A stretch of 64,000 bases of DNA from Actinomycetospora sp. NBRC 106378 (GTDB lineage Bacteria > Actinomycetota > Actinomycetes > Mycobacteriales > Pseudonocardiaceae). Below the pieces are notes generated by a model, which worked only from the letters and a program-made list of their open reading frames with translations, did no database searches and had not been told where the DNA came from. Of the stretch, positions 1 through 64,000 are shown piece by piece; the stretch's first letter is position 1; each line of letters starts with the position of its first letter. Made by a program: the position numbers and the translations under genes. The DNA is taken from positions 496,001 to 560,000 of the forward strand of contig NZ_BSTT01000002.1 of the NCBI RefSeq assembly GCF_030269685.1, in the 5' to 3' direction.

Positions 1-254
1 CCCCGCAGGACGGCGGCCGGTTCCGACGGCGCCGAGCGCCGCAGCACCGGCCCGGCCACGTACCGGCGGTCGGGCTGCTGCTCGGCGAAGTCCCGGTAGA
101 CGAGCATCGCGAGCAGCCGGTGCGCGGTGGACCGGGCGACGTCGAGCCGCTGCGCCGCGTCGGTCACGCGCAGCGCCCCCTCCTGCTGCAACAGGAGCGC
201 GAGGCGGAGCGCATGGTCCACCGACTCGATCCCGTAGCCCGGCTTGTTCTTCAC
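1..254 (-). CDS. IclR-family transcriptional regulator, N-terminal part (gene cut by the left window edge)
   Basis: Only the first 84 or so residues are in the window. They form an IclR-type winged helix-turn-helix: the helix-turn-helix lies around residues 28-50 (LRVTDAAQRLDVARSTAHRL) and the wing follows (YRDFAEQQPDRRYVAGP). The effector-binding domain lies outside the window. The start is a GTG at 254. The gene is divergent from the transporter at 333, and a GAACG-N7-CGTTC palindrome lies between them, so local control of the transporter and dehydrogenase, and of itself, is the natural inference. Family assignment is firm; the ligand is unknown. Confidence 0.8.
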   Translation of the reverse strand, partial: MKNKPGYGIESVDHALRLALLLQQEGALRVTDAAQRLDVARSTAHRLLAMLVYRDFAEQQPDRRYVAGPVLRRSAPSEPAAVLR

Positions 255-280
255 ATCAGAACTGTATCGGGCGTCGAGCG

Positions 281-297
281 GAACGCTCGTACCGTTC
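281..297. promoter_or_regulatory. Candidate IclR operator
   Basis: Inverted repeat GAACG (281-285), 7-nt spacer, CGTTC (293-297) in the 78-bp gap between the divergent IclR gene and transporter. Arm length and spacing suit a dimeric IclR-type regulator. Seen in sequence; function inferred from position. Confidence 0.4.
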
Positions 298-332
298 GTC
301 CTGGCTTTCCCCGACGATGCAGGAGACCCGCG

Positions 333-1628
333 ATGACGACGCGTACGGCGCCCCCCTCCACCTCCCGGCCCGCGGCGGGCCGCACGCGTTCGGCCGTCCT
401 CGGCACGCTCGGCAACGTCATGGAGTGGTACGACTTCACCGTCTACGGCTTCCTCGCCGCCTCGATCGGTGCCGCGTTCTTCCCGGGCACCGACCCGGTC
501 GCCGCGCTGCTGGCCTCGTTCGCCGTGTTCGCGGTCGGCTTCGTCGCGCGCCCGATCGGCGCGCTCGTCCTCGGCCCGGTCTCCGACCGCCGCGGGCGCC
601 GGTTCGTGATGCTGCTGTCGATGCTGCTCATGGCCGCGGGCTCGCTCGTCATCGGACTCAGCCCCACCTACGCGAGCATCGGCGCCGTCGCGCCCGCCCT
701 GATCGTCCTCGGGCGGCTCATGCAGGGGTTCTCCGCGGGCGGCGAGTTCGGCAGCGCCGCGGTCTTCCTCACCGAGTGGGCCAGCCGGGGCCGGCGCGGG
801 CTCTACGGCAGCTTCCACCAGGTCGGCACCTACGGTGGCCTGCTGCTCGGCATCCTCGTGGTGTCGCTGCTGACCTCCGTCGTCGGGCCGGACGCGGTGC
901 GGGAGTGGGCGTGGCGGATCCCGTTCCTGCTCGGGGCGCTGCTCGCGCTCGTCGTGCTGGTGCTGCGGCGCACCGTCGGGGAGACCCCGGAGTTCGAGGA
1001 CCTGGAGCGGGCCCGCGCGACCGGTGCGGAGACGCGGACGGAGTCCTCGGTCCCGGTCGGTCGGGCCTTCGTCCTGGCCCTGGGGGTCGTGGCGCTGTGG
1101 GCCGTCACGTCGTTCGTGACGATCAACTACATGCCGACCTTCGCCGCCACGTTCGCGAAGGTCCCGGCGACCTCGGCCCTGTGGGCGACCGCGATCGGCT
1201 GCGTCCTCGCGGTGGCCCTCATCCCGGTCTTCGGGCACCTGTCCGACCGGGTCGGGCGCCGTCCGCTCATCGTCGGCTCGGCCGTCGCCTTCGTCGTGCT
1301 CCCGGTGCCGCTGTTCGCGCTCCTGGTCGCGCTGCCCTCGTTCGGCACGCTGGTCCTGGTCCAGGTCGTCTTCGCGGTCCCGACGAGCATGATCGCGGGT
1401 GCCGGCACCGCCACCATCAGCGAACTGTTCGGCACGCAGCGCCGGGGAGCGCTGGTCTCGATCGCGTCGGCGATCTCGGTCGCGGTGTTCGGCGGCGCCG
1501 GCGGGTACGTCGCGACGCTGCTGGTGAGCACCACCGGGCTCGCGATCTCGCCGTCGTTCTACATCGTCGCCGTCGCGCTGATCACCCTGGTCGCCGGTCT
1601 CGCGCTGCCGCGCACGGCGGGCCGGTGA
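333..1628 (+). CDS. MFS transporter, metabolite:H+ symporter (MHS) type
   Basis: A 431-residue polytopic membrane protein with about 12 hydrophobic segments, presumed to import an organic acid or similar metabolite with protons. The MHS signature NVMEWYDFTVYGF lies near residues 28-40, the loop motif SDRRGRR near 84-90, and a second copy (SDRVGRR) in the C-terminal half, as expected from the duplicated six-helix fold. The ATG at 333 follows AGGAG (321-325). The next gene overlaps by 4 nt, so transporter and dehydrogenase are translationally coupled. The substrate is not evident; the divergent IclR gene suggests substrate-responsive control. Confidence 0.85.
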   Translation: MTTRTAPPSTSRPAAGRTRSAVLGTLGNVMEWYDFTVYGFLAASIGAAFFPGTDPVAALLASFAVFAVGFVARPIGALVLGPVSDRRGRRFVMLLSMLLMAAGSLVIGLSPTYASIGAVAPALIVLGRLMQGFSAGGEFGSAAVFLTEWASRGRRGLYGSFHQVGTYGGLLLGILVVSLLTSVVGPDAVREWAWRIPFLLGALLALVVLVLRRTVGETPEFEDLERARATGAETRTESSVPVGRAFVLALGVVALWAVTSFVTINYMPTFAATFAKVPATSALWATAIGCVLAVALIPVFGHLSDRVGRRPLIVGSAVAFVVLPVPLFALLVALPSFGTLVLVQVVFAVPTSMIAGAGTATISELFGTQRRGALVSIASAISVAVFGGAGGYVATLLVSTTGLAISPSFYIVAVALITLVAGLALPRTAGR

Positions 1629-2332
1629 GGACGTCCTCCGTCCTGGTCACGGGCGGCACCGGATCCCTCGGTGCCGCCCTGTGCCGTCGGTTCCGGGCGG
1701 ACGGCCACGTGGTGGTCGCGGCCGACCGGTCCGGCGCGGCCACCGTGCCGGACGTGGTGCACCACCACCCGCTCGACGTCACCGACCCGGCGAGCGTCGA
1801 GGCCTGCCTCGACGCGGCCGAGCGGCTCGCCCCGCTCTCGACGGTGGTCCTGGCGCACGGGGTGCTCCTGCCCGCGCCGGGGCGCGAGGCGGCCGGGGAA
1901 CGGATGGCCCGCACGCTCGAGGTGAACCTGGCCGGCGCGGCGCGGGTCGCCGCGCTGGCCGCCGACCGGATGCCCTCGGGGAGCATCGTGTTCCTGAGCA
2001 GCCACGCGTCCCGCTTCGGCCGCATGCCCGGAGCCTCGGTGTACTCGGCCAGCAAGGCCGGGGTGGAGGCCCTGGCCCGGGGCCTGGCCTGTGAGTACGC
2101 CCCGCGGCTGCGGGTCAACGCGGTGGGCGTCGGGTTCCTGGAGACCCCGATGCGGGGCGCGGGTGCCGAGGCGCGGGCGGCCGCCTCCGGGGATCTCCTC
2201 GCGCAGGTACCGATGGGGCGCTACGCCACTCCCGACGACGTCGTGGAGGCCGTGTCCTACCTGGCCTCGGACCGTGCCTCCTACGTCACCGGGACCACGC
2301 TGATGGTCGACGGCGGGGTCACCGCCCGCTGA
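1625..2332 (+). CDS. Short-chain dehydrogenase/reductase (SDR)
   Basis: A 235-residue classical SDR. The cofactor loop TGGTGSLG is at residues 9-16, the catalytic serine sits in FLSSHAS (around 126) and the Y-x3-K pair is Y140/K144 in YSASKAG. The C-terminal DGGVTAR is usual for FabG-like enzymes. It should oxidise or reduce a small hydroxyl/keto substrate with NAD(P)(H). The GTG start at 1625 overlaps the transporter stop (GTGA), so it probably acts on what the transporter imports. A strong hairpin follows the stop. Specificity cannot be read from the sequence. Confidence 0.85.
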   Translation: MRTSSVLVTGGTGSLGAALCRRFRADGHVVVAADRSGAATVPDVVHHHPLDVTDPASVEACLDAAERLAPLSTVVLAHGVLLPAPGREAAGERMARTLEVNLAGAARVAALAADRMPSGSIVFLSSHASRFGRMPGASVYSASKAGVEALARGLACEYAPRLRVNAVGVGFLETPMRGAGAEARAAASGDLLAQVPMGRYATPDDVVEAVSYLASDRASYVTGTTLMVDGGVTAR

Positions 2333-2348
2333 CCCTGCCCCCGACGTG

Positions 2349-2385
2349 CGAGAGCGGGGCCACCCTCAGGGTGGCCCCGCTCTCG
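2349..2385. terminator. Bidirectional hairpin terminator
   Basis: A perfect 16-bp stem (CGAGAGCGGGGCCACC, loop CTCAG, then its complement) lies between the stop of the plus-strand SDR (2332) and the stop of the minus-strand monooxygenase (2393). It can terminate both converging units. There is no long T-run, as is common in high-GC actinobacteria. Confidence 0.75.
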
Positions 2386-2392
2386 TGTGCGA

Positions 2393-3520
2393 TCACCAGG
2401 GGCGGTCGCCGGGCTGCGGGTGCGACCGCACCCCCGCGTCGTCGAGCAGGTCGAGCACCGCCCGGAACCCCTGCAGCTCGGCCGGGCTCCACAGCGGGAA
2501 GTTGATGAGGATGTTCCGCACGTCCTGCCCGGTCAACCGCACGAGACGCTCCGCGACCTGCTGCGGGGTGCCGACCAGCTGCAGCATCGCCTCGCCGCTG
2601 CCCAGCGCGCGGACCGCCTTGTCCTCGCCGAGCTTGTCGAACATCGCCCGGGCCGACTCGATCGAGCCGAGGATGTCGCCGGCGATCTCCCACGCCGCCT
2701 CGTGGTTCAGCGACTCCAGCAGGCGCGCGTACTCCTCCTCTGCCTCGCCCTCGTTCTCGCGCACGAGGGCGATCGCGAACGGGGTCACCGAGACGTCGCG
2801 TCCGTTGCCGGCGGTGAGCCCGGCGAGCCGCTCGCCGACGCCGCGCAGGGCGTCGTCGTCCTTCGCGAGGGTGACCAGCTCGTCGCAGTAGTTCGCGGCG
2901 AACGCCGTGCCTGCGGTGGAGGCGCCGGCGCTGACCAGGTGCGGTCGCGGGTCGCTCGCCGGCCGCGGCGCCTTGATCCGGCCCCTGAGCCGGTAGTAGC
3001 GCCCGTCGTGGTCGATCGGCTCGTGCTCGGTCCAGAGCCGCTCGACCACGTCGACGAACTCGGCGGCCATCGCGTAGCGCTCGTCGTGCTCGACGAACTC
3101 CGCGCCGAACAGGGCGGCCTCGGCGTCGGAGAACCCGGTGACCACGTTCCAGCCCCAGCGCCCGGAGCTGAACGAGTCGAGCGTCGCGCCCATCCGGGCC
3201 ACGTGCGCGGGTTGGTGGTGGGTGGTGTGGAAGGTGGAGACCACGCCGATCCGCTCGGTGACGGCGAAGATGCCCATGGCGAGCAGCGGGGCGTGGTAGG
3301 CGGGGGACTGGTGGCCCGCGACCTCGGCCGCCCGCTGGTGACCCGACCAGTTGTCGGCGATGAACAGCGAGTCGAAGCCGACCTGCTCGGCGGTGCGGGC
3401 GAGCTCGAGCAGGTTCTCCTTGTTGAGCCGGGGGGTGCGGCGGGCGGCCTCGTCGGACCAGACGTGGTTCGTCTGGCCCGCGGGGAAGAAGTAGCCGATC
3501 GACAGCCGGTCAGGTGCCAT
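2393..3520 (-). CDS. Luciferase-like flavin-dependent monooxygenase 1 (NtaA/DszA/RutA type)
   Basis: A 375-residue bacterial-luciferase-fold monooxygenase that would use reduced FMN from a separate reductase; none is encoded nearby. Family hallmarks are GFDSLFIADNWSGHQ near the N-terminus, the TTHHQPAHVARMGATLD stretch, GRWGWNVVTGFSDAEA, and the conserved KAPRPASDPRPHLVSAGAS segment. It is the last gene of the six-gene operon and a clear paralogue of the monooxygenase at 6861-8018 (both open YFFP-GQT). Start at 3520, 30 nt after the thiamine-diphosphate gene. Oxidation of an ether, amine, sulfone or ring is possible. Confidence 0.85.
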   Translation of the reverse strand: MAPDRLSIGYFFPAGQTNHVWSDEAARRTPRLNKENLLELARTAEQVGFDSLFIADNWSGHQRAAEVAGHQSPAYHAPLLAMGIFAVTERIGVVSTFHTTHHQPAHVARMGATLDSFSSGRWGWNVVTGFSDAEAALFGAEFVEHDERYAMAAEFVDVVERLWTEHEPIDHDGRYYRLRGRIKAPRPASDPRPHLVSAGASTAGTAFAANYCDELVTLAKDDDALRGVGERLAGLTAGNGRDVSVTPFAIALVRENEGEAEEEYARLLESLNHEAAWEIAGDILGSIESARAMFDKLGEDKAVRALGSGEAMLQLVGTPQQVAERLVRLTGQDVRNILINFPLWSPAELQGFRAVLDLLDDAGVRSHPQPGDRPW

Positions 3521-3550
3521 GGGTGGTCGTTCCTCTCGGGAAGCGGCGAC

Positions 3551-5245
3551 TCAGTCGTCGGCCTGGGTGAAGACGCGGGAGAACTCGTGGGCGTCCTCGG
3601 GGGAGTTCACGACCTCGATCAACGTGGCCCGGCGGTCGGCGAACGCCTTGTCCAGAGCGGCACGCAGCTCGCCCGGGGTGGCGACCCGGCGACCTTCCAG
3701 CCCGAGGCTCGCGGCGTAGGCCGCGTGGTCGATGGGCGGGTCGCCGAAGGTCCAGCCCATGACGTCCTCGGCATCGACGAGCGGGCTCTTCGCGACGGTC
3801 GCGAGGGCGCCGATGTCGCGCCAGCCGCCGTTGTTGAGGATGACGAACACGACGGGCAGGTCCTGCTGGGCGGCGGCGTAGATCGCCGTGGAGGAGAACA
3901 TGAACCCGCCGTCGCCGAGCAGGGCCACCACCCGGCGGTCGGGCCGGGCGAGCTGGATCCCGATCGACGCCGGGCCGCCCCAGCCCTGCGCGCTGGCCTT
4001 GCTCGAGATGCCGAAGAAGGTGTCGGTGTCGGGGTAGGGGAGGAGGTCCTCCACGAACGGCTCCCCGGACGCGCAGTGGTTCACGACGATCGTGCCCGCC
4101 GGCATCGCGGCCTCGAGCTCGGTGAGGATTCGGCCGATGGCCAGCTCCTCGGCGTCGAACCGGATGCCGCGGATCCGCTCGTTGCGGGCGTCCCGCGCCT
4201 CGTGCAGCTCGCGCGCCGCGGCCGCCCGGCGGTCCCGGACCTCGTCGGGAACGGCACCGAGTGCGGCCGTCACCGCCTCGAGGGTGGGGCGCGGGGAGCC
4301 GAGGACGGCGAGGTCGGGCCGGAGCTGGCGGGTGAGCAGCATCGGGTCGGGGCTGAGCACCACGGTGGTGGCGTCGCCGAACTCGACCGGTCGGGTCAGC
4401 CCCGACTCGGTCAGCTCGACCCCGAGCAGCAGCAGCACGTCCGCCCGGTCGACGACGCCGCGGTGGGCGCCGAGCCGACCCGCGAACTGCGGGTGGGTGG
4501 TGGGGAAGCCCAGGTCGGCGATCTTGTCCTCGTGCAGCACCGTCGCCCCGAGCGCCTCGGCGAGGGCCACCGTGGCCTCGACGGCGCCGTAGCGCGCGAC
4601 CTCCGCCCCCGTGACCATCACCGGGTGCGTACTGGTGCGCAGCAGCTCCGCGACCCGGTCGACGGCGGCGGGGGCCGCGACGACGTCCGCGAGCACCTCG
4701 GTCGGCCGGCGCTGCTCGACGTCCTCGGTCTGCTCGAGCCAGACGTCCATCGGGAAGGCCAGGTGCACCGGCCCGTAGGGCGGGGTGTTCGCGATCTGGA
4801 AGGCCCGCTCCACCAGCTCCGGGATCCGGTCCGCGGACGGGATCTCGGCGCTCCACTTCGTGTACTGGCCGCTCATCTCGGTGACCGCGCGCGGCACGGC
4901 GGCGTACTGGTCGCGTCCGGCCAGCGCGCGGCTCGACGTGGTGGTGGTGAAGACCAGCGGCACGCCGTCGGCCCACGCCGTGGTCAGCGCCATCATCCCG
5001 AGCCCGGTCCCGGAGGCGTGGTAGACGTTGACGAACGCGGCCGAGCGGTTCGCCCGGGCGTACCCGGCGGCGATGAGCCCCAGGTTGGTCTCGTTGAGCG
5101 CCGAGACGTAGCGGACCTCGTCGCGGTGCGCGTAGAACGCCTCGGCCAGGGGGAACAGCCCCAGCCCGACGATGTTGAAGGCGTCCTTCACGCCGAGCCG
5201 CACCAGCGTGCGGACCAGCGACTCCGCGCCGTTGATCGGTGCCAT
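3551..5245 (-). CDS. Thiamine-diphosphate-dependent enzyme (benzoylformate decarboxylase/acetolactate synthase type)
   Basis: About 564 residues, full length for the family, with the usual order of pyrimidine-binding, central and diphosphate-binding domains. The cofactor-activating glutamate is E52 in SALNETNLGLIAAGYAR. The Mg-ThDP motif runs from GDGG (about 444) to ILNN (about 472). Reaction type: decarboxylation or carboligation of a 2-keto acid; the exact substrate is unknown. An upstream ATG at 5281 overlaps the esterase stop as ATGA but has no Shine-Dalgarno. The ATG at 5245 has GGAGGA 6 nt upstream (5257-5252), so 5245 is preferred. Middle of the esterase/monooxygenase operon. Confidence 0.85.
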   Translation of the reverse strand: MAPINGAESLVRTLVRLGVKDAFNIVGLGLFPLAEAFYAHRDEVRYVSALNETNLGLIAAGYARANRSAAFVNVYHASGTGLGMMALTTAWADGVPLVFTTTTSSRALAGRDQYAAVPRAVTEMSGQYTKWSAEIPSADRIPELVERAFQIANTPPYGPVHLAFPMDVWLEQTEDVEQRRPTEVLADVVAAPAAVDRVAELLRTSTHPVMVTGAEVARYGAVEATVALAEALGATVLHEDKIADLGFPTTHPQFAGRLGAHRGVVDRADVLLLLGVELTESGLTRPVEFGDATTVVLSPDPMLLTRQLRPDLAVLGSPRPTLEAVTAALGAVPDEVRDRRAAAARELHEARDARNERIRGIRFDAEELAIGRILTELEAAMPAGTIVVNHCASGEPFVEDLLPYPDTDTFFGISSKASAQGWGGPASIGIQLARPDRRVVALLGDGGFMFSSTAIYAAAQQDLPVVFVILNNGGWRDIGALATVAKSPLVDAEDVMGWTFGDPPIDHAAYAASLGLEGRRVATPGELRAALDKAFADRRATLIEVVNSPEDAHEFSRVFTQADD

Positions 5246-5277
5246 GTCGTGTCCTCCGTCGTCGTTCGTCGGCTCGC

Positions 5278-6864
5278 TCATCGGCCGAGCACGTCGGCCA
5301 CGCCGTGGAACCGGTCCCAGAACGCCATGCGGGCCGGGTGCGGCTCCTCGCCCGGCCCGGGGTCGACGTCGAGGGCGAGCACGCCGTCGCCGAGCGTCGG
5401 CCAGTCCAGCGCGCCGGAGGCGGTCGGGTCGCCGGTCCGGAGGAAGTCGACCCAGGCCTGCTGCACCCGCGCGGAGAGGGCCCGGTCGGCGTCGGTCCAG
5501 TCCCAGGCCCAGGTGTCGAGCGTGCCGAAGGCGTACGGGACGTCGGCGCCGTGGAAGGCGCCCGCGTACTCCCGCTCGACGAGGTCGTAGCCCGCCGGGA
5601 TCGGGGGCACGCGCAGGAACCGGTGGTAGCGGACCGGCGAGGTGAGCCGGCGGTGGTGCAGGCGGGCGGCCGTCCAGGTCGACCAGACGAAGACCTGGTC
5701 GGCGAGCAGGGCCCAGCTCGACTGCTGCGCCTCCTCGTCGGTCGTCGCCGGGTAGAGGTCCAGGACCTCGGCCGCGAGATCGCCGAAGGCCTCCTCGACG
5801 TCGGCCCGGTACGCGGCGAGGGTGCCGATGTAGGGCAGCCCGGAGGCCTCATTGCCGGTGTTGCCCGCGAGCATCGGCACGTCGGCGACCTCACCGGCGA
5901 CGAACGCCGCGAGCGGGTCCTGCGGCAGCACGTGGCCGTCGATGACCGGGTAGCCGGTGTCGAACAGGGCCAGCCCGACCTCCGCGCCGGGGACGAGGTC
6001 GAACGACCAGCGGCCCGCGGCCCGCGGCAGCTGGGTGGCCATGAGCTGCTCCGCGGGGAGGGCCCGCAGCTCGGCGAGGGTCGGCGCGCCGAGGGCCTGC
6101 GCCAGCTCGGCGCCGGCCTGCTCGCCCGCGGCGAGCGTGGAGGGGTTCGCAGGGTGACCGGGGCCGTCGAGGGCCGGGCCCATCCCCGGACCGCTCGACA
6201 CGATGACCTTGTCGAACAGCCCGGCGGCCAGGGGCGAGCTCCGCAGGTTGTGCACGCTGTGCCCGCCGGCGGAGACACCACCGAGGGTCACGTTGGCGGG
6301 GTCGCCGCCGAACGCGGCGATGTGGCGCCGTACCCACTGCAGGGCGGCGATCTGGTCCATCAGGCCGTAGTTGCCGGAGCCGCCGTAGCCGGACTCGGCG
6401 GTGAGCTCGGGGTGCGCGAGGAACCCCAGCCGGCCCAGCCGGTGGTTGACGGTGACCACCGTGACGCCCGCGGCGGCCAGCGAGGTCCCGTCGTAGATCG
6501 GATTGCCCGCCGACCCGAACTGGTAGGCGCCGAAGTGCAGCCAGACCAGGACCGGGCGGCCGGTCCCGCCCTCGGCGCCGGTCCAGACGTCGAGGTGCAG
6601 GCAGTCCTCGGAGAACCGCTGCTCGCCCCCGGAGTACAGCGAGTTCGGCGGCGGCGGGAACTGCGGCGCGGCGGGCGCGTGCCCGGTCGCGTCCCGCGTC
6701 CCGGTCCACGGGACGACGGGCTGCGGCGGACGCCACCGCAGGTCGCCGACGGGCGGGGCGGCGTAGGGGACGCCGAGGAAGGCGCGCACGCCCTCGGCCG
6801 GGGTCAGCCCGGCCAGCTCGCCGTCGTCGGTCGCGACCATGGGGGTGGTCGACGTCGGTGTCAC
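5278..6864 (-). CDS. Type-B carboxylesterase
   Basis: A 528-residue alpha/beta hydrolase of the carboxylesterase-B/para-nitrobenzyl-esterase family. The nucleophile is S198 in GGVSAGG, where valine replaces the usual glutamate of GESAGG. The SEDCLHLDVW motif is at 85-94, the oxyanion-hole stretch (VLVWLHFGAYQFG) around 105-117, and the likely catalytic histidine is H438 in FHGADVPYAFG. No signal peptide is evident, so it should be cytoplasmic and cleave an imported ester. Start GTG at 6864 overlaps the stop of the upstream monooxygenase (GTGA). Its place in the operon suggests ester cleavage is one step of the pathway. Confidence 0.88.
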   Translation of the reverse strand: MTPTSTTPMVATDDGELAGLTPAEGVRAFLGVPYAAPPVGDLRWRPPQPVVPWTGTRDATGHAPAAPQFPPPPNSLYSGGEQRFSEDCLHLDVWTGAEGGTGRPVLVWLHFGAYQFGSAGNPIYDGTSLAAAGVTVVTVNHRLGRLGFLAHPELTAESGYGGSGNYGLMDQIAALQWVRRHIAAFGGDPANVTLGGVSAGGHSVHNLRSSPLAAGLFDKVIVSSGPGMGPALDGPGHPANPSTLAAGEQAGAELAQALGAPTLAELRALPAEQLMATQLPRAAGRWSFDLVPGAEVGLALFDTGYPVIDGHVLPQDPLAAFVAGEVADVPMLAGNTGNEASGLPYIGTLAAYRADVEEAFGDLAAEVLDLYPATTDEEAQQSSWALLADQVFVWSTWTAARLHHRRLTSPVRYHRFLRVPPIPAGYDLVEREYAGAFHGADVPYAFGTLDTWAWDWTDADRALSARVQQAWVDFLRTGDPTASGALDWPTLGDGVLALDVDPGPGEEPHPARMAFWDRFHGVADVLGR

Positions 6865-8018
6865 CACGAGAAGCTCCGCTCGCTCGGCGGGAGCCAGATT
6901 CCGGCGTCCCGGCAGTGGTCGAGGACGCTGCGGAAGGACCGGACCTCGTCCGGGTTCCACAGCGGGAAGTTGACGAGCAGGTTCTGGGTCGAGGTCTCCT
7001 TCTTGAGCTCGACGAGCTGCTCGGTGACCTGTTCCGCCGTACCGAGGAACTTCAGGATGCCGCGGCCGCTGCCCCAGGCCTTGGCGGCCTCCTGCGGGTC
7101 CTGACCGGCGAAGGCGCTCCGGATCGACTCCACGCCGCCGAGGATGTCGGCGGCGAGTTCCTTGGTGGCCTCGACGTTCAGCGTCTCGGTGAGCCGCTCG
7201 TACTCCTCCTCGGCCTCGCCCTCGCCGTCCCGGACGATGACGATGGAGAAGGGCGCGGTGCTCACCGTCCGGGCCGGGCTCCGTGTCTCGAGCAGGTCCT
7301 CGAGCCGCTGGTCGACGGCCTGGATCTTCTCGACGGTGTTGCCCGCGACCACCAGCTGGTCGCACTGCTCGGCCGCGAACGCCATGCCGGCCGGGGAGGC
7401 GCCTGCGCTGACGAGCAGCGGCGTCGGCTCCTGGACCGGCCGCGGCGCCTTCATGCGCCCCTGGGCGGTGTGGAACCGGCCCCGGTGGTCGATCGGCTCG
7501 TCCTCGGTCCAGAACCGCTTGACGACCTCGACGAACTCGGCGGCCGAGGCGTAGCGGTCGTCGTGCCCGGCCATGGCGGTCTCGCCGAACAGACGGGCCT
7601 CGGCGTCGCCGAACCCGGTCACGACGTTCCAGCCCCACCGACCGCCGCTGAAGGCGTCGAGGGTCGCCCCGGCCCGGGCCACGTGGGCGGGGCGGTGGTG
7701 GCTCGTGTGCATCGTCGTGATCACGCCGAGGTGCTGCGTGACCGCGAAGAGGCCCATGGCGAGCATCGGGGCCTGGTACTTCGGCGACTGGTGCCCGCGG
7801 CGTTCGGCCTCCCGCTGGTGGCCCGACCAGGTGTCGGCGATGAACAGTGAGTCGAACCCGGTCTCCTCGGCGGCGCGGGCCATCTCGAGGAAGACGTCCC
7901 GCTCGAGGGTCGGCGTGGCGGCGGCCGCCTCGTCGGACCAGATGTGGTCGGTCTGCCCGGTCGGGAAGAAGTAGGAGAAGCTCAGCAGGTCGGGGTCGTG
8001 GTGGCGTGGCTTGGCCAT
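6861..8018 (-). CDS. Luciferase-like flavin-dependent monooxygenase 2 (NtaA/DszA/RutA type)
   Basis: A 385-residue paralogue of the monooxygenase at 2393-3520: it opens SFSYFFPTGQTDHIWSDEA and keeps GFDSLFIADTWSGHQ, SHHRPAHVARAGATLD, GRWGWNVVTGFGDAEA and KAPRPVQEPTPLLVSAGAS. It should insert one oxygen atom using FMNH2 and O2. ATG at 8018; the gene starts 27 nt after the aldolase stop and its stop overlaps the esterase start, so the genes are co-transcribed. Two diverged copies in one operon suggest successive oxidations or two related substrates. The reductase partner must be elsewhere. Confidence 0.85.
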   Translation of the reverse strand: MAKPRHHDPDLLSFSYFFPTGQTDHIWSDEAAAATPTLERDVFLEMARAAEETGFDSLFIADTWSGHQREAERRGHQSPKYQAPMLAMGLFAVTQHLGVITTMHTSHHRPAHVARAGATLDAFSGGRWGWNVVTGFGDAEARLFGETAMAGHDDRYASAAEFVEVVKRFWTEDEPIDHRGRFHTAQGRMKAPRPVQEPTPLLVSAGASPAGMAFAAEQCDQLVVAGNTVEKIQAVDQRLEDLLETRSPARTVSTAPFSIVIVRDGEGEAEEEYERLTETLNVEATKELAADILGGVESIRSAFAGQDPQEAAKAWGSGRGILKFLGTAEQVTEQLVELKKETSTQNLLVNFPLWNPDEVRSFRSVLDHCRDAGIWLPPSERSFSW

Positions 8019-8045
8019 GGACGTCCTCGTTCGATGGGAGTGCGA

Positions 8046-8735
8046 CTAGGCCGACAGCCCGCGGACCAGGTGGTCCCAGGCGGAGTGCACGGCCGCGGGG
8101 TGGTAGATGTGCTCGCGCTTGGCCAGCGCCTCCTCGTCGTCGGTCCACCGCGGGGTGCCGCCGAAGGCGAGCGTGCGCAGCATCTGCTCGGCGGCGGACT
8201 CCAGGAGCAGGGCCGCGAACGTGGCCGTCTGCAGGTCGGGGCCGACCGTGACGAGGCCGTGGTTGACGAGGAACAGTCCCGAGCAGTCGTCGAGAGTCTT
8301 CGCGACCGAGCGGCCCAGCTCCCGCGTGCGGATGAGGTCGGTGGTCTCGGTGAAGACGGGGACGGCCGGGGGCACGAAGAAGGTCGCGGCGTGGCTCACC
8401 GGGCGCAGCTCGACGCCGGCGGCGGCCAGCGCGACGGCGTGCGGCGAGTGGGAGTGCACGACGCCTCCGACATCGGGCCGCGCCGCCAGGATCTCGGTGT
8501 GGATGGGAAACTCGACGTGCCGGGGCCCGTCGCCCTCGAGGACGTCGCCGTCGGGCGAGACGAGGTGCACGTCGTCCGGCCTCACCTCGGCGAGTCCGAG
8601 GCCGCTGCGCTTGATCCACGCGCCGCGCCCCTCGGGGTCGCGGGCCGACGCGTGACCCCAGATGAAGTCGTCGTGGTCGGCCGCACCGAGGACCCGGGAG
8701 GCGAGCGAGACCAGCTCGCGGATGTCGTCGCTCAT
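8046..8735 (-). CDS. Class II aldolase/adducin-family protein (fuculose-phosphate-aldolase fold)
   Basis: A 229-residue metal-dependent aldolase-fold protein. Three zinc-ligand histidines are visible: H94 and H96 in VVHSHSPHA and H159 in LFLVNHGLVTVG; E75 (RHVEFPIHTE) is in the place of the catalytic acid. Members cleave phosphorylated sugars or decarboxylate/cleave 3-hydroxy acids. No kinase is nearby, so a non-phosphorylated substrate is more likely. ATG at 8735 with GAAGGG just upstream. It starts 8 nt downstream of the aldehyde dehydrogenase stop; an aldehyde produced here could feed that enzyme. Confidence 0.82.
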   Translation of the reverse strand: MSDDIRELVSLASRVLGAADHDDFIWGHASARDPEGRGAWIKRSGLGLAEVRPDDVHLVSPDGDVLEGDGPRHVEFPIHTEILAARPDVGGVVHSHSPHAVALAAAGVELRPVSHAATFFVPPAVPVFTETTDLIRTRELGRSVAKTLDDCSGLFLVNHGLVTVGPDLQTATFAALLLESAAEQMLRTLAFGGTPRWTDDEEALAKREHIYHPAAVHSAWDHLVRGLSA

Positions 8736-8743
8736 GGCGCCCT

Positions 8744-10231
8744 TCAGTAGGAGATGTTGATCGACTTGAGTTCGGTGTAGCTGAGGAGCTCCTCGAGGCT
8801 CTCCTCGCGACCGACACCGGAGGCCTTGACCCCGCCGTAGGGCACGTTGGGGAAGTGCTTCGCCGAGTCGTTGACCCAGGTGAAGCCGGCCTCGAGCTCG
8901 TGGGCCAGGCGCAGGGCCCGGCCGATGTCGCGGGTCCAGACGGCCGCGGTCAGTCCGTAGGGCGAGTCGTTGGCGATCCGGACGGCGTCGTCCTCGTCGT
9001 CGAAGGCGAGGACCGACAGGACCGGGCCGAAGATCTCCTCGCGGGCGACGGTGTGGTCCTCCCGGACCCCGGTGAGCACGGTGGGGGCGATGAACAGGCC
9101 GTGCGGCCGGCCCTCGGGGCGGCCGCCCCCGGTGACGACCGTGGCGCCCTCGCGCTTCGCGGTGTCGAGGTAGCCGAGGACCTTGTCGTACTGCCGCTGG
9201 TCGATCATGGTGCCCTGCTCGGAGGCCGGGTCGAGGGGATCGCCGAGGCGGTGCCCGCGCAGCCGGTCCGCGATCCGGTCCACCAGCTCGTCGTGCACCG
9301 ACCGTTCCACCAGCAGGCGGGAGTTCGACCCGCAGGACTGGCCGGACCAGGTGAAGTTCATGCCCCGGATCGCGGCGTCGGCCGCGGCGTCGAGGTCGGC
9401 GTCGGCGAAGACGACCATGGCGTTCTTGCCACCCAGCTCCAGGCTGACGTCCTTGATGCCGGACGCGGCCGCGGCCTGCTGGATCGCCCGGCCGGTGCGC
9501 TCGGAGCCGATGAACCCGATCCGCCGGACGTCGGGGTGCCGGACCAGGCGGTCCGGGACGGTCGGCCCGTTGCCGACGACGATGTTGAGCACCCCGGGCG
9601 GGAAGACGTCGCGCAGCAGCTCCCCGAGCCGCAACGCCGAGAGCGGGGCCACCTCCGGCGGCTTCAGGATCGTGGGGTTGCCCGCCACCAGCGGCGCGAA
9701 GATCTTGCCGGCGAACATCAGCGGGTGGTTGAACGGCACGATCCGGACCACCACGCCCACCGGCTGCCGCACGGTGAGGTGCAGGCCGGCGCTGGCCGGG
9801 ATGGTGTCGCCCTTCATCTCCAGCGCGAGCCCGGCGAACAGCCGCGCCTGGGCGAGCGTGATCTGGACGTCCGTGCGGGAGTTCGCGAGCGGCGACCCGG
9901 CGTCGATGGTGTCGAGCAGGGCGAGCTCCTCGCCGTGCTCGGCGATGATCCGCGCTGCCTCCACGACGGCGGCCGCCCGCTGCGGCGCCGGCGTCAGTCG
10001 CCACATCCGGCGGGCGGCGTGGGCCGCCGCGACCGCGGCGTCGGCGTCCTCGATCCCCGCGTCGGGGACGGTGGCGATCGGCTCGCCGAGGAACGGGCTG
10101 ATCCGGGCGTAGGTGCGTCCACCGGTGGCCGGCCGGAGCTCCCCGCCGATCAGGAGGTTCCAGCTCCGGTCGCGCACGGCCAGGTGGCCGGAATCCGGCT
10201 CCGTCCGGGTCGGCGTCTGGACCGCGTCCAT
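8744..10231 (-). CDS. NAD(P)-dependent aldehyde dehydrogenase
   Basis: A 495-residue canonical aldehyde dehydrogenase: N168 in VPFNHP, K190 in ILKPPE, the general base E265 in LELGGKN and the nucleophile C300 in WSGQSCGSNSR are all present. It oxidises an aldehyde to its acid in the cytoplasm. It is the first gene of the six-gene minus-strand operon. The 17-nt leader segment 10244-10260, directly upstream of its ATG, is repeated exactly in front of the dehydratase gene at 18892. A CAGAA/TTCTG palindrome lies about 65 nt upstream. The substrate is unknown, perhaps the aldolase or thiamine-enzyme product. Confidence 0.9.
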   Translation of the reverse strand: MDAVQTPTRTEPDSGHLAVRDRSWNLLIGGELRPATGGRTYARISPFLGEPIATVPDAGIEDADAAVAAAHAARRMWRLTPAPQRAAAVVEAARIIAEHGEELALLDTIDAGSPLANSRTDVQITLAQARLFAGLALEMKGDTIPASAGLHLTVRQPVGVVVRIVPFNHPLMFAGKIFAPLVAGNPTILKPPEVAPLSALRLGELLRDVFPPGVLNIVVGNGPTVPDRLVRHPDVRRIGFIGSERTGRAIQQAAAASGIKDVSLELGGKNAMVVFADADLDAAADAAIRGMNFTWSGQSCGSNSRLLVERSVHDELVDRIADRLRGHRLGDPLDPASEQGTMIDQRQYDKVLGYLDTAKREGATVVTGGGRPEGRPHGLFIAPTVLTGVREDHTVAREEIFGPVLSVLAFDDEDDAVRIANDSPYGLTAAVWTRDIGRALRLAHELEAGFTWVNDSAKHFPNVPYGGVKASGVGREESLEELLSYTELKSINISY

Positions 10232-10243
10232 GCGGGCTCCTCA

Positions 10244-10260
10244 CCTCGTCGTCGGTGACG
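10244..10260 (-). repeat. 17-bp leader repeat, copy 1
   Basis: On the minus strand this reads CGTCACCGACGACGAGG and begins 12 nt upstream of the aldehyde dehydrogenase start (10231). The identical 17-mer occupies 18904-18920, 11 nt upstream of the dehydratase start (18892). It ends in a purine-rich GAGG that can serve as part of the ribosome binding site. Confidence 0.6.
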
Positions 10261-10294
10261 AGACTCGCCGGGAGCCCCTCGGGGAGGAAGAAGA

Positions 10295-10309
10295 TTCTGT
10301 AAGCCAGAA
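10295..10309. promoter_or_regulatory. Candidate operator between divergent catabolic units
   Basis: Inverted repeat TTCTG (10295-10299), 5-nt spacer, CAGAA (10305-10309), in the 181-bp gap between the aldehyde dehydrogenase operon and the FAD hydroxylase gene. Just downstream is a second short palindrome, CGTCC-GCT-GGACG. Which regulator binds is unknown; the nearest candidates are the IclR (1-254) and LysR (19012-19902) genes. Confidence 0.35.
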
Positions 10310-10412
10310 CACGGCGTCCGCTGGACGGCGTTCCTCAGGACAGAAAAGATCGCGGCCCGGCGGGGAGTGGCCGGAGGATGCGGGGCAGGCCCGAGACGAG
10401 GAGTCGACCCGC

Positions 10413-12305
10413 ATGCAGTTCTACCTCGACGGCTACGAGCCCGGGGACCCCCGGATCGCCCGTCCGCTCCCGGTGGCGCCCGAGCGCGGTGAGCAGCCCC
10501 CGGACACGACGGACGTCCTGATCGTCGGCGCCGGACCCGCCGGGCTGGTGCTCGCGGCCCAGCTCGCGGCGTTCCCCGAGGTCCGCACGGTCCTCGTCGA
10601 CCGGCGCGACGGTCCGCTCGCGGTCGGCCAGGCCGACGGGGTGGCCTGCCGGACGGTGGAGATGTTCGAGGCGTTCGGCCTGGCGGACCAGGTCATCGCG
10701 GAGGGCTACCAGGTCAACGAGGTCACGTTCTGGCGGCCCGACCCGCAGGACGAGGCGTCCATCGTGCGGACCGGGCGGGTCGACGACGTGGAGGAGGGCA
10801 TCTCCGAGATGCCCCACATGATCGTCAACCAGGCCCGCATGCTCGCCTTCCTCCGCGAGCACACGGCGCGCTCGGCCGGCCGGGCCGAGCCCTGGTACGG
10901 GCTGCACGCGACCGGCGTGCAGGTCGACCCCGACCCGGCGGCCGAGTACCCGGTGACGGTCACCCTGCAGGAGATCGAGGGGGGCGGGACCCGCACGGTC
11001 CGCGCCCGCTACGTCGTGGGCTGCGACGGGTCGCGCAGCGCGATCCGCAAGGCCATCGGCGCGCGGCTGCAGGGGGACTCGACGCACCAGTCGTGGGGGG
11101 TGCTCGACGTGCTCGCCGTGACCGACTTCCCCGACATCCGGCTGAAGTCCGCGATCAGCTCCGCCGCGGGCAGCATCCTGATCATCCCGCGCGAGGGCGG
11201 TTACCTGGTGCGGCTCTACATCGAGCTGGACAACGACCGCGACAGCGCGATGCTGCGCGACCGCAGCGTCACCCCGGAGAAGCTCGCCGAGGTGGCCGAC
11301 CGGATCCTGCACCCCTACCGCATCGACGTGCGCGACGTCGGGTGGTGGGCGGTCTACGAGATCGCCCAGCGCGTCTGCGACCGCTTCGACGACCTTCCCG
11401 ACGACCTCCCCGACGACCTTCCCGACGATGCCGCCGCCCGGCTGCCGCGCGTGTTCATCGCCGGCGACGCCTGCCACACCCACAGCGCCAAGGCGGGCCA
11501 GGGGATGAACGTGTCGATGGCCGACGCCTGGAACCTCGGCTGGAAGCTCGGCACCGTCCTGCGGGGGACGTCCCGCCCGGAGATCCTGCGGACCTACTCC
11601 ACCGAGCGCCAGGCCGTGGCGCAGCGGCTGATCGAGTTCGACCGCGAGTTCGCGGCCCTGTTCAGCGACCGGGACGCCGAGCCGGAGAAGTTCCAGCACT
11701 ACTTCCGGGAGCAGGGTCGCTACACCGCCGGGGTCGCGGTGCGGTACGGGCCGTCCGTGCTCACCGGCGAGCCCGCGCACCAGCACCTGGCCGAGGGCTT
11801 CCCGGTCGGGATGCGGTTCCACTCCGCGCCGGTCGTCCGGCTGGCCGACGCCAAGCCGATGCACCTCGGCCACGCCGCCCGCGCGGACGGCGCCTGGCGG
11901 CTCTACGCCTTCGCCGACCGCGCCCACCCCGCCGCCGCCGACTCCCGGCTCCGGGCCCTCTGCGACGTCCTCCCCGACCTCGTCGCCCGGTTCACCCCGC
12001 CCACCGCCGACCCGGACGCGGTGGTCGACGTCCGCGCGGTCCTGCAGCAGGGCCACCGCGACGTCGAGGTGCACGATCTCCCCCCGGTCCTCCTGCCCCG
12101 CAAGGGTCGGTTCGGGCTCGTCGACTACGAGAAGACGTTCTGCCCCCGCCCGGGCGAGGACCTGTTCGACCGGCGCGAGGTGGACCGCGAGCAGGGCTGC
12201 CTCGTCGTCGTGCGCCCGGACCAGTACGTGGCGCAGGTGCTGCCCCTGGACGCGTACGCGGACCTCGCCGACCTGCTCGGCGGGTCGCTGGTGCCCGTCC
12301 GGTGA
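10413..12305 (+). CDS. FAD-dependent aromatic hydroxylase (phenol 2-monooxygenase/3-hydroxybenzoate 4-monooxygenase type)
   Basis: A 630-residue group A flavin monooxygenase. The Rossmann FAD motif GAGPAG is at 39-44, the DG motif in VVGCDGSRSAIRKAIG and the second FAD motif in FIAGDACHTHSAKAGQG. The length and the C-terminal thioredoxin-like region are those of phenol or 3-hydroxybenzoate hydroxylases rather than PobA. It should ortho-hydroxylate a phenolic ring using NAD(P)H and O2. ATG at 10413 after GAGGAG (10398-10403). Residues 326-337 hold three DDLP units encoded by a 12-bp repeat, in a loop just before the second FAD motif. The stop overlaps the next start. Confidence 0.88.
   Translation: MQFYLDGYEPGDPRIARPLPVAPERGEQPPDTTDVLIVGAGPAGLVLAAQLAAFPEVRTVLVDRRDGPLAVGQADGVACRTVEMFEAFGLADQVIAEGYQVNEVTFWRPDPQDEASIVRTGRVDDVEEGISEMPHMIVNQARMLAFLREHTARSAGRAEPWYGLHATGVQVDPDPAAEYPVTVTLQEIEGGGTRTVRARYVVGCDGSRSAIRKAIGARLQGDSTHQSWGVLDVLAVTDFPDIRLKSAISSAAGSILIIPREGGYLVRLYIELDNDRDSAMLRDRSVTPEKLAEVADRILHPYRIDVRDVGWWAVYEIAQRVCDRFDDLPDDLPDDLPDDAAARLPRVFIAGDACHTHSAKAGQGMNVSMADAWNLGWKLGTVLRGTSRPEILRTYSTERQAVAQRLIEFDREFAALFSDRDAEPEKFQHYFREQGRYTAGVAVRYGPSVLTGEPAHQHLAEGFPVGMRFHSAPVVRLADAKPMHLGHAARADGAWRLYAFADRAHPAAADSRLRALCDVLPDLVARFTPPTADPDAVVDVRAVLQQGHRDVEVHDLPPVLLPRKGRFGLVDYEKTFCPRPGEDLFDRREVDREQGCLVVVRPDQYVAQVLPLDAYADLADLLGGSLVPVR
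11388..11423 (+). repeat. Three 12-bp in-frame repeats (DDLP x3)
   Basis: Three tandem copies of GACGACCTTCCC (middle copy with one C-for-T change) inside the FAD hydroxylase gene. They add an acidic-proline loop between the catalytic body and the GDACH motif, probably by replication slippage. Confidence 0.85.
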
Positions 12306-13273
12306 GGGAACCCGAGCTGCCGGTCGTCGACGCGCACCACCATCTCGTCGAGGACGCCGACGACCGCATGGCTGCCCTCTGGGGCCGGCGGACCCTCCTC
12401 GCCGACGACTACGCCGAGCTGGTCGGCGAGGAGCGCGTCGTCGCGACGGTCGCCGTGGAGGGGCACACGCGGTACCGGACCTCGGGCCCGGAGCACCTGC
12501 GCCCGGTGGGGGAGACCGAGTTCCTCGCCGGGCAGGGCGACGGGCGGATCGCCGCGGCCATCGTCGGGAACGCCGACCTGCGCCGGGGCGACCGCGTCCG
12601 GGAGGTGCTCGAGGCGCACCTCGCGGCGGCGCCCGACCGGTTCCGGGGCATCCGCCAGGCCGCCCTGTGGGACGAGGACCCGGCCGTCCTCGGTGGGCTG
12701 TTCGACCTGCCGCCCCACCTCTACGCCGACGCGGGCTTCCGGGCCGGGTTCGCCCACCTCGGGCCGCTGGACCTGGTGTTCGACGCGTTCGTCCTCGCAC
12801 CGCAGCTCGCCGACGTCGTCGACCTCGCCCGGGCCTTCCCCGACACCCGGATCGTGCTCGACCACCTCGGCAACCCGGTGGGGACCGGCCGCCACGCCGG
12901 ACGGATGGCCGACCAGCTGCCCGCGTGGCGACGGCACATGGCCGAGCTCGCCCGCTGCCCGGAGGTGACGGTGAAGATGAGCGGCCTGGGCACCGTCCTG
13001 TCGGGCTCCGCGTCCTACCGGGCCGACCCGCCGGTGGGCCCCGACGTGCTCGCCGAGGAGTGGCGCCCCTGGGTCGAGGAGACCGTCGAGCTCTTCGGCG
13101 CCGACCGCGTGATGTTCGGGAGCAACCTCCCGACCGACCGCGTCGGCCCCTTCCCGACGATCCTGAGCGCCTACCGGACGATCACCCGCCACTGCTCGGA
13201 CGCGGAGCGCCGCGCGCTCTTCGCCGGGACGGCGGCGGGCGTCTACCGGCTGGACCTCGAGGGCCGGTGGTGA
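12302..13273 (+). CDS. Amidohydrolase-superfamily metal-dependent hydrolase/decarboxylase
   Basis: A 323-residue TIM-barrel amidohydrolase of the amidohydrolase-2 branch. The metal-binding DAHHH lies at residues 10-14, a barrel strand with VLDHLGNP in the middle and MFGSNLPTD near the C-terminus supplies the late acidic residue. Relatives include lactonases such as 2-pyrone-4,6-dicarboxylate hydrolase and decarboxylases of aromatic acids. GTG at 12302 overlaps the hydroxylase stop (GTGA), so it probably acts on a hydroxylase or ring-cleavage product. Precise reaction not assignable. Confidence 0.8.
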   Translation: MREPELPVVDAHHHLVEDADDRMAALWGRRTLLADDYAELVGEERVVATVAVEGHTRYRTSGPEHLRPVGETEFLAGQGDGRIAAAIVGNADLRRGDRVREVLEAHLAAAPDRFRGIRQAALWDEDPAVLGGLFDLPPHLYADAGFRAGFAHLGPLDLVFDAFVLAPQLADVVDLARAFPDTRIVLDHLGNPVGTGRHAGRMADQLPAWRRHMAELARCPEVTVKMSGLGTVLSGSASYRADPPVGPDVLAEEWRPWVEETVELFGADRVMFGSNLPTDRVGPFPTILSAYRTITRHCSDAERRALFAGTAAGVYRLDLEGRW

Positions 13274-13286
13274 GCGGCCTGCGGGC

Positions 13287-14162
13287 TCAGCTGGCCCGGC
13301 CGGGCGGGGGCCACCAGTCGATCGCGGACACCGGGGTCGCGGGGGCGCCGGTCAGGCGGGGGACGACGTCGGTGACCGCGGCGAGCCCGCCCTCGGCGAT
13401 CGCGAGGTACCAGGAGATCCAGGCTTCGATCTGCTCGCCCGAGAGCCCCAGCCGATAGCGGCGGTCGAAGGCCTCCTCGGGGGTCTCGGGCTCGTACCGG
13501 TAGGGCCGGCCGCTGGCCAGGGCGACCTGCTCGACCTCCTCGGCGAGGGTGAGCGCCTCCGGGCCGGTGACCTCGAGGACGGCGCCCTCGTGGTCGTCGG
13601 GAGCGTCGAGGGCCAGGGCGACGATCACGGCGGCGATGTCCTCGTGGGCGACGAAGGCGGTCCGGCCGGAGCCGCCGGGGCCGCGGACGACGAGGTCGTG
13701 GTCGGCCAGGGAGGCCGGGGTGGAGGCGTAGATCCCGGCCCGGACGATCGTGTGCCGGACCGGGGCCGACTCCAGGTACTGCTCGGTGAGCCAGTGGTCG
13801 CGGGCGTTGCGGTAGGTGGCGTCGGGGGCAGCGCCCAGCAGCGACACGTAGATCACGCGCTCGACCCCGGCGGCGACCGCTGCCTCGACGGCGGTGGCGT
13901 GCTCCTCCAGGCGGCGGCCGGTCGGGCGGCCGGAGACGAGCACGAGGGTCCGGGCGCCGTCGAGGGCGACGCGCATCGCCTCGCCGTCGTCGTAGGCCGC
14001 GGGCCCGCGGGGCTGTGCGCCCCGGAGCCGGGGGAGCCGGGCGGGGTCACGGGCGAGCAGGAGCTGGGGCGCGTCCCGCTCGGCGAGGTGCCGGGCCACC
14101 CGGGAGCCGAGTTCCCCGGTGGCGCCGGTGACGGCGATGGTGTCGTGACGGGGCGTCGACAT
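13287..14162 (-). CDS. NmrA-like NAD(P)-binding atypical SDR
   Basis: A 291-residue Rossmann protein with the extended motif TGATGELG at 12-19 and no Y-x3-K pair in the classical place, as in NmrA/quinone-reductase-like atypical SDRs. It may bind NAD(P)H as a redox sensor or reduce a quinone-like compound. It is convergent with the amidohydrolase (13 nt between stops) and separated from the minus operon upstream by the hairpin at 14213-14248, so it is probably transcribed alone. Start ATG at 14162. Confidence 0.75.
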   Translation of the reverse strand: MSTPRHDTIAVTGATGELGSRVARHLAERDAPQLLLARDPARLPRLRGAQPRGPAAYDDGEAMRVALDGARTLVLVSGRPTGRRLEEHATAVEAAVAAGVERVIYVSLLGAAPDATYRNARDHWLTEQYLESAPVRHTIVRAGIYASTPASLADHDLVVRGPGGSGRTAFVAHEDIAAVIVALALDAPDDHEGAVLEVTGPEALTLAEEVEQVALASGRPYRYEPETPEEAFDRRYRLGLSGEQIEAWISWYLAIAEGGLAAVTDVVPRLTGAPATPVSAIDWWPPPGRAS

Positions 14163-14212
14163 GGAGCACCCTCCGCTCGGGGACCGGGGCGATCACGGTG
14201 CCACGGACGTCC

Positions 14213-14248
14213 CGCGCCGCGCGGGCCGGGCGGGCCCCGCGCGGCGCG
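14213..14248 (-). terminator. Hairpin terminator of the dehydratase-transporter operon
   Basis: A perfect 13-bp stem (CGCGCCGCGCGGG at 14213-14225, complement at 14236-14248, 10-nt loop) starts 7 nt downstream of the transporter stop (14255) and ends before the NmrA-like start (14162). It separates the two minus-strand units. Confidence 0.65.
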
Positions 14249-14254
14249 CGCTCG

Positions 14255-15604
14255 TCAGCGGCTGACGCCGTGCCCCGGGGTGTCGGCCTCGACCGGCCCC
14301 ACGACCGGGTCGAGGTCCACCCCGCGGGTCTCGGGCAGGGCGAGCACGGCCAGCAGGCTCGCGACGGCGACGACGACCATCGCGGTGGCGAGCAGCCACG
14401 GCCCGCCCACGGCGGCGACGAGCCCGACCGCGATCACCGGAGCCGGGCCGGCCAGGACCGCGCCGGGGATCTCGCGGCTCAGCCCGAACCCGCTCAGGCG
14501 GTACTGCGCCGGGAAGAGCTCGGCGAAGAACGCGGCCTGCGACCCGAAGATCGCGAGGCAGCCGCCGCCCAGGGCCAGGGCGAACGCCAGGACGATCAGG
14601 GCCGGGTTCGTCGTGTCGAGCATCCAGAAGAACGGGAACGAGATCAGCGCGCAGAAGCCGGAGACGACGACGTAGACGGGCCGTCGTCCGGCGACGTCCG
14701 ACCAGCGCCCGACCAGCGGGATCGCGAGGGCACCGACCGCGCACCCGACGAGCAGCGCCAGCAGCGACGTCGAGCTCGGGACGCCCTTGGTCTTCAGGTA
14801 GCTCAGCGCGTAGGTCTGGACGACGTAGATGTTGAACGCCAGCGGTCCGTTGGCCACCATCGCGAGCAGGAGCCGCTTCGGCATCGCCCGGATCATGTCG
14901 GCGGCCGGGACGCGGGTCTCGGCGCGGGCGGCCTTGAGGTCGGCGAACACCGGCGACTCGGGGACGCGCAGCCGGATGATCAGTCCGACGGCGACGACGA
15001 TGATGCTGAGCAGGAACGGGATGCGCCAGCCCCAGCTCAGGAGCTGCTCCTGCGGCAGCAGCGCGACGGCGCCGCTGACCGCGGCCGCGAGGCCGATGCC
15101 GAGGAACACCCCGGCGGCCGGGAGCGAGGAGAAGTAGCCCCGGCGTGGGCGCGGGGCGAACTCGGCGACCATCGTGACCGCCCCGACGTACTCCGCGCCG
15201 ACCGCCAGGCCCTGCAACAGCCGGAGCGCCGCGAGCAGGATCGGCGCGCCCACCCCGATCGCGGCGTAGGTCGGCAGCAGCCCGATCAGGGTGGTGGCGA
15301 CCCCCATGAGCAGTAGCGTGGCGACCAGGGCGATCCGGCGGCCGTAGCGGTCACCGACGTGCCCGAAGATCGCGGCACCGATCGGCCGGGCGAAGTACCC
15401 CACGCCGAACGTCGCGAACGCGGCGACCAGCCCGGCGGTGCTGGAGAACGACGGGAAGAACAGCGCGCCGAACACGAGCGCCGCCGCCTGGCCGTAGATC
15501 GCGATGTCGTACCACTCGATGAGGCTCCCGACCATCGTGCCGGGGATGAGCCGTCGTCGGGACTCCTCCCAGATGTCGGTGGAGGAGGGGGCAGCGGCGG
15601 TCAT
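14255..15604 (-). CDS. MFS transporter, metabolite:H+ symporter (MHS) type
   Basis: A 449-residue polytopic transporter with the MHS signature MVGSLIEWYDIAIYGQAA near residues 24-41 and the inter-helix motif GDRYGRR. It is last in the operon dehydratase, maleylacetate-reductase-like, hydroxyacid dehydrogenase, transporter; its ATG overlaps the preceding stop (ATGA). It probably imports the sugar acid or organic acid used by the enzymes upstream. It is a distant relative of the transporter at 333-1628, so the island has two uptake systems of one family. Confidence 0.85.
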   Translation of the reverse strand: MTAAAPSSTDIWEESRRRLIPGTMVGSLIEWYDIAIYGQAAALVFGALFFPSFSSTAGLVAAFATFGVGYFARPIGAAIFGHVGDRYGRRIALVATLLLMGVATTLIGLLPTYAAIGVGAPILLAALRLLQGLAVGAEYVGAVTMVAEFAPRPRRGYFSSLPAAGVFLGIGLAAAVSGAVALLPQEQLLSWGWRIPFLLSIIVVAVGLIIRLRVPESPVFADLKAARAETRVPAADMIRAMPKRLLLAMVANGPLAFNIYVVQTYALSYLKTKGVPSSTSLLALLVGCAVGALAIPLVGRWSDVAGRRPVYVVVSGFCALISFPFFWMLDTTNPALIVLAFALALGGGCLAIFGSQAAFFAELFPAQYRLSGFGLSREIPGAVLAGPAPVIAVGLVAAVGGPWLLATAMVVVAVASLLAVLALPETRGVDLDPVVGPVEADTPGHGVSR

Positions 15605-16602
15605 CGGCGCTCCTGGAGGGACGGGGCCGGCAGGCCCCGGGACGGGCGGACGAGGTGGGAGAGCGGGCCGCCCGTGGCGAGGCGGTTGATGTTCGCGGCG
15701 ATCACCGCGTACCGGCGCTGCGAGAGCTCCCGGGTCCACGCGCTGGAGTGCGGCGTGCACCAGACGTTCGGGAGGTCCCAGAAGGGCCGGCGGGCCGGGG
15801 CCGGATCCGGCTCCGAGGAGCTGGGGTAGCGGTACCAGACGTCGAGGACCGCGCCACCGATCGCGCCGGAGGTGAGCGCCTCGTACAGCGCGTCCTCGTC
15901 GACGACCTCGGCACGGGACACGTTGATCACCACCGCCTGCGCCTTCATGACGGCGAGCGCGGCACGGTCGACCAGCCCGGTCGTCTGCTCGGTGAGCGGG
16001 CAGGCGACGACGAGGAAGTCCACGTCGGCCAGGAACTCGGGGAGCCGGTCGGGTGGGAGGACGGTGGTCGTCCGGTCGTCGAGGGCGTGGTCGTCGAGGG
16101 CGAGCACCCGCATCCCGAACGCCGACGCCCGGGCCGCGACGGCCCGGCCGATCCGCCCGTAGCCGAGGAGCCCGAGGGTCTTCCCGTGCACCTCGCCGTG
16201 CGGGACCCGGTGGCGGTACTGCTCCGGCCACGCGTCCGCGGAGAAGCGGTCCGTCATCTCGCCGGCCCGGATCTCCCAGTCCAGCAGCCGGGCGAGCACG
16301 AACTCCGCGATCGGGATCTCGTGCTCGAAGACGTTCGCGACGGCGGTCTCCGGGCGCAGGTTCTCGAGGTCGATCCCGTCGAGCCCGGCGCCCGGCACGT
16401 GGAGCAGCCGGAACGACGGCATCCGCCCCGACGGTCGCCGGAACCGCAGCGAGACGACGACGTCGTCCGCGCCGATGCGGTCGTCGTGCGCGTCGGTGGT
16501 CGCGGCGTCCGCGGGGAGGGCGACCACCTCGTGCGACGGGTCGAGGTGCGCGGTCAGGTCGTCGGCGTGCGTGGCCGCCTCGCCGACGAGGAACACGGTC
16601 AC
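15601..16602 (-). CDS. D-isomer-specific 2-hydroxyacid dehydrogenase
   Basis: A 333-residue NAD-dependent dehydrogenase. The Rossmann motif is GLLGYGRIGRAV, the substrate-binding arginine lies in INVSRAEVVDEDAL and the catalytic histidine in CTPHSSAW; the catalytic acid is in the stretch between. It interconverts a 2-keto acid and a D-2-hydroxy acid. GTG at 16602 overlaps the preceding stop (GTGA) and its own stop overlaps the transporter start, so it is tightly coupled. In this context it could reduce a keto acid made by the dehydratase. Confidence 0.85.
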   Translation of the reverse strand: MTVFLVGEAATHADDLTAHLDPSHEVVALPADAATTDAHDDRIGADDVVVSLRFRRPSGRMPSFRLLHVPGAGLDGIDLENLRPETAVANVFEHEIPIAEFVLARLLDWEIRAGEMTDRFSADAWPEQYRHRVPHGEVHGKTLGLLGYGRIGRAVAARASAFGMRVLALDDHALDDRTTTVLPPDRLPEFLADVDFLVVACPLTEQTTGLVDRAALAVMKAQAVVINVSRAEVVDEDALYEALTSGAIGGAVLDVWYRYPSSSEPDPAPARRPFWDLPNVWCTPHSSAWTRELSQRRYAVIAANINRLATGGPLSHLVRPSRGLPAPSLQERR

Positions 16603-17693
16603 GGCCGGCCGCCGTCCAGGGCCGCCTCGAGGATCGCGCGCACCGGCGCCTCCTCGACGGGCGCCGGGTTGCGGCCCTCCCACGGGTCGGAGCCGTGGCC
16701 GCCGGTGGTGATCTCGACGATGCGCTCCACCGCCTCCCGGCCGACGCCGACGTCGGCGAGCCGGACGGGCAGGCCCGCCGCCGTGGCGAGGTCCCACAGG
16801 TGCCCGGCGAGGTCGGTGGTACCGACCGCCCGGGCGACGAGCCCCAGCGACTCCGGGGCCCGCTCCAGGAGGTGGGCCGTGACGTAGGGCAGGACGACGG
16901 CGTGCGCGGTGCCGTGCTCGACGTCGTAGCTCCCGCCCAGCGTGTGCGCCACCGCGTGCTGCAGGGCGAACCCGCCGGTCAGGGCGGCGCCCGCGAGGTA
17001 GGCGCCGTAGAGCAGGTCGGAGCGCACGCCGAGGTCGTCGGGCGCGGCCAGCAGGCGGGGGAGGGCGTCGCAGACGACGCGCGCCCCCTCGACGGCGGCG
17101 GGGACGAGCAGGGGGCTGGTCGACGGCAGGTAGACCGCGTCGATGCAGTGCGCGAGGGCGTTCATGGCACTCGCGGCGCTGACCCGCACGGGCAGGCCGA
17201 CCGACAGCTCCGGGTCGTAGAGCACCGTGGACGCGAGCATGTCCAGGCTCTGGTGCATGTACTTGACGCCGTCGATCGTCATGCCGCAGAAGGCCGTCAT
17301 CTCCGAGCCCGAGTACGTCGTCGGGACGTCGATGATCGGCAGCGCGTGGCGGTAGGCGATGCCCTTGGCGAGGCCGGTGGCCGCCCCGCCACCGGCGGCG
17401 ACGAGACAGTCCGCGCCGAGCTCCCTCGCCCGGGCCTCGGCGGTGGCGGTGAGCTCGATCGGGACCTGCGAGACGGCCTCGGGCAGCAGGCCGGCGCTCC
17501 GGTCACCGAGGTCGGCGACGAAGCGCTCGCCGAGGGCCGTCCGGCCGGGGGTGGTGACGACGAGGGCGCGGCTCGCCCCGAGGCGCTCGACCTCGGCGCG
17601 CAGCGTGCCGGCGCAGCCGGGCCCGAAGACGATCCGGGGCGGCGTGGCGTTGTGGGGACCACCCGGCGTCGAGAAGGTGCGGAGGTCGCTCAC
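16599..17693 (-). CDS. Iron-type alcohol dehydrogenase, maleylacetate-reductase-like
   Basis: A 364-residue group III (iron) dehydrogenase. The N-terminal RIVFGPG, the nucleotide-binding GGGAATGLAKGIAYR, PTTYSGSEMT, and the metal-ligand region NALAHCIDAVYLPS followed by LQHAVAHTLGGSYDVEHG are all typical of maleylacetate reductases, which take maleylacetate to 3-oxoadipate in (chloro)aromatic breakdown. A simpler aldehyde/ketone reductase cannot be excluded. GTG at 17693 overlaps the dehydratase stop (GTGA). Finding it beside a galactonate-dehydratase-like gene, not a ring-cleavage dioxygenase, is unusual. Confidence 0.8.
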   Translation of the reverse strand: MSDLRTFSTPGGPHNATPPRIVFGPGCAGTLRAEVERLGASRALVVTTPGRTALGERFVADLGDRSAGLLPEAVSQVPIELTATAEARARELGADCLVAAGGGAATGLAKGIAYRHALPIIDVPTTYSGSEMTAFCGMTIDGVKYMHQSLDMLASTVLYDPELSVGLPVRVSAASAMNALAHCIDAVYLPSTSPLLVPAAVEGARVVCDALPRLLAAPDDLGVRSDLLYGAYLAGAALTGGFALQHAVAHTLGGSYDVEHGTAHAVVLPYVTAHLLERAPESLGLVARAVGTTDLAGHLWDLATAAGLPVRLADVGVGREAVERIVEITTGGHGSDPWEGRNPAPVEEAPVRAILEAALDGGRP

Positions 17694-18892
17694 CAGTCGA
17701 CCACCGTTCCGTCGGGCAGGACGGCGGCACTGCTCTGCGGGATCTCGGGCTCGTAGGGGTGCTTCGCCGCCTCGGCCTCGTCGACCTCGACGCCGAGGCC
17801 GGGGGCCTCCGGGACCAGCCAGTGGCTGCCTTCGCGCGTCATCGGCGTGGAGACCACGTCGTCGTACCAGCTCACGGCACCGCTCATCTCTTCCTGGATC
17901 ACGAAGTTGGGGGTGCTGACCGCGTAGTGCAGGGCCGCGGCCCCCGCGATCGGACCGTTCGGGTTGTGGGGGGCGATCCCGACCTGCTCGACGTCGGCGA
18001 GGGCCGCGATGCGCTTGCCCTCGAGCAGGCCGCCGGTGTGGTTGAGGTCCGGCTGCGCCACCGCGATCGCCTTCGAGGCCAGCACGGGGAGGAACTCGCG
18101 CAGCCCGACGAGTCGCTCGCCGGTCGCGAGCGGCACCGAGGTGTGCTCGGAGACCCAGCGCAGCGCCTCGGTGTCGCCAGGAGCGACGGGCTCCTCGCAG
18201 AACAGCGGGTCGTAGGGCTCGAGGACCTCGATGTACTGCAGTGCGGCCGCGGGGGAGGCCGGGCGGCCGTGGAAGTCGACCATGATGTCGACGTCGGGCC
18301 CGACGCCGTCGCGCAGCGCCGCCATCAGTTCGTCCACCTGGCGTCGCTCCCGGGCGACCGTGAGGTGGTGGCCGTAGGGGACGAACACCACCTTGAGCGC
18401 GTCGTACCCCTTCTCGACGACGGCTGCGGCCTTCTCCTTGATCGCGGTCGCGTCGAAGGTCTCGTACACCGAGCGCATGTCGCCCAGCCCGAGGTGGGTG
18501 TAGACCCGCACCCGGTCGCGGACCCGCCCGCCCAGCAGCCGCCACACGGGCTGGCCGAGCGACTTGCCGAGGATGTCCCAGAGCGCGTGCTCGATCCCGC
18601 TGATCGCGGTCGTCCCGACGATGCCGAGCCGGTAGTAGCTGTGCTTGGTCATGATCCGCAGCAGCTGCTCGATGTCCCGCGGGTCCCGACCGACGATCAT
18701 CGTGGCGAGGTCCTCCACGGTGCCGACGACGGCGCGGGTCTTCCAGTTCAGGCTGGCCTCGCCCCAGCCGACCAGGCCGTCGACGTCGGTCCGGACCTTG
18801 ACCAGGACCCAGTTCCGCATCTCGGCGTTGACGACCACCGTCTCCACCGCGGTGATGCGGATCGCGAGCGGGTCGTCGGGTGGGGCTGGCAT
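17690..18892 (-). CDS. Enolase-superfamily sugar-acid dehydratase, D-galactonate dehydratase-like
   Basis: A 400-residue mandelate-racemase/muconate-cycloisomerase superfamily enzyme. The active-site pattern follows DgoD: the D-x-H pair in IMVDFHGRP, FCEEPVAPGD, GERLVG, QPDLNHTGG and APHNPNGP. Such enzymes dehydrate an aldonate to a 2-keto-3-deoxy acid using Mg. I prefer ATG 18892, preceded by GAGGAG, over a GTG at 18928 lacking a Shine-Dalgarno. First gene of the four-gene operon, divergent from LysR. The 17-nt leader repeat (18904-18920) sits just upstream. No 2-keto-3-deoxy-galactonate kinase or aldolase is nearby, so another acid may be the substrate. Confidence 0.82.
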   Translation of the reverse strand: MPAPPDDPLAIRITAVETVVVNAEMRNWVLVKVRTDVDGLVGWGEASLNWKTRAVVGTVEDLATMIVGRDPRDIEQLLRIMTKHSYYRLGIVGTTAISGIEHALWDILGKSLGQPVWRLLGGRVRDRVRVYTHLGLGDMRSVYETFDATAIKEKAAAVVEKGYDALKVVFVPYGHHLTVARERRQVDELMAALRDGVGPDVDIMVDFHGRPASPAAALQYIEVLEPYDPLFCEEPVAPGDTEALRWVSEHTSVPLATGERLVGLREFLPVLASKAIAVAQPDLNHTGGLLEGKRIAALADVEQVGIAPHNPNGPIAGAAALHYAVSTPNFVIQEEMSGAVSWYDDVVSTPMTREGSHWLVPEAPGLGVEVDEAEAAKHPYEPEIPQSSAAVLPDGTVVDW

Positions 18893-18903
18893 GCGCTGTG
18901 GCT

Positions 18904-18920
18904 CCTCGTCGTCGGTGACG
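18904..18920 (-). repeat. 17-bp leader repeat, copy 2
   Basis: An exact copy of the 17-mer at 10244-10260, again in the 5' leader of a minus-strand operon, 11 nt before the preferred ATG. It links the two catabolic operons. Confidence 0.6.
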
Positions 18921-19011
18921 CAGCGCACGCTAGGTCCGGCCCTCAGATCAGGTCCAACTCTCTTTCCGGCTCTCTTGATAAGCAGGAGCTGTCACGGGTA
19001 GGACGGCGGGT
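18921..19011. promoter_or_regulatory. Divergent promoter region between the dehydratase operon and lysR
   Basis: This gap is locally AT-richer and holds a CTCTTT/CTCTTG direct repeat around 18958-18976 (CTCTTTCCGGCTCTCTTGAT). LysR regulators usually bind near such sites between divergent genes. No clean -35/-10 pair can be assigned with confidence. Confidence 0.35.
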
Positions 19012-19902
19012 GTGGACCGGTTCCGTCTCGAATGCTTCGTCGCGCTGGCCGAGGAGCTGCACTTCCACCGCGCCGCCGAGCGGTGCCACATCAGCCAGCC
19101 CGCGATGAGCCAGCAGATCCGGGCGCTCGAGCACGAGATGGGGGTGTCTCTCGCGCACCGCACCCGGCGCAGCGTCGCGCTGTCCCGGCCGGGGGAGGTG
19201 TTCCTCGACGAGGCCCGCAAGCTGCTGCGGCAGTGGGACCACTCGGTGGCGCTCGCGCAGCGCACGCACCGCGGCGAGATCGGGCAGATCGTCGTCGGCG
19301 CCACCGCGCCCGCGCTCTACGTGCTGCTGCCCGAGGTGGTGGCGCTGTTCCGGGAGCGGATGCCCGGGATCGGCGTCGTCGTCGCGGAGCTGTCGATGTC
19401 CGAGCAGGAGGCCCAGCTGCGCTCCGGCGACATCGACGTGGCGCTGATCCACCCGCCCCTGGACGACCCGGCGCTGGTCGCGGAGGAGGTCGCCCGACCG
19501 GCCTTCCGGATCGCGCTCCCCGAGGCGCACCCGCTGGCAGCGCACGACGCCCTGGACCTCGCGCAGCTGGCGGGCGAGCAGTTCGTCGTGTTCCCGCGCC
19601 GGATCGCGCCGCAGCTGCACGACACCCTCATCGCGCTGTGCCGCGACGCCGGCTTCCCGCTCGACATCGCGGTCGAGGCCCACCCGGCGCAGACGATCAT
19701 CGGCCTGGTCGCGGCCGGCGTCGGGCTCGGCTTCATCGCCGCGGAGGCGCAGCAGCTCAACCGCGACGGCGTCGTCTACCGGCCGCTGCGGGGCGCGCCG
19801 CTGCGGCTGTCACTGGGCGTGGCGCACCGGTCGGGCAACGTGCCCTCGACGGTCTCGGAGTTCGTGGCCGCCGCCCGCGACGCGGGGGTGCGGGTGCGGT
19901 AG
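19012..19902 (+). CDS. LysR-family transcriptional regulator
   Basis: A 296-residue LysR regulator: winged helix-turn-helix at residues 1-60 (LHFHRAAERCHISQPAMSQQ) and a two-lobed effector domain from about 90. The spelling ISQPAMSQQIRALEHEMG and the C-terminal LIALCRDAGF match the BenM/CatM-like branch that responds to aromatic or carboxylic effectors. GTG at 19012 follows GGACGG. It is divergent from the dehydratase operon, which is its likely target. Effector unknown. Confidence 0.85.
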   Translation: MDRFRLECFVALAEELHFHRAAERCHISQPAMSQQIRALEHEMGVSLAHRTRRSVALSRPGEVFLDEARKLLRQWDHSVALAQRTHRGEIGQIVVGATAPALYVLLPEVVALFRERMPGIGVVVAELSMSEQEAQLRSGDIDVALIHPPLDDPALVAEEVARPAFRIALPEAHPLAAHDALDLAQLAGEQFVVFPRRIAPQLHDTLIALCRDAGFPLDIAVEAHPAQTIIGLVAAGVGLGFIAAEAQQLNRDGVVYRPLRGAPLRLSLGVAHRSGNVPSTVSEFVAAARDAGVRVR

Positions 19903-19929
19903 GGCGACCGCACCGCTCCGGACCCACCC

Positions 19930-20202
19930 TCAGCCGGCGCCCTCGCGCCGCGCGAGCTGGCGACCCTCCGGCGTGATCGCCGTGGGCAGCGGGAAGCGGT
20001 CCTGGTGGGTGATCTCGATGTAGCCGGCCTCGGCCGCCTCGGTCACCACCCGGGCGCGCTGCTCGGGGTCGATCTGCACGCCGTCGACGGTCCAGTCCGG
20101 GGGCGGGACGTCGGCGCCGCCCTCGGCGTGGGAGTCGCCGAGGTGCTCGTCGAGGTGGCGCAGCAGGCTGGTGAGGACGTCGGCGTCGGGTGCAGCGGTC
20201 AT
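19930..20202 (-). CDS. Hypothetical small protein
   Basis: A 90-residue soluble, acidic protein with no recognised domain. The C-terminal half (RVVTEAAEAGYIEITHQ...TAITPEGRQLA) has the rhythm of a winged-helix end (TPEGRxLA is typical of PadR/MarR wings), so a truncated DNA-binding fold is possible. Start ATG 20202 has a strong GGAGG 6 nt upstream, which supports a real gene. Convergent with lysR. Confidence 0.6.
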   Translation of the reverse strand: MTAAPDADVLTSLLRHLDEHLGDSHAEGGADVPPPDWTVDGVQIDPEQRARVVTEAAEAGYIEITHQDRFPLPTAITPEGRQLARREGAG

Positions 20203-20281
20203 CGGTGACCTCCGGGTCGTCGGGCGACCCGGCCGCGCGGACGGAGCAGCGCCGGGTCGTCGACGGGGTGTGCGAGGAGGG

Positions 20282-20301
20282 GGACCGCCAAACGACGGTC
20301 C
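20282..20301 (-). terminator. Candidate terminator of the secreted-protein gene
   Basis: Stem GGACCG (20282-20287) with CGGTCC (20296-20301) and an 8-nt loop, starting 16 nt beyond the stop of the minus-strand gene at 20318. Short stem, no T-run. Confidence 0.4.
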
Positions 20302-20317
20302 GCCCCTCGGCGCCCGA

Positions 20318-20926
20318 TCACCGCATCGCGTCCTCGACGATGGTGCCCATCTCCGGCAGGGCCGCGGTGATGCTGTCCTTCGCGCCGGAGCGGGCCAGCT
20401 GGTAGGTGACGCGGGCCCCGACGCTGTCGGCGGCCGCGGCGAACCGGTCGCTCACGCCCACCAGGGCGGCGCTGACCTCGGGGGCGCGGTCGGCGAGGAA
20501 GCGGCCGAAGCTGCCGGAGGCGCCCGTGGCCCGGTACGCGTCCCACTGCGGCTGGAGGGCGTTGGCGTAGCCGACGAGCTGGCGGTCCATCAGGGTGCGG
20601 GCGGCGTCGGGGTCGCCGGCGGACGCCGCTGCGAGCGATCGGGCGACGATCCCGCCCTCCTCCTCGGCGGTCCGTCCGGCCGCCGCGGTCAGGCGGTCGA
20701 CGACGCCTGCGCGCTTCGCCGGGTCGGTCAGGGTGGTGGCGAGCGAGCCGGCCGGGACGAGGAGGTCCTGGTTCTGGGCCGGGTCGAGCGCGGTCGCGGT
20801 CCCGACGGGGAGGACCGGGCTGGTCACCACCGGGGCGATCGCGCTGAGCGCCCCGGCGGCGAGGCCGGCGACGAGCAGGGACCGGAGGCGGAGGGAGGTC
20901 GGCGTGGAAGCGGAGCGTGATGTCAT
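20318..20926 (-). CDS. Hypothetical secreted protein
   Basis: A 202-residue protein with a Sec-type signal: basic n-region (TSRSASTPTSLRLRS), hydrophobic core LLVAGLAAGALSAIAPVV and a cleavage-like region near TATALD (about 46). The mature part is alanine-rich and probably all-helical, without cysteines or catalytic motifs I recognise. An ATG at 20962 would add 12 residues; 20926 is preferred because GGAG lies 8 nt upstream and the signal then starts at the N-terminus. Its leader can fold so that this GGAG lies in a hairpin loop, and a palindrome covers the promoter region. Confidence 0.65.
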   Translation of the reverse strand: MTSRSASTPTSLRLRSLLVAGLAAGALSAIAPVVTSPVLPVGTATALDPAQNQDLLVPAGSLATTLTDPAKRAGVVDRLTAAAGRTAEEEGGIVARSLAAASAGDPDAARTLMDRQLVGYANALQPQWDAYRATGASGSFGRFLADRAPEVSAALVGVSDRFAAAADSVGARVTYQLARSGAKDSITAALPEMGTIVEDAMR

Positions 20927-20929
20927 GAG

Positions 20930-20945
20930 CACGCTCCGAAGCGTG
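20930..20945 (-). promoter_or_regulatory. Leader hairpin presenting the ribosome binding site
   Basis: Inverted repeat CACGCT (20930-20935)/AGCGTG (20940-20945) directly upstream of the ATG at 20926. On the transcript the GGAG of the ribosome binding site falls at the loop and its edge, so folding could tune translation. Confidence 0.35.
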
Positions 20946-20961
20946 TAAAACACCCGGGGCA

Positions 20962-20979
20962 CTACTCCGTCCGGAGTAG
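20962..20979. promoter_or_regulatory. Candidate operator (8-bp arms)
   Basis: Perfect palindrome CTACTCCG-TC-CGGAGTAG, centred about 45 nt upstream of the secreted-protein start at 20926. This position would cover a promoter. Regulator unknown. Confidence 0.45.
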
Positions 20980-21106
20980 GACAGTCGCGATCGGCGGTCG
21001 TTCTCGTGCGGTCGGCGGTGATCAGGTCACGACGCGGCCACCAGGGATCGGGAGCATCGTCACCGAGGTGAGACCCGTCGTCGGGAACGGGTCAGAGCTG
21101 CTTGAT

Positions 21107-21517
21107 TCAGAGCGCCTTGGTGAGGAAGTACTTGGCGTGGCCGGGCGGGTAGTCGGCGAGTTCGCCGAAGAGCCGGTAGCCGTGTGCCTCGTAGAAGGGG
21201 CGGGCCTGGAAGCTGTAGGTGTCGAGCCAGACCCCGCGGCAGTCCCGACGCCGGGCCTCGTCCTCCGCCGCGCGGAGGAGTGCGGAGCCCAGGCCGGTGC
21301 CGCGCCGGGACGCGTCGACCCAGAGCTGCTCGACATAGAGCCACGAGAAGTGGGTGTAGCCGGCGAGGCCACCGACGAGCCCGTCGTCGTGGGCGAGGAC
21401 CGCGAGCGTGCGGTAGCCGCCGTCGGGCCGCTCGGGGATCTCGGCGTGCAGCGCCGCCTTGAGGTCGGCGACGTCGTCGTACGGCGGGTCGTCGGTGACG
21501 GTGAGCGGGTGGTCCAC
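21107..21517 (-). CDS. GNAT-family N-acetyltransferase
   Basis: A 136-residue single-domain GNAT protein. The acetyl-CoA-binding motif A is VEQLWVDASRRGTGLGSALL (R-x-x-G-x-G/A type), followed by motif B, TYSFQARPFYEAHGYRLFG. It transfers an acetyl group to an amine of an unknown small molecule or protein. ATG at 21517. No operon partners; the upstream region holds the palindrome cluster 21629-21806. Confidence 0.85.
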   Translation of the reverse strand: MDHPLTVTDDPPYDDVADLKAALHAEIPERPDGGYRTLAVLAHDDGLVGGLAGYTHFSWLYVEQLWVDASRRGTGLGSALLRAAEDEARRRDCRGVWLDTYSFQARPFYEAHGYRLFGELADYPPGHAKYFLTKAL

Positions 21518-21653
21518 GCGGCCAGGGTGGCAGGCGCCGACGTCTCGCCCGGAGCGACCTGATCGGGCCGGCCCGCGCCGACCTCAGCCGGGGCGCCGGG
21601 TCCCGGGGGACGGTGCTGCTCGCCGCGTGAGCGTCCGACGCTCCGGGGCCCGA

Positions 21654-21806
21654 CCTGCGCGTCGCGCACACGGTTCGAGGACCGGACGACCCGGCGGCGG
21701 CGACCCCTGCGCGTCGCGCACACACGGCCGTCGGATGTGTGCGTCACGCGTCGGGATCGCGCGGGTCGACCGCCGGACCGGCCGGAGTGTGTGCGTCACG
21801 CGCAGG
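21654..21806. repeat. Four copies of a small palindromic element (two direct, two inverted)
   Basis: Copies A (21654-21673) and B (21706-21727) read CCTGCGCGTCGCGCACAC; copies C (21736-21750) and D (21788-21806) are inverted, with D reading TGTGTGCGTCACGCGCAGG. Each contains an odd-length palindrome: TGCGCG-T-CGCGCA in A/B, GCGT-C-ACGC in C/D. Paired A/D and B/C can form long hairpins. The layout resembles REP/BIME elements. No transposase is nearby. Confidence 0.65.
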
Positions 21807-21863
21807 TCTCGCCGCGTCATCAGTGCCGCCGGAGTACCGCCTCGTCCTGCCCGACGTACCGAG

Positions 21864-21879
21864 GTAGCACAGGTGCTAC
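21864..21879. promoter_or_regulatory. vapBC operator
   Basis: Perfect palindrome GTAGCAC-AG-GTGCTAC, ending 9 nt before the antitoxin start codon. The position and size fit the autoregulatory site of a type II toxin-antitoxin operon, bound by VapB/VapBC. Confidence 0.65.
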
Positions 21880-21888
21880 ATTGGCGAC

Positions 21889-22137
21889 ATGGAGTCCGTG
21901 GGACTGCGCGAACTGCGGCAGAACGCGTCCGAACTCGTGCGCCGGGTCGAGAACGGCGAGCGGATCGAGGTCACGGTGTCCGGCCGCCCGAGTGCGGTGC
22001 TCGTGCCCGCGGAATCACGGCGCTGGCGGACGTGGGCGGACGTCGCCGAGGTGTTCGACGGCGCCCAGGACCCCGACTGGACGGCTGACCGCGAGCTGAT
22101 CGACCAGGAGATCCGCGATCCGTGGGGCGACCGGTGA
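21889..22137 (+). CDS. vapB: Type II antitoxin, Phd/YefM family
   Basis: An 82-residue antitoxin. Residues 1-45 are the Phd/YefM DNA-binding fold (VGLRELRQNASELVRRVENG, then VTVSGRPSAVLVP), and the acidic tryptophan-rich tail (RTWADVAEVFDGAQDPDWT) would wrap around and inhibit the toxin. ATG at 21889; its stop overlaps the toxin start (GTGA). It should repress its own operon through the palindrome at 21864-21879. Confidence 0.85.
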   Translation: MESVGLRELRQNASELVRRVENGERIEVTVSGRPSAVLVPAESRRWRTWADVAEVFDGAQDPDWTADRELIDQEIRDPWGDR

Positions 22138-22514
22138 GGGCCGTCCTGGACACGAGCGTGTTGATCGGGATGGACGTCGCGGAGCTCGAGGGGGAGCTGG
22201 CCGTCAGCACGATCTCGCTCGCCGAACTCCACTACGGCGTGCTGGTCGGGCGCGACCGGAATGTACGGGGCGAACGGCTGCGGCGGCTCACGGCGATCCG
22301 CCGTCTCTTCGACGCCATCCCGGTCGACGACGCGGTCGCCACCAGCTACGGCCTGCTCGCGTCGGCGGTAGCCGAGGTGGGCCGCAGTCCGCGGCCCCGG
22401 AGCATGGACCTGCTCATCGCGGCCACGGCACACGCCCACGCCGATCGGCTCTACACCCGCAACGCCCAGGACCTCGTCGGGCTCGAGAACGAGCTCGAGA
22501 TCGTGTCCTGCTGA
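22134..22514 (+). CDS. vapC: Type II toxin, PIN-domain ribonuclease VapC
   Basis: A 126-residue PIN-domain RNase. The Mg-binding acidic residues are in place: the first aspartate in VLDTSVLIG (residue 6), a glutamate in ISLAELHYG and the central/late aspartates in SMDLLIAATAHAHA and RNAQDL. Targets are usually tRNA or rRNA. GTG at 22134 overlaps the antitoxin stop; a GTG at 22122 is possible but less likely. The transcript ends at the perfect hairpin that follows. Confidence 0.88.
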   Translation: MRAVLDTSVLIGMDVAELEGELAVSTISLAELHYGVLVGRDRNVRGERLRRLTAIRRLFDAIPVDDAVATSYGLLASAVAEVGRSPRPRSMDLLIAATAHAHADRLYTRNAQDLVGLENELEIVSC

Positions 22515-22520
22515 GCCCGA

Positions 22521-22549
22521 GGCGCCGACGGCCGGTGGCCGTCGGCGCC
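22521..22549. terminator. Bidirectional hairpin terminator
   Basis: Perfect 13-bp stem GGCGCCGACGGCC-GGT-GGCCGTCGGCGCC between the vapC stop (22514) and the DUF1097 gene stop (22564). It serves both converging genes. Confidence 0.75.
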
Positions 22550-22563
22550 ACATCCGGAGCCGG

Positions 22564-23097
22564 TCAGGCGGCCTTGGCGGCAGGGGCCTTCGCCGAGGAG
22601 CTCGTGGCGCCCATGAGCTTGCCGACGAGGATGCTGCCGACCCAGCCGTAGAGGCCGCCGATCACGAACGAGATGAGCATGACGGTGAAGGGTCCGGTCG
22701 CGAACGCGAAGTCGGTGCCCGAGGCGCTCGTGAGCAGCCCCCACCCGACGGTCATGGCGAAGGCGATGACGGCGCCGGGCACGAACTCCAGCAGCGGCAC
22801 GAGCGCGCCGAGAATGAGGATCAGGGTCCCGGCACCCACGACGACACCGGTCAGCGCGGGCCCGGAGACGAGGCCCGCGACGATCAGCGTGATCGTCCCC
22901 ATCACGACGCCCCAGATGTTCGCGGGCATGGACTTCTTGAGCGCCGGCAGGTCGCCGCCCGCCGCGAAGTAGCACGCGGCACCCATGAAGGTCGCCGGGA
23001 CGAACAGCCCCAGAGCGGCGAGCGGTCCCGCGTACAGCCAGGTCAGGATGCCGCCGACGACGCCGACGACGATCGCGAGAGCAACGGGGAGTTTCAC
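22564..23097 (-). CDS. DUF1097 inner-membrane protein
   Basis: A 177-residue protein with five or six hydrophobic segments covering nearly its whole length, starting KLPVALAIVVGVVGGIL and including FVPATFMGAACYFA and NIWGVVMGTITL, as in the DUF1097 (YcdZ-like) family. The function is unknown; an FtsX/permease role is not supported. The short tail is Ala/Ser/Lys-rich and cytoplasmic. GTG 23097 has AAGGAG 5 nt upstream. The preceding half-kilobase is gene-free, so it probably has its own regulated promoter. Confidence 0.75.
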   Translation of the reverse strand: MKLPVALAIVVGVVGGILTWLYAGPLAALGLFVPATFMGAACYFAAGGDLPALKKSMPANIWGVVMGTITLIVAGLVSGPALTGVVVGAGTLILILGALVPLLEFVPGAVIAFAMTVGWGLLTSASGTDFAFATGPFTVMLISFVIGGLYGWVGSILVGKLMGATSSSAKAPAAKAA

Positions 23098-23311
23098 GAG
23101 GGAGGGCTCCTTCTGACGCAGCCACGCATACGCCGAGTGGCCGAGAAAAGTGCGGTCATGTCGCAGAGTGCAGGCAGGCAACCGGGCGAACAATGCGATA
23201 CCCGCGTTGTCACCACGTGTTTTCCGGACGACATGATCCCGACATCGATCGTGTTGTTCCTGCGATGCGGGTAACAGCACTGGTGCTGCGGCAAGGCATG
23301 AAAGTCAGCGC

Positions 23312-23340
23312 GGTTTCGTACGGACTACGTGCACGAAACC
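23312..23340. repeat. Inverted repeat GGTTTCGT/ACGAAACC
   Basis: Perfect 8-bp arms (23312-23319 and 23333-23340) separated by 13 nt, in the low-G+C gap. It could be an operator or the remnant end of an element. There is no neighbouring gene within 240 bp, so its role is open. Confidence 0.4.
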
Positions 23341-23561
23341 AATGTTGCGCGGCACCGAGTCGAGCCCGACGACGTACACGGCGAGGCGCCGCTGGACTAC
23401 GCCGAACCGGTGAACCAGGGCAGCGTCGACGGTTAAAGCGTGACGGGTCGGCGGTCGGCAGGCGCCTGCGCGGCTCGGACGGCGACCGCCGGACCGAGTC
23501 GTCCTGACCCGGTTCGGGGAGAGCCGGTCGGAGCTGGAAGCTCGCCGGACGCCGAGAACGC

Positions 23562-23590
23562 CGGGACCGGGTCCATCCGACCCGGTTCCG
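23562..23590 (-). terminator. Terminator of the surface-protein gene
   Basis: A 12-bp stem (11 Watson-Crick pairs and one G-U), CGGGACCGGGTC with GACCCGGTTCCG and a 5-nt loop, starting 17 nt past the stop at 23608. Confidence 0.6.
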
Positions 23591-23607
23591 GCGTGGTGGT
23601 GCGGAGC

Positions 23608-24303
23608 TCAGCGCCGGGTCATGACCTCGGTGCGCGGCTCGCGGTCGTCCTCCCGGCGCGGCGCCGCGGGCACGGAGCGCCGGCCGCGGCCCAGCGCGTA
23701 GGCGCCGCCCCCGGCGAGCACGACCAGGCCGGTGCCCCCGAGGACCCAGGGCAGCAGGTCCGGCCCGGATGCCGGGTCGACGGGGGTCGCGCTCACGGCG
23801 TCGGTGCTGGTCGTGTCGGTGGACTCCTCGGCCGTCGTGTGGTGCCCGGCGGTGTGCGTCCCGGCGGCGGTCGAGTGGTGTGCGGGGACCGGCGGCGGGA
23901 CGGTGCCGACGACCGTGATCCGGCTGGTGACCGTCCCCGCCGAGGAGGACGCGGTGACGGTGTAGGTGCCGGCGTGAGCGCCGCTCGCGATCGTGGCCGA
24001 CCCGTCGAACGCCTCCGGGTTCGACCGCGACAGCGTCGCGGGCCCGGCGAAGGCGGGGGAGGTGACGGTGATCGGGCCGGTCGCGGTCGAGGCGGCGGGC
24101 TCGGCGAAGGTGCCGGAGAAGGTGACCTGTGCGCCGGGCTTCACCGAGGACGCGGACAGCGTCAGGACCCCGGGCTCGGAGACGACGGAGACGGCGGACG
24201 AGTTGGTGACCGGGGTGACGGTGTCGGCGAGGGCGACGCCGGTCCCGGCGAGGGCGAGCGAGCCGGCGATCAGGGTGGTGGCGGCGATCCGGGTGAGGCG
24301 CAT
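23608..24303 (-). CDS. Membrane-anchored surface protein with Ig-like domain and Ser/Thr stalk
   Basis: A 231-residue protein: signal peptide (MRLTRIAATTLIAGSLALAG, cleavage near ALAD), an Ig-like beta domain at about 45-130 (VSEPGVLTLSASSVKPGAQV ... AGTYTVTASSSAGTVTSRITVV), a Pro/His/Thr-rich stalk, one transmembrane helix (WVLGGTGLVVLAGGGAYAL) and a basic tail (GRGRRSVPAAPRRE). There is no LPXTG sorting motif, so it is anchored by its helix. ATG 24303 has GGGAG 6 nt upstream. It is divergent from the polysaccharide locus. Confidence 0.7.
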   Translation of the reverse strand: MRLTRIAATTLIAGSLALAGTGVALADTVTPVTNSSAVSVVSEPGVLTLSASSVKPGAQVTFSGTFAEPAASTATGPITVTSPAFAGPATLSRSNPEAFDGSATIASGAHAGTYTVTASSSAGTVTSRITVVGTVPPPVPAHHSTAAGTHTAGHHTTAEESTDTTSTDAVSATPVDPASGPDLLPWVLGGTGLVVLAGGGAYALGRGRRSVPAAPRREDDREPRTEVMTRR

Positions 24304-24613
24304 GACGAGCTCCCGAGGGTGAGGGAGGCGGTGCGGGAGGGGCCTGATGGGCGGCTCCCGTGCTGACAGGGAGAACTCTGCCGCCGCGACCGGGGCCGTC
24401 CCGTCCTCCGAGCAGCCACACCGGGGGACGACACCACCGTCCCCCGACGAGGGGACGGGGCACTTCCGGCCAAGCCGACAAGGTGGACACGCCAGGTGAC
24501 GAACTCGCCACGGAGAGATCCGTGTCTTGTAACGACGTCACTCGTTCGAGCGACTGACGTCTCGTCCGCGTCCGACATAAGCGGGCTCATTCACTCGGCC
24601 GGAGGTCCCCTGG
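24304..24613. promoter_or_regulatory. Divergent regulatory region ahead of the polysaccharide locus
   Basis: 310 bp without a gene between the surface-protein gene and the first polysaccharide gene. Its right part is AT-richer and contains the 28-bp palindrome at 24534-24561. GGAGG at 24601-24605 is the ribosome binding site of the next gene. No -35/-10 pair is clear. Confidence 0.6.
24534..24561. promoter_or_regulatory. 28-bp near-perfect palindrome, likely operator of the polysaccharide locus
   Basis: Arms GACGTCA...TGACGTC enclose a second palindromic core around TTCGA; of 14 base pairs only two are mismatched. The centre lies about 66 nt upstream of the ATG at 24614. This is the longest palindrome in the window that is not at a gene end, so it is probably a regulator site. 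Confidence 0.6.
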
Positions 24614-26044
24614 ATGCGAGAACCGACCGTCGTGCTCTACGAGCTCAACGAGGTTCCCTGGCGTCTGGTCGACGCGTACGTCGCCGACCACCCCCGCTCC
24701 ACCATCGCGCGGCTCCTGCGCGAGGGCACCACGTGGACGACGGTCAACGAGGACGCCGCGCACCTGAGCCCGTGGCGGACCTGGCCGACGGTCCACCGCT
24801 CGATGTACGCGGCCGACCACAACAGCTTCGAGCTCGGGCAGGACCCGGCCACCTTCCGCGGCGTCGACCTGTGGGAGCCCCTCGACGAGGCCGGCATCCG
24901 CGTCGGCACGTTCGGCCTGCTTCAGACGTGGCCGCCGCGGGGGCACCGCAGCGGCGGCTTCTCGGTGCCCGACACCTTCGCCCGCGACGCCGCCACCGAG
25001 CCGCCCGAGCTGGGCACCTTCCAGCGGTTCAACCTCAAGATGACGTCGGAGAACGCCTACTCCTCGGACGCCCCGCTCTCCGCGACGGATCTCGCGCGGA
25101 CCGGGATCGACCTGATCAGGCGGGGCCTCACCCCGGCCTCCGCCACACGGCTCGCCGCCCATCTCGTGCAGGAGCGCCGCGAACCCCGGTTCCAGGCCGC
25201 GCGCCCGATGATGCAGGTGCTGCCCGCCTTCGACCTCTACTGGCGGCTGCACCGCACCCACCGTCCGCGGTTCTCGGCGTTCTTCACCAACCACGTCGCG
25301 GCGATGATGCACCGCTACTGGGGCGACGCCCTCCCGGAGTACGCGGCCTCGTTCGACTACGAGCCCGACCCCGTCTACGCCACCTTCTGCGACACCGCGA
25401 TGACCCTGGCCGACCGCCAGCTCGCCCGCGTCGAGCGGCAGCTGCGCCCCGGCGACCGCCTCGTCGTCGCCGCCAGCATGGGTCAGGGCCCGATTGACCA
25501 CCGCGTCGACACCTCCGGGCTCCTCGTGCTCGACGACGGGCCCGCGCTCGCCCGGTTCCTCGGCGCCGGCCCGGCCGCGCAGGAACTCGCGATGCACCCC
25601 ATGTGCTCGCTCGCCTTCGACACCGTCGACGCGGCGGCCCGGGCGGCGGACCGCCTCCCGCAGGTCGTCGACCACCGCGGCGACGCGCTGTTCGAGCGGG
25701 TCGAGCAGCAGGGCCGGTCGGTCGGGTTCTCCACGCGCTACACCGCCGTCGCCGACGACGACCCGCGCACCGCCCACCTCGAGGGCATGACCGCGACCTA
25801 CGGCGAGCTCGGGCTCGCCGTCCGGGAACGCCTGGGCGGCAGCAACACCGCGTACCACATCCCCGAGGGCATCCTCGTCGACCGCGAGATCGGCGCCACC
25901 GGGCGCGGCGACGTGCGCCGCGAGATCAACGTCCTCGACGTCGCACCGTCGCTGCTCGCGACGGTCTACGGGGTCATGCCGCCCGCCTCGATGAAGGGCG
26001 GCGTCGACGGATCGCTGTTCCACCGCACGCTGGGAGCCTCGTGA
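24614..26044 (+). CDS. Divergent alkaline-phosphatase-superfamily protein, first gene of the polysaccharide locus
   Basis: A 476-residue protein with the layout of type I phosphodiesterase/nucleotide pyrophosphatases: first strand VVLYELNEVPW, a possible nucleophile threonine in TWPTVHRSMY (about 58-67), FFTNHVAAMMHRYW where D...H metal ligands are expected, and VVAASMGQGPID in place of the usual S-D-H-G-M. Key metal ligands are therefore altered, which suggests changed metals or a non-hydrolytic role, perhaps phosphotransfer to a glycan. Similar proteins occur in O-antigen/EPS loci. ATG 24614 with GGAGG 8 nt upstream; overlaps the next gene. Confidence 0.65.
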   Translation: MREPTVVLYELNEVPWRLVDAYVADHPRSTIARLLREGTTWTTVNEDAAHLSPWRTWPTVHRSMYAADHNSFELGQDPATFRGVDLWEPLDEAGIRVGTFGLLQTWPPRGHRSGGFSVPDTFARDAATEPPELGTFQRFNLKMTSENAYSSDAPLSATDLARTGIDLIRRGLTPASATRLAAHLVQERREPRFQAARPMMQVLPAFDLYWRLHRTHRPRFSAFFTNHVAAMMHRYWGDALPEYAASFDYEPDPVYATFCDTAMTLADRQLARVERQLRPGDRLVVAASMGQGPIDHRVDTSGLLVLDDGPALARFLGAGPAAQELAMHPMCSLAFDTVDAAARAADRLPQVVDHRGDALFERVEQQGRSVGFSTRYTAVADDDPRTAHLEGMTATYGELGLAVRERLGGSNTAYHIPEGILVDREIGATGRGDVRREINVLDVAPSLLATVYGVMPPASMKGGVDGSLFHRTLGAS

Positions 26045-27345
26045 CCCGCTCGTTGGACGTCCGGATCCTCGGACTCAACTACGCCCCCGAGCCCACCGGG
26101 ATCGCCCCGTACACGACGGGCATGGCGCGGTTCCTGGCCGACGCGGGACACCGGGTCGAGGTCGTCACCGGCCTCCCGCACTACCCGCAGTGGGCGCTGC
26201 CCGCCGGCTACCGGCGCGAGCGGATCCGCGAGCGCGACGGCAACGTCCGCATCACCCGGGTGCCGCACCCCATCCCGACGAAGCCCACCGGCCGGGCCCG
26301 CGTCGCCATGGAGGCGGCCTTCGCGGCGCAGGCGGCGCTGGTCCCGGGGCCCCGACCCGACGTCGTGATCGCCGTCAGCCCCGCCCTGCTCACCGTCGGC
26401 GCCGCCCTGCGCCACCGGGCGCAGGGCGCCGCGGTCGGCGTCGTCGTGCAGGACCTCTACGGCCGCGCCGCGGTCGAGGCCGGCGTGCTCACCGGCCGCG
26501 AGGCCGCCGCCACCGCCGCCCTCGAACGCCGCCTGCTCGGTGCCGCGGACGGCGTCGTCGCCATCCACGAGCGCTTCCGCCGCTCGCTGATCGGCCTCGG
26601 GGTCGACGACCGTCGCATCACCACGATCCGCAACTGGACCCACGTCGGCGCCGCCACCGGCGACCCGCGCGCGCTGCGCCGCCGCCTCGGGTGGGGCGAC
26701 GACGAGGTGATCGCCCTGCACGCCGGCAACATGGGCGTCAAGCAGGGCCTGGAGAACGTCGTCCTGGCCGCCCGCCTCGCCGACCGGCAGGGCCTCCCGG
26801 TGCGATTCGTGCTCCTCGGTGACGGTCACCAGCGCAACCACCTCGCGGCACTGTCGTGCGGCGTCGAGCGTCTGGACATCCTCGACCCGCTGCCCGACGG
26901 CGAGTTCGAGACGGTCCTGCGCGCCGCCGACGTCCTCGTGCTGAACGAGCGGCCCGAGATCGCCGAGATGTGCGTGCCCTCGAAGCTCACCTCCTACTTC
27001 GCCTCGGGCCGCCCCGTCGTCGGTGCGACCGGGCTGCACAGCGCCGCCACCGCCGAGATCGCCGCCTCCGAGGGCGGGGTCACGGTCACCCCGGGCAATC
27101 CGGAGGCCCTGCTCGGCGCCGTCCTCGGAGTGGTCGACGACGAGGAGGAGGCCCTCGCGATGGGCCTGCGCGGCGAGCTCTTCGCCCGCGACGTCCTGCA
27201 CGTCGACGCGGCCGCGGAGGCCTACGTCGACTGGGTCGAGCGTCTCGCCGGCGTCGCCGCGCCGGCCGAGGTGATCCCGCAGCGCCGCCGCCTCCTGCGA
27301 CGCCCCCCGATGCACCCGCGGGCGGTCGAGCGGGAGGGCGCGTGA
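26041..27345 (+). CDS. Glycosyltransferase, GT4 (WcaI/WbuB-like)
   Basis: A 434-residue GT-B enzyme. The N-terminus ILGLNYAPEPTGIAPYTTGMARFLAD and GLPHYPQWALPAGYRR are the hallmarks of the WcaI/WbuB branch of GT4. The donor half contains IRNWTHV, HAGNMGVKQGLENV and the LLGDGHQR stretch. It transfers a sugar from a nucleotide donor to the lipid-linked repeat unit at the inner face of the membrane. GTG 26041 overlaps the previous stop. Donor sugar not predictable. Confidence 0.87.
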   Translation: MTRSLDVRILGLNYAPEPTGIAPYTTGMARFLADAGHRVEVVTGLPHYPQWALPAGYRRERIRERDGNVRITRVPHPIPTKPTGRARVAMEAAFAAQAALVPGPRPDVVIAVSPALLTVGAALRHRAQGAAVGVVVQDLYGRAAVEAGVLTGREAAATAALERRLLGAADGVVAIHERFRRSLIGLGVDDRRITTIRNWTHVGAATGDPRALRRRLGWGDDEVIALHAGNMGVKQGLENVVLAARLADRQGLPVRFVLLGDGHQRNHLAALSCGVERLDILDPLPDGEFETVLRAADVLVLNERPEIAEMCVPSKLTSYFASGRPVVGATGLHSAATAEIAASEGGVTVTPGNPEALLGAVLGVVDDEEEALAMGLRGELFARDVLHVDAAAEAYVDWVERLAGVAAPAEVIPQRRRLLRRPPMHPRAVEREGA

Positions 27346-28493
27346 GGGTCGCGCTCGTCCACAGCTTCCACCACAGCGACGTCCCCAGCGGCGAGAACGT
27401 CGTGGTCAACGCGCAGGAGGAGGCGCTGCTCGCGGCCGGCCACGAGGTCGTCGTGGTCGCGCAGGACAACGACGAGCGCAGCCGGCGCCGCACCTATCCG
27501 CTCGAGGCCGCGGCCACCGTCGTCACCGGCTTCGGGCCCGACCCGACGGAGATGCTGCGCCGGATCGCCCCCGACGTCGTGCACGTCCACAACCTGTTCC
27601 CGAACTTCGGCACCCGCTGGCTCGCCCGCTGGCAGGGGCCCCTGGTCGCGACGCTGCACAACTTCCGTCCGATCTGCCCCGCCGGCACGCTCCTGCGCGA
27701 CGGCCGGCGGTGCGTCGACTGCACCACCGACCCCCGGGCGGCCGTGCGGCACCGGTGCTTCCAGGAGTCGCGGATCGCGACGCTGCCGCTCGCCGTCGCC
27801 ACCCGCGGCGGCGCGACCCGCCACCCGGTGGTCCGCCGGGCCGACCGGCTCATCACCATCTCGGCGCGCGCCGCCGCGGAGTACCGCGCGGTCGGGGTGG
27901 CGCCGGAGCGGCTCGTCGTCGTGCCGAATGCCGTTCCCGACGACGAGCCGGGGCCGGTCCGCAGCGCCGTCGAGCACGAGATCGACCCGCGGTGGGTGTT
28001 CCTCGGCCGCCTGTCGGCCGAGAAGGGGCTCGTGGAGCTCCTCGCGCGCTGGCCGGTCGGTCTGCCGCTCGACGTCATCGGGTCCGGTGGACAGGAGGCC
28101 GAGCTGCGCGCGAGCTGTGCCGATCGCCCCGAGGTCCGGTTCCTCGGCGCGCTGTCCAACGTCGAGGTCCGCACCCGTCTCGCGGGCTACACCGGCCTCG
28201 TCGTCCCGAGCCTCTGGGCCGAGGCCGGACCACCGCTGACCTACGTCGAGGCGCTCGCTGCTGGCGTGCCGGTCGTCGCGGTCGAGGGCAACGGGGCCGC
28301 GGACGACATCGCCCGGCACGGGACCGGCGTCGTCGTCGGGAGGGACGAGGACCCGGCGGTGGCGCTGAAAGACGTGGCGCGGGACCGGACCCGCCTCTCG
28401 CCGCGGGCGCGCGCCGTCTACGAGCAGTACTTCTCCACCGGCGCCTGGGTGACGGCGCTGACGAACGTCTACCGGGAGGCCGCACGTGGCTGA
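27342..28493 (+). CDS. Glycosyltransferase, GT4 family
   Basis: A 383-residue GT-B enzyme. The acceptor domain starts VALVHSFHHSDVPSGENVVV; the donor domain has VFLGRLSAEKGLVELL and the E-x7-E element in PSLWAEAGPPLTYVEALAAG. Four cysteines in the middle (ICPAGTLLRDGRRCVDCTT plus HRC) could form a small metal site, a feature also seen in other GT4 enzymes of surface-polysaccharide loci. GTG 27342 overlaps the previous stop; the next start lies 8 nt inside its end. Confidence 0.87.
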   Translation: MRVALVHSFHHSDVPSGENVVVNAQEEALLAAGHEVVVVAQDNDERSRRRTYPLEAAATVVTGFGPDPTEMLRRIAPDVVHVHNLFPNFGTRWLARWQGPLVATLHNFRPICPAGTLLRDGRRCVDCTTDPRAAVRHRCFQESRIATLPLAVATRGGATRHPVVRRADRLITISARAAAEYRAVGVAPERLVVVPNAVPDDEPGPVRSAVEHEIDPRWVFLGRLSAEKGLVELLARWPVGLPLDVIGSGGQEAELRASCADRPEVRFLGALSNVEVRTRLAGYTGLVVPSLWAEAGPPLTYVEALAAGVPVVAVEGNGAADDIARHGTGVVVGRDEDPAVALKDVARDRTRLSPRARAVYEQYFSTGAWVTALTNVYREAARG

Positions 28494-29271
28494 GGCGGGC
28501 GGCGGCACCTACGCCGCGATCCTGACCGACCTGCTCGAGCGGCGGGTCCTCGCGCCGACGGACTCGGTCCTCGTCCAGTTCGCCGGCGAGTTCGACGAGA
28601 AGATCACCGCCGAGCTCGGGCTGGTGAACTGCACGTTCTCCAACCTCGCGCCCGACTCGCCGTCGTCGCGCCTCGCCGACGGTCACGGCGCCGACGGTCG
28701 AGCTCCGCTGCGCTCCGTCTCCCGAGCCGACGCCCACCGCATGCCCTACGCCGACGCGAGCTTCGACCACGTCATCGGCCACGCCGGGCTGCACCACTGC
28801 TCCCGGCCCCACCAGGCGCTGCACGAGATGTACCGGATCGCGCGCCGGACGGTCGTCGCGGTGGAGAACCAGGACTCGCCGCTCATGCGCGTGGCGTGCT
28901 CGCTCGGGCTGGCCGGGGTCTACGAGCACGCGGCCGTGGCCGACGGCGGCGGCACCACCGGGGGCGTGGACGGCACCGGCGTGCCGAACTTCGTCTACCG
29001 GTGGACGCGGCACGAGGTGCGCAAGACGGTCGCCACCTTCGACCCCGGCCGCGCCGTGCCGGTCGAGTTCCACGCCCGCTGGCTCATCGGCTCCGACCGG
29101 GCACTCACCGCCTCGGTCCGCGCCGCGATCGGCGGCCGGGAACGCGTGATCGGGCTGCTCAACCGCGGCCTCAACACCGTCGCCCGCCGCCAGGGCAACA
29201 TCTTCGGCTTCACGATCCGCAAGGACCTGGCCACCCCGCATCCCTGGATCGCCCTGGAGGCCGCGTCATGA
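28486..29271 (+). CDS. Class I SAM-dependent methyltransferase-like protein
   Basis: A 261-residue methyltransferase-fold protein. The late motifs are clear (DAHRMPYADASFDHVIGHAGLHHCSRPHQALHEMYRIAR), as in Methyltransf_11 proteins. Motif I, usually E-x-G-x-G, is degenerate here (VLVQFAGEFDEK), so SAM binding is uncertain. It may O-methylate a sugar of the repeat unit. GTG 28486 overlaps the glycosyltransferase end by 8 nt; its stop overlaps the acyltransferase start. Confidence 0.7.
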   Translation: MAEAGGGTYAAILTDLLERRVLAPTDSVLVQFAGEFDEKITAELGLVNCTFSNLAPDSPSSRLADGHGADGRAPLRSVSRADAHRMPYADASFDHVIGHAGLHHCSRPHQALHEMYRIARRTVVAVENQDSPLMRVACSLGLAGVYEHAAVADGGGTTGGVDGTGVPNFVYRWTRHEVRKTVATFDPGRAVPVEFHARWLIGSDRALTASVRAAIGGRERVIGLLNRGLNTVARRQGNIFGFTIRKDLATPHPWIALEAAS

Positions 29272-29951
29272 TCCGCTCGCGCCGGTTCCGCACCCTGTCC
29301 GCCCTGCTCGCGGTGTTCCTGCCGGGGCGGCTGCGCCGGTGGGTGCACACCCGCCTGCTGGGCTACCGCCTCGACCCGACCGCGACGATCGGGCACGCGT
29401 TCATCGACGTCGACGCCCTCGAGATGGGCCACGGCGCCCGCATCGGCCACCTCGTGATCCTCCGCGGCTGCGAGGAGGTTCGCCTCGGCGACTGGGCGAT
29501 CATCCAGATGCTCGTGTGGATCAACTCCGTGCGCGCCGACAAGGGCTACTTCCGCGACGTCGAGCGTCGCCCGGCCCTGATCCTGGGCCACAAGTCCCTC
29601 ATCACGATGCTGCACTTCATCGACGCCTGCGACCTCGTGGAGCTCGAGGACTTCGCCTCCCTCGCCGGGTTCGGGTCGCTGATCCAGACCCACGCCGTCG
29701 ACCTGAAGAACCTCAAGCAGGACTGCGCGCCGGTGCGGATCAGCGAGTCGTCGCTGGTCGCGAGCCGGTCGACGCTGCTGCCGGGCGCGATCGTGCCGAG
29801 CTGCTCGATCGTCGCGGCCGGGTCGGTGGTGAACGGCAAGATGGTCGGGCACCACCTCTTCGGCGGGGTGCCGGCCAAGCCGCTGCGCGAGACGGACCTG
29901 ACCTGGGGCTACTTCAACCGGCCCCGCGAGGGAAGGCCCGGGGCCTGGTGA
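29268..29951 (+). CDS. Left-handed beta-helix (hexapeptide) acyltransferase
   Basis: A 227-residue LbetaH acyltransferase of the WcaF/Wzx-neighbour type. Hexapeptide repeats run through ATIGHAFIDVDALEMGHGARIGHLVILRG and again SSLVASRSTLLPGAIVPSCSIVAAGSVVNG, closing with the typical GVPAKPLRE. It probably adds acetyl to a hydroxyl of a sugar intermediate in the cytoplasm. The middle (residues 80-140) is a longer non-repeat insertion. ATG 29268 overlaps the previous stop (ATGA). Confidence 0.8.
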   Translation: MIRSRRFRTLSALLAVFLPGRLRRWVHTRLLGYRLDPTATIGHAFIDVDALEMGHGARIGHLVILRGCEEVRLGDWAIIQMLVWINSVRADKGYFRDVERRPALILGHKSLITMLHFIDACDLVELEDFASLAGFGSLIQTHAVDLKNLKQDCAPVRISESSLVASRSTLLPGAIVPSCSIVAAGSVVNGKMVGHHLFGGVPAKPLRETDLTWGYFNRPREGRPGAW

Positions 29952-31156
29952 GGCGGTCCGTCCTCGGCGTCGCCGACCAGGTCGTCAGCTCCGGCTCGAA
30001 CTACCTCACGGCGTTCCTCGCCTCGCTCGTGCTCGCCCCCGTCGACTTCGGGGCGTTCGTCCTCGCCTACGCGGTGGTGACGGTGCTGCTCGCCGGCACC
30101 CGCGCGGTTGTCGGGGAGCCGCTGCTCGCCCACCTGCCGACGGTCGAGGGTTCCCGACGACGGAGCCTCGGCGCCTCCGCACTGTCCCTCGCCCTGGTGC
30201 TCGGCCTGGTCTCGGCGCTGGTGTGCGCGGCGGGCGGGGCGTGGTTCAGCGCGCTGCTGGTGTTCGCGGTGTGGATGCCGGCCGCGCTCGTCGCCGACGC
30301 CGCGCGCTACGTGCTGCTCGCGCGCCGCGACACGGGGCGGGCGCTGGTCGTCGACACGGTGTGGGTCGTGGTGCAGCTCGCCGTGCTCGGCGGGGTCCTC
30401 GCGTGGGGCAGCTGGTCGATCGGGTGGCTCGCCGCGGCGTGGGGGATCGGGGCGGTCGCGGCCGTCGTGGCGTTCGGGGTCGTCGCGCCGGAGCGGTTCG
30501 CGGCGCCGCGCGCGTGGTGGGCCGAGTCGCGCTACCTGTCCGGCTGGTTCACGGCGACCTCCGTGCTCGGCCAGGTGCAGATCTACCTCGTCCTGCTGCT
30601 CGCCGGGGCCGTGCTGCTCGCCGTCGACACCGCCGGGCTGCGGGCCGTGCAGCTCCTGGTGTTCCAGCCCGCGATCACGCTGATGGCCGCGCTGCTCGTG
30701 CTGCTGGTCCCGCCGATGGCGGCGTGCACGGCGGCGGGCGACCTCGCCGGGCTGCGCCGGGCCCGGGGTCGGGCGCTGGCGGCGATGGCCGTGATCGGGG
30801 TGCTGGCGCTGCTCGCGATCCCGCTGCGCGAGGTGCTGCTCTCGACGTTCTTCCCGCGCTACACCGCCTACGCCGCGCTCGTCGTGCCGATCGCCCTGCA
30901 GACCGCGATCGGCGCGCTGACCGTGCCGTTCCAGGCGCAGATCCGCGGGTTCCGGCAGGGCCGGGCGCTGTTCGCCCAGCAGCTCGTCCAGGCCGGGGCG
31001 CTGATCGGGTGCGCCGGGATCGGGATCGCGCTCGGCGGAGTGGTCGGCCTCGCGTGGGGGCTCGCGGTCGCGACCGCGATCGCCCTCGTCGCCATCGTGG
31101 CGCGGGCACTGCGGCTGGAGCGACCCGTCGTCGGGACCCCGGTGGTGGCGGCGTGA
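29948..31156 (+). CDS. Polysaccharide flippase-like membrane protein (Wzx/MATE fold), module 1
   Basis: A 402-residue integral membrane protein with about 12 hydrophobic segments and few charged loops. VADQVVSSGSNYLTAFLASLVLAPVDFGAFVLAYAV is the N-terminal region typical of the oligosaccharide flippase family. It should move the lipid-linked repeat unit to the outer face. GTG 29948 overlaps the previous stop; it precedes a polymerase-like gene, as in Wzx/Wzy loci. Assigned from topology and context because flippases diverge strongly. Confidence 0.75.
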   Translation: MRRSVLGVADQVVSSGSNYLTAFLASLVLAPVDFGAFVLAYAVVTVLLAGTRAVVGEPLLAHLPTVEGSRRRSLGASALSLALVLGLVSALVCAAGGAWFSALLVFAVWMPAALVADAARYVLLARRDTGRALVVDTVWVVVQLAVLGGVLAWGSWSIGWLAAAWGIGAVAAVVAFGVVAPERFAAPRAWWAESRYLSGWFTATSVLGQVQIYLVLLLAGAVLLAVDTAGLRAVQLLVFQPAITLMAALLVLLVPPMAACTAAGDLAGLRRARGRALAAMAVIGVLALLAIPLREVLLSTFFPRYTAYAALVVPIALQTAIGALTVPFQAQIRGFRQGRALFAQQLVQAGALIGCAGIGIALGGVVGLAWGLAVATAIALVAIVARALRLERPVVGTPVVAA

Positions 31157-32640
31157 CCCTCACGACCGGCGTGAGGGGAACCCTCGCACCCCACGAGCGC
31201 ACGAGGGTTCCCCTCATGGAGGCGGGGGTCCTCGCCGCGATCGCCGTGGTCGCCGCCCTGCTCGTGGTCGGCGTGCTCCTCGCCGACGGCCGGGGCCTGG
31301 TCCCGCTGACGCGGTCGGTCCCGGTCGTCGTGGCGACGGCCGTGGTGCTGGGCGTCGTCGCGGTGCGGGGGATCGAGGACCTCGGGGTCGGCCTGCTGCT
31401 GCTCGCCGCGCTGACGGCGACGTGGAACGGGCTCTCGAGCATCGGGCTCTCGGTGGCGCAGCCCGCCCTCGCCGGGGCGCTGGTGGTGCTCGCGGCGGTG
31501 GCCGTCGCGCTGCGCCGGCCCGTCCACGTGCCGGGCTGGGTGTGGGTGCTGCCCGCGGTGCTCGTCCTGGTCGCGGTCCTCGCCTGGTTCTTCCCGCCGT
31601 CACCGGGCTACCTGGCGACCCGCGTGCTCGTCCCGGTGCCCGACTCCGTGGCGGCCGAGACCCCGCCCTTCGCGCTGGCCAACGTCGTGAACCTCGTCCG
31701 CTGGCTCGTGTCGGCGGCCGCGCTGCCCGTCGCGGCCTGCCTCGCGATCGCCGCCCGCCCCCGCCTCGCGCCGGTCCTCGCGGTCACGGCCGCGGTCGGG
31801 GCGACCGTCAACGCCGCGGTCGCGGTCACCGACGAGCTGGGCCTCACGGCGATCAGCGCGCGCCTGGTCCCGATCGTCGACGTCGGCGGACGGCAGGCCG
31901 GGCTGAGCATCCAGCCGAACCACCTCGCGCTCGCGATCGCCGTCGCCGTCCCCGTGGTGACCTGGCGCGTGCTCGTGGCGTCGACGCCCGCCCGGCGGGT
32001 GGGGTGGCTCGTCGTCGGGACGGTCCTCGCGGCGGGCCTGGCCACCTCGGCGTCGCGGGCCGGGCTCGTGTCGGCCCTGCTCGGCGCGGCGCTGACCGTG
32101 CTCGCGCTGCGCGCCGGGCGACGGCTGGTGCTGCCGCTGGTCGGGGGCGTGGTGGCCCTCGCGGTCGTCGCCGTCGCGGCGTTCCCCGCCCTGCTCGACC
32201 GCGTCGCCGAGCAGCTCCGGCTCTCCGGGGCCGACTCCGCCGACGAGAGCAACGCGATCCGTGCGGGCATCGCCCGGCAGGCGTTCACCGACTTCGCGCA
32301 CTCGCCGCTGCACGGCCTCGGGCTGCCCGTCGCCGCCGACGCGCACGACGTCTACCTGCAGCTCCTCGCCTCCGGCGGGGTGCTGCTGCTCGTCGGCTTC
32401 GGGGTGTTCGTCCTGGGCTTCGTCCTCGAGGTCCGGAGCCTGGAGAGCCCCGGACCCGGCTCCGGCGACCCCGACGACGGGCTGCCCCGTGTCCTGCTCG
32501 TCGCCGTCGTGTCCTGGCTGCTCGTCGGGGCCGTGGTCAACCAGCTCACCGACGCCTTCCTGTACCTGCCCGTCGCGATCGTCGCCGGTCTGGCCGCCGC
32601 TCGCGCATCCGCCGTCCCTCATGCCGGAGGACCCGCATGA
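31153..32640 (+). CDS. O-antigen ligase/polymerase-like membrane protein (Wzy), module 1
   Basis: A 495-residue polytopic protein with some 12 membrane helices and a large periplasmic-side loop containing QPNHLALAIAVAV and TSASRAGLVSALLGA, then HGLGLPVAADAHDVYLQLLASGGV, which is the O-antigen ligase/polymerase pattern. It would polymerise repeat units outside the membrane. GTG 31153 overlaps the previous stop. A 16-bp-arm hairpin (31171-31217) makes up residues 7-22; an ATG at 31216, at the hairpin's end and preceded by GAGGG, would start directly at the first helix and is a serious alternative. Confidence 0.78.
   Translation: MTLTTGVRGTLAPHERTRVPLMEAGVLAAIAVVAALLVVGVLLADGRGLVPLTRSVPVVVATAVVLGVVAVRGIEDLGVGLLLLAALTATWNGLSSIGLSVAQPALAGALVVLAAVAVALRRPVHVPGWVWVLPAVLVLVAVLAWFFPPSPGYLATRVLVPVPDSVAAETPPFALANVVNLVRWLVSAAALPVAACLAIAARPRLAPVLAVTAAVGATVNAAVAVTDELGLTAISARLVPIVDVGGRQAGLSIQPNHLALAIAVAVPVVTWRVLVASTPARRVGWLVVGTVLAAGLATSASRAGLVSALLGAALTVLALRAGRRLVLPLVGGVVALAVVAVAAFPALLDRVAEQLRLSGADSADESNAIRAGIARQAFTDFAHSPLHGLGLPVAADAHDVYLQLLASGGVLLLVGFGVFVLGFVLEVRSLESPGPGSGDPDDGLPRVLLVAVVSWLLVGAVVNQLTDAFLYLPVAIVAGLAAARASAVPHAGGPA
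31171..31217. repeat. Palindromic hairpin element at the wzx-wzy junction
   Basis: Arms GTGAGGGGAACCCTCG (31171-31186) and CGAGGGTTCCCCTCAT (31202-31217), 15 of 16 pairs perfect plus one G-U, 15-nt loop. It lies within the annotated wzy start region. It looks like a dispersed REP-type element; it could also attenuate or stabilise mRNA. Confidence 0.7.
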
Positions 32641-34145
32641 CCCTGACCGTTCTCCTGCGGTCGCTCGCCCGCCGCTGGCCCTACGTCGTGGCCGGACTGG
32701 TCGTCGGCCTGCTCGCCGCCGGCGCCGTCGTCCTGTTCAGCCCGCGGGTGTACGCGTCGACGTCGAGCGTCTACGTGTCGGCGACCGACTCGGCCGCCAA
32801 CGCCTCGAACGCCTACCAGGGCACGCTGTTCTCGCAGCAGAAGGTGAAGACCTACACCGAGATCCTGACCTCCGAGCGGGTCCTCACGCCGGTGGTCGCG
32901 CAGTTCGGGCTCGGCTCGGTGTCCGACCTCGCCGACCACGTCGCGGTCGCCTCCGACGCCGAGAGCACCCTGCTGCGCATCACCGTCAGCGACGACGACC
33001 CGCAGCGCGCCGCCGAGCTCGCCAACGCCGTGACCACCCGCTTCATCCAGGTCGTCGGCCAGCTCGAGCGGCCCCGCGTGCCGGGGGCGCCCGCGCCGGT
33101 CAGCGTGGACGTCGTCGACACCGCGCAGCCCTCGTCGGACCCGGTCAGCCCGAAGGTGACGCTCGACCTCGTCGTCGGCGCCGTGCTCGGCCTGCTGGTC
33201 GGCGTGGCCGCCGCCGTCGTCCGCAGCGCCGCCGACACCACGATGCGGACCTCGGAGGAGCTCGCCGCCGCGACCGGGGCCGGGGTGCTCGGCCTCGTGC
33301 CGACCGACCGCGGCCTGCGCGACGGGGCGGCGCCGGCCGCGGTCCCGGGCGGCGCCTTCGGCGAGACGGTCCGGCGCATCCGCACGAACCTGCTCTTCGC
33401 CGACGTCGACCGGCCGCCGGCGCTGCTCACCGTGACCTCCAGCGAGCCCGGCGAGGGCAAGACGACGCTGGTCATCGCGCTCGCGGCGGCGTTCGCCCCG
33501 ACCTCGCGGGTGGTCGTGGTCGAGGGCGACCTGCGCCGCCCGACGATCGCCGGGCGCCTCGGGCTCGTCGCGGAGTCGGGGGTCACCGACGTGCTCGGCC
33601 GCCGCGTCGACCTCGCCCACGTCGTGCAGACCTGGGGTCCCGGCGTCGACGTGCTCACCGCCGGGACGCTCCCGCACAACCCGAGCGAGCTGCTCTCCTC
33701 CGCCGCGATGGCCGACCTGCTGAAGACGCTGCGGGCGCGCTACGACGTCGTGCTCGTCGACGCCCCGCCGCTCGGCCCGGTCGCCGACGCCGCGATCCTC
33801 GCCTCCGGGTGCGACGGCGCCGTGCTGCTCTGCCGCTCCGGCGTCACCCCGCGGGCGAAGGTCGTGGCCGCCGTCGAGGCCCTGCAGACCGTCGGCGCCC
33901 GGCTCTTCGGCGCCGTCCTGACGATGACCGAGATGCCCCGCGGCGGCTACGACACCTACGGGCCCGCCCCGTCGGCCCGGCCGGCCGGCGCGCCGAGCCG
34001 TGCCCCCGAGTCGCCGGCGGTCGGGACGCCGCAGGCCCGGCCGGTCGTCGACGACGCCGCGACGGTCGGGACCTACCTGCCGCCCTCGGCCACGGTGCCG
34101 CGGACCATGAACGTCGTCTCCGGTCGACGACGCAGCGACGGATGA
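32637..34145 (+). CDS. Wzc-like chain-length regulator/tyrosine kinase (BY-kinase), module 1
   Basis: A 502-residue fusion of a Wzz-type membrane domain (helices about 18-35 and 174-195) and a cytoplasmic P-loop kinase. Walker A SSEPGEGKTT is at 268-277, Walker B VVLVDAPP at 371-378. Walker A' is VVVVEGDLRRP, with glutamate where the family normally has the aspartate of V-D-A-D. The tail has few tyrosines (Y438, Y441, Y480) rather than a dense cluster. It controls polymer length and export. ATG 32637 overlaps the wzy stop. Confidence 0.85.
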   Translation: MTLTVLLRSLARRWPYVVAGLVVGLLAAGAVVLFSPRVYASTSSVYVSATDSAANASNAYQGTLFSQQKVKTYTEILTSERVLTPVVAQFGLGSVSDLADHVAVASDAESTLLRITVSDDDPQRAAELANAVTTRFIQVVGQLERPRVPGAPAPVSVDVVDTAQPSSDPVSPKVTLDLVVGAVLGLLVGVAAAVVRSAADTTMRTSEELAAATGAGVLGLVPTDRGLRDGAAPAAVPGGAFGETVRRIRTNLLFADVDRPPALLTVTSSEPGEGKTTLVIALAAAFAPTSRVVVVEGDLRRPTIAGRLGLVAESGVTDVLGRRVDLAHVVQTWGPGVDVLTAGTLPHNPSELLSSAAMADLLKTLRARYDVVLVDAPPLGPVADAAILASGCDGAVLLCRSGVTPRAKVVAAVEALQTVGARLFGAVLTMTEMPRGGYDTYGPAPSARPAGAPSRAPESPAVGTPQARPVVDDAATVGTYLPPSATVPRTMNVVSGRRRSDG

Positions 34146-34177
34146 GCCGGGGAACATCTCCGGCGAGGACTCCGGCG

Positions 34178-34879
34178 ATGTCCCGGCGGGCCGCGCTCGG
34201 GCTCGGGGTCGGGCTCGGGGCCGCCGGGGGAGTGGCGCTGCTCGCCGGGTGCGGGTCGCCGGCGCCGACGACGGACCCGGCCGCGCTGCCCGACGTCCGG
34301 AACACGGTCTCGACGGTGTGGAGCAACCGCCCCGACGGGCCGATGCCCGCCGTCGGCGACGAGGGGACGCCGTTCACCGTCGTGCTCACGGGGGCGCCGC
34401 AGCGGCCCACGGTGGCGGACGGGGCCCTCGTCGGGAACCTGCCCCGTCCGGGCGCGATCTACGTCGGGCAGCAGCTCGCCGCGCCGGTGCGCCGGCTCGG
34501 GGCGCGGTTCGGGTTCGGGACGGGGGACGCCGGGGGCGCGCTGGCCCTCGTCGCGTTCACCGACGAGCAGCCCCCGCGCGCCAACCTGCACCTGTCGCTG
34601 ACCTCGGACCGCTGGATCCTGGGGGTCGTCGCCGACGGGGGCGTCGACGAGGTCGCGCGGGACTTCTACGCGACGCCGGTCCCGACCGACGGCACCCCCG
34701 TGCAGGGCGAGGTGCGCCTCGCCGGGACCACCGCCTTCGTCGCGGTGCCCGACGGCAGCGTCCGCCGGGTCGACGACCCCCGCTTCGGCGCGGTCGCCGG
34801 CTCGATCGCGACGTGGGAGTTCTTCAAGCTCACCCCCGACTCCTCCGACGTGCGGATGTACGCGACGTGGGCGGGGTGA
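34178..34879 (+). CDS. Putative Tat-exported lipoprotein
   Basis: About 233 residues. The N-terminus SRRAALGLGVGLGAAGGVALLAGC has a twin-arginine pair, a hydrophobic core and a lipobox (LLAGC), so it should be exported by Tat and lipid-anchored. The rest is unrecognised, beta-rich, and ends TWEFFKLTPDSSDVRMYATWAG. An ATG at 34142 overlapping the kinase stop would add 12 residues; 34178 is preferred because GAGGA lies 8 nt upstream and the signal then begins correctly. It may help assemble or anchor the polymer. Confidence 0.65.
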   Translation: MSRRAALGLGVGLGAAGGVALLAGCGSPAPTTDPAALPDVRNTVSTVWSNRPDGPMPAVGDEGTPFTVVLTGAPQRPTVADGALVGNLPRPGAIYVGQQLAAPVRRLGARFGFGTGDAGGALALVAFTDEQPPRANLHLSLTSDRWILGVVADGGVDEVARDFYATPVPTDGTPVQGEVRLAGTTAFVAVPDGSVRRVDDPRFGAVAGSIATWEFFKLTPDSSDVRMYATWAG

Positions 34880-36417
34880 TCGCGCCGCCGCGGCGGCGGG
34901 TGTCGCTGGCCGCGCTCGTGTTCTGGGCCGCCGGGCTGGTGCTCGGCGCGGTCAAGCTCGTGACGGTCGTGGCCACGCCCGACCCGTGGAAGCTCCTCGC
35001 GTTCGGCTCCGACGACGTGCACTACTACCTGCTCACGGCCCTGCACGCGGCCGCGGGGGACGGCTCGACCTTCGACGGGCTGCAGCCCACCAACGGCTAC
35101 CAACCCCTGTGGTTCCTGCTGCTCACCGGCCTGTTCCTGCCCGGGGTGGACCGGTCGGGCGCGGTGGTCGTCACGATGGTGCTGCTCGTCGTCCTCTGGG
35201 CCCTGGCGCTGTGGCTGGTGTGGCGGATCGCCGCGGTGACGGTGGGGCCGGTCGGCGCCGTGGCGGCGCTCGTGGTGCTGCTCCCGCACGCCCGCTGGTG
35301 GGGTGGCTGCGAGAACGCGCTCGTGGCGGTGCTGCTGCTGGCGCTCGTCGACGTCGTCCTGCGCCGGCGGTTGCTGGACCGGCCCGACGTCGGGTCGGTG
35401 CGGGTCGCCGGGGTGCTGCTCGCGCTGCTCTCGTTGGGGCGGCTGGACTGTGCGGTGCTGGTCGGGCTGTTCGCGCTCGTGGGGTGGTGGCGCTGGCGGT
35501 CGGTGCGCCTCGTGCTGGATCTGGTGGCGCCGGCCGTGGTGTCGCTGGTGGTCGACGCGGCGGTGAACCACGCCCTGCTCGGGTCGGCGCTGCCGGTCAG
35601 CGGGGTGGCGAAGCAGCTCGGTTCGGGGGAGAACTGGGCGGCGCTGGGTCAGTTCCTGCTCTACGGCTCCCTCGGTCCGTTGCCGATGGGGTTCGGGCTC
35701 ACGGTGCTGGTGCTGGCGGTCGTGGCGTGGGTGGTGGCTCCGGGGGTCCCGCGGGCCGCCGAGCTCCGGGCGCTGATCGTGCTGCTCGTGCTGGCGCAGC
35801 TGATCCAGGTGGCCTGGTACGTCGTGACGACCCCGGGCTGGGAGCTGCAGAGCTGGTACTTCTCCACCGGGACGGTGGCGTTGGTGCTCTCAACGCTGGT
35901 GATCGGCGCGCGGCTGTCGGCCGTGCGCCTCGCGGCTCCGGTGATCGTGGGTCTCGCGGTGCTGATGCTGGCCGTGTTCGCCGGCAAGGAGGCCGTGCAG
36001 GTGCTGCCGCGCGACCCGTCGTCGTCGCCGTACACCCGCGACATCGACGCCGGGCAGTGGGCGGACCGGACGCTGCCGCCCGGATCGGTGCTCGCGATGG
36101 GGGACTGGGCGGGCTCCTTCGCCTTCTCCACGCAGCATCCGGTGGTGCAGCTCGAGGGCCTCGTCGGGTCCCCGCAGTACCTGGCGGCGCTGCAGGCGGG
36201 CCGCGGGGCCGAGTACCTGCGCTCGCTCGGCGTCGACTACTACGTGCGCCTGCTGCACCCGGGGGAGCCGCTGTCCTGTCGACCCGCCGAGCCGTGGTTC
36301 GGCACCGGGCCGAAGCTCGACCTCGACCTGTGCGGGCGCCCGATCGTCTATCGCGGCGACGTGCGGGGGGCGATCGACCTCGTGGTGTGGGACCTGCGCG
36401 GCGTCCCGGGGCCGTAA
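34876..36417 (+). CDS. Polytopic membrane protein, GT-C/GT39-like
   Basis: A 513-residue protein with about 10 membrane helices and a soluble C-terminal domain (from about 385) lying outside. An early loop with FGSDDVHYYLLTALHAA, containing an acidic D-D pair after the first helix, and TNGYQPLWFLLLTG are typical of GT-C enzymes that use a lipid-phosphate sugar donor. It may add a side sugar to the exported glycan or to proteins. GTG 34876 overlaps the lipoprotein stop (GTGA). Confidence 0.65.
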   Translation: MIAPPRRRVSLAALVFWAAGLVLGAVKLVTVVATPDPWKLLAFGSDDVHYYLLTALHAAAGDGSTFDGLQPTNGYQPLWFLLLTGLFLPGVDRSGAVVVTMVLLVVLWALALWLVWRIAAVTVGPVGAVAALVVLLPHARWWGGCENALVAVLLLALVDVVLRRRLLDRPDVGSVRVAGVLLALLSLGRLDCAVLVGLFALVGWWRWRSVRLVLDLVAPAVVSLVVDAAVNHALLGSALPVSGVAKQLGSGENWAALGQFLLYGSLGPLPMGFGLTVLVLAVVAWVVAPGVPRAAELRALIVLLVLAQLIQVAWYVVTTPGWELQSWYFSTGTVALVLSTLVIGARLSAVRLAAPVIVGLAVLMLAVFAGKEAVQVLPRDPSSSPYTRDIDAGQWADRTLPPGSVLAMGDWAGSFAFSTQHPVVQLEGLVGSPQYLAALQAGRGAEYLRSLGVDYYVRLLHPGEPLSCRPAEPWFGTGPKLDLDLCGRPIVYRGDVRGAIDLVVWDLRGVPGP

Positions 36418-36440
36418 CACCGGCGTGCCACGATCACGCG

Positions 36441-36659
36441 ATGCGCCCCGGCCGACGCCTCCGGAACCCGACCCGACGCCGGGTGCTGGCGGGGGTCCTG
36501 GTCGTCGTGGCGATCGCCTGGCTGCCGCTCAACAAGCCGGTCGAGGGTCCCTGGCTGCTCCGGCTCGCGCCCGGGCACTCCGTGACGGCCGCGGATCTGG
36601 TCTCGGTCGCGCTGGTCCTCGTCGCGGTCGGGCTGCTGTGGAGCACCCGACGGCGGTGA
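36441..36659 (+). CDS. Small two-helix membrane protein
   Basis: A 72-residue protein: basic N-terminus (RPGRRLRNPTRRR), helix VLAGVLVVVAIAWLPL, short loop NKPVEGPWLLRLAPGHSVT, helix AADLVSVALVLVAVGLLW and a basic end. It resembles small polysaccharide-locus membrane proteins without a known job. ATG 36441. The stop is 3 nt from that of the convergent SGNH gene. Confidence 0.55.
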   Translation: MRPGRRLRNPTRRRVLAGVLVVVAIAWLPLNKPVEGPWLLRLAPGHSVTAADLVSVALVLVAVGLLWSTRRR

Positions 36660-36662
36660 CGG

Positions 36663-37847
36663 CTAGAGCAGGACCGCCGCGACCGCCTGCGCGATGTCCT
36701 CGCTGCCCCGGTCGTTCGGGTGGATGCCGTCGGTGAAGAACCCCCGGGCGGCAGCGTCGGCGTGCGCCCCCCAGCGGGCGCGCAGGTCGAGCAGGGGGAC
36801 GTCCTCGGCGTCGGCGAGCCCGTAGAGCGCCGCGAGGTAGTCGGTCAGCGGCGGGTCGAGCACGTGGTCGGGCGGGAAGATCCCGGGGTCGGGTTCGCCC
36901 GGGGTGGCGAGCAGGACGTCGCCCCCCGTCGCCCGTTGCCGGCGGATCGTGGTGCGGATCCGCTCGACGAACGTCGCCACCGGCACGTGCGCGCGGAAGT
37001 CGTTGGCCGAGACCAGCAGGATCGCGAGGTCGGCGGCCATCGCGTCCACGCTGACGGCGAGTCCGCGCAGGCCCCCGGCGTCGTCGGCGACCAGCGACCC
37101 GGCGGACAGGCCCGCCCGCGCGAGGTTGGAGACCCGCATCCCGGTCGCGGTCCCCGCCTCCACCCCGAGCAGCGAGGCGGTCGACGTCGGCTCGCGTCCG
37201 GGGGAGAGGACCCGCAGCACGTGGGTGCCGTACTGCCCCGCGGGCACCGTGGAGACCACGTGGGTCGACCCCACCTGCGACGACGGCAGGACCGGCACCC
37301 CGTCGACGGCGAAGCGGATCCCCGGCCCGAGGTGGTGCACCCGGAAGGTGTCGCCGTCGCCGGTGAACTCGACCGCCGCCCCGTCGTCGGGAGCGCCGGG
37401 GATGCGCAGGCAGGCGCAGGCGTGCATCCCCAGCGGGGCCTCGCCGACCGGCCCGAACACCTGGAAGCGCGGGTCGGTCGGCAGCAGCCCGTTCCACGGC
37501 ACCGCGACGCCGGTCCCCGACGGGCCGAACCGGCCGTCGAGGATCCGCCGCAGGCGCCCGGGCCAGGAGTACTGCTGGCACGGACGCGACAGGCCCGGCA
37601 CCCCGGCGCCGTGGGTGATCGAGTCGAGCATCGTCGTGACGTGCCCGCGCCCGGCCGTACGCGCCGCGGTCCAGCGGGGCCACGGGGCGTCCGGGTGGTA
37701 GAGCGACCGGGCCGGGTCCCAGGCGTGCACCCCGCTCGCCCACGCCGGACGGTCCGCGGGCGGGGGCGAGGAGCAGGCCGCCGCGAACGCGCCGGCCGCG
37801 CCGAGGGCGCCCAGCGCGAGCACCCGACGGCGCGGTATCCCGACCAC
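36663..37847 (-). CDS. SGNH/GDSL-type hydrolase, Tat lipoprotein
   Basis: A 394-residue exported esterase-like protein. The N-terminus PRRRVLALGALGAAGAFAAACSS carries a twin-arginine signal and a lipobox. Residues: nucleophile serine in TMLDSITHG (block I, here L-D-S instead of G-D-S), asparagine in VSANDFR (block III) and the D-x-x-H of DGIHPND (block V). A beta-sandwich-like part sits between, as in two-domain acetylesterases. It may deacetylate the surface glycan. GTG 37847 has GGAGG 8 nt upstream; divergent from the glycosyltransferase at 37950. Confidence 0.75.
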   Translation of the reverse strand: MVGIPRRRVLALGALGAAGAFAAACSSPPPADRPAWASGVHAWDPARSLYHPDAPWPRWTAARTAGRGHVTTMLDSITHGAGVPGLSRPCQQYSWPGRLRRILDGRFGPSGTGVAVPWNGLLPTDPRFQVFGPVGEAPLGMHACACLRIPGAPDDGAAVEFTGDGDTFRVHHLGPGIRFAVDGVPVLPSSQVGSTHVVSTVPAGQYGTHVLRVLSPGREPTSTASLLGVEAGTATGMRVSNLARAGLSAGSLVADDAGGLRGLAVSVDAMAADLAILLVSANDFRAHVPVATFVERIRTTIRRQRATGGDVLLATPGEPDPGIFPPDHVLDPPLTDYLAALYGLADAEDVPLLDLRARWGAHADAAARGFFTDGIHPNDRGSEDIAQAVAAVLL

Positions 37848-37949
37848 GGGCGCATCCTCCGACCTGACGACCCCGTTCACCCGTCCGCGCTCAAGATCGT
37901 CACGTCCCGAGACCGCGTTGTTTACACGTCGCTGGTCGAATCCGCCGTG

Positions 37950-39029
37950 ATGTCCCGTCTCGCCGTCCTGAGCCTCACCGACCCCGACGCCGTCACCTCC
38001 GGCGGCACGGCGCGCACGCGCGCCCTCCGGGACGCGGTGCGGTCCGCGGGCCACGACGTCGAGTGCTTCTTCCCGACGACGGGTGCGGCCAGCCTGGGCA
38101 CGCGGGTCCCGGGCCGGCTCGGGGCGCTGAAGCGGCACTTCCTGCCGTTGCCGACCGTCGCCGGGGGTCGCAACCCGGCGCTCGCGCAGCGCCTGGCCGC
38201 GGCCGGCCCGTTCGACGCCGTCATCGTCTCCGCGCTCTCCCAGGTCCCGCTCGCCGCCGCCACCGGTGCGCCGGTGTGGGTCGACTTCATGGACCTGTGG
38301 AGCGCGTTCGCCGACCGGGAGGCCGCCGCCCGCTCCGGGCCCGCCCGCGTCACGGCCCGCGCCCAGGCCCGACGCCTGCGCCGCGCCGAGGAGGCCGCGA
38401 TCGCGGGCGGCGCGGCCGTCACCGCCGCGGGCTGGCGCGACGCGGAGGTGCTGCGCGACCGCCGGCACGCGATCTCGTGGCTGCCGACCCCCGCCCCGTC
38501 CCGCCCGGCCGCCCGACGCCCCGGGCCCGTCCGCACGGTCGGCCTGCTCGGGGACTTCACCTACTGGCCCAACCTCGACGCCCACGACGTGCTCGTGCGG
38601 CACTGGCTGCCCGGCCTGCGCGACGCGGGCGTGGACGTCGTCGTCGCCGGCCGCGGCAGCGCGGACCTGCCGCCGGTGGCCGGCGTCGAGCGCCTCGGAC
38701 CCGTCGACCGGCTCGAGGACTTCTACGCCCGCGTGGACGCCGTGCTGGCCCCGGTCCGGCTCGGCGGCGGCATCAAGGTCAAGGTGGTCGAGGCCCTGCT
38801 GGCCGGGGTCCCCGTCGTCGCCACCCGGATCGCGCTCGAGGGCCTACCTCCTGCGGTCCGGGACCTCGCGGCCGCCGTCGAGCCGACCGGTTCGGCGGCG
38901 GCCGCCCTGCCCGCCCTGCCCGCGGTCGACCCCGGCGACCCCCGCCTGCACCCGCTCACGACGACGGGGTTCGCCGAGGCCGTCGACGACGTCCTCGCGC
39001 GGCTGCTCCGGGTCCGGGCGGCCGCGTGA
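37950..39029 (+). CDS. Glycosyltransferase, GT4-like
   Basis: A 359-residue GT-B enzyme with a Rossmann start (LAVLSLTDPDAVTSGGTARTRALRDAV) and donor domain (VRTVGLLGDFTYWPNLDAHDVL, VVAGRGSADLP, APVRLGGGIKVKVVEALLAGVPVV). The GGGIKVKVVEALLAGVPVV stretch is typical of GT4 members adding sugars to surface glycans. ATG 37950 or GTG 37947; the region upstream (about 100 bp, divergent from the SGNH gene) has AT-rich TTGTTTACAC just before the gene, a probable promoter. Confidence 0.8.
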   Translation: MSRLAVLSLTDPDAVTSGGTARTRALRDAVRSAGHDVECFFPTTGAASLGTRVPGRLGALKRHFLPLPTVAGGRNPALAQRLAAAGPFDAVIVSALSQVPLAAATGAPVWVDFMDLWSAFADREAAARSGPARVTARAQARRLRRAEEAAIAGGAAVTAAGWRDAEVLRDRRHAISWLPTPAPSRPAARRPGPVRTVGLLGDFTYWPNLDAHDVLVRHWLPGLRDAGVDVVVAGRGSADLPPVAGVERLGPVDRLEDFYARVDAVLAPVRLGGGIKVKVVEALLAGVPVVATRIALEGLPPAVRDLAAAVEPTGSAAAALPALPAVDPGDPRLHPLTTTGFAEAVDDVLARLLRVRAAA

Positions 39030-39733
39030 GGGTCCGGGGCCGAGGTCAGCGGTGGCCCACCGCTGACACCCGACGTCAGCCGTGTGCCACCGCTGACGTC
39101 CGGGCGCTGCTCCTCGCGGCCCTGCTCGCCCTGCTCGCCGGCTGCGCGTCCGTCCCGACGCCGACCACCGCCGCCGACGGTCGGCTCGTGGTCCCGTCCG
39201 ACCGGCCGGTCGCCCTGCTCGTGGCCGGCGACTCCCTGGCCGCCGGCTTCACGACGACCGACGGCGACCGGGCCTTCGTCCGGATCATCGCGACGACGCT
39301 CGGGGCCACCGTGACGATGCCGCCGCTGCGCGACCAGCCACTGACCACCGTCGACCGGGTGCTCGACATGCCCGGCGGCCAGGACGTGGTGCTGGTCGAG
39401 CTCGGGACCAACGACATCGGCCGCCGCACCCCGGCGATCGACTTCCGCGCCCGCTACGCCGCCCTGCTCGACCGCGCCCGCGAGGGATCGCCCGCCGCCG
39501 CGCTCGTCTGCCTCGGCACCTGGGCCGGCGACGGCGGGAGCTCGGGCGGCGCGGACTACGACACGATCATCTCCTCGCTGTGCGCCGAGCGCGCCGGCCG
39601 CTTCGTCGACCTCGGCCCGATCTACCGCGCCCCCGGCACCCGCGGCACCACCGACTTCCACCCCGACGACGACGGGCACCGCATGATCGCCGACGCGGTC
39701 CTCGGCGTGCTCGACACCCAGGAGGACCCGTGA
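39026..39733 (+). CDS. SGNH hydrolase, putative lipoprotein
   Basis: A 235-residue GDSL esterase: nucleophile in VAGDSLAAG, block III in LGTNDIG, and D-x-x-H in DFHPDDDGH. A lipobox (LLALLAGC, C40) follows an unusual 25-residue lead. That lead (QRWPTADTRRQPCATAD) is encoded by two palindromes at 39045-39100; no other in-frame start codon exists before the lipobox, so the palindromes are translated. GTG 39026 overlaps the glycosyltransferase stop. Probably trims acyl groups from the exported glycan. Confidence 0.75.
   Translation: MRVRGRGQRWPTADTRRQPCATADVRALLLAALLALLAGCASVPTPTTAADGRLVVPSDRPVALLVAGDSLAAGFTTTDGDRAFVRIIATTLGATVTMPPLRDQPLTTVDRVLDMPGGQDVVLVELGTNDIGRRTPAIDFRARYAALLDRAREGSPAAALVCLGTWAGDGGSSGGADYDTIISSLCAERAGRFVDLGPIYRAPGTRGTTDFHPDDDGHRMIADAVLGVLDTQEDP
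39045..39100. repeat. Two adjacent palindromes inside the SGNH gene start
   Basis: First: GTCAGCGGTGG-C-CCACCGCTGAC (39045-39067), 11-bp arms. Second: GACGTCAGC...GCTGACGTC (39072-39100), 9-bp arms, 11-nt loop. Both share GTCAGC and CCACCGCTGAC, so they look like a duplicated element. They encode the extra N-terminal residues of the lipoprotein. Confidence 0.75.
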
Positions 39734-40449
39734 CCCTGCTCGAACAGCTCCCCGACCAGGCCAGCGAGGTCGCCCTGATCACGGGCTGGATCGAGAGCGC
39801 CCGTCCCGACGCCGGGCCGGTGCGGATCCTCGAGGCGGGCTGCGGGAACCACTGGCCGCTGGCGGTGCCCGACGCGCACCTCACCGGGCTCGACCTCGAC
39901 GCCGACGCCCTGCGCATCCGCCGTGAGGAGCTCGGTGACCTCGACGAGGCCGTCGTCGGGGACCTCGTCGACGCCGACCTGCCCGACGGCGGGTTCGACG
40001 TCGCCTACTGCGCCTACGTCCTCGAGCACGTCCCGGCGGCCGACCGGGTGCTCGGGAACCTGCTGCGCTGGGTCCGGCCGGGCGGCCTCGTCGTCGTGAA
40101 GGTCCCCGACCCGCACTCGGTGCGCGGCGCGGTGACCCGGGTGACGCCGCACTGGTTCCACGTCGCCTACTGGCGCTACGTGGTGCGCTACCCGCACGCC
40201 GGGGAGCCCGGGTACTCGCCCTACCCGACCTTCTACCACCCGGTGATCTCGCGTGCGGGCCTGCGCCGCTTCGCCGCCGAGACGGGGGCGGAGATCGTCG
40301 CCGAGCGCGGCGACTCCCGCTACAACGGCGACGCGCCCGGGCTGCTCGGGCGGGCGATCGGGCGGTTCGTGTCGGCGGTCGCGACGGCATCGCGCGGGCG
40401 GCTGACCGCCACGCACGACAACCTGCTGGTCATCCTGCGTCGACCCTGA
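39730..40449 (+). CDS. Class I SAM-dependent methyltransferase
   Basis: A 239-residue methyltransferase with an intact motif I (ILEAGCGNHWPLAVP, E-x-G-x-G), an acidic residue at the end of the second strand (GLDLDADAL) and FDVAYCAYVLEHV/LRWVRPGG as motifs II-III. It is likely to O-methylate a glycan sugar in the cytoplasm. GTG 39730 overlaps the SGNH stop. Last gene of this short plus-strand run; convergent with the hexapeptide acyltransferase, with 9 bp between the stops. Confidence 0.85.
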   Translation: MTLLEQLPDQASEVALITGWIESARPDAGPVRILEAGCGNHWPLAVPDAHLTGLDLDADALRIRREELGDLDEAVVGDLVDADLPDGGFDVAYCAYVLEHVPAADRVLGNLLRWVRPGGLVVVKVPDPHSVRGAVTRVTPHWFHVAYWRYVVRYPHAGEPGYSPYPTFYHPVISRAGLRRFAAETGAEIVAERGDSRYNGDAPGLLGRAIGRFVSAVATASRGRLTATHDNLLVILRRP

Positions 40450-40458
40450 CGCAGCCGG

Positions 40459-41283
40459 TCACGCGCGGGAGCGCACCACCCGCGCCGGCACCCCGGCGAG
40501 CACCGAGTACGGCGGGCAGGAGTGGGTGACCACCGCGCCCGCCGCCACGACGGTGCCCGTCCCGAGCTCCACGCCGTCCAGGATCACCGCGCCGGTCCCG
40601 ATCCAGCAGTCGTCGCCGATCGTCACCCCCTGCTCGGTGGTGCCCTGCCGGTTGATCGGCACCCGCGGGTCGTCGTAGACGTGGTTCTGGGCGTGGATCG
40701 CGACGCGCTGCCCGACGAGGACGTCGTTCCCGACGACGACGGGCGCGGCCGCCCCGATGAACCCGTAGTCGCCGAGCGAGCTGTTGTCCCCGAGCCGGAT
40801 CCCGGCCCCGAGCTCGTGCAGGACGCCGGTGCACTCCATGGTCGCCCACCGCCCGATCGTCACGCCGCGACCGAGCACGACGCCGTCGCGCGCGAGAGCC
40901 CGGATCGTCACCCCGCGCTCGAGGACACTGCCGGCCCCCATCGTGAGGTGGCGGCGGTGCGCGATCCGGACGCCGTCCTCGCAGAACCGCAGGCGCGGCC
41001 CGGCGACCCCGCGCAGCCGCCACTGCGCCGCGAGCAGGCTCGTCGCCCGGGCCCGCAGCTCGGCGAGCAACGAGCGCTGGGAGATGGCCGGGTCGACGTG
41101 GTACGGCCGCCCGCCGCGGATCGCGGGGACTGCCCGGGCGATGAGGCGGTGCAGCGGGGGAGACGCAGCGGAGCGGAGCTCGACCGGGTCGGGGGGAGAC
41201 GCAGCGGAGCGGAGCTCGACCGGGTCGGGGGGAGACGCAGCGGAGCGGAGCTCGACCGGGTCGGGGGGAGCAGGCGGCGTCAT
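40459..41283 (-). CDS. Left-handed beta-helix (hexapeptide) acyltransferase with 12-residue N-terminal repeats
   Basis: A 274-residue acyltransferase. Residues 6-41 are three exact copies of DPVELRSAASPP, then about 60 residues of helix, then LbetaH coils (TIRALARDGVVLGRGVTIGRWATME, GIRLGDNSSLGDYGFIGAA, VTIGDDCWIGTGAVILDGVELGTGTVVAAGAVV). The VYDDP/HAQNH region supplies the catalytic histidine, as in maltose/galactoside acetyltransferases. It probably acetylates a sugar precursor. ATG 41283 overlaps the SGNH stop. Confidence 0.82.
   Translation of the reverse strand: MTPPAPPDPVELRSAASPPDPVELRSAASPPDPVELRSAASPPLHRLIARAVPAIRGGRPYHVDPAISQRSLLAELRARATSLLAAQWRLRGVAGPRLRFCEDGVRIAHRRHLTMGAGSVLERGVTIRALARDGVVLGRGVTIGRWATMECTGVLHELGAGIRLGDNSSLGDYGFIGAAAPVVVGNDVLVGQRVAIHAQNHVYDDPRVPINRQGTTEQGVTIGDDCWIGTGAVILDGVELGTGTVVAAGAVVTHSCPPYSVLAGVPARVVRSRA
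41160..41267 (-). repeat. Three exact 36-bp tandem repeats encoding DPVELRSAASPP
   Basis: Copies at 41160-41195, 41196-41231 and 41232-41267 are identical, so expansion is recent. Each unit is 12 codons, so the frame is kept. They lie within the first 41 residues of the acyltransferase. Confidence 0.9.
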
Positions 41284-42053
41284 CGCGGGGCCTCCGGGAG
41301 GGCGGTGAGGAGCAGTTCGGCGTAGCGCCGGTGGCCCTCGACGGTGGGGTGGGCGCCGTCGGGGCCCCAGGGGATCCGCCAGTCGAGGGCGGGGACGTAG
41401 GTGCGCTCGGCGGCCGCGGTCGCCGCGCGCAGCACCCCGTCGAGCCGGGCGACGTCGTCCGGCGACGCCACGGGCGGCACGACCGGACCGATCACGACGA
41501 CGGCCGGGACCCCACGCAGCCGGCCCAGCAGGTCGGTGATCGCGGCGCCGACCTCGGCCGGGGGCCGGAGCCGGTCGTTGAGACCGCCCTCGACGACGAC
41601 GAGCCGGGGAGCCCGGGCGAGGACGGCGCCGACGCGGTCGGCGTAGGTCTGGTTCCCGCAGTAGCCGGGGTTGACGAAGCCGGTGCCGTCGATCGCGTCG
41701 ACCCACGTCGTCGTCCCCCACGCGCGACCGACCGCGGCGGGGAAGGCCTCCGCCTTGGGGTCGGGCAGCGTGGATCCCTCGGCGAGGGAGTCCCCGAGGA
41801 CCACGGCGGTCGGCCCGCCCGTGCTGACCGGGACGGTGTCGTCGCGCCGCGCCGTGGTCAGGCGGGTGACGCCGGCGCAGCGCTCGGCGGTGAGGTCGGC
41901 CGGGGTCGCCGCCGGGACGTCGGCCGCCGGCGGGCCGCTCGGCGCGAGCGCGGTCTCCCGGGCCGCCACGAGGACGACGGCGGCGGTCAGGACGAGCCCG
42001 ACGACGGCGAGCGCCACCCGCCGTCGTCGGGAACGGACCTCTCCGTCGATCAC
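41280..42053 (-). CDS. SGNH hydrolase/acyltransferase partner domain, membrane-anchored
   Basis: A 257-residue protein: an N-terminal signal-anchor (RRRRVALAVVGLVLTAAVVLVAA), then an SGNH domain with VVLGDSLAEG, EGGLNDRLRPP and DGAHPTVEGH as blocks I, III and V. Such proteins act with AT3 membrane acyltransferases, accepting the acyl group outside and moving it to the glycan; in OafB-type enzymes the two are fused, here they are adjacent genes with a 4-nt overlap (GTG 42053 in the AT3 stop). Confidence 0.8.
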   Translation of the reverse strand: MIDGEVRSRRRRVALAVVGLVLTAAVVLVAARETALAPSGPPAADVPAATPADLTAERCAGVTRLTTARRDDTVPVSTGGPTAVVLGDSLAEGSTLPDPKAEAFPAAVGRAWGTTTWVDAIDGTGFVNPGYCGNQTYADRVGAVLARAPRLVVVEGGLNDRLRPPAEVGAAITDLLGRLRGVPAVVVIGPVVPPVASPDDVARLDGVLRAATAAAERTYVPALDWRIPWGPDGAHPTVEGHRRYAELLLTALPEAPR

Positions 42054-43159
42054 CGTGGGATCTCGGTGGCGGGGGCGGGCAGGACGACGGGGAGCACGGT
42101 CTCCGCCCGCCGTGCGCGGCGTCGCGCGGGCCACTCGCGCACGGGGCGCTCGACGAGCACGCACGACGCCCAGGCGAGCGGCAGGGTGACCGCGAGCGCC
42201 GCCGCGAGCAGCAAGAACGGCCGCCCGACCCCGACGCCGAGCAGGACGAGCAGCTGCTGGACCGGGTAGCCGTAGAGGAAGACGCCGAAGGAGACGTCCC
42301 AGCGCAGCCGCAGGCGGGGGTGGCGCAGCGAGGCCGCCGTCGTGTGGAGCAGGTAGACCAGCGCCGGGGCCGTCAGCGGGGAGACCGCCGGCACGGCGAG
42401 CCCCACGACGGAGAGGGCCGCGGCGCCCGCGACCCACCACCGCCCGACCGGCAGCCGGTCGCGGTAGAGGTACACCACCGACCCGAGCAGGAAGTGCGAG
42501 ACGAAGCGCAGCGTCTGCGTCTCCAGCCAGAGTCCGGGCGACCCCCAGGTCCGCGCGACGAGGAACGCCGCGAGGACGACCGCGGCGAGCGCGAGCACCG
42601 CCCGGCGGTGCCGCCAGAGGCCGAGGACGCCGAGCGTCACCACCATGAGGTAGCAGAACGTCTCCCACTGCAGGCTCCACAGCGTGCCGTTCCAGGCGCC
42701 GTCGAGCGGCACCCCGGTCGGCGTCCCCGCGACGTCGAAGAAGCTCATGTGCGTGGTGGCGTTCGCCGCGACGTACGCCCACGCCGAGTGCGGGCCGGAG
42801 AACACGGCGGTGGGGTCGGTGCCGGCGATCCACGCGCCGAGCGGGGCGACGACGAACCCCGTGACCACCAGGCAGACCCAGAACCCCGGGAACATCCGCA
42901 GGAAGCGGGCCTCGAGATGCCGGCCCACCCGTGGGAGGCGTTCCCAGCTTGCGAGGACGAGGAAGCCACTGATCGCGAAGAACAGGTCCAGCGTCGTCTC
43001 GAGGAACCCCACGACCACCGAGCTCGACGCGTCGACGTCGGTCCCGGCGAGCGGGAAGGAGTGCCAGGTGACGACGAGGCAGGCGAGCCCGAGTCGGATG
43101 AGGTCGTAGCCGTTGCGCCGCGGGTCGTAGCGCGCGCCGAGGGTCTGCACCGGCCTCAC
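42050..43159 (-). CDS. AT3-family membrane acyltransferase
   Basis: A 369-residue protein with about 10 helices. The N-terminal RNGYDLIRLGLACLVVTWHSFPLAG carries the essential R-x10-H pattern of the acyltransferase-3 family, and ISGFLVLASW follows. It carries an acyl (usually acetyl) group through the membrane to the outer-face glycan. GTG 43159 overlaps the stop of the 47-residue zinc-ribbon gene, and its own stop overlaps the SGNH gene, so all three are coupled. Confidence 0.85.
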   Translation of the reverse strand: MRPVQTLGARYDPRRNGYDLIRLGLACLVVTWHSFPLAGTDVDASSSVVVGFLETTLDLFFAISGFLVLASWERLPRVGRHLEARFLRMFPGFWVCLVVTGFVVAPLGAWIAGTDPTAVFSGPHSAWAYVAANATTHMSFFDVAGTPTGVPLDGAWNGTLWSLQWETFCYLMVVTLGVLGLWRHRRAVLALAAVVLAAFLVARTWGSPGLWLETQTLRFVSHFLLGSVVYLYRDRLPVGRWWVAGAAALSVVGLAVPAVSPLTAPALVYLLHTTAASLRHPRLRLRWDVSFGVFLYGYPVQQLLVLLGVGVGRPFLLLAAALAVTLPLAWASCVLVERPVREWPARRRARRAETVLPVVLPAPATEIPR

Positions 43160-43299
43160 GCGCGCTCGTGCACCTCGGACATCGCGGCGAGCAGGGGTTC
43201 CTCCCCGCCGGTCCGGTTGTCGTGGCAGGTGAGCGTGCAGGCCTCCATCACCGCCCCGCAGTCGGGGCAGGAGTAGAGGTCGAGGGGGTCGACGATCAC
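43156..43299 (-). CDS. 47-residue CxxC/CxxxCH putative zinc-ribbon protein
   Basis: A small gene between two AT3 genes, overlapping both by 4 nt. Residues: C11-P-D-C14 and C21-T-L-T-C25-H26 in SCPDCGAVMEACTLTCH, a plausible four-ligand metal site. The rest is acidic/polar. GTG 43299 sits in the upstream AT3 stop. It is too short for usual gene calls but its codon use and coupling match its neighbours. Function unknown; it could regulate or bind the acyltransferases. Confidence 0.6.
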   Translation of the reverse strand: MIVDPLDLYSCPDCGAVMEACTLTCHDNRTGGEEPLLAAMSEVHERA

Positions 43300-44375
43300 G
43301 GGGAGGTCCTCTCGGGAGCGGGGGTGACGGCGGTGGACGGGCGGGTGGGGGCGCGGCGCGCGCGCCGGTGGCAGGGCCGTTCGACGAGCACGTAGCCGAG
43401 GGCCGTGAGCAGCGCGGTGGAAGCGGCCCAGATCCCGAGCAGCGGGAGGTGGCCCAGCCCGGTGGAGCGCTCGGTGAGCAGCGTCCAGGGCAGGGTGTGC
43501 CAGAGGTAGAGGCTGAAGCTGACGTGACCGAGCCCCACGAGCACCGGGGATTCGAGCACGCGCAGCACCGGTGCCGCGGTCCGGTCGTGCGCCACGACCA
43601 GCGTTGCCACCGTCGCCGCGACCACGAGCGGGGTGCCGAGCAGGCGGTGCCACGCGCTGTTCTGGTCGGTGCCGAGCAGCTGCCAGACGACGACGGCGGC
43701 CAGACCGGTGGCGGCCCACGCCGGGGGCAGGCGGCGGGGTCCCCGCGCCCCGAGGTGCAGGGCGAGGGCCGCGCCGGCGAGCAGCGGCGCGAACCGGGAC
43801 AGCGGGCCGAAGTAGTACCAGGCCGACGGCATGGGTAGCGACACGGCGTACACCGCGAGCGCGATCACCAGGGTGACGCGGGCGCAGCGGGCCGGGTCGG
43901 TGCCGCGGCGTCGCCAGTGCAGGACCACCAGCGGCCAGAGCAGGTAGAAGTACCACTCCACGGTCAGCGACCACGTGATGCCGAAGGGGCGCAGGTCGAG
44001 CCCCGCCGCGGCGGCCGGTGCGGTCAGGTGGGCCAGGGTGATCAGCGCCGAGCGCAGCGCGATCCGCGGGTCCACCCCCGAGACGGGCAGCGCGGCGGCG
44101 AGCACCAGCCCCACGGCGACCAGGACCAGGGTCGGCGGCACCAGGCGCACGACCCGGGCCCGCAGGAACGGGCGGTACGCCGCGCCGGGCCGCCACAGCC
44201 ACGTCGTGACCAGGAACCCGGAGAGCACGAAGAAGATCTCGACCCCGGGTCCCGCCCCCTGCCACCACCCGGCGTGCTCACCGATCCAGTGCTGGCCGAC
44301 GACGAGGGCGACCGCGAGTCCGCGCAGCCCGTCGAGGGCCCGGCTGCGGCCCGGACGGACCCCGGCCGCCGTCAC
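43296..44375 (-). CDS. AT3-family membrane acyltransferase
   Basis: A 359-residue multi-helix acyltransferase. The motif RALDGLRGLAVALVVGQHWIGEH holds the conserved arginine and histidine, followed by EIFFVLSGFLVTTW. It is a close tandem paralogue of the gene at 44372-45556: both share FGITWSL-VEWYFYLLWP, GTDPARCAR and a VSFSLYLWHT-like stretch. GTG 44375 overlaps the upstream paralogue's stop. Probably O-acylates the exported polysaccharide; acyl donor not known. Confidence 0.85.
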   Translation of the reverse strand: MTAAGVRPGRSRALDGLRGLAVALVVGQHWIGEHAGWWQGAGPGVEIFFVLSGFLVTTWLWRPGAAYRPFLRARVVRLVPPTLVLVAVGLVLAAALPVSGVDPRIALRSALITLAHLTAPAAAAGLDLRPFGITWSLTVEWYFYLLWPLVVLHWRRRGTDPARCARVTLVIALAVYAVSLPMPSAWYYFGPLSRFAPLLAGAALALHLGARGPRRLPPAWAATGLAAVVVWQLLGTDQNSAWHRLLGTPLVVAATVATLVVAHDRTAAPVLRVLESPVLVGLGHVSFSLYLWHTLPWTLLTERSTGLGHLPLLGIWAASTALLTALGYVLVERPCHRRARRAPTRPSTAVTPAPERTSP

Positions 44376-45556
44376 CGTGGCCCGGCCGGGACGGCGGGGG
44401 AGGCGGGCGGGGTGAACAGCAGCGGCAGGCCCCGTCGGGGGTGGCGCGCGGCGAACCGGACTCCTACGAGCACCTCGCGCCACGGGCGCGGGTCGCGCCG
44501 GCCCCAGCGCTGGGTCGGGCGCTCCACCAGCAGGTAGGCGCCGGCGGTGAGCAGGACCGTCGCGCCGGCCCAGATCGGCAGCAGCTGTTCGTAGGTCAGT
44601 CCGGTGGAGCGCGGGGTGAGCAGCGTCCACGGGATGGTGTGCCAGAGGAAGAGGCTGTAGCTGACCGCGCCGAGCCCGACGAGCAGCCGCGAGGAGAGCG
44701 CCCGGATCGCGACCGCGTCCGGCTGCGTCATCCCGACCACGACCACTGCGAGGGTGGCCGTCACGGTCAGCGGCGTGCCGACGAAGCGGTACCAGAGCGA
44801 GTCCTGGTCGGGCCCGGCGAGCTTCCAGGCGACGATCGCGACGACGGCGAGGCCTGCCGTCCAGCCGGGCGGGGTCCACCGGAAGGCGCCGTTCCCGGCG
44901 CGGATCGCGGCCACCCGGTAGGCGACCGAGGCGCCGAGCAGCAGCAGCCCGAACCGGGAGACCGGGCCGAAGTGGTACCAGGACGCGGAGAACGTCAGCG
45001 ACACCGCGTAGAGCAGCAGCGCCGCGACGAGGGTGTACCGCGCGCACCGGGCGGGGTCGGTCCCGCGGCGGCGCCAGGTGAGGGCGACGACCGGCCAGAG
45101 CAGGTAGAAGTACCACTCGATCGACAGCGACCACGTGATGCCGAACGGCCGCATGTCGATCCCGCCGGCGGAGACGAGCGACGTCAGCTCGCTCACCGCG
45201 ATCGTCGCCGAGCGCAGCGCGATCCGCTCCGGCACCCACGACCAGGGCAGCACCGCGGCCAGCAGCAACCCGCCTGCGATCATGACGAGCAGCGAGGGGA
45301 CCAGCCGCAGCACGCGGCGGCGCAGGAAGGCCCGGTAGCCGAACGTCGAGCGCATCAGCCACGACGTGACCATGAAGCCGGAGAGCACGAAGAAGACCTC
45401 GACGCCCGCTCCCGCCCCGCGCCAGAAGCCGTAGTGCTCGCCGATCCAGTGCTGGCCGACGACGAGCACGATCGCGACCCCGCGCATCCCGTCGAGATGG
45501 CGGGCGCGTCCGGCGAGGGGGAGCGGAGCTGCGTCAGGAACGTCACGGAGGGCCAC
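44372..45556 (-). CDS. AT3-family membrane acyltransferase
   Basis: A 394-residue acyltransferase, first gene of the minus-strand decoration operon (45556 down to 40459). Motif RHLDGMRGVAIVLVVGQHWIGEH then EVFFVLSGFMVTSW, and FGITWSLSIEWYFYLLWP in the middle. It is the tandem paralogue of 43296-44375. GTG 45556 lacks a strong Shine-Dalgarno. The promoter is expected in the AT-rich gap upstream, divergent from the next AT3 gene at 45726. Confidence 0.85.
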   Translation of the reverse strand: MALRDVPDAAPLPLAGRARHLDGMRGVAIVLVVGQHWIGEHYGFWRGAGAGVEVFFVLSGFMVTSWLMRSTFGYRAFLRRRVLRLVPSLLVMIAGGLLLAAVLPWSWVPERIALRSATIAVSELTSLVSAGGIDMRPFGITWSLSIEWYFYLLWPVVALTWRRRGTDPARCARYTLVAALLLYAVSLTFSASWYHFGPVSRFGLLLLGASVAYRVAAIRAGNGAFRWTPPGWTAGLAVVAIVAWKLAGPDQDSLWYRFVGTPLTVTATLAVVVVGMTQPDAVAIRALSSRLLVGLGAVSYSLFLWHTIPWTLLTPRSTGLTYEQLLPIWAGATVLLTAGAYLLVERPTQRWGRRDPRPWREVLVGVRFAARHPRRGLPLLFTPPASPAVPAGPR

Positions 45557-45725
45557 GCCGGGGAGTGGACCATGACCGAGAAGGGGTCACCCGGTCGTGT
45601 AGTTGACCTTTACATAGTGGAACATCAGGTTTTACAGAGTCCTGTTTGTCTGTGCCTCTCGCCCGAACGGAGGCCGGTCGTCGGCCTTCCGCGTCACCCG
45701 GGCGGACGACCGGAGGAGACGGGGC
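45557..45725. promoter_or_regulatory. Divergent promoter region between two acyltransferase operons
   Basis: The most AT-rich stretch of the polysaccharide locus, 45600-45655 (TTGACCTTTACATAGTGGAA, then CAGGTTTTACAGAGTCCTG). TTGACC at about 45603 is a good -35 for the plus strand, but no -10 at 16-18 nt is convincing. Two operons start here in opposite directions. Confidence 0.5.
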
Positions 45726-46889
45726 TTGCAGGCAGCCGTGCAGCGGCCGGGCGACACCGGCCGGTTCCACGCGCTCGACGGCCTGCGCGGCGTCGCCGCC
45801 CTGGTGATCGTGGCCCACCACGCGGCGATGACCTCCCCGCTGGTGACCGTCGGCCCGGACCGGCCGGCGGATCCGGTCGCCGTCGAGGTCGGGACCGCCG
45901 CGTGGCTGGTCCCGGCGCAGGCGACGCTGTGGCTGGGGCCGGCCGCGGTGGCGGTGTTCTTCGTGCTCTCCGGCTTCGTCCTGGCCCTGCCCGGGCCGGC
46001 GCCGGAGCCGCTGCGGCGGGCCCCCGCGTTCTGGGTCCGGCGCCTGCTGCGGCTCTATCCGCCGGTGTGGGCCGCCGTGCTGTTCGCCTACGCCCTCGCG
46101 CTCGCCGTCCCGAGGGTCGCCGTCCCCGGACAGAGCTGGTGGACCGCCGTGCACGCCGCCCCGGTGACCCTCGACGCGCTCGTCACCGACCTCGTCGTCG
46201 TCCGCGGGGTCACCTGGGCGAACAGCCCGCTGTGGACGCTGCGCTGGGAGATCCTGTTCTCCCTCGCCCTGCCGCTGGTCCTGCCCGTCCTGCGGTTCCT
46301 CGGGCGTCGGCCGGTCGGCGCGGTCGCGGTGGTCGTCGCCCTGCTCGTCGCGGTTGCCGCGGGCCGGGCGACCGGCAGCAACGCGCTGCACTACCTGCCG
46401 ATGTTCGGGGTCGGCATCGTGCTCGCCGGCCACCACGGGCGGCTCCGGGGGGAGTCCCGCCCGGCCTTCGCGACGGTGCTGGTGGGCGCCCTGGTGCTGC
46501 TGGGCGCGGGGGCCGCCGTCGACGGACCGACCCCGGTGACCGACGCGCTCGCCGTCGCCGGAGCCGGCGCGCTGGTCGTCGCGATGCTGTCGGTCCGCGC
46601 GGCCGGGTTCGGGCGGGCGCGGGCCGTGCGCACCCTCGCCGCCTGGTCGTTCGGGCTCTATCTCGTGCACGAGCCGCTCGTGATCACCGCGACCGTCCTC
46701 GCGCCGGGACTCACCCCGCCGGTCCTGCTCGTCGTGGTCCTGCCGCCGGCGCTGCTGCTGGCGTGGGCCCTGCACCGTGGGGTCGAGCTGCCCGCCGCCG
46801 CGCTCGCCGCGCGGGTGAGCCGGCAGGTCGCGCGGGGTGTGCGGGGTGGGCGGCCGAACACGGTGCCGGTCGTGGCGGGGCGCCCGTGA
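45726..46889 (+). CDS. AT3-family membrane acyltransferase
   Basis: A 387-residue acyltransferase with FHALDGLRGVAALVIVAHHAAM (R...H motif) and AVFFVLSGFVLALPG, about 10 helices, and ending in a basic tail. It opens the second plus-strand run of the locus. The start is taken as TTG 45726, because GGAGGAG lies 7 nt upstream; GTG 45738 is the alternative. Acetylation of a surface glycan is the likely role. Confidence 0.83.
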   Translation: MQAAVQRPGDTGRFHALDGLRGVAALVIVAHHAAMTSPLVTVGPDRPADPVAVEVGTAAWLVPAQATLWLGPAAVAVFFVLSGFVLALPGPAPEPLRRAPAFWVRRLLRLYPPVWAAVLFAYALALAVPRVAVPGQSWWTAVHAAPVTLDALVTDLVVVRGVTWANSPLWTLRWEILFSLALPLVLPVLRFLGRRPVGAVAVVVALLVAVAAGRATGSNALHYLPMFGVGIVLAGHHGRLRGESRPAFATVLVGALVLLGAGAAVDGPTPVTDALAVAGAGALVVAMLSVRAAGFGRARAVRTLAAWSFGLYLVHEPLVITATVLAPGLTPPVLLVVVLPPALLLAWALHRGVELPAAALAARVSRQVARGVRGGRPNTVPVVAGRP

Positions 46890-48007
46890 CCGGCCCCGTG
46901 CTGTGCTTGCACCCGGGCGCCGAGCGCTACGGGTCGGACCGCGTCTTCCTCGCCGCCGTCCGCGCGCTGGCCGCCCACCACCGGGTCGAGGTCGTCCTCG
47001 GCGGCGACGGGCCGTTGGCGGCCGACCTGCGGGCGGTGGGGGCGAACGTCCGCGTCGCCGACGTGCTCGTCCTGCGCAAGGCGCTGCTGCGGGCCCCCTG
47101 GCGGCTCCCGCTCGCGCTGCTCCGCGACGTCGCCGCGTGGCGGCGGCGGGTCCGCCGCCTGCGCCCCGCCGCCGTCTACGTCAGCACCGTGACCCTGCCC
47201 GGCGCGCTCCTCGGGGCACGGCTGGCGGGTGCGCCCGTGCTCTGCCACGTCCACGAGGCCGAGCCGCTCCCGCGGCCGGTCCGCACGGTCCTGCTGGCGC
47301 CCCTGCTCGCGGCCCACCGGGTCATCTCGATCAGCGGCGCCACCCGCGGCTTCGTCGTCGGGACCCTGCCCGTGCTCGCCGCGCGGGTCCGGCCGCTGCG
47401 CAACCCCGTCCCGCCGGTCACGGCGCCCCCGGCGCTGCCCGCCACCGCGCCGCAGCCGCTGCGGCTGGCCCTCGTCGGGCGCATCTCCGAGCGCAAGGGC
47501 ACCGACGTGGCCGTCCGCGCCACCGCCCTGCTGCGCGACCGGGGCCACGCCGTGCGGCTCGACCTCTACGGCGACGTCTTCCCGGGCTACGAGCCGTGGT
47601 CCGCGCACGTCGACGCGCTGGTGTACCGCCTCGGCCTCGACGGGGCGGTGACGCGCCACGGGGTCGTCGCCGACACCGGCGCCGCGTACCGCGACGCCCA
47701 CGTCTGCGTCGTGCCTTCCCGGGTCGAGCCGTACGGCCTGGTTGCGGTGGAGGCCCGCCTCGCCGGCCGCGTGCTCGTGGTCTCCGACGTCGACGGCCTG
47801 CGCGAGACGGTCGACGGCGGGTCCTCGGGCACCCTCGTCCCGCCGGGCTCGCCCGATGCGCTCGCCGACGCCGTGGAGGCCCACCTCGCGGCCTGGCCGG
47901 ACGCCGTCGCCGCCGCGCGGGCGTCGGGGGAGCGGGCCCGCGTCGACCACCACCCCGACCGGTTCGCCGCCGGCCTGCACGCGATCGTCGCCGAGGTGGT
48001 CGCGTGA
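46886..48007 (+). CDS. Glycosyltransferase, GT4 family
   Basis: A 373-residue GT-B enzyme. The donor half has LALVGRISERKGTDVAV, DLYGDVFPGYE and the E-x7-E element in PSRVEPYGLVAVEARLAG. The acceptor half starts LCLHPGAERYGSDRVFLAAV. GTG 46886 overlaps the acyltransferase stop and its stop overlaps the flippase start. It extends the repeat unit of module 2. Confidence 0.87.
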   Translation: MTGPVLCLHPGAERYGSDRVFLAAVRALAAHHRVEVVLGGDGPLAADLRAVGANVRVADVLVLRKALLRAPWRLPLALLRDVAAWRRRVRRLRPAAVYVSTVTLPGALLGARLAGAPVLCHVHEAEPLPRPVRTVLLAPLLAAHRVISISGATRGFVVGTLPVLAARVRPLRNPVPPVTAPPALPATAPQPLRLALVGRISERKGTDVAVRATALLRDRGHAVRLDLYGDVFPGYEPWSAHVDALVYRLGLDGAVTRHGVVADTGAAYRDAHVCVVPSRVEPYGLVAVEARLAGRVLVVSDVDGLRETVDGGSSGTLVPPGSPDALADAVEAHLAAWPDAVAAARASGERARVDHHPDRFAAGLHAIVAEVVA

Positions 48008-49539
48008 CGCAGGCCCCCGCGATCGCCCGCGGGGTGGTGCTCCAGGTCGCCGCCCGGGGGGTGGCCCTGCCGCTCTCGGTGCTCACCGTCGCCGTCGCCA
48101 CCCGCTACCTCGGGCCCCGGGGCTACGGGGTCCTGACGACGGCCGTGGTGCTGGTGGGGCTGTTCGAGGCCTTCACCGAGCTGGGTGTGGGTCCGGTGAT
48201 CGTGCGGCGGGTCAGCGCGCGGGGGGAGTCCCTGGAACGCCTGGTCGGCCTCTCCGCCGGTCTGTCCGCGACCTACGCGGTGCCGCTCGCGCTGCTCGCC
48301 ACCGGCGTCGGGGCGCTGCTGCACGGCGACCGCCCGGAGGTCGTCGCCGCCTGCGCCGTCGTCGCGAGCGGGCTGGTCTGGCGCACCCTGTCCTCCAGCC
48401 TCGACCCGGTCTTCGACGTCGCGGTGCGCTACGGCGCCGTCGCGACCGCCGACGTCCTCGCCCGCGCCGCGGGACTGGCCGCCGCAGTGGTGGTCGCGGC
48501 CTACGACGCGGGACTGGTCGCGATGGCGGCCGCGGTCACCGCGCCACACCTGGTCCGGGCCGTCGTCGTGACAATCGGCGCCGCCCGGCGGGTCCGGATC
48601 CGGCCCCGCATCGTGCCCCGGGAGAGCTGGGCCCTGCTGCGCGAGAGCCTGCCGCTGACCGTCGTCCTCGTCGTCGGCGTCGTCTACTGGAACGCCGACG
48701 GGCTGCTGCTCTCCCTGCTCTCCGACGACACCCAGGTCGCCGCGTACGGGCTCGCCCTGCAGATCGCCTTCGCGCTCGCCGTCGTCTCGGTCGTGTTCGA
48801 GCGGGCCGTGCTCGGCAGCATCGCCGCCGCGGTCCACACCGACCCCGCCCGCTTCGCCGCCGGCGTCGACCGTGCCTACCGGTTCCTGCTGCTCTGCGCG
48901 GTCCCGGTCGCGGTGTTCGGCGCCCTGCTCGGCCCGCGGGTCGTCACCCTCGTCGCGGGGGAGGCCTTCACGACGACGGCGGGTCCGGCGCTGTCGGTCT
49001 TCTTCGTCGCCGTCGCCTGCATGTTCCTCACCGCCGTCTCCGGCGACGTGCTCGTCGCCGCGGGCGACCAGCGGTGGCTCACCGCGGTCTCGGTGGCCAA
49101 CCTCGCCGGCAACGTCGCGCTGAACCTCGTGCTCATCCCGTTCCTCGGGGCCGTCGGCGCGGGACTCGCGCTGGTCACCTCCGAACTGGTCGGCCTCGTG
49201 CTCGCCCACCGGCGGATGCGGCGCCGCCACGGCGCGCCCGCCTTCCCCCTCGGCGCCCTCCTCCGCCTCGTCCCCGCGGTGGCGGCCGGGCTCGTCGTGA
49301 CGTGGGCGGTGTGGGCGCTGCCCGTCGTCGTGGTCGGCCTCGCCGCCGGCGCCGCCGTGGTGGTCGCCGCGCGGCTCACCGGCGCCCTGCCCCGCGAACT
49401 CCTCGCCACCCTCGTCGCCGGTCTGCGCCCGGACCGGCCCCCGACCTCCGCCGAGTCCCCCGCCCCGACCCCCGCCCCGACCCCCGCCCCGACCCCCGCC
49501 CCGCCCGTCGTCTCGCCGTCCCCGGAGGCCTCCCCGTGA
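48004..49539 (+). CDS. Polysaccharide flippase (Wzx-like), module 2
   Basis: A 511-residue membrane protein with 13-14 helices: ARGVALPLSVLTVAVATRYLGPRGYGVLTTAVV is the usual Wzx/RfbX N-terminus. ESLPLTVVLVVGVVYWNADGLLLSLL and GPALSVFFVAVACMFLTAVSGDVL belong to the core. The tail (about 480-511) is a PAPT repeat from a 12-bp unit. It would export the lipid-linked unit of module 2. GTG 48004 overlaps the previous stop. Confidence 0.83.
   Translation: MTQAPAIARGVVLQVAARGVALPLSVLTVAVATRYLGPRGYGVLTTAVVLVGLFEAFTELGVGPVIVRRVSARGESLERLVGLSAGLSATYAVPLALLATGVGALLHGDRPEVVAACAVVASGLVWRTLSSSLDPVFDVAVRYGAVATADVLARAAGLAAAVVVAAYDAGLVAMAAAVTAPHLVRAVVVTIGAARRVRIRPRIVPRESWALLRESLPLTVVLVVGVVYWNADGLLLSLLSDDTQVAAYGLALQIAFALAVVSVVFERAVLGSIAAAVHTDPARFAAGVDRAYRFLLLCAVPVAVFGALLGPRVVTLVAGEAFTTTAGPALSVFFVAVACMFLTAVSGDVLVAAGDQRWLTAVSVANLAGNVALNLVLIPFLGAVGAGLALVTSELVGLVLAHRRMRRRHGAPAFPLGALLRLVPAVAAGLVVTWAVWALPVVVVGLAAGAAVVVAARLTGALPRELLATLVAGLRPDRPPTSAESPAPTPAPTPAPTPAPPVVSPSPEASP
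49461..49496 (+). repeat. Three 12-bp in-frame repeats (PAPT tail)
   Basis: Three tandem CGCCCCGACCCC units near the 3' end of the flippase gene, encoding the PAPTPAPTPAP tail. In frame, low complexity. Confidence 0.85.
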
Positions 49540-50393
49540 CCAGCTCCACCGACGCCCCCGTGCTCGGGGTGGTCGTCGTCCACTTCCGCAGCGAGGACAC
49601 CGTCGTCGACACGGTGTCCGACGTGCGGGCGGTCGCCCCGGACGAGCGCATCGTCCTCGTCGACAACTCCGGCACCCTCGAGCCCGGGGACTTCGCGGTC
49701 CGCGTGGTCGCGCCCGAGGTCAACGGCGGCTACGCGGGCGGCGTCAACCGCGGCGTCGCCGAACTCCCGGCCGACGTCGACACGGTCCTCGTCGTCACCC
49801 ACGAGGTCCGCGTGGACCCGGCGTCGGTGACGGCGATGACGGCGGACCTGACCGACGGCGTCGGGCAGGTCGGACCGGTGCTGGTCGACGCGTCCAGCCC
49901 GGACGGCGCCATCTGGTCGGCCGGCGGGCACTACTCGCGCTTCCTCGCCTACCCGCGTCACCGGCTCTCGGTCGACGACCGGGCCGAGGTGGGGTGGATC
50001 GACGGGGCGGTGTTCGTCTCCCCACGCGCGGCGTTCGACGCGGTCGGCGGCGTGCCCGAGCACTTCTTCTCCTACATGGAGGACATCGCCTACAGCCGCT
50101 CGCTGCTCGCGGCGGGGTACCGGGTCACGGTCAGCCCGGCCGCCCGCGCCGAGCAGAGTGGGAAGGGACCGTCGATCCGGCTCGCCGTCCGGAACCGCTG
50201 GCTGCTGCTGCGCGAGTTCTTCCCGCCCGTCGTCGCGACGGCGGGGGTGGCCCAGCTGCACCTCAAGGCGCGGCTGCTCGCGCTGGTGCCGACGGCCTTC
50301 CACCGCGACCGCGCCCGGGAGTACCGGGCCGGGCTCACCGACGCCCGCCGGATCCACGCCGAACGTCGCGCGGCCCTGCAGGAGGCCTCGTGA
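49536..50393 (+). CDS. Glycosyltransferase, GT2 family (rhamnosyltransferase-like)
   Basis: A 285-residue GT-A enzyme. VVVVHFRSEDTVVDTV starts the nucleotide-binding fold, NGGYAGGVNRGV is the WbbL-type N-x-G-(Y/F)-(A/G)-x-G-x-N motif, VVTHEVRVDP holds the acidic place and FFSYMEDIAYSRSLLAAGY the catalytic E-D region. WbbL-like enzymes add rhamnose from dTDP-rhamnose. GTG 49536 overlaps the flippase stop. Confidence 0.85.
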   Translation: MTSSTDAPVLGVVVVHFRSEDTVVDTVSDVRAVAPDERIVLVDNSGTLEPGDFAVRVVAPEVNGGYAGGVNRGVAELPADVDTVLVVTHEVRVDPASVTAMTADLTDGVGQVGPVLVDASSPDGAIWSAGGHYSRFLAYPRHRLSVDDRAEVGWIDGAVFVSPRAAFDAVGGVPEHFFSYMEDIAYSRSLLAAGYRVTVSPAARAEQSGKGPSIRLAVRNRWLLLREFFPPVVATAGVAQLHLKARLLALVPTAFHRDRAREYRAGLTDARRIHAERRAALQEAS

Positions 50394-51547
50394 CCACCGC
50401 GTCCACCCGCCCGCGGCTGGCGTGGGTCGACATCGCGAAGGCCGTGTCGATCTTCTTCGTGGTCAGCGTGCACGCCGGCGACTGGCTGGCCTTCACCGGC
50501 GTCGAGCGCGGGCCCGTGCTGGAGGCGGCCACCACGTGGGGCGAGTACTTCCGGATGCCGGTGTTCTTCGCCGCGTCCGGTGTCTTCGCCGCCCGCTGGC
50601 TCGCCGTCGGGTGGCGCGAGCTGCTGAACCGGCGCCTGGCCACGCTGATCTGGGTGTTCCTCACCTGGCAGGTGGTGATGTTCGCCTACAAGTACCTCGC
50701 CGCGCTCACCCTCCCCGGCCAGCGCGACACCTCACTCGGGGCGCACCTGCTGCGGGTGGTCCTGTCGCCGCTGCGTCCCAACGCCGAGCTCTGGTTCCTC
50801 TGGGCCCTGGTCGTGTTCTTCCTCGTCGGCCGGCTCGTGCACCGGTTCGACCGGCGGTGGGTGCTCGGCGTGGCCGCGGTGGTGTCGGTGGCGTGGTCGA
50901 GCTGGGTGCTCGTGGACCTCGCCCCGCCGGGCTCACCGCTGATGCGGGCGTTCGGGGCCGGGCTGCAGAAGGCCCCGATGTTCCTGGTGTTCTTCCTGGC
51001 CGGCGCCTACGCCGGACCCTGGCTGCTCGCGACCGCCGCCCGGGTGCGGTGGTGGCAGGCGGTCGGGGCGATCATCGTGTTCGCCGCCGCCACGGTCGCC
51101 GTCGACCGGATCGGCCTCTACGCCACCCCCGGGGTGTCCTTCGCCCACCAGGTGCTCGGCCTGGCCGCCGGGCTCGGCGCCGCCCTGCTGCTCGCCCGGA
51201 TCCCCGGGGTCGGGCGGGGCCTCGCCGCGGTCGGCCGCCGGACCCTCGCGATCTACGTCGTGCACTCCGCGGTCGTCGTCGTGACGGTCGTGGTGCTGTG
51301 GGAGACCGGCCTGTCCGGCCTGCTCGTCGACCACGGCCCGACAGCCGTGCTCGTCCTCACCGCGCTCGGCTTCCTCGCGGGCCTCGTCCTGCACCGCCTC
51401 GCCGCCGGCACGGTCCTGCTCGAGGCCCCGCCGTGGTTCCGCCCCGGCGGCCGGGACCGCGCCACCCCCGCCGAGCGCTCCGAGCCCCCCGCGACCCCGG
51501 TCGACGTCGTCGCCCGCCCGACCCTCCCCGTCAGGAGCCCCGAGTGA
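50390..51547 (+). CDS. AT3-family membrane acyltransferase
   Basis: A 385-residue multi-helix protein with WVDIAKAVSIFFVVSVHAGDW (conserved H after the first helix; the arginine of the motif is replaced by lysine) and RMPVFFAASGVFAARW, typical of the OafA/succinyl-transferase-like branch. The tail is proline/arginine-rich. GTG 50390 overlaps the glycosyltransferase stop; coupled to the second kinase. Confidence 0.8.
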   Translation: MTTASTRPRLAWVDIAKAVSIFFVVSVHAGDWLAFTGVERGPVLEAATTWGEYFRMPVFFAASGVFAARWLAVGWRELLNRRLATLIWVFLTWQVVMFAYKYLAALTLPGQRDTSLGAHLLRVVLSPLRPNAELWFLWALVVFFLVGRLVHRFDRRWVLGVAAVVSVAWSSWVLVDLAPPGSPLMRAFGAGLQKAPMFLVFFLAGAYAGPWLLATAARVRWWQAVGAIIVFAAATVAVDRIGLYATPGVSFAHQVLGLAAGLGAALLLARIPGVGRGLAAVGRRTLAIYVVHSAVVVVTVVVLWETGLSGLLVDHGPTAVLVLTALGFLAGLVLHRLAAGTVLLEAPPWFRPGGRDRATPAERSEPPATPVDVVARPTLPVRSPE

Positions 51548-53106
51548 CCCTGCGCGACTTCCTCCTCGTCCTGCGGACCCGGTGGCGGGTCGTCGTCGCC
51601 TGCGCGCTCGTCGGCGCGATCGCCGCCGCGGCGTTCGCCGCCCTCCGACCGGCGACCTACACCTCCCACGTGCTGCTCTACGTCTCCTCCCAGCAGCAGA
51701 GCGACCGGGACAGCGCGTACACCGGCGGCCTGCTCTCCGAGCAGCGGGTGTCTTCCTACGTCGAGCTGGTCGATCGGCCCTCGGTGACCGCGGAGATCGT
51801 GCGCCGGCTCGGGCTGACCCTCACCCCCGAACAGCTCGCGGGGCGCATCTCCGCCTCCGCGGGCGCCGACTCGGTGCTCATCGACGTCGCCGTCACCGAC
51901 CCATCCCCGGCGCAGGCCACCGCGATCGCCGACACCTTCGGCACGGTCTTCCCCGAGCTCGTCGCCCGGATCGAGCAGCCGCGTACCCCGGCCGGCGTGG
52001 TGCCCGTCGTCGTCAGCCCGGTGGAACCGGCGACGGTGCCGACCGCGCCCGCCTCCCTCGGGGCCGGGTCCAGCGGTCTGCTCGGGCTGCTCGCCGGGCT
52101 GCTCATCGGGCTGCTCACCGTGCTCGTCGTCGACCTGCTCGACACCCGGATCACCAGCCGCACCCGGCTCGAGTCGGCCGCCGGTCGCCCCGGGCTCGGC
52201 GACCTGCCGCTCGACCGTCACCTCGACCAGCGGCCGGCCGTGCTCCGCGACGCCCCGCTCTCCCCGCTGGCGGAGGCGTTCCGCGCCCTGCGCACCAATC
52301 TGCGCTACGTCCGGCTCGGCGGCGGCACCCCCGTCTTCCTGGTGACCAGCGCCCGGCAGGGCGAGGGGAAGTCGCTGACCGCGCTCAACCTGGCGCTGGC
52401 ACTCGCGCAGAACCGCCAGAGGGTGCTCCTCGTCGACGCGGACCTGCGCCGGCCCAGCGTCGCCGAGCGCACCGGTCTGACCGGCGACGTGGGGCTCACG
52501 ACCGTGCTCACCGGGCAGAGCGAGCTGACCGCCGTCGTCCAGAGCTGGACCGACGCCCCGCTCGACGTCCTGACCAGCGGGGCGCTCCCGCCCAACCCCA
52601 GCGAGCTGCTGGGCTCGGACGAGATGCGGACCCTGCTCGACGAGGCCCGGGCCGCCTACGACGTGGTGCTGGTCGACTCGCCGCCGGTGCTCCCGGTCGC
52701 CGACGCCCCCGCCCTCGCGCCCCTCACCGACGGGGTCCTGCTCGTCGGGCGGCACGGGCTCGTCACCGAACCGCAGGTCCGCGCCGCGGTCGCCGCCCTC
52801 GACGCCGTCGGGGCCCACCTGTTCGGTGTCGTGCTGTCGGCCGCTCCCGGCCACGACCGCTCCGGGGGGTACGGCTACGGCTACGGGGCGGTGGCCGCTC
52901 CGACAGCAGCTGCCCCGGCTGCCTCCGAGGCTTCGGAGGCCGACACCGCGGCGCTCCCGGTGATGTCCCCGAGTGGTCCCGTGACGCGGACGGAGACGTC
53001 CGTCGACCACGGTGAGGGACCACTCGACGGCGACTCCCGCTCTCCTGCCGAGAAGGAGCCGGACGCGGTCGACGCCCCGCCGGTGCCGGCCGAGCTGCGG
53101 GGATGA
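51544..53106 (+). CDS. Wzc-like chain-length regulator/tyrosine kinase (BY-kinase), module 2
   Basis: A 520-residue BY-kinase: membrane helices at about 16-34 and 175-198, Walker A SARQGEGKSL at 269-278, canonical Walker A' VLLVDADLRRP at 294-304, Walker B VVLVDSPP, then a tyrosine cluster GGYGYGYG (Y443/445/447) fit for autophosphorylation. It probably governs chain length and export of module 2. An 11-bp palindrome codes for residues near 476-494. GTG 51544 overlaps the acyltransferase stop. Confidence 0.87.
   Translation: MTLRDFLLVLRTRWRVVVACALVGAIAAAAFAALRPATYTSHVLLYVSSQQQSDRDSAYTGGLLSEQRVSSYVELVDRPSVTAEIVRRLGLTLTPEQLAGRISASAGADSVLIDVAVTDPSPAQATAIADTFGTVFPELVARIEQPRTPAGVVPVVVSPVEPATVPTAPASLGAGSSGLLGLLAGLLIGLLTVLVVDLLDTRITSRTRLESAAGRPGLGDLPLDRHLDQRPAVLRDAPLSPLAEAFRALRTNLRYVRLGGGTPVFLVTSARQGEGKSLTALNLALALAQNRQRVLLVDADLRRPSVAERTGLTGDVGLTTVLTGQSELTAVVQSWTDAPLDVLTSGALPPNPSELLGSDEMRTLLDEARAAYDVVLVDSPPVLPVADAPALAPLTDGVLLVGRHGLVTEPQVRAAVAALDAVGAHLFGVVLSAAPGHDRSGGYGYGYGAVAAPTAAAPAASEASEADTAALPVMSPSGPVTRTETSVDHGEGPLDGDSRSPAEKEPDAVDAPPVPAELRG
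52970..53026. repeat. Palindromic element inside the kinase 3' end
   Basis: Outer arms CGAGTGGTCCC (52970-52980) and GGGACCACTCG (53016-53026), perfect 11 bp, with an inner palindrome GACGGA-GACG-TCCGTC. It is translated as part of the disordered tail after the tyrosine cluster. Confidence 0.7.
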
Positions 53107-54599
53107 ACGTCCTCCCGCGGACCGTCCCCGCGTTCCCGGCCGCCGCCGGTGGAGTGCTCCTCGGGGTGCTCGCCGCGGGACTCGCCGGGGTGGCGCTCGC
53201 CGACCGCGGCGTCGTCGGGCTCCTGGTCGTCGCGGTGCTGACCGCCCTCGTGGCCGCCACGCTGGCCGACCGCGCCGCACCCCTGTACGTCGCCCTCGCG
53301 CTGGGGCTGACCGCCCTGCCCGCCGTCCTGACCTCACCGGTCCGGATCGGACCCCTGTCGGTCCTGCCGTTCGAGCCGTTCCTCTACCTGGGCGCGGCGC
53401 TGCTCGCGATCTCCGCGCGCCCCCGCCTGCCGTGGGCGCTGTGGGCCTTGGCCGGGGTCGTCGGGCTCGGGACGGTGGTCGGCGTCGTCGTCGGGAACCC
53501 GATCGGGATCCTCGTCAGCGAACTCCGGCCGACCGTCGACCTGCTGGTCGGGGCCTGGGTGGCGTGCGCGGTGGTGCGCACCCCGACCGCCCGCCGGCTG
53601 CTGATGACCGCGGCGGTGATCCTGTGGACGTCGCTGCCCCTGACGATGCTCGGCTCGCTCGGGCTGATCCGGCTGGGCGGCCGCGAGGAGTCGGCCGTCA
53701 CGGGCGGCGACGCCACCTCGGGGGAGGCGGTCCGTCTCCTCACCCCGGCGGTGACGCTGGCGTTCGTGGCCGTCATCGCCGCCGTCGCGCTGGTGGTGAC
53801 GGGCCGGGTCGCCCTCACGCGGGTCCTGCCGTGGCTCCTGCCCGCCGTGCCGATCGTCGTCCTCGCGTTCACCCGGGGACACATCCTCGGGTTCGTCGCG
53901 AGCGCGGTGTTCGTGCTCGTCGTGCTGCGCCGGTGGGCGATCGTGCTCGTGGCCGTCCGGACGGGAACGGTCCTGCTCGTGGCCGCGCTCGGGGCCGGCC
54001 TGGCCGTGCTGCTCTCCCCGGCCGGACGCTGGTTCGGCCTGCAGCTCGACGGGTTCCGACGGCGGGTCCTCGACGGCCTCGGCGCGGCCGGGACCACCGA
54101 CCCGTCGGTGCTCTACCGCGAGCAGGAGACCACGAACGTGGTGCCCCGGATCCTCTCGTCCCCGGTTGTCGGCCACGGCTTCGGCGCGGCCTACCAGCGG
54201 CCGCGCAGCGGGTTGGGGTCCTTCTTCGCCGAGCAGGCGCCGTACTACCTGCACGACTACTACCTCTGGCTCGCGCTCAAGGTCGGCCTGTTGGGGCTGG
54301 CGGTCTACCTCGTGCTGCTGGTCGTCCCGCTGGTGCGGGTCCTGCGCGCCGGCCCGGCCGCACCCCCGGCCGCCGTGGCGGCGGGCGCCGTCGTCGCGGC
54401 CTGGCTGGTCGTCCAGGTCACGACGCCGGTGGGGCTCGGGTTCGCCAGCGCCACCGTTGCCGGCGCCCTCTACGCGACGGCCTGGTGCCTGGCGCCCGCC
54501 GCTCAGGCGAAGGAGGTCAGTCCCGAGGCCGCCCAGGCCGGCGACCGGACGGTGCGGGCGGACCGCACGCGGGCCAGCGCGTCGAGCTCGGCGAGGTAG
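53103..54599 (+). CDS. Polysaccharide polymerase-like membrane protein (Wzy/O-antigen ligase type), module 2
   Basis: A 498-residue protein with about 12 helices and a long outer loop (FGLQLDGFRRRVLDGLGAAGTTDPS...PVVGHGFGAAYQ...YYLHDYYLWLALKVG). VGHGFG and HDYYLWLALKVGLLG match the Wzy_C/O-antigen ligase end pattern. It should polymerise the units exported by the second flippase. ATG 53103 overlaps the kinase stop. Its last 97 bp overlap the convergent glycosyltransferase gene, and the hydrophilic tail (SPEAAQAGDRTVRADRTRAS) is made by this overlap. Confidence 0.75.
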   Translation: MNVLPRTVPAFPAAAGGVLLGVLAAGLAGVALADRGVVGLLVVAVLTALVAATLADRAAPLYVALALGLTALPAVLTSPVRIGPLSVLPFEPFLYLGAALLAISARPRLPWALWALAGVVGLGTVVGVVVGNPIGILVSELRPTVDLLVGAWVACAVVRTPTARRLLMTAAVILWTSLPLTMLGSLGLIRLGGREESAVTGGDATSGEAVRLLTPAVTLAFVAVIAAVALVVTGRVALTRVLPWLLPAVPIVVLAFTRGHILGFVASAVFVLVVLRRWAIVLVAVRTGTVLLVAALGAGLAVLLSPAGRWFGLQLDGFRRRVLDGLGAAGTTDPSVLYREQETTNVVPRILSSPVVGHGFGAAYQRPRSGLGSFFAEQAPYYLHDYYLWLALKVGLLGLAVYLVLLVVPLVRVLRAGPAAPPAAVAAGAVVAAWLVVQVTTPVGLGFASATVAGALYATAWCLAPAAQAKEVSPEAAQAGDRTVRADRTRASASSSAR

Positions 54600-55750
54600 T
54601 CCTCGCAGACGTCGTCCCAGTGGTAGCGACGGCGGACGACGTCGCGCCCGCGGGCGGAGAGCTCCGCCCGCCGCGCCGGGTCCCCGAGCACCCGGTCGAT
54701 GTGCTCGGCGAGCTCCGCCGGGTCGCGGCGGTAGGTCGGCGCCGCGTCCGCGAGGACCTCGCGGTTGAACGGCGTGTCCAGCGCGAGGGTCGGGCTACCC
54801 GCACCGAGGGCCTGCAGCAGGCCGGGGTTCGTCCCGCCCACCGAGTGTCCGTGCACGTAGACCCCGCAGTGCTGCCACAGCTGCTCGAGCAGCCCCTGGT
54901 CGGCCACGTGCCCGAGCCACCGCACGTCCAGGCCGTGGCCGAGTTCCCGGAGCTGGGCCTCGATCGGGTCGCCCGGCACCGCGGACCCCACGACGACGAC
55001 CGTGTGCCGGGTCCGCGTGCGGCGCAGCGCGGCCAGGGTGAGGTCGACGCTGTTCTCCGGGACGAGCCGGGCGACGACCAGGACGTAGGAGCCCGGCGTC
55101 AGGCGGAAGTCGTCGAGCCGGTCGTGAGGGAGGTCGGGCAGGACGTCGGCGCCGTACGGGATGAAGACCGGGTCGACGTCGAAGTGCTGCTGCCAGTAGG
55201 TCTTGATCGCCGCGGAGTCGGCCACGAGCCGGTCCGCCCACCGCGCGGAGAGCTGGGCCCCGGTGCGGAAGACGCGCTTGCCCAGCGCGCTCCACTTGTC
55301 CCGCTCCCACTCGATGCCGTCGGTGTTGAGCAGCGTGGGGATCCCGGCGGCCCGCAACGTCGGGAGCCAGTAACCCATCGCGCAGTTGAGGACGAGCGCG
55401 GCGTCGTACCCGGTGCGCGCCGCGTGGCGCGCGGAGGAGCGACCGAACGAGAGGGTCGACGCGCTGCGGCTCTCGACGCCGCGCGTGTGCACCACCCGCA
55501 CGCCGTCGATCATCTCCGGGACGTCCGCCCGCGCGGCGTCCCGGCCGTAGACCGTCACGTCGTGGCCCTGCGCCACCAGGTAGGGGGCGAAGCGGCGGAC
55601 GAAGGTCTCGAACCCGCCGTAGGTGCTGGGGTACCCCCGGCTGCCCAGGATCGCGAACCGGCGCCGTGCGCCCCTTCCACCTCGACGGCCCGCCTGGGCG
55701 GGGATCAGGGCCGGTGTCCTCGACGAGGGTGCGTCCCGCAGCTCCGTCAC
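54503..55750 (-). CDS. Glycosyltransferase, GT4 with DUF1972 N-terminus (rhamnosyltransferase-like)
   Basis: A 415-residue GT-B enzyme. FAILGSRGYPSTYGGFETFVRRFAPYL is the DUF1972 signature, and NTDGIEWERDKW and VLVVARLVPENSVDLTLAAL complete both domains; HSVGGTNPGLLQALGAGSPTLA is the donor site. Related enzymes attach rhamnose or similar sugars. The start is GTG 55750 with GGGAG 7 nt upstream; GTG 55786 would add 12 residues without a Shine-Dalgarno. Convergent with the polymerase; divergent from the membrane protein at 56045. Confidence 0.85.
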   Translation of the reverse strand: MTELRDAPSSRTPALIPAQAGRRGGRGARRRFAILGSRGYPSTYGGFETFVRRFAPYLVAQGHDVTVYGRDAARADVPEMIDGVRVVHTRGVESRSASTLSFGRSSARHAARTGYDAALVLNCAMGYWLPTLRAAGIPTLLNTDGIEWERDKWSALGKRVFRTGAQLSARWADRLVADSAAIKTYWQQHFDVDPVFIPYGADVLPDLPHDRLDDFRLTPGSYVLVVARLVPENSVDLTLAALRRTRTRHTVVVVGSAVPGDPIEAQLRELGHGLDVRWLGHVADQGLLEQLWQHCGVYVHGHSVGGTNPGLLQALGAGSPTLALDTPFNREVLADAAPTYRRDPAELAEHIDRVLGDPARRAELSARGRDVVRRRYHWDDVCEDYLAELDALARVRSARTVRSPAWAASGLTSFA

Positions 55751-56044
55751 GCGTGTGCTCCCGTCCTCGGCGGGCAATCGCTTCACCCGTCCGAGTGACG
55801 ATGATCCAAGGCCGAACCAACTCCTGCTTCACATGACCCACAACGGACACTTATCCCATCGGCGTGTCTTTCGGACCCGCCGTGAGGACTATCGAAGTTG
55901 GGCCGAAAAGAGCAGTTCTCGGATGTCGATCATGGTATCGGCACGTTTCCGGACAGTGTCGTCCGTGATCGGACGTGTCGGCGCCGTTACTCCGTGAGCC
56001 GCAACGGCTACACCCGGTCGACGACCGTCTCTACGGTTGCCCCC
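55751..56044. promoter_or_regulatory. Divergent promoter region at the right end of the polysaccharide locus
   Basis: Nearly 300 bp with locally lower G+C (TGACCCACAACGGACACTTA, then CGAAGTTGGGCCGAAAAGAG) between divergent genes. No clean promoter or palindrome that I can defend. The following gene has no Shine-Dalgarno and may be leaderless. Confidence 0.4.
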
Positions 56045-57559
56045 GTGATCGTCCAGGCCGCGGACCCGCCGTCCGCCGCTGCCCGCGCCGGCGACCGGCG
56101 CGCCGTCCTCGCCCCGCCGGTGCTGCTCGGCGTGGCGGCGCTCGTCGTGCTCGCCCCGGCCCGCGACCTGTTCCTGCGTCCGGTCACGGCCCAGGACGAC
56201 GGGCTCCTGCTGGCCTACCCCGATCTCGTCCTGCGCGGCGCGGTGCCCAACCTCGACTTCGCGACGGTCTACGGCCCGCTGACCTCGTGGGTCACCGCGG
56301 CGGCGTTCTGGGCGATCGAGCCGTCGGTGCTCGTCCTGCGCTCGGTCGGTCTCGCGCTGCGGCTCCTCGCGCTCGTGGCGGTGTGGTTGCTGGTGCGCCG
56401 GGTCTCGCGGACGGGGGCCGGTCTCGCGGTGGTCGGCGGCGCGCTCGTCGTCTCCACCACCGACCTCATGCCCTCGGCCGCGATCGGAGCGCTCGCGCTC
56501 GGTCTGCTCGCCCTCGTCGCGGCGGGACCGGATCGGCCGGTGGCGGCCTGGCGCTGCGGCGCCGCCGGGATCGCCGGCGGTCTCGCCGCCGGGTTCCGGT
56601 GGGACGGGGCGCTGCCGGTCGTGCTGTCCCTGCTCCCCGTCCTGCTCGCGTGGTCCGGCCGACGTCGGCTGCTGCTCGCCGCGGGGTTCGTCGTCGGGCT
56701 CCTCCCGTGGGCCGTCGAGGTGGTCCTCGCCGGCCCGGACGCGGTGTGGCGCAACGTGGTGACCGAGCCGCTGCTGGTCTCCTCGGCCGGGCGGCGGCTG
56801 CCGCTGACCGACGTCCCGGTCCCGCTGCCGGCCGGGCTCGCGCTCGTCGTCGGGGTGGGCCTCGCCGCCGTCGTGGTGGGTGCGCGGCGGCGCCACCGGC
56901 TGCTGCTCGCCCTCGCCCTGATCTGTCTCGGGCAGGTGCCCTACCTGGTGTCGCGGCTCGACCTCGCCCACCTCGCGCCGATGCTCGTCGTCCCGATCGC
57001 GACGGCGGTGGTGCTGGCGTCGCCGTTCGCGGTGCCCGGCCGGGTGGCGGTCGGGGCGCTGGCGGGCGCGGTCGTGCTGGCCGCGCTCGGGCCGCTCTGG
57101 GCGTACGGGGTCAAGAGGAGCGTGCTCGGTCGGCCCGTCGCGTCCGTCGTCGTGGGGGAGCGGTCGGTGCCGCTGCCGCCCGCGATCGCCCCCGACGTGC
57201 AGGCCGCGGTCGACGCGGTCGTGCGGGTGTCGCGGCCCGGCGACCGCCTCGCCGTGCTGCCGGGGGACCCGAGCCGCGCCTTCTACAACGACACCTACCT
57301 GTACTTCCTGCTGCCCGGGTGGCGGCCGGCGCCGTTCCACCTCGAGATGAACCCGGGCGTCGCCAACGCCGCCGGCTCCGTGCTCCCGGGGCAGGTGGCG
57401 ACCGCGGACGTCGTCGTCACCGACGACGCGTGGAACCGCTCCGACGAGCCGAACACCGCCGATGCGCCCGGCTCCGATGCCACCGCACGCGTGCTGGCGG
57501 GGCGGTTCGTCGAGGTGGGCCGGTGGGGCACCGTGCGGGTCCTGCAGCGGGACCGCTGA
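56045..57559 (+). CDS. Polytopic membrane protein, GT-C/GT39-like
   Basis: A 504-residue protein with about 10 helices. An early loop PVTAQDDGLLLAYPDLVLRGAVPNLDFATVYGPLT, with an acidic pair after helix 1 and a GP-L motif, fits GT-C enzymes using polyprenyl-phosphate sugars. The outer C-terminal part (about 380-504) ends VGRWGTVRVLQRDR. GTG 56045 chosen; GTG 55994 would add 17 residues. Neither has a Shine-Dalgarno. It may glycosylate the polymer or proteins outside. Confidence 0.65.
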   Translation: MIVQAADPPSAAARAGDRRAVLAPPVLLGVAALVVLAPARDLFLRPVTAQDDGLLLAYPDLVLRGAVPNLDFATVYGPLTSWVTAAAFWAIEPSVLVLRSVGLALRLLALVAVWLLVRRVSRTGAGLAVVGGALVVSTTDLMPSAAIGALALGLLALVAAGPDRPVAAWRCGAAGIAGGLAAGFRWDGALPVVLSLLPVLLAWSGRRRLLLAAGFVVGLLPWAVEVVLAGPDAVWRNVVTEPLLVSSAGRRLPLTDVPVPLPAGLALVVGVGLAAVVVGARRRHRLLLALALICLGQVPYLVSRLDLAHLAPMLVVPIATAVVLASPFAVPGRVAVGALAGAVVLAALGPLWAYGVKRSVLGRPVASVVVGERSVPLPPAIAPDVQAAVDAVVRVSRPGDRLAVLPGDPSRAFYNDTYLYFLLPGWRPAPFHLEMNPGVANAAGSVLPGQVATADVVVTDDAWNRSDEPNTADAPGSDATARVLAGRFVEVGRWGTVRVLQRDR

Positions 57560-57574
57560 CCTCCTCCGTCAGCG
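57554..57574. terminator. Short bidirectional terminator
   Basis: Stem CGCTGAC/GTCAGCG with a 7-nt loop, overlapping the stops of two convergent genes (57559 plus, 57569 minus). Confidence 0.5.
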
Positions 57575-58288
57575 CGCCCCGGACAGCTCGAGCAGGAGCT
57601 CCGTGAGCTCGACCGGCGCGATCACCATCGCGTCGTGCCCGCTGACCAGCTCCCGGACGCGCTCGCCGTCCGGGACCCCGGGGCGGCGGGTCGGGCTCGA
57701 CGGGTCGACGCAGTGGACGTGGGCCCGGGGGACCGCCTCCGCATCGCGCGGCCCGAGGTGGACCGGTTCGAGGAAGCAGCGCACCGACTCGTCGCCGAGG
57801 GTGGCGCACAGCCAGGCGAGGTCGTCGGGGTCGGTCACGCCGAACAGCCCCCACGGGGCGGGCCGCTCGGGCAACGGCGGGATGCGCCACGGGTGCTCGC
57901 TGGTCGCGGCCGCGTCGATCATCGTCTGGGTCACGGGCATGACGTCGAGGGCGCTCTCGCCGTCCGCCGGCACCATCGCGTCGAGGAAGACCAGCAGCGC
58001 GACGCGGTCCGGGATCCGCGCGGCGACTCCGGAGATCACCATGCCCGCGTAGCTGTGGCCGACGAGGACGACGTCGGTGAGGTCCTCGGCGAGGACCAGC
58101 GCGACGACGTCGTCGACGTGGGTGGAGAGCCCGACGTCGGGTCCGAGCAGGTGGGCCTTCTCGCCGTGCCCGGTCAGCGAGGGGGTGCGGACGCGATGGC
58201 CCCGCGCCTCGAGCAGCGGGCGCACGCGGCGCCACGCCTGCCCGTCGTGCCAGGCGCCGTGGACGAGGACGAAGGTGCGGGTGGTCAT
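57569..58288 (-). CDS. Alpha/beta hydrolase (EstC/hydroxynitrile-lyase-like)
   Basis: A 239-residue alpha/beta hydrolase. FVLVHGAWHDGQAWRRV is the oxyanion-side strand, the nucleophile is in VLVGHSYAGMV (about residue 79), and the histidine in ELVSGHDAMV at the end; the acid lies between. Family members hydrolyse methyl esters or cleave cyanohydrins; actinobacterial ones often stand beside an HxlR regulator, as here. ATG 58288. Confidence 0.85.
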   Translation of the reverse strand: MTTRTFVLVHGAWHDGQAWRRVRPLLEARGHRVRTPSLTGHGEKAHLLGPDVGLSTHVDDVVALVLAEDLTDVVLVGHSYAGMVISGVAARIPDRVALLVFLDAMVPADGESALDVMPVTQTMIDAAATSEHPWRIPPLPERPAPWGLFGVTDPDDLAWLCATLGDESVRCFLEPVHLGPRDAEAVPRAHVHCVDPSSPTRRPGVPDGERVRELVSGHDAMVIAPVELTELLLELSGAR

Positions 58289-58312
58289 GGCCCGGACGCT
58301 AGGGACGACGAC

Positions 58313-58330
58313 GGGTACCTCGAGGTTCCC
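58313..58330. promoter_or_regulatory. Shared operator between the hydrolase and HxlR genes
   Basis: Palindrome GGGTACCTCGAGGTTCCC (16 of 18 positions symmetric, centre CTCGAG) in the 56-bp divergent gap. The natural binding site for the HxlR protein. Confidence 0.6.
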
Positions 58331-58344
58331 GCCGCGGTGGCAGG

Positions 58345-58779
58345 GTGACTCCCGTGGCCGCCTCCGACGTCTTCCTCGCGGACTGCCCGACCCGGCTGAC
58401 GCTCGAGGTCATCGGCGGCACGTGGGCCGTGGTCGTCCTGCACGCGCTCGCCGACGGGCCGCAGCGCCACGGCGAACTCGTCGCCCGGGTCGGCGGGGTG
58501 TCCCGCAAGGTCCTCACCCAGACGCTGCGGCGTCTGCAGGACAGCGGACTGGTCGAGCGGCACGAGTACGCCGAGTTCCCGCCGCGCGTGGACTACGCGC
58601 TGACCGAACTCGGACGCACGCTCGAGGAGCCCATCGCGATGCTCACCCGCTGGGCCCGGACGTACGGCGCGGACGTCGTCGCGAGCCAGGAGGCATCGGC
58701 GGCACGACGGGGTGGTGACGACGACGGCACCGTCACCCGTCCGGGTGGTGTCGGTGCTCGTTCGGGAACGCGACGCTGA
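58345..58779 (+). CDS. HxlR-family winged-helix regulator
   Basis: A 144-residue HxlR regulator with the conserved cysteine at residue 14 (ADCPTRLTLEVIGGTWAVVVLHAL), RHGELVARVGGVSRKVLTQTLRRLQDSGLV as helix-turn-helix and the wing VDYALTELGRTL. The cysteine suggests redox or electrophile sensing, as known for other HxlR proteins. GTG 58345. It probably represses or activates the divergent hydrolase. The tail after residue 115 is extra. Confidence 0.85.
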   Translation: MTPVAASDVFLADCPTRLTLEVIGGTWAVVVLHALADGPQRHGELVARVGGVSRKVLTQTLRRLQDSGLVERHEYAEFPPRVDYALTELGRTLEEPIAMLTRWARTYGADVVASQEASAARRGGDDDGTVTRPGGVGARSGTRR

Positions 58780-58826
58780 TCGACTCCGAGGTGCTGGGCG
58801 ACGCATCACCACCTCGGGGGACCCAG

Positions 58827-59312
58827 ATGAACCAGCCGCCGTACCCGTATCCGTATCCGTACGTGCAGCAGCGCGCGTACCCGCCCGCACCGGCCCACGC
58901 GTCCGACGCGTTCCGCTACGTCGCCCTGGCGTGCGGCACGCTGCTCGCGATCGCGGCGCTCCTGCTGGCCGGCATGGTGCTGCTCCCGCGCACGGCCGCG
59001 CCGGTCGTGGTGGCCGGGACCGCGTCGAGCCCGGTGGTCGCGACCGTCGCCGACCCCTCGACGCCGACCGTGCCCGCGGGCGGTTACTCCTGTGGGTCGA
59101 CGGGGTCGGGGCACGTCGTGGTCGTCGAGAACGGGACGGTGCCCTGCGACCACGCGGTCGAGGTCGCCGCGACCTGGCTCTCGAGCGGCACGACGCCGGG
59201 CTCCGGCCTGGGGTCGGCCGGAACCCTGTACTCGTGGACCTGCTCGGCGAACGCCGACGGCGGCGGCCGCTGCACGTCGAAGATGGGGAGCCACCTCGCG
59301 ATCGGCGCCTGA
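58827..59312 (+). CDS. Small membrane protein with exported domain
   Basis: A 161-residue protein: PYPYPYPY-rich cytoplasmic N-terminus, one helix (YVALACGTLLAIAALLLAGMVLL), a Thr/Pro stalk and an outer domain with cysteines (GGYSCGSTGSGHVVVVENGTVPCDHA...YSWTCSANADGGGRCTS), probably two disulfides. Similar domains occur in secreted actinobacterial proteins of unknown role. ATG 58827 after GGGGG; an ATG upstream (58791) is less likely. Confidence 0.6.
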   Translation: MNQPPYPYPYPYVQQRAYPPAPAHASDAFRYVALACGTLLAIAALLLAGMVLLPRTAAPVVVAGTASSPVVATVADPSTPTVPAGGYSCGSTGSGHVVVVENGTVPCDHAVEVAATWLSSGTTPGSGLGSAGTLYSWTCSANADGGGRCTSKMGSHLAIGA

Positions 59313-59341
59313 CCGCCGGCCGAAGTTGCTCCGTTCGCCGC

Positions 59342-59370
59342 TTGATCTTGTCGAACATGTGTTCGATGAT
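59342..59370 (+). promoter_or_regulatory. Promoter of the HNH gene, leaderless
   Basis: -35 TTGATC (59342-59347), 17-nt spacer, -10 GATGAT (59365-59370). The ATG at 59377 is 7 nt past the -10, so transcription can begin at the start codon. The spacer is filled by a LexA box. Confidence 0.6.
59351..59366. promoter_or_regulatory. LexA (SOS) box
   Basis: TCGAAC-ATGT-GTTCGA matches the known actinobacterial LexA consensus TCGAAC-N4-GTTCGA exactly. It lies in the -35/-10 spacer of the HNH gene, so LexA should block the promoter until DNA damage. Confidence 0.75.
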
Positions 59371-59376
59371 GGGTGT

Positions 59377-61329
59377 ATGGCGATCGAGGCAGGGTGGGAC
59401 CCCGAGGTGGGGTTGCCACTGCCTGTGCCGCCGTCGATGTGGGACGAGGATCCCGACGAGCCCGCATTCGAGCTACCGGACGACGCGGAGCTGTCGTGGT
59501 GGGCCGAGCTCGACGCGGCCGCGGACGGTTCGTGGCACGAGGAGCCGGTCGCCGAGGAGCCGGGCTGGGCGGTCCCGGGGGTGTCGGAGGAGGCACCTCC
59601 GGAGGAGGGTCTGTCGGCGCGGTCGTTGGCCGAGTTGGCGGAGCTCTCAGACGCGGTGCGGGCGCAGCGGCTGGCGGGGGCGCGGGTCTACCGGGCGTTC
59701 ACCGCGGTCCGGGCGGGGAACGTGCTGGCCGAGTCCGGGTACCGGAAGCTGGCGCCGTTGCTCGAGGACCACGTCCGCCTCGACCGGGTCGCAGTGCTCA
59801 AGCTGGATCGGCACGCGGAGGCGTTGCACGACACCGTCACCCCCACCGGCGCCACCACCCCCGCTTCGCTGCCCGCGACCTCAGCCGCGGTGGAGGACGG
59901 GGTGGTCGACGCCGATCACGTCGAGGTCATCGACAAGGTCATGACCCGGCTGCGAAAGGTTTCCGGGTTGGACGACGCCGTACTCACCGTGGCCGAGGAA
60001 CAGCTCGCCGCGCTGGCCGCGACGCACTCCCCGAAGCGGCTGTCCGCGGCCGCCCAGGTGATCGCGGACCGGCTCGACCCCGACGGGGCCGCCCCGAAAG
60101 ACGACCAGCCGGCCGGGAACGAGTTGCACTACGCGACGCGGCGCAACGGGAATCTGCACGCGAAGCTGGTGCTGCGCGACCCGGCCGCGGCGGCGTTGTT
60201 CGACGACGCGATCCGCGCCGCCACCTCACCCCCGGCGTCGGCGGCTGTGGCCGATCCCGACGCCGAGCCCGGGCAGGTGTTGCGGGACGAGGCCCGTGAC
60301 ACCAAACCCGCCCGGCAAGCGAGCGGGATGCTCGACCTGATCTCGGCGTCGCACCGGGCGGGGTTGGACCACACCGCCGACGAGCAGGCCCCGGGCAGCC
60401 CCACCGCCTCCATGCCGCTCCCGGACCTCGACGACCACAGCGAGACGGATTGGCTCGGCGACGACCTGCCAGGCAACGGCACCCCCGAGGCGCCCACCGA
60501 GGGCGAGGCCACCGACCGCGAGGCCGCCGACCACGAGGCCACCGACCACGAGGCCACCGACCGCGAGGCCACCGACCACGAGGCCACCGACCACGAGGCC
60601 ACCGACCACGAGGCCACCGAGGACGAGGCCACCGGGGAGCGGCCGCTGTTCAGGGCCGGTGCGCCTGACCCCGAGCCGCCCGACGAGTTCGTCAACGCCG
60701 AGGACACCGGCGACAGCGACGACACCGACACCGGCGAGCGCGGCGAGCCCGGCCCGCCCGGCGAGCTACCGCCGCACCGGCCGTGGACCCCGCCGGACCT
60801 CACGGGCATGACCCTGCCCGGGCGGGAACGGGTCACCCTCACCGTCACCCTGAACTACGAGACGCTGCGCCAACAACTCACCGACACCAGCACCGCACTC
60901 GCACTACTCGGGGACTCCACCTGGATCCGCCCCGAGACCGCGCGCCGGTTGGCGTGCGACGCCGACATCATCCCGATCGTCCTCGGCTCGAAGGGCGAGG
61001 TCCTCGACGTCGGCCGCAAGACCCGGTCGATCCCCACCGCCACCGGCCGCGCCGTCACCCACCGCGACCGGCACTGCGCGTTCCCCGGCTGCCGCCGCCG
61101 CGCCCGCACCGCCCAAATCCACCACATCGTCCATTGGGCCCACGACGGCGAGACCGAGCCGGACAACCTGGTGTGTCTGTGCCGATATCACCACGACCTG
61201 GTCCACCACAGCGGCTGGGACGTGATCATGGTCGATCACCTGCCCTGGTTCCGACCACCGGCCTGGCTCGACCCCACCCGCACCCTCAGACACAACCGAC
61301 CATGGACGCTCGCGGCGCCGGAGTCGTGA
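59377..61329 (+). CDS. DUF222/13E12-family HNH endonuclease-like protein with acidic 5-residue repeat
   Basis: A 650-residue protein of the DUF222 (13E12) family. The DUF222 helical region covers about 95-330 (LAGARVYRAFTAVRAGNVLAESGYRKL...). Residues 377-421 are nine copies of an EATDH-like pentapeptide. The C-terminus is an HNH domain: CAFPGC, IHHIVHWAHDGETEPDNLVCLCRYHHDLVH. A LexA box lies in its promoter and the mRNA appears leaderless. In mycobacteria several 13E12 genes are damage-inducible; the function is unclear. ATG 59377. Confidence 0.85.
   Translation: MAIEAGWDPEVGLPLPVPPSMWDEDPDEPAFELPDDAELSWWAELDAAADGSWHEEPVAEEPGWAVPGVSEEAPPEEGLSARSLAELAELSDAVRAQRLAGARVYRAFTAVRAGNVLAESGYRKLAPLLEDHVRLDRVAVLKLDRHAEALHDTVTPTGATTPASLPATSAAVEDGVVDADHVEVIDKVMTRLRKVSGLDDAVLTVAEEQLAALAATHSPKRLSAAAQVIADRLDPDGAAPKDDQPAGNELHYATRRNGNLHAKLVLRDPAAAALFDDAIRAATSPPASAAVADPDAEPGQVLRDEARDTKPARQASGMLDLISASHRAGLDHTADEQAPGSPTASMPLPDLDDHSETDWLGDDLPGNGTPEAPTEGEATDREAADHEATDHEATDREATDHEATDHEATDHEATEDEATGERPLFRAGAPDPEPPDEFVNAEDTGDSDDTDTGERGEPGPPGELPPHRPWTPPDLTGMTLPGRERVTLTVTLNYETLRQQLTDTSTALALLGDSTWIRPETARRLACDADIIPIVLGSKGEVLDVGRKTRSIPTATGRAVTHRDRHCAFPGCRRRARTAQIHHIVHWAHDGETEPDNLVCLCRYHHDLVHHSGWDVIMVDHLPWFRPPAWLDPTRTLRHNRPWTLAAPES
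60505..60639 (+). repeat. Nine 15-bp in-frame repeats (EATDH-type)
   Basis: Nine tandem copies of GAGGCCACCGACCAC with small variants inside the DUF222/HNH gene, encoding EATDR, EAADH, EATDH and related units. In frame; acidic linker between DUF222 and HNH. Confidence 0.9.
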
Positions 61330-61335
61330 CGAGGG

Positions 61336-61352
61336 GCCCGGCTCACCCGGGC
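61336..61352. terminator. Weak terminator between convergent genes
   Basis: GCCCGG-CTCAC-CCGGGC hairpin, 6-bp stem, with the stop of the minus-strand regulator at its loop. Confidence 0.35.
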
Positions 61353-62188
61353 TGTGTCACGCCCGCCGGGCCGAGGACGTTCAGCAGCGCCAGGGCGTCG
61401 GCGTCCCGCGAGCCGGCGGGCGCGCTGTAGAGCACGAGATGCTGGTCGCGGTCGGTCACGGCGAGGCCGTCGCAGGTCAGCGTCAGCGACCCGACGTCGG
61501 GATGGTGGAAGGTCTTGCGCAGCGCGGGCGGGACGTTCACGTCGTGGCGCTCCCACAGTCGCGCGAACTCGGTGCTGCCCTCGCGGAGTTCCGACACGAG
61601 CCCGACGACGTCCGGGTCGTGCGGGTAGCGGGCGAGGGTCGACCGGAGCTGGCCGACCACGGTCTGCCGGAAGGCGGCGACCTCGTCGATCCCGTAGATG
61701 CGCCCTTGCTCCGGGCCGAGGAAGGCGCGGCGCGCGAGGTTGCGGTCGCGCGGCGCGAGGCGGGAGAAGTCCTGCATGAGCGCGGCGGCGAGGTCGTTCC
61801 AGGCGAGGACCTCGTAGATCGCCGACGTGACGAAGCCCGCCGTCAGCGGAAGCCGGTCGAGCAACTCCAGGATGCTGGCTGGGACGTCGCGTCGGTGCCG
61901 GCCGTCCCGCTGCGGTGCGGTACCCGCGAGCAGGTGCAGGTGCGCGGCCTCGGCGTCGGTCAGGCGCAGCGCGCCGACGAGCCCGGCGAGGACCTCGCCC
62001 GACGGACGCGGCGCACGGCCCTGCTCGAGCCGCACGTAGTACTCGGTCGAGATGTGCGCGACCACCGCCACCTCCTCCCGGCGCAGCCCCGGGGTGCGGC
62101 GACGCGGTCCCGACGGCAGACCGACGTCCTCGGGTCGCAGCCGCTCCCGCCGGCTGCGCAGGAACGCCCCGAGCTCGTGCTTGTCCAT
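61343..62188 (-). CDS. XRE-family regulator with MmyB-like ligand-binding domain
   Basis: A 281-residue regulator: helix-turn-helix at residues 1-75 (RTPGLRREEVAVVAHISTEYYVRLEQGRAPRPS) and an MmyB-like PAS-type domain from about 105 (NDLAAALMQDF..LARRAFLGPE..). Such proteins bind small fatty-acid-like or other ligands and control the neighbouring SDR. Divergent from the SDR at 62274, with a GGTACC-centred palindrome between (about 62221-62233). ATG 62188. Confidence 0.87.
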   Translation of the reverse strand: MDKHELGAFLRSRRERLRPEDVGLPSGPRRRTPGLRREEVAVVAHISTEYYVRLEQGRAPRPSGEVLAGLVGALRLTDAEAAHLHLLAGTAPQRDGRHRRDVPASILELLDRLPLTAGFVTSAIYEVLAWNDLAAALMQDFSRLAPRDRNLARRAFLGPEQGRIYGIDEVAAFRQTVVGQLRSTLARYPHDPDVVGLVSELREGSTEFARLWERHDVNVPPALRKTFHHPDVGSLTLTCDGLAVTDRDQHLVLYSAPAGSRDADALALLNVLGPAGVTQPG

Positions 62189-62220
62189 GCTCCGAGTGTG
62201 CGCCGCGGACGATCACGGAC

Positions 62221-62233
62221 CCTGGTACCGGTT
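62221..62233. promoter_or_regulatory. Possible operator between the XRE regulator and SDR
   Basis: CCTGGTACCGGTT has a GGTACC core with partly symmetric flanks; it lies in the 85-bp divergent gap, 40 nt before the SDR start. Weak. Confidence 0.3.
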
Positions 62234-62273
62234 GTGCCTGCCTCGCGCGTCGGCGGGTCTGCACGGTGGAGCC

Positions 62274-63047
62274 ATGACCACCAGCACTGCCATCGGCCTC
62301 CTTCAGGGCAAGATCGTCTTCATCACCGGCGCGAGCCGCGGGATCGGTGCGGCCGCCGCACGGCTCTTCGCCCGCGAGGGCGCGGCGGTGGTGCTCGCGT
62401 CCCGCGGCACGGATGCGCTCGACCGGCTCGTCGGGGACATCCGGGCCGAGGGCGGCACGGCTGACGCCGTCACGGTCGACCTCGCCGACCCGCGCACGAT
62501 CGAGGCCGCGATCGACCGGGTCGACCAGCTCCACGGGCGGCTCGACGGCGCCTTCAACAACGGGGCCGCGATCCAGCAGCCCGGCCCGCTCGACACCACC
62601 TCCGCCGAGGACATCGACCAGCAGTTCGCCGTGAACTTCCGGGCGCACTGGACCGCGATGAACGCCGAGGCGGCCCTCATGCGACGCACCGGTGCCGGCG
62701 CGATCGTGAACACCTCGAGCATCGGCAGCCGACGGGCCAACCCCCAGCTGCCCGCCTACGGCGCGATGAAGCGCGCGCTCAACAGCCTGACCGAGACCGC
62801 CGCGGTCACGTGGGGTCGCGACGGCATCCGCGTCAACGGCATCACGCCGGGTGGCACGGCCACCGAGATGATCGACACCTGGGAGGCGGCGACCCCGGGC
62901 GTGGTCGAGCGGATCGAGGCGACCATGCCGCTGGGTCGGATGGCCCGGCCGGAGGAGGTCGCCGAGGTGGCGGGATGGCTGCTCAGCGACCGGGCCTCGA
63001 TGGTGACCGGCGCGATCGTCCCGGTCGACGGGGGAGCGGGGGCCTGA
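62274..63047 (+). CDS. Short-chain dehydrogenase/reductase (SDR), glucose/ribitol type
   Basis: A 257-residue classical SDR: TGASRGIG at 20-27, NNG at about 97, serine in NTSSIGSRR, Y-x3-K in AYGAMKRA and the terminal DGG. It reduces or oxidises a carbonyl/hydroxyl with NAD(P)(H). ATG 62274 with GGTGGA upstream. It is likely the target of the divergent MmyB-type regulator. Substrate unknown. Confidence 0.87.
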   Translation: MTTSTAIGLLQGKIVFITGASRGIGAAAARLFAREGAAVVLASRGTDALDRLVGDIRAEGGTADAVTVDLADPRTIEAAIDRVDQLHGRLDGAFNNGAAIQQPGPLDTTSAEDIDQQFAVNFRAHWTAMNAEAALMRRTGAGAIVNTSSIGSRRANPQLPAYGAMKRALNSLTETAAVTWGRDGIRVNGITPGGTATEMIDTWEAATPGVVERIEATMPLGRMARPEEVAEVAGWLLSDRASMVTGAIVPVDGGAGA

Positions 63048-63232
63048 ACCCCGTCCGCCACCGCTCCGCCGTCGGGACACGACGACGGGCTGTGGTCCGA
63101 CGGTCGCGGCGGGCGGTTCTACCCGCCGTAGTGCAGTAGTCCGAACGGGGGATGTTCCACCGCGTCGATAACAGGTTCTCGACGCCGTCCGACACGAGCG
63201 GTGTCAGCACTGGTTCGGTCGGGGGGTTCATC

Positions 63233-63904
63233 ATGACGATGCAGCAGGACGGTTCGCAGCAGGGGCAGTACGGCCACCCGTCGCAGTACGGGTGGGTCCA
63301 GATGCCGGCCGGGGGAGTCCCGGTGCCGCCGCCCGAGCCGCGCAACGGTCTCGCGACCGCCGGCTTCGTCGTCGCCCTCATCGGCGCGGTGTTCGCGCTG
63401 ATCCCGCTCGTCGGCATCGTCTCGTGGGTGATCTCGCCCGTCGGCCTGGTCCTCTCGATCGCCGGCATCGTCGCGGCCACGAGGCACGGCGTGGGCCGCG
63501 GGCTCGCGATCGCCGGTGCGGTGCTCGGCGTGATCGGCCTGATCATCTGCCTGGCCTGGGTCGCCGCGATCGGGTCGGCCGCGTCGAAGGCGCCGAGCTA
63601 CAGCTCAGGCAGCTACAGCTCGGGCAGCTACGGCTCGTCGAGCTCGTCGTCGGGATCATCGGCCGCGAGCCTGCCCGCCGGGACGTACGGCGCCGGCACC
63701 TACGCGGTCGGGTCGGAGATCCAGCCCGGCACGTACCGGACCACCGGGGCGAGCTACTGCTACTGGGCGCGCCTGAAGAGCGCGGACGGCGAGCTCGGCT
63801 CGATCATCGCGAACGACAACGTCGACGGCAGTTCGACGATGGTCGTGAAGTCCACCGACCAGTACATCGAGTTCAGCGGTTCGTGCACCTGGACGAAGAA
63901 GTAG
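63233..63904 (+). CDS. Membrane protein with two helices and exported beta domain
   Basis: A 223-residue protein: Gln/Pro-rich N-terminus, two helices (TAGFVVALIGAVFALIPLVG and LAIAGAVLGVIGLIICLAW), a Ser/Gly/Tyr linker and a C-terminal domain with AVGSEIQPGTYRTTGASYCYW and SGSCTWTK, a widespread actinobacterial secreted domain of unknown role. Start ATG 63233 after GGGGGG (an earlier ATG at 63152 is less likely). Confidence 0.65.
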   Translation: MTMQQDGSQQGQYGHPSQYGWVQMPAGGVPVPPPEPRNGLATAGFVVALIGAVFALIPLVGIVSWVISPVGLVLSIAGIVAATRHGVGRGLAIAGAVLGVIGLIICLAWVAAIGSAASKAPSYSSGSYSSGSYGSSSSSSGSSAASLPAGTYGAGTYAVGSEIQPGTYRTTGASYCYWARLKSADGELGSIIANDNVDGSSTMVVKSTDQYIEFSGSCTWTKK

Positions 63905-63952
63905 GGCCGTTCCGCTGGACCCGTTCGCTTCGTACGAGGGGCGGCCGACGGG

Positions 63953-64000
63953 TCAGTCGGACTGGTGCCGCGCGTGGTGGTCCTCGGGGCAGTTGCGGGT
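63953..64000 (-). CDS. C-terminal end of an unknown gene (window edge)
   Basis: An open frame running in from the right edge ends at TGA 63955-63953; the last residues would be TRNCPEDHHARHQSD. Cysteine/histidine-rich, perhaps an HNH or zinc-binding end, but too short to name. Confidence 0.25.
   Translation of the reverse strand, partial: TRNCPEDHHARHQSD

Follow-up and report, generated by a model that had tools for sequence, protein, structure and literature searches.

A rare operon with paired luciferase-like monooxygenases probably leads to 3-hydroxybenzoate in Actinomycetospora

Six minus-strand genes of Actinomycetospora sp. NBRC 106378 combine two luciferase-like monooxygenases (LLMs) with an esterase, a ThDP enzyme, a class II aldolase-family protein and an aldehyde dehydrogenase (ALDH). 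What would such a set break down, and where would the route end? A preliminary description of this DNA proposed a catabolic operon of mostly coupled genes. Within the window—the whole 64-kb stretch of DNA that was analysed—all six are present where it had placed them (2393–10231), with Pfam backing every family, and further genes lie on both sides:

1..254, minus strand: IclR-family regulator, N-terminal part, cut by the window edge (by sequence)
333..1628, plus strand: MHS-type (metabolite:H+ symporter) MFS transporter (TIGR00883, 361 bits, below the cut-off of 443)
1625..2332, plus strand: short-chain dehydrogenase, SDR (Pfam adh_short_C2, 4e-43)
2349..2385, no strand: perfect 18-bp inverted repeat lying between LLM2 and SDR, which may terminate transcription from both sides
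2393..3520, minus strand: LLM2, luciferase-like FMN-dependent monooxygenase, NtaA/DmoA-like (Pfam Bac_luciferase, 4e-53)
3551..5281, minus strand: ThDP-dependent enzyme, closest to benzoylformate decarboxylase (three TPP domains in Pfam)
5278..6864, minus strand: type B carboxylesterase, GTG start, GVSAG nucleophile motif (Pfam COesterase, 7e-92); overlaps LLM1 by 4 bases
6861..8018, minus strand: LLM1, luciferase-like FMN-dependent monooxygenase (Pfam Bac_luciferase, 7e-50)
8046..8735, minus strand: class II aldolase-family protein, read as a putative hydroxyarene-carboxylate decarboxylase (Pfam Aldolase_II, 3e-40)
8744..10231, minus strand: NAD(P)-dependent ALDH (Pfam Aldedh, 7e-152; GQSC and LELGG motifs)
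10413..12305, plus strand: FAD monooxygenase of the 3-hydroxybenzoate 4-hydroxylase type, running divergently from the six genes
12302..13273, plus strand: amidohydrolase 2 family protein, lactonase-like (Pfam Amidohydro_2, 7e-32); overlaps the hydroxylase by 4 bases

Read from 10231 down to 2393 on the minus strand, the order is ALDH, aldolase-family protein, LLM1, carboxylesterase, ThDP enzyme and LLM2, with gaps of 8, 27, −4, −4 and 30 bases between successive genes, so ‘mostly coupled’ is correct. Third-position GC, measured over the whole stop-to-stop frames of LLM2, LLM1 and the ALDH gene, was 0.96–0.97. The inverted repeat marks the 3′ end of the operon (RNA fold −42 kcal/mol, z −5.6); a simple terminator scan returned one site versus 1.7 expected, and its output did not include this repeat.

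Every one of the six families is common and broad, and generic catabolic genes lacking a common substrate might have come to lie side by side by chance. This is very improbable: despite the rarity of close LLM1 homologues, the six genes stand together here and in five other genomes, two of which have them rearranged, and these six genomes span at least four genera. At order, class and phylum level, close LLM1 matches (E 1e-90) were found in 4 of 397, 2 of 394 and 1 of 396 genomes, respectively, the own genome counted; the gene cluster is rare and patchily distributed. Actinomycetospora termitidis (L012) shares both the content and the order of the operon, as does Amycolatopsis sp. GM8 (L013); two more genera share its content. 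Annotation covered 9 of 30 loci; the other 21, at 27–33% identity, were left out, and four of them served as the outgroup of an LLM tree that places LLM1 in its own clade of nine rows (support 98/97). Classes A and B were drawn from the presence pattern of the ThDP enzyme, aldolase-family protein and class-B ALDH itself: all three occur in six of six class B clusters and are absent from the stretches read of three of three class A clusters, counted without L019 and L020 (LLM cut by a contig end, nearly identical to L016) and without genome G395 (L054 and L055, two LLM pieces at contig ends). Class C loci hold a single LLM with yet another gene set. The carboxylesterase gene adjoins LLM1 in eight of the nine class A and B clusters.

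While the reading as a catabolic operon is supported, its boundaries had been set too narrowly, because flanking genes that were missed belong with it: the functional locus extends to the IclR, MHS and SDR genes on one side and to the divergent hydroxylase and amidohydrolase genes on the other. An IclR match lies close to every class A and B cluster examined, and the IclR protein, 94% (L012) and 80% (L013) identical over 84 amino acids at the equivalent relative place, is the likely regulator of the locus. All five other class B clusters contain a copy of the MHS transporter (60–97% identical). For the SDR, the neighbourhood comparison yielded an 84% copy in L012, a match in two pieces only in G002, and no match beside L013. 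The amidohydrolase, a weak match to L-fucono-lactonase (80 bits versus a cut-off of 400), has its gene near the operon in L012, L013 and L056 too.

The preliminary description named no pathway end point; the neighbours point to 3-hydroxybenzoate. MobA contacts its substrate through D75 and Y271 on the hydroxyl side and H135 and K247 on the carboxylate side (excerpt of PMC3546652), and all four residues are kept in the window hydroxylase, as D75, Y269, H135 and K245, respectively. At these tested substrate-binding residues it agrees with the MobA route from 3-hydroxybenzoate to protocatechuate. Its best solved relative is likewise the 3-hydroxybenzoate hydroxylase 2dkh (758 bits, residues 1–619). 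The protein also passes the NCBIfam ‘phenol 2-monooxygenase’ subfamily model (928 versus a cut-off of 560); a phenol hydroxylase identity was dropped, given 373 bits to that enzyme against the 758 to 2dkh. The own genome encodes PcaH over the cut-off (352 bits).

In one congener, a hydroxylase of the 4-hydroxylase type likewise stands beside the six genes, whereas in G230 (L053/L065), Amycolatopsis GM8 (L013/L066) and Herbiconiux (L017/L067) the six genes come with a 3-hydroxybenzoate 6-hydroxylase-type enzyme, accompanied by gentisate dioxygenase, FAH and maleylpyruvate isomerase. NF006021 is the best model for all three 6-hydroxylase-type proteins (379, 352 and, for a cut fragment, 314 bits, below the curated cut-off of 459); the L053 copy scores 433 bits to 4bjy. 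The His213/Tyr217 pair described for 3-hydroxybenzoate 6-hydroxylase (3HB6H; excerpt of PMC6043778) recurs at the same alignment position of all three (HFVQY, HFVQY and HFVRY), judged by HxxxY spacing and not by alignment to the R. jostii enzyme. At these residues, the three relatives agree with the 3HB6H route from 3-hydroxybenzoate to gentisate (4bjy). Across 12 genomes or records examined, a 6-hydroxylase (E 1e-60) was present in five, all five with gentisate dioxygenase (E 1e-25), and a 4-hydroxylase (E 1e-100) in five others, none of them with that dioxygenase. Gentisate genes are, however, common in actinomycetes.

The joining of two distinct 3-hydroxybenzoate hydroxylases to one conserved module suggests that the operon delivers 3-hydroxybenzoate, which, on this genomic context, is the likely product. 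Against this, A. termitidis has no adjacent 3-hydroxybenzoate hydroxylase and carries a 67% copy on another contig. Class A clusters contain gentisate dioxygenase without an adjacent 3-hydroxybenzoate hydroxylase, implying that 3-hydroxybenzoate may not be the end point wherever the core occurs. The known MobA and 3HB6H routes begin at 3-hydroxybenzoate or simple precursors; none that we found is preceded by a pair of LLMs along with a type B esterase, a ThDP enzyme and an aldolase-family protein.

The mandelate pathway, which comprises benzoylformate decarboxylase and benzaldehyde dehydrogenase, resembles the predicted route in pairing a ThDP enzyme with an ALDH in one operon and in ending in a benzoate. 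By analogy, the ThDP enzyme could be a 3-hydroxybenzoylformate decarboxylase and the ALDH could give 3-hydroxybenzoate directly, the LLMs and esterase merely uncovering the keto acid and the aldolase-family protein acting elsewhere. Benzoylformate decarboxylase is both the best solved relative (176 bits) and the best NCBIfam model (291 bits) of the ThDP enzyme, the ALDH shares its operon, and a 3-hydroxybenzoate hydroxylase lies next door. However, the model score stays below the curated cut-off of 493, and S26, H70 and H281, the catalytic residues of benzoylformate decarboxylase, are replaced by L40, Y87 and G294 (the aligned PDB entry has M at position 26), the cofactor Glu (E47) alone being kept, as E64. 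We therefore regard this reading as rather unlikely. The mandelate pathway further differs in that the LLMs, esterase and aldolase-family protein are additional here and no mandelate dehydrogenase was recognised among the annotated locus genes, by annotation only. The earlier label ‘2-keto-acid ThDP enzyme’ is confirmed for the ThDP family, but its 2-keto-acid part is unproven because of these substitutions relative to the closest solved family. The enzyme is 75–92% identical in four relatives, had no match at 1e-60 in 72,556 plasmid records (tblastn), and gave a poor structural model from five sequences (mean pLDDT 59).

The assignment as a class II aldolase likewise stands for the family, but a role as a C–C aldolase is less likely, since the aldolase Tyr position is His, as in HMPDdc. 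In the fuculose-type aldolase FucA, Tyr113′ is catalytic together with Glu73 (excerpt of PMC11841055); here the Glu is kept and the Tyr, its column taken from 6btd and not from FucA, is H115. Residues E75, H94, H96, H115 and H159, invariant in five orthologues, match E109, H128, H130, H149 and H199 of HMPDdc (Mlr6791, 2z7b), reproducing its metal ligands, Glu and His-for-Tyr. Among NCBIfam models, the best score (124 bits) goes to a general subfamily of class II aldolases. The nearest equivalog is the 3,4-dihydroxyphthalate decarboxylase PhtC, yet at 95 bits against a cut-off of 200, and no phthalate oxygenase was recognised among the annotated locus genes (annotation only). Both PhtC and HMPDdc remove a carboxyl group ortho to a hydroxyl. 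With these residue matches, we put the chance that the protein is a decarboxylase at about even. A pyruvic-oxime-dioxygenase role was rejected: that match had the best PDB score (87 bits), but Ala replaces Glu and Gln replaces His there. A NovR-like oxidative decarboxylase role (66 bits) was set aside but may still apply. Structure prediction from five sequences gave a poor model (mean pLDDT 55).

LLM1 and LLM2, 58% identical, are old paralogues. They share their family (Bac_luciferase, FMN-type LLM) with the two-component monooxygenases NtaA, DszA, HcbA1 and RutA, yet the similarity is weak (best PDB scores 116 bits, to DszA, and 112), and unlike those systems they come as a pair, with an esterase gene overlapping that of LLM1 and no reductase gene found in the window. 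The absence of a flavin reductase, already remarked upon in the preliminary description, extends to the entire 64 kb (one reductase query, 1e-8); the query has two matches elsewhere in the genome, and 9 of 14 related loci have a reductase gene nearby. RutA and PyrA open nitrogen-containing rings, and the LLMs might do the same in an N-heterocycle pathway, with the esterase acting as an amidase and the remaining steps processing the fragments. RutA-like and NtaA-like scores fit this picture (TIGR03860, the NtaA/DmoA subfamily: 191 bits for LLM2 and 200 for the other LLM, both below the cut-off of 279.7), as do an M24/ectoine-hydrolase-like protein (L050), caprolactamase-like HyuAB (L067) and cyclodeaminase-family genes (L016) in relatives. 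Yet the RutA model scores only 110 and 97 bits against a cut-off of 498, and M24, cyclodeaminase, HyuA and HyuB were all missing at 1e-8 from the window, L012, L013/L066, L053/L065 and L056. We consider such a pathway unlikely.

Rather, the locus probably breaks down a hydroxylated aromatic compound to 3-hydroxybenzoate. That a peripheral aromatic catabolic pathway with this end point explains the whole locus could equally prove right or wrong, and the order of steps and the oxygenation chemistry are offered tentatively. The MHS symporter would import the substrate, with expression probably under IclR control. The two LLMs, using FMNH2 from a flavin reductase encoded elsewhere in the genome, would oxygenate it, probably by a Baeyer–Villiger-type or ring-opening insertion; the carboxylesterase would hydrolyse the resulting ester, and the amidohydrolase might hydrolyse a lactone. 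The ThDP enzyme would then remove a side-chain carbon unit to leave an aromatic aldehyde, the ALDH would oxidize this to the acid, and the ‘aldolase’ would strip the carboxyl ortho to the phenolic hydroxyl, giving 3-hydroxybenzoate. Finally, the divergent hydroxylase would form protocatechuate, whose ring a chromosomal protocatechuate 3,4-dioxygenase would open.

A long shot, which fits chemistry to the genes present, is that the operon dismantles the rings of 5-hydroxynaphthoquinone-like compounds, be they of the juglone or plumbagin type or related polyketide quinones. Here the LLMs and esterase, and not a ring-cleaving dioxygenase, would open the quinone ring to a hydroxylated carboxyphenylglyoxylate, which the ThDP enzyme would decarboxylate to a carboxybenzaldehyde; the ALDH would yield 3-hydroxyphthalate (or 2-hydroxyterephthalate, were the substrate different), from which the aldolase-family protein would take off the ortho carboxyl to give 3-hydroxybenzoate. 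If true, this would find a use for all six genes, with a last step that has the regiochemistry of PhtC and HMPDdc. Literature on juglone degradation made no mention of 3-hydroxyphthalate among the best 12 of 982 matches.

In keeping with the initial statement that no named pathway is known to have this set, we found no match to a characterised pathway, no NCBIfam model reaching its cut-off for any of the six proteins (best 25 per protein), no literature that ties LLMs to gentisate, an esterase, a reductase or ThDP, and no published biochemistry of any of the six. ‘Luciferase-like’ was absent from related literature among the best 25 of 61 matches; a further literature match was one carbamate review. 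Assigning paired LLMs by sequence alone is difficult, and here the neighbourhood points to the pathway end, so that substrate screening can begin with potential 3-hydroxybenzoate or gentisate precursors. With this locus, the aldolase/adducin superfamily would gain a likely decarboxylase, and an LLM–esterase core apparently joined to several different lower pathways would be identified.

Gene calls and family searches bore out the six minus-strand genes and their families as set out in the preliminary description of this part (G000:C2:496001-560000) of a 6.3-Mb genome. Its operon boundaries held for the six genes but not in extent, as the functional locus is wider on both sides:

1-254, minus strand: IclR regulator, truncated at the window edge
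333-1628, plus strand: MHS symporter
1625-2332, plus strand: SDR (dehydrogenase/reductase family) gene
2393-3520, minus strand: luciferase-like FMN-dependent monooxygenase, LLM2
3551-5281, minus strand: ThDP enzyme
5278-6864, minus strand: esterase
6861-8018, minus strand: luciferase-like monooxygenase, LLM1
8046-8735, minus strand: aldolase-family protein
8744-10231, minus strand: aldehyde dehydrogenase (ALDH)
10413-12305, plus strand: FAD monooxygenase, divergent from the operon
12302-13273, plus strand: amidohydrolase, likewise divergent, overlapping the monooxygenase gene by 4 bases

From ALDH to LLM2, the intergenic spacings are 8, 27, -4, -4 and 30 bases. A perfect 18-bp inverted repeat (2349-2385) separates the LLM2 end from the converging SDR gene, and a simple scan found no sigma-70-like promoter (0.2 expected by chance). 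Further right (13287-19902) lies a gene block that resembles an independent operon for sugar acids or hydroxy acids: NmrA-like protein, MFS transporter, D-2-hydroxyacid dehydrogenase, Fe-type alcohol dehydrogenase (the one name from the family scan, the others being assigned by eye), enolase-superfamily protein and a divergent LysR gene.

The A. termitidis cluster (L012, apparently that of same-genus genome G006) keeps the amidohydrolase, the six genes in unchanged order, SDR, transporter and IclR at 81-94% identity, and Amycolatopsis sp. GM8 (L013) has the set minus SDR at 68-87%. A second congener (G002, locus L056) shows the window arrangement from IclR through the Fe-type dehydrogenase, with the SDR match split in two pieces. 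G230 (L053), which belongs to a different family of the order, and Herbiconiux oxytropis (L017 and L067, one contig) also carry the full six-gene set and the transporter, in rearranged order. The gene cluster is rare. The ThDP enzyme (E 1e-80) was found in 3 of 200 relatives, and LLM1 (E 1e-90) in 4/397 genomes of the order, 2/394 of the class and 1/396 of the phylum, own genome included throughout; around Amycolatopsis GM8, LLM1 occurs in 2 of 19 genomes, own genome excluded.

Gene content divided the loci into three classes. Class B comprises six clusters (window, L056, L012, L013, L053, L017/L067) with LLM1, esterase, LLM2, ThDP enzyme, aldolase-family protein, ALDH, transporter and IclR. 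Class A comprises three, in Amycolatopsis pithecellobii (L014 with L068/L069), Acrocarpospora (L015 with L070) and a Streptomyces chartreusis plasmid (L050), in which LLM1, esterase and LLM2 accompany an M24 peptidase, flavin reductase, gentisate dioxygenase, EthD and NTF2 proteins and RibBA (a match of only 27 residues in L015); the stretches examined in these three clusters held no ThDP enzyme, aldolase-family or ALDH match. The five class C loci (L016, L018, L051, L052, L076) have just one LLM, together with a cyclodeaminase-family protein, FAH protein and flavin reductase, and L016 and L076 also the esterase. In L076, a hydratase and an HpaI-type aldolase (both identified by eye) beside an ALDH (39%) resemble a lower pathway of the homoprotocatechuate type; this reading is weak, because the Gordonia (L016) aldolase, although scoring best with the HpaI-like exception model, stays under its cut-off (337 versus 397 bits) and passes that of dapA (280 versus 206).

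The plasmid cluster (L050:14001-28899) is compact, joins LLM, esterase and gentisate genes to its own RibBA and flavin reductase, and is flanked on both sides by several transposase genes. Flavin monooxygenases of type I Baeyer-Villiger-like character (weak PtlE match) lie in the cluster regions of Herbiconiux (L067:7716-9209) and G230 (L053:9144-10643), are 74% identical to each other and have a 36% relative near the A. termitidis cluster. Near the Herbiconiux cluster lies a HyuA/HyuB pair similar to caprolactamase/acetophenone carboxylase (L067:11717-16164; 514 and 217 bits, under cut-offs), with relatives (72% and 70%) near the cluster of A. pithecellobii (L068:16740-18842 with L014:335-2635).

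The absence of a flavin reductase, as first described, was confirmed for the window with a single query (from L050, threshold 1e-8), which also had no match in L012, L013/L066, L053/L065 or L056. It matched in 9 of 14 related loci (L014 via upstream L068, L015, L016, L017, L018, L050, L051, L052, L076), at 30-65% identity leaving aside L050, the query itself. Matches elsewhere in the own genome (55% on contig 4, 27% on contig 6) each contain one reported internal stop codon, so their exact ends are uncertain. The query's best model was HsaB (177 bits, under the cut-off of 230).

In a 25-row LLM tree built without L056, LLM1 formed its own clade (9 rows, 98/97), LLM2 grouped with class C LLMs (11 rows, 80/97, not starred), and the L018 LLM fell outside both. 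Given these separate groups, the pair probably reflects an old duplication; the window copies are 58% identical. Each of the nine clusters in classes A and B holds one copy of both, and in eight of them (not L014) the LLM1 and esterase genes are neighbours on the same strand. Inside the LLM2 group, those of L053 and L017 fall among class C proteins (93/98, not starred), a placement suggestive of exchange of this gene. Gordonia polyisoprenivorans NBRC 16320 (L016:8630-16441), Tsukamurella spumae DSM 44113 (L019:125-7936) and Mycobacterium sp. D16Q14 (L020:4-7767) share a 7.8-kb stretch with a class C LLM at 99.99-100% identity; in each comparison the identity breaks off at almost the same base, a pattern that indicates a mobile element of recent origin (or contamination).

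Residue comparisons revised the functional labels of the ThDP enzyme and the aldolase. The ThDP enzyme is nearest to benzoylformate decarboxylase (291 bits, under the cut-off of 493), in which S26, H70 and H281 are catalytic; it has L40, Y87 and G294 there, and the cofactor-activating Glu alone is kept. In the aldolase-family protein, the Glu and the metal-binding histidines are retained, with His115 replacing the Tyr of aldolase 6btd. All five residues are the same in the pyridine dicarboxylate decarboxylase HMPDdc (2z7b), whereas pyruvic oxime dioxygenase lacks both this Glu and this His (PMC11841055 for the FucA residues and for what 8il8 and 2z7b are). The five residues are invariant across five orthologues, and the nearest equivalog model is PhtC, 3,4-dihydroxyphthalate decarboxylase (95 bits, under the cut-off of 200). 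This fits, but does not prove, a last step in which the protein would remove a carboxyl ortho to a phenolic OH to yield 3-hydroxybenzoate.

The best clue to operon function is the adjoining hydroxylase (10413-12305). Among solved structures it is most similar to 3-hydroxybenzoate hydroxylase 2dkh (758 bits over residues 1-619, about twice the phenol hydroxylase score). It also passes the NCBIfam subfamily named phenol 2-monooxygenase (928 versus 560 bits); MobA and phenol hydroxylase share one clade, according to PMC12915361. The window enzyme keeps all four 2dkh substrate contacts (D75, H135, K247, Y271) named in PMC3546652, plus stacking residues L258 and I260, whereas the aligned phenol hydroxylase, read by eye, has Gln and Arg at the H135 and K247 positions. 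PcaH scores over its cut-off in the own genome.

In L053, L017/L067 and L013, the neighbouring enzyme is of another type: it scores best with the 3-hydroxybenzoate 6-monooxygenase model (379 bits in L053, 314 bits for the cut L017/L067 fragment and 352 bits in L013; all under the cut-off of 459), and its gene adjoins ALDH or lies one gene away. The L053 copy has 4bjy as its best solved relative (433 bits), an entry titled 'probable salicylate monooxygenase' that corresponds to R. jostii 3HB6H; all three enzymes keep a His/Tyr pair with the His213/Tyr217 spacing. Gentisate dioxygenase, FAH and maleylpyruvate isomerase adjoin the 6-hydroxylase in G230 and G849 and lie ~10-15 kb off in Herbiconiux.

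Across 12 genomes or records (6-hydroxylase E 1e-60, gentisate dioxygenase E 1e-25, 4-hydroxylase E 1e-100), five had the 6-hydroxylase (G230, G849, G850, G851, G853), all with gentisate dioxygenase, and five others the 4-hydroxylase (G000, G002, G006, G852, G854), none with it; plasmid record W01 matched gentisate dioxygenase alone, and record W02 none of the three. G850, G851, G006, G852 and G854 are less informative because their hydroxylase lies away from the cluster. The 6-hydroxylase is single-copy at the survey threshold and at the cluster in G230, G849 and G853 (4.1-8.2 Mb), where by our own arithmetic, which ignores shared ancestry, the chance of a position within 10 kb is roughly 0.2-0.5% each.

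In the proposed pathway, LLM1 and LLM2 would insert oxygen, the ester formed would be hydrolysed and the ThDP enzyme would remove the side chain; oxidation, decarboxylation and ring hydroxylation would follow. The evidence is strong for the last step only. The step order and oxygenation chemistry are tentative, and the chances that the aldolase-family protein acts as the decarboxylase seem about even. Because two different hydroxylases of one substrate are joined to the same six genes, we consider 3-hydroxybenzoate the likely product of the operon.
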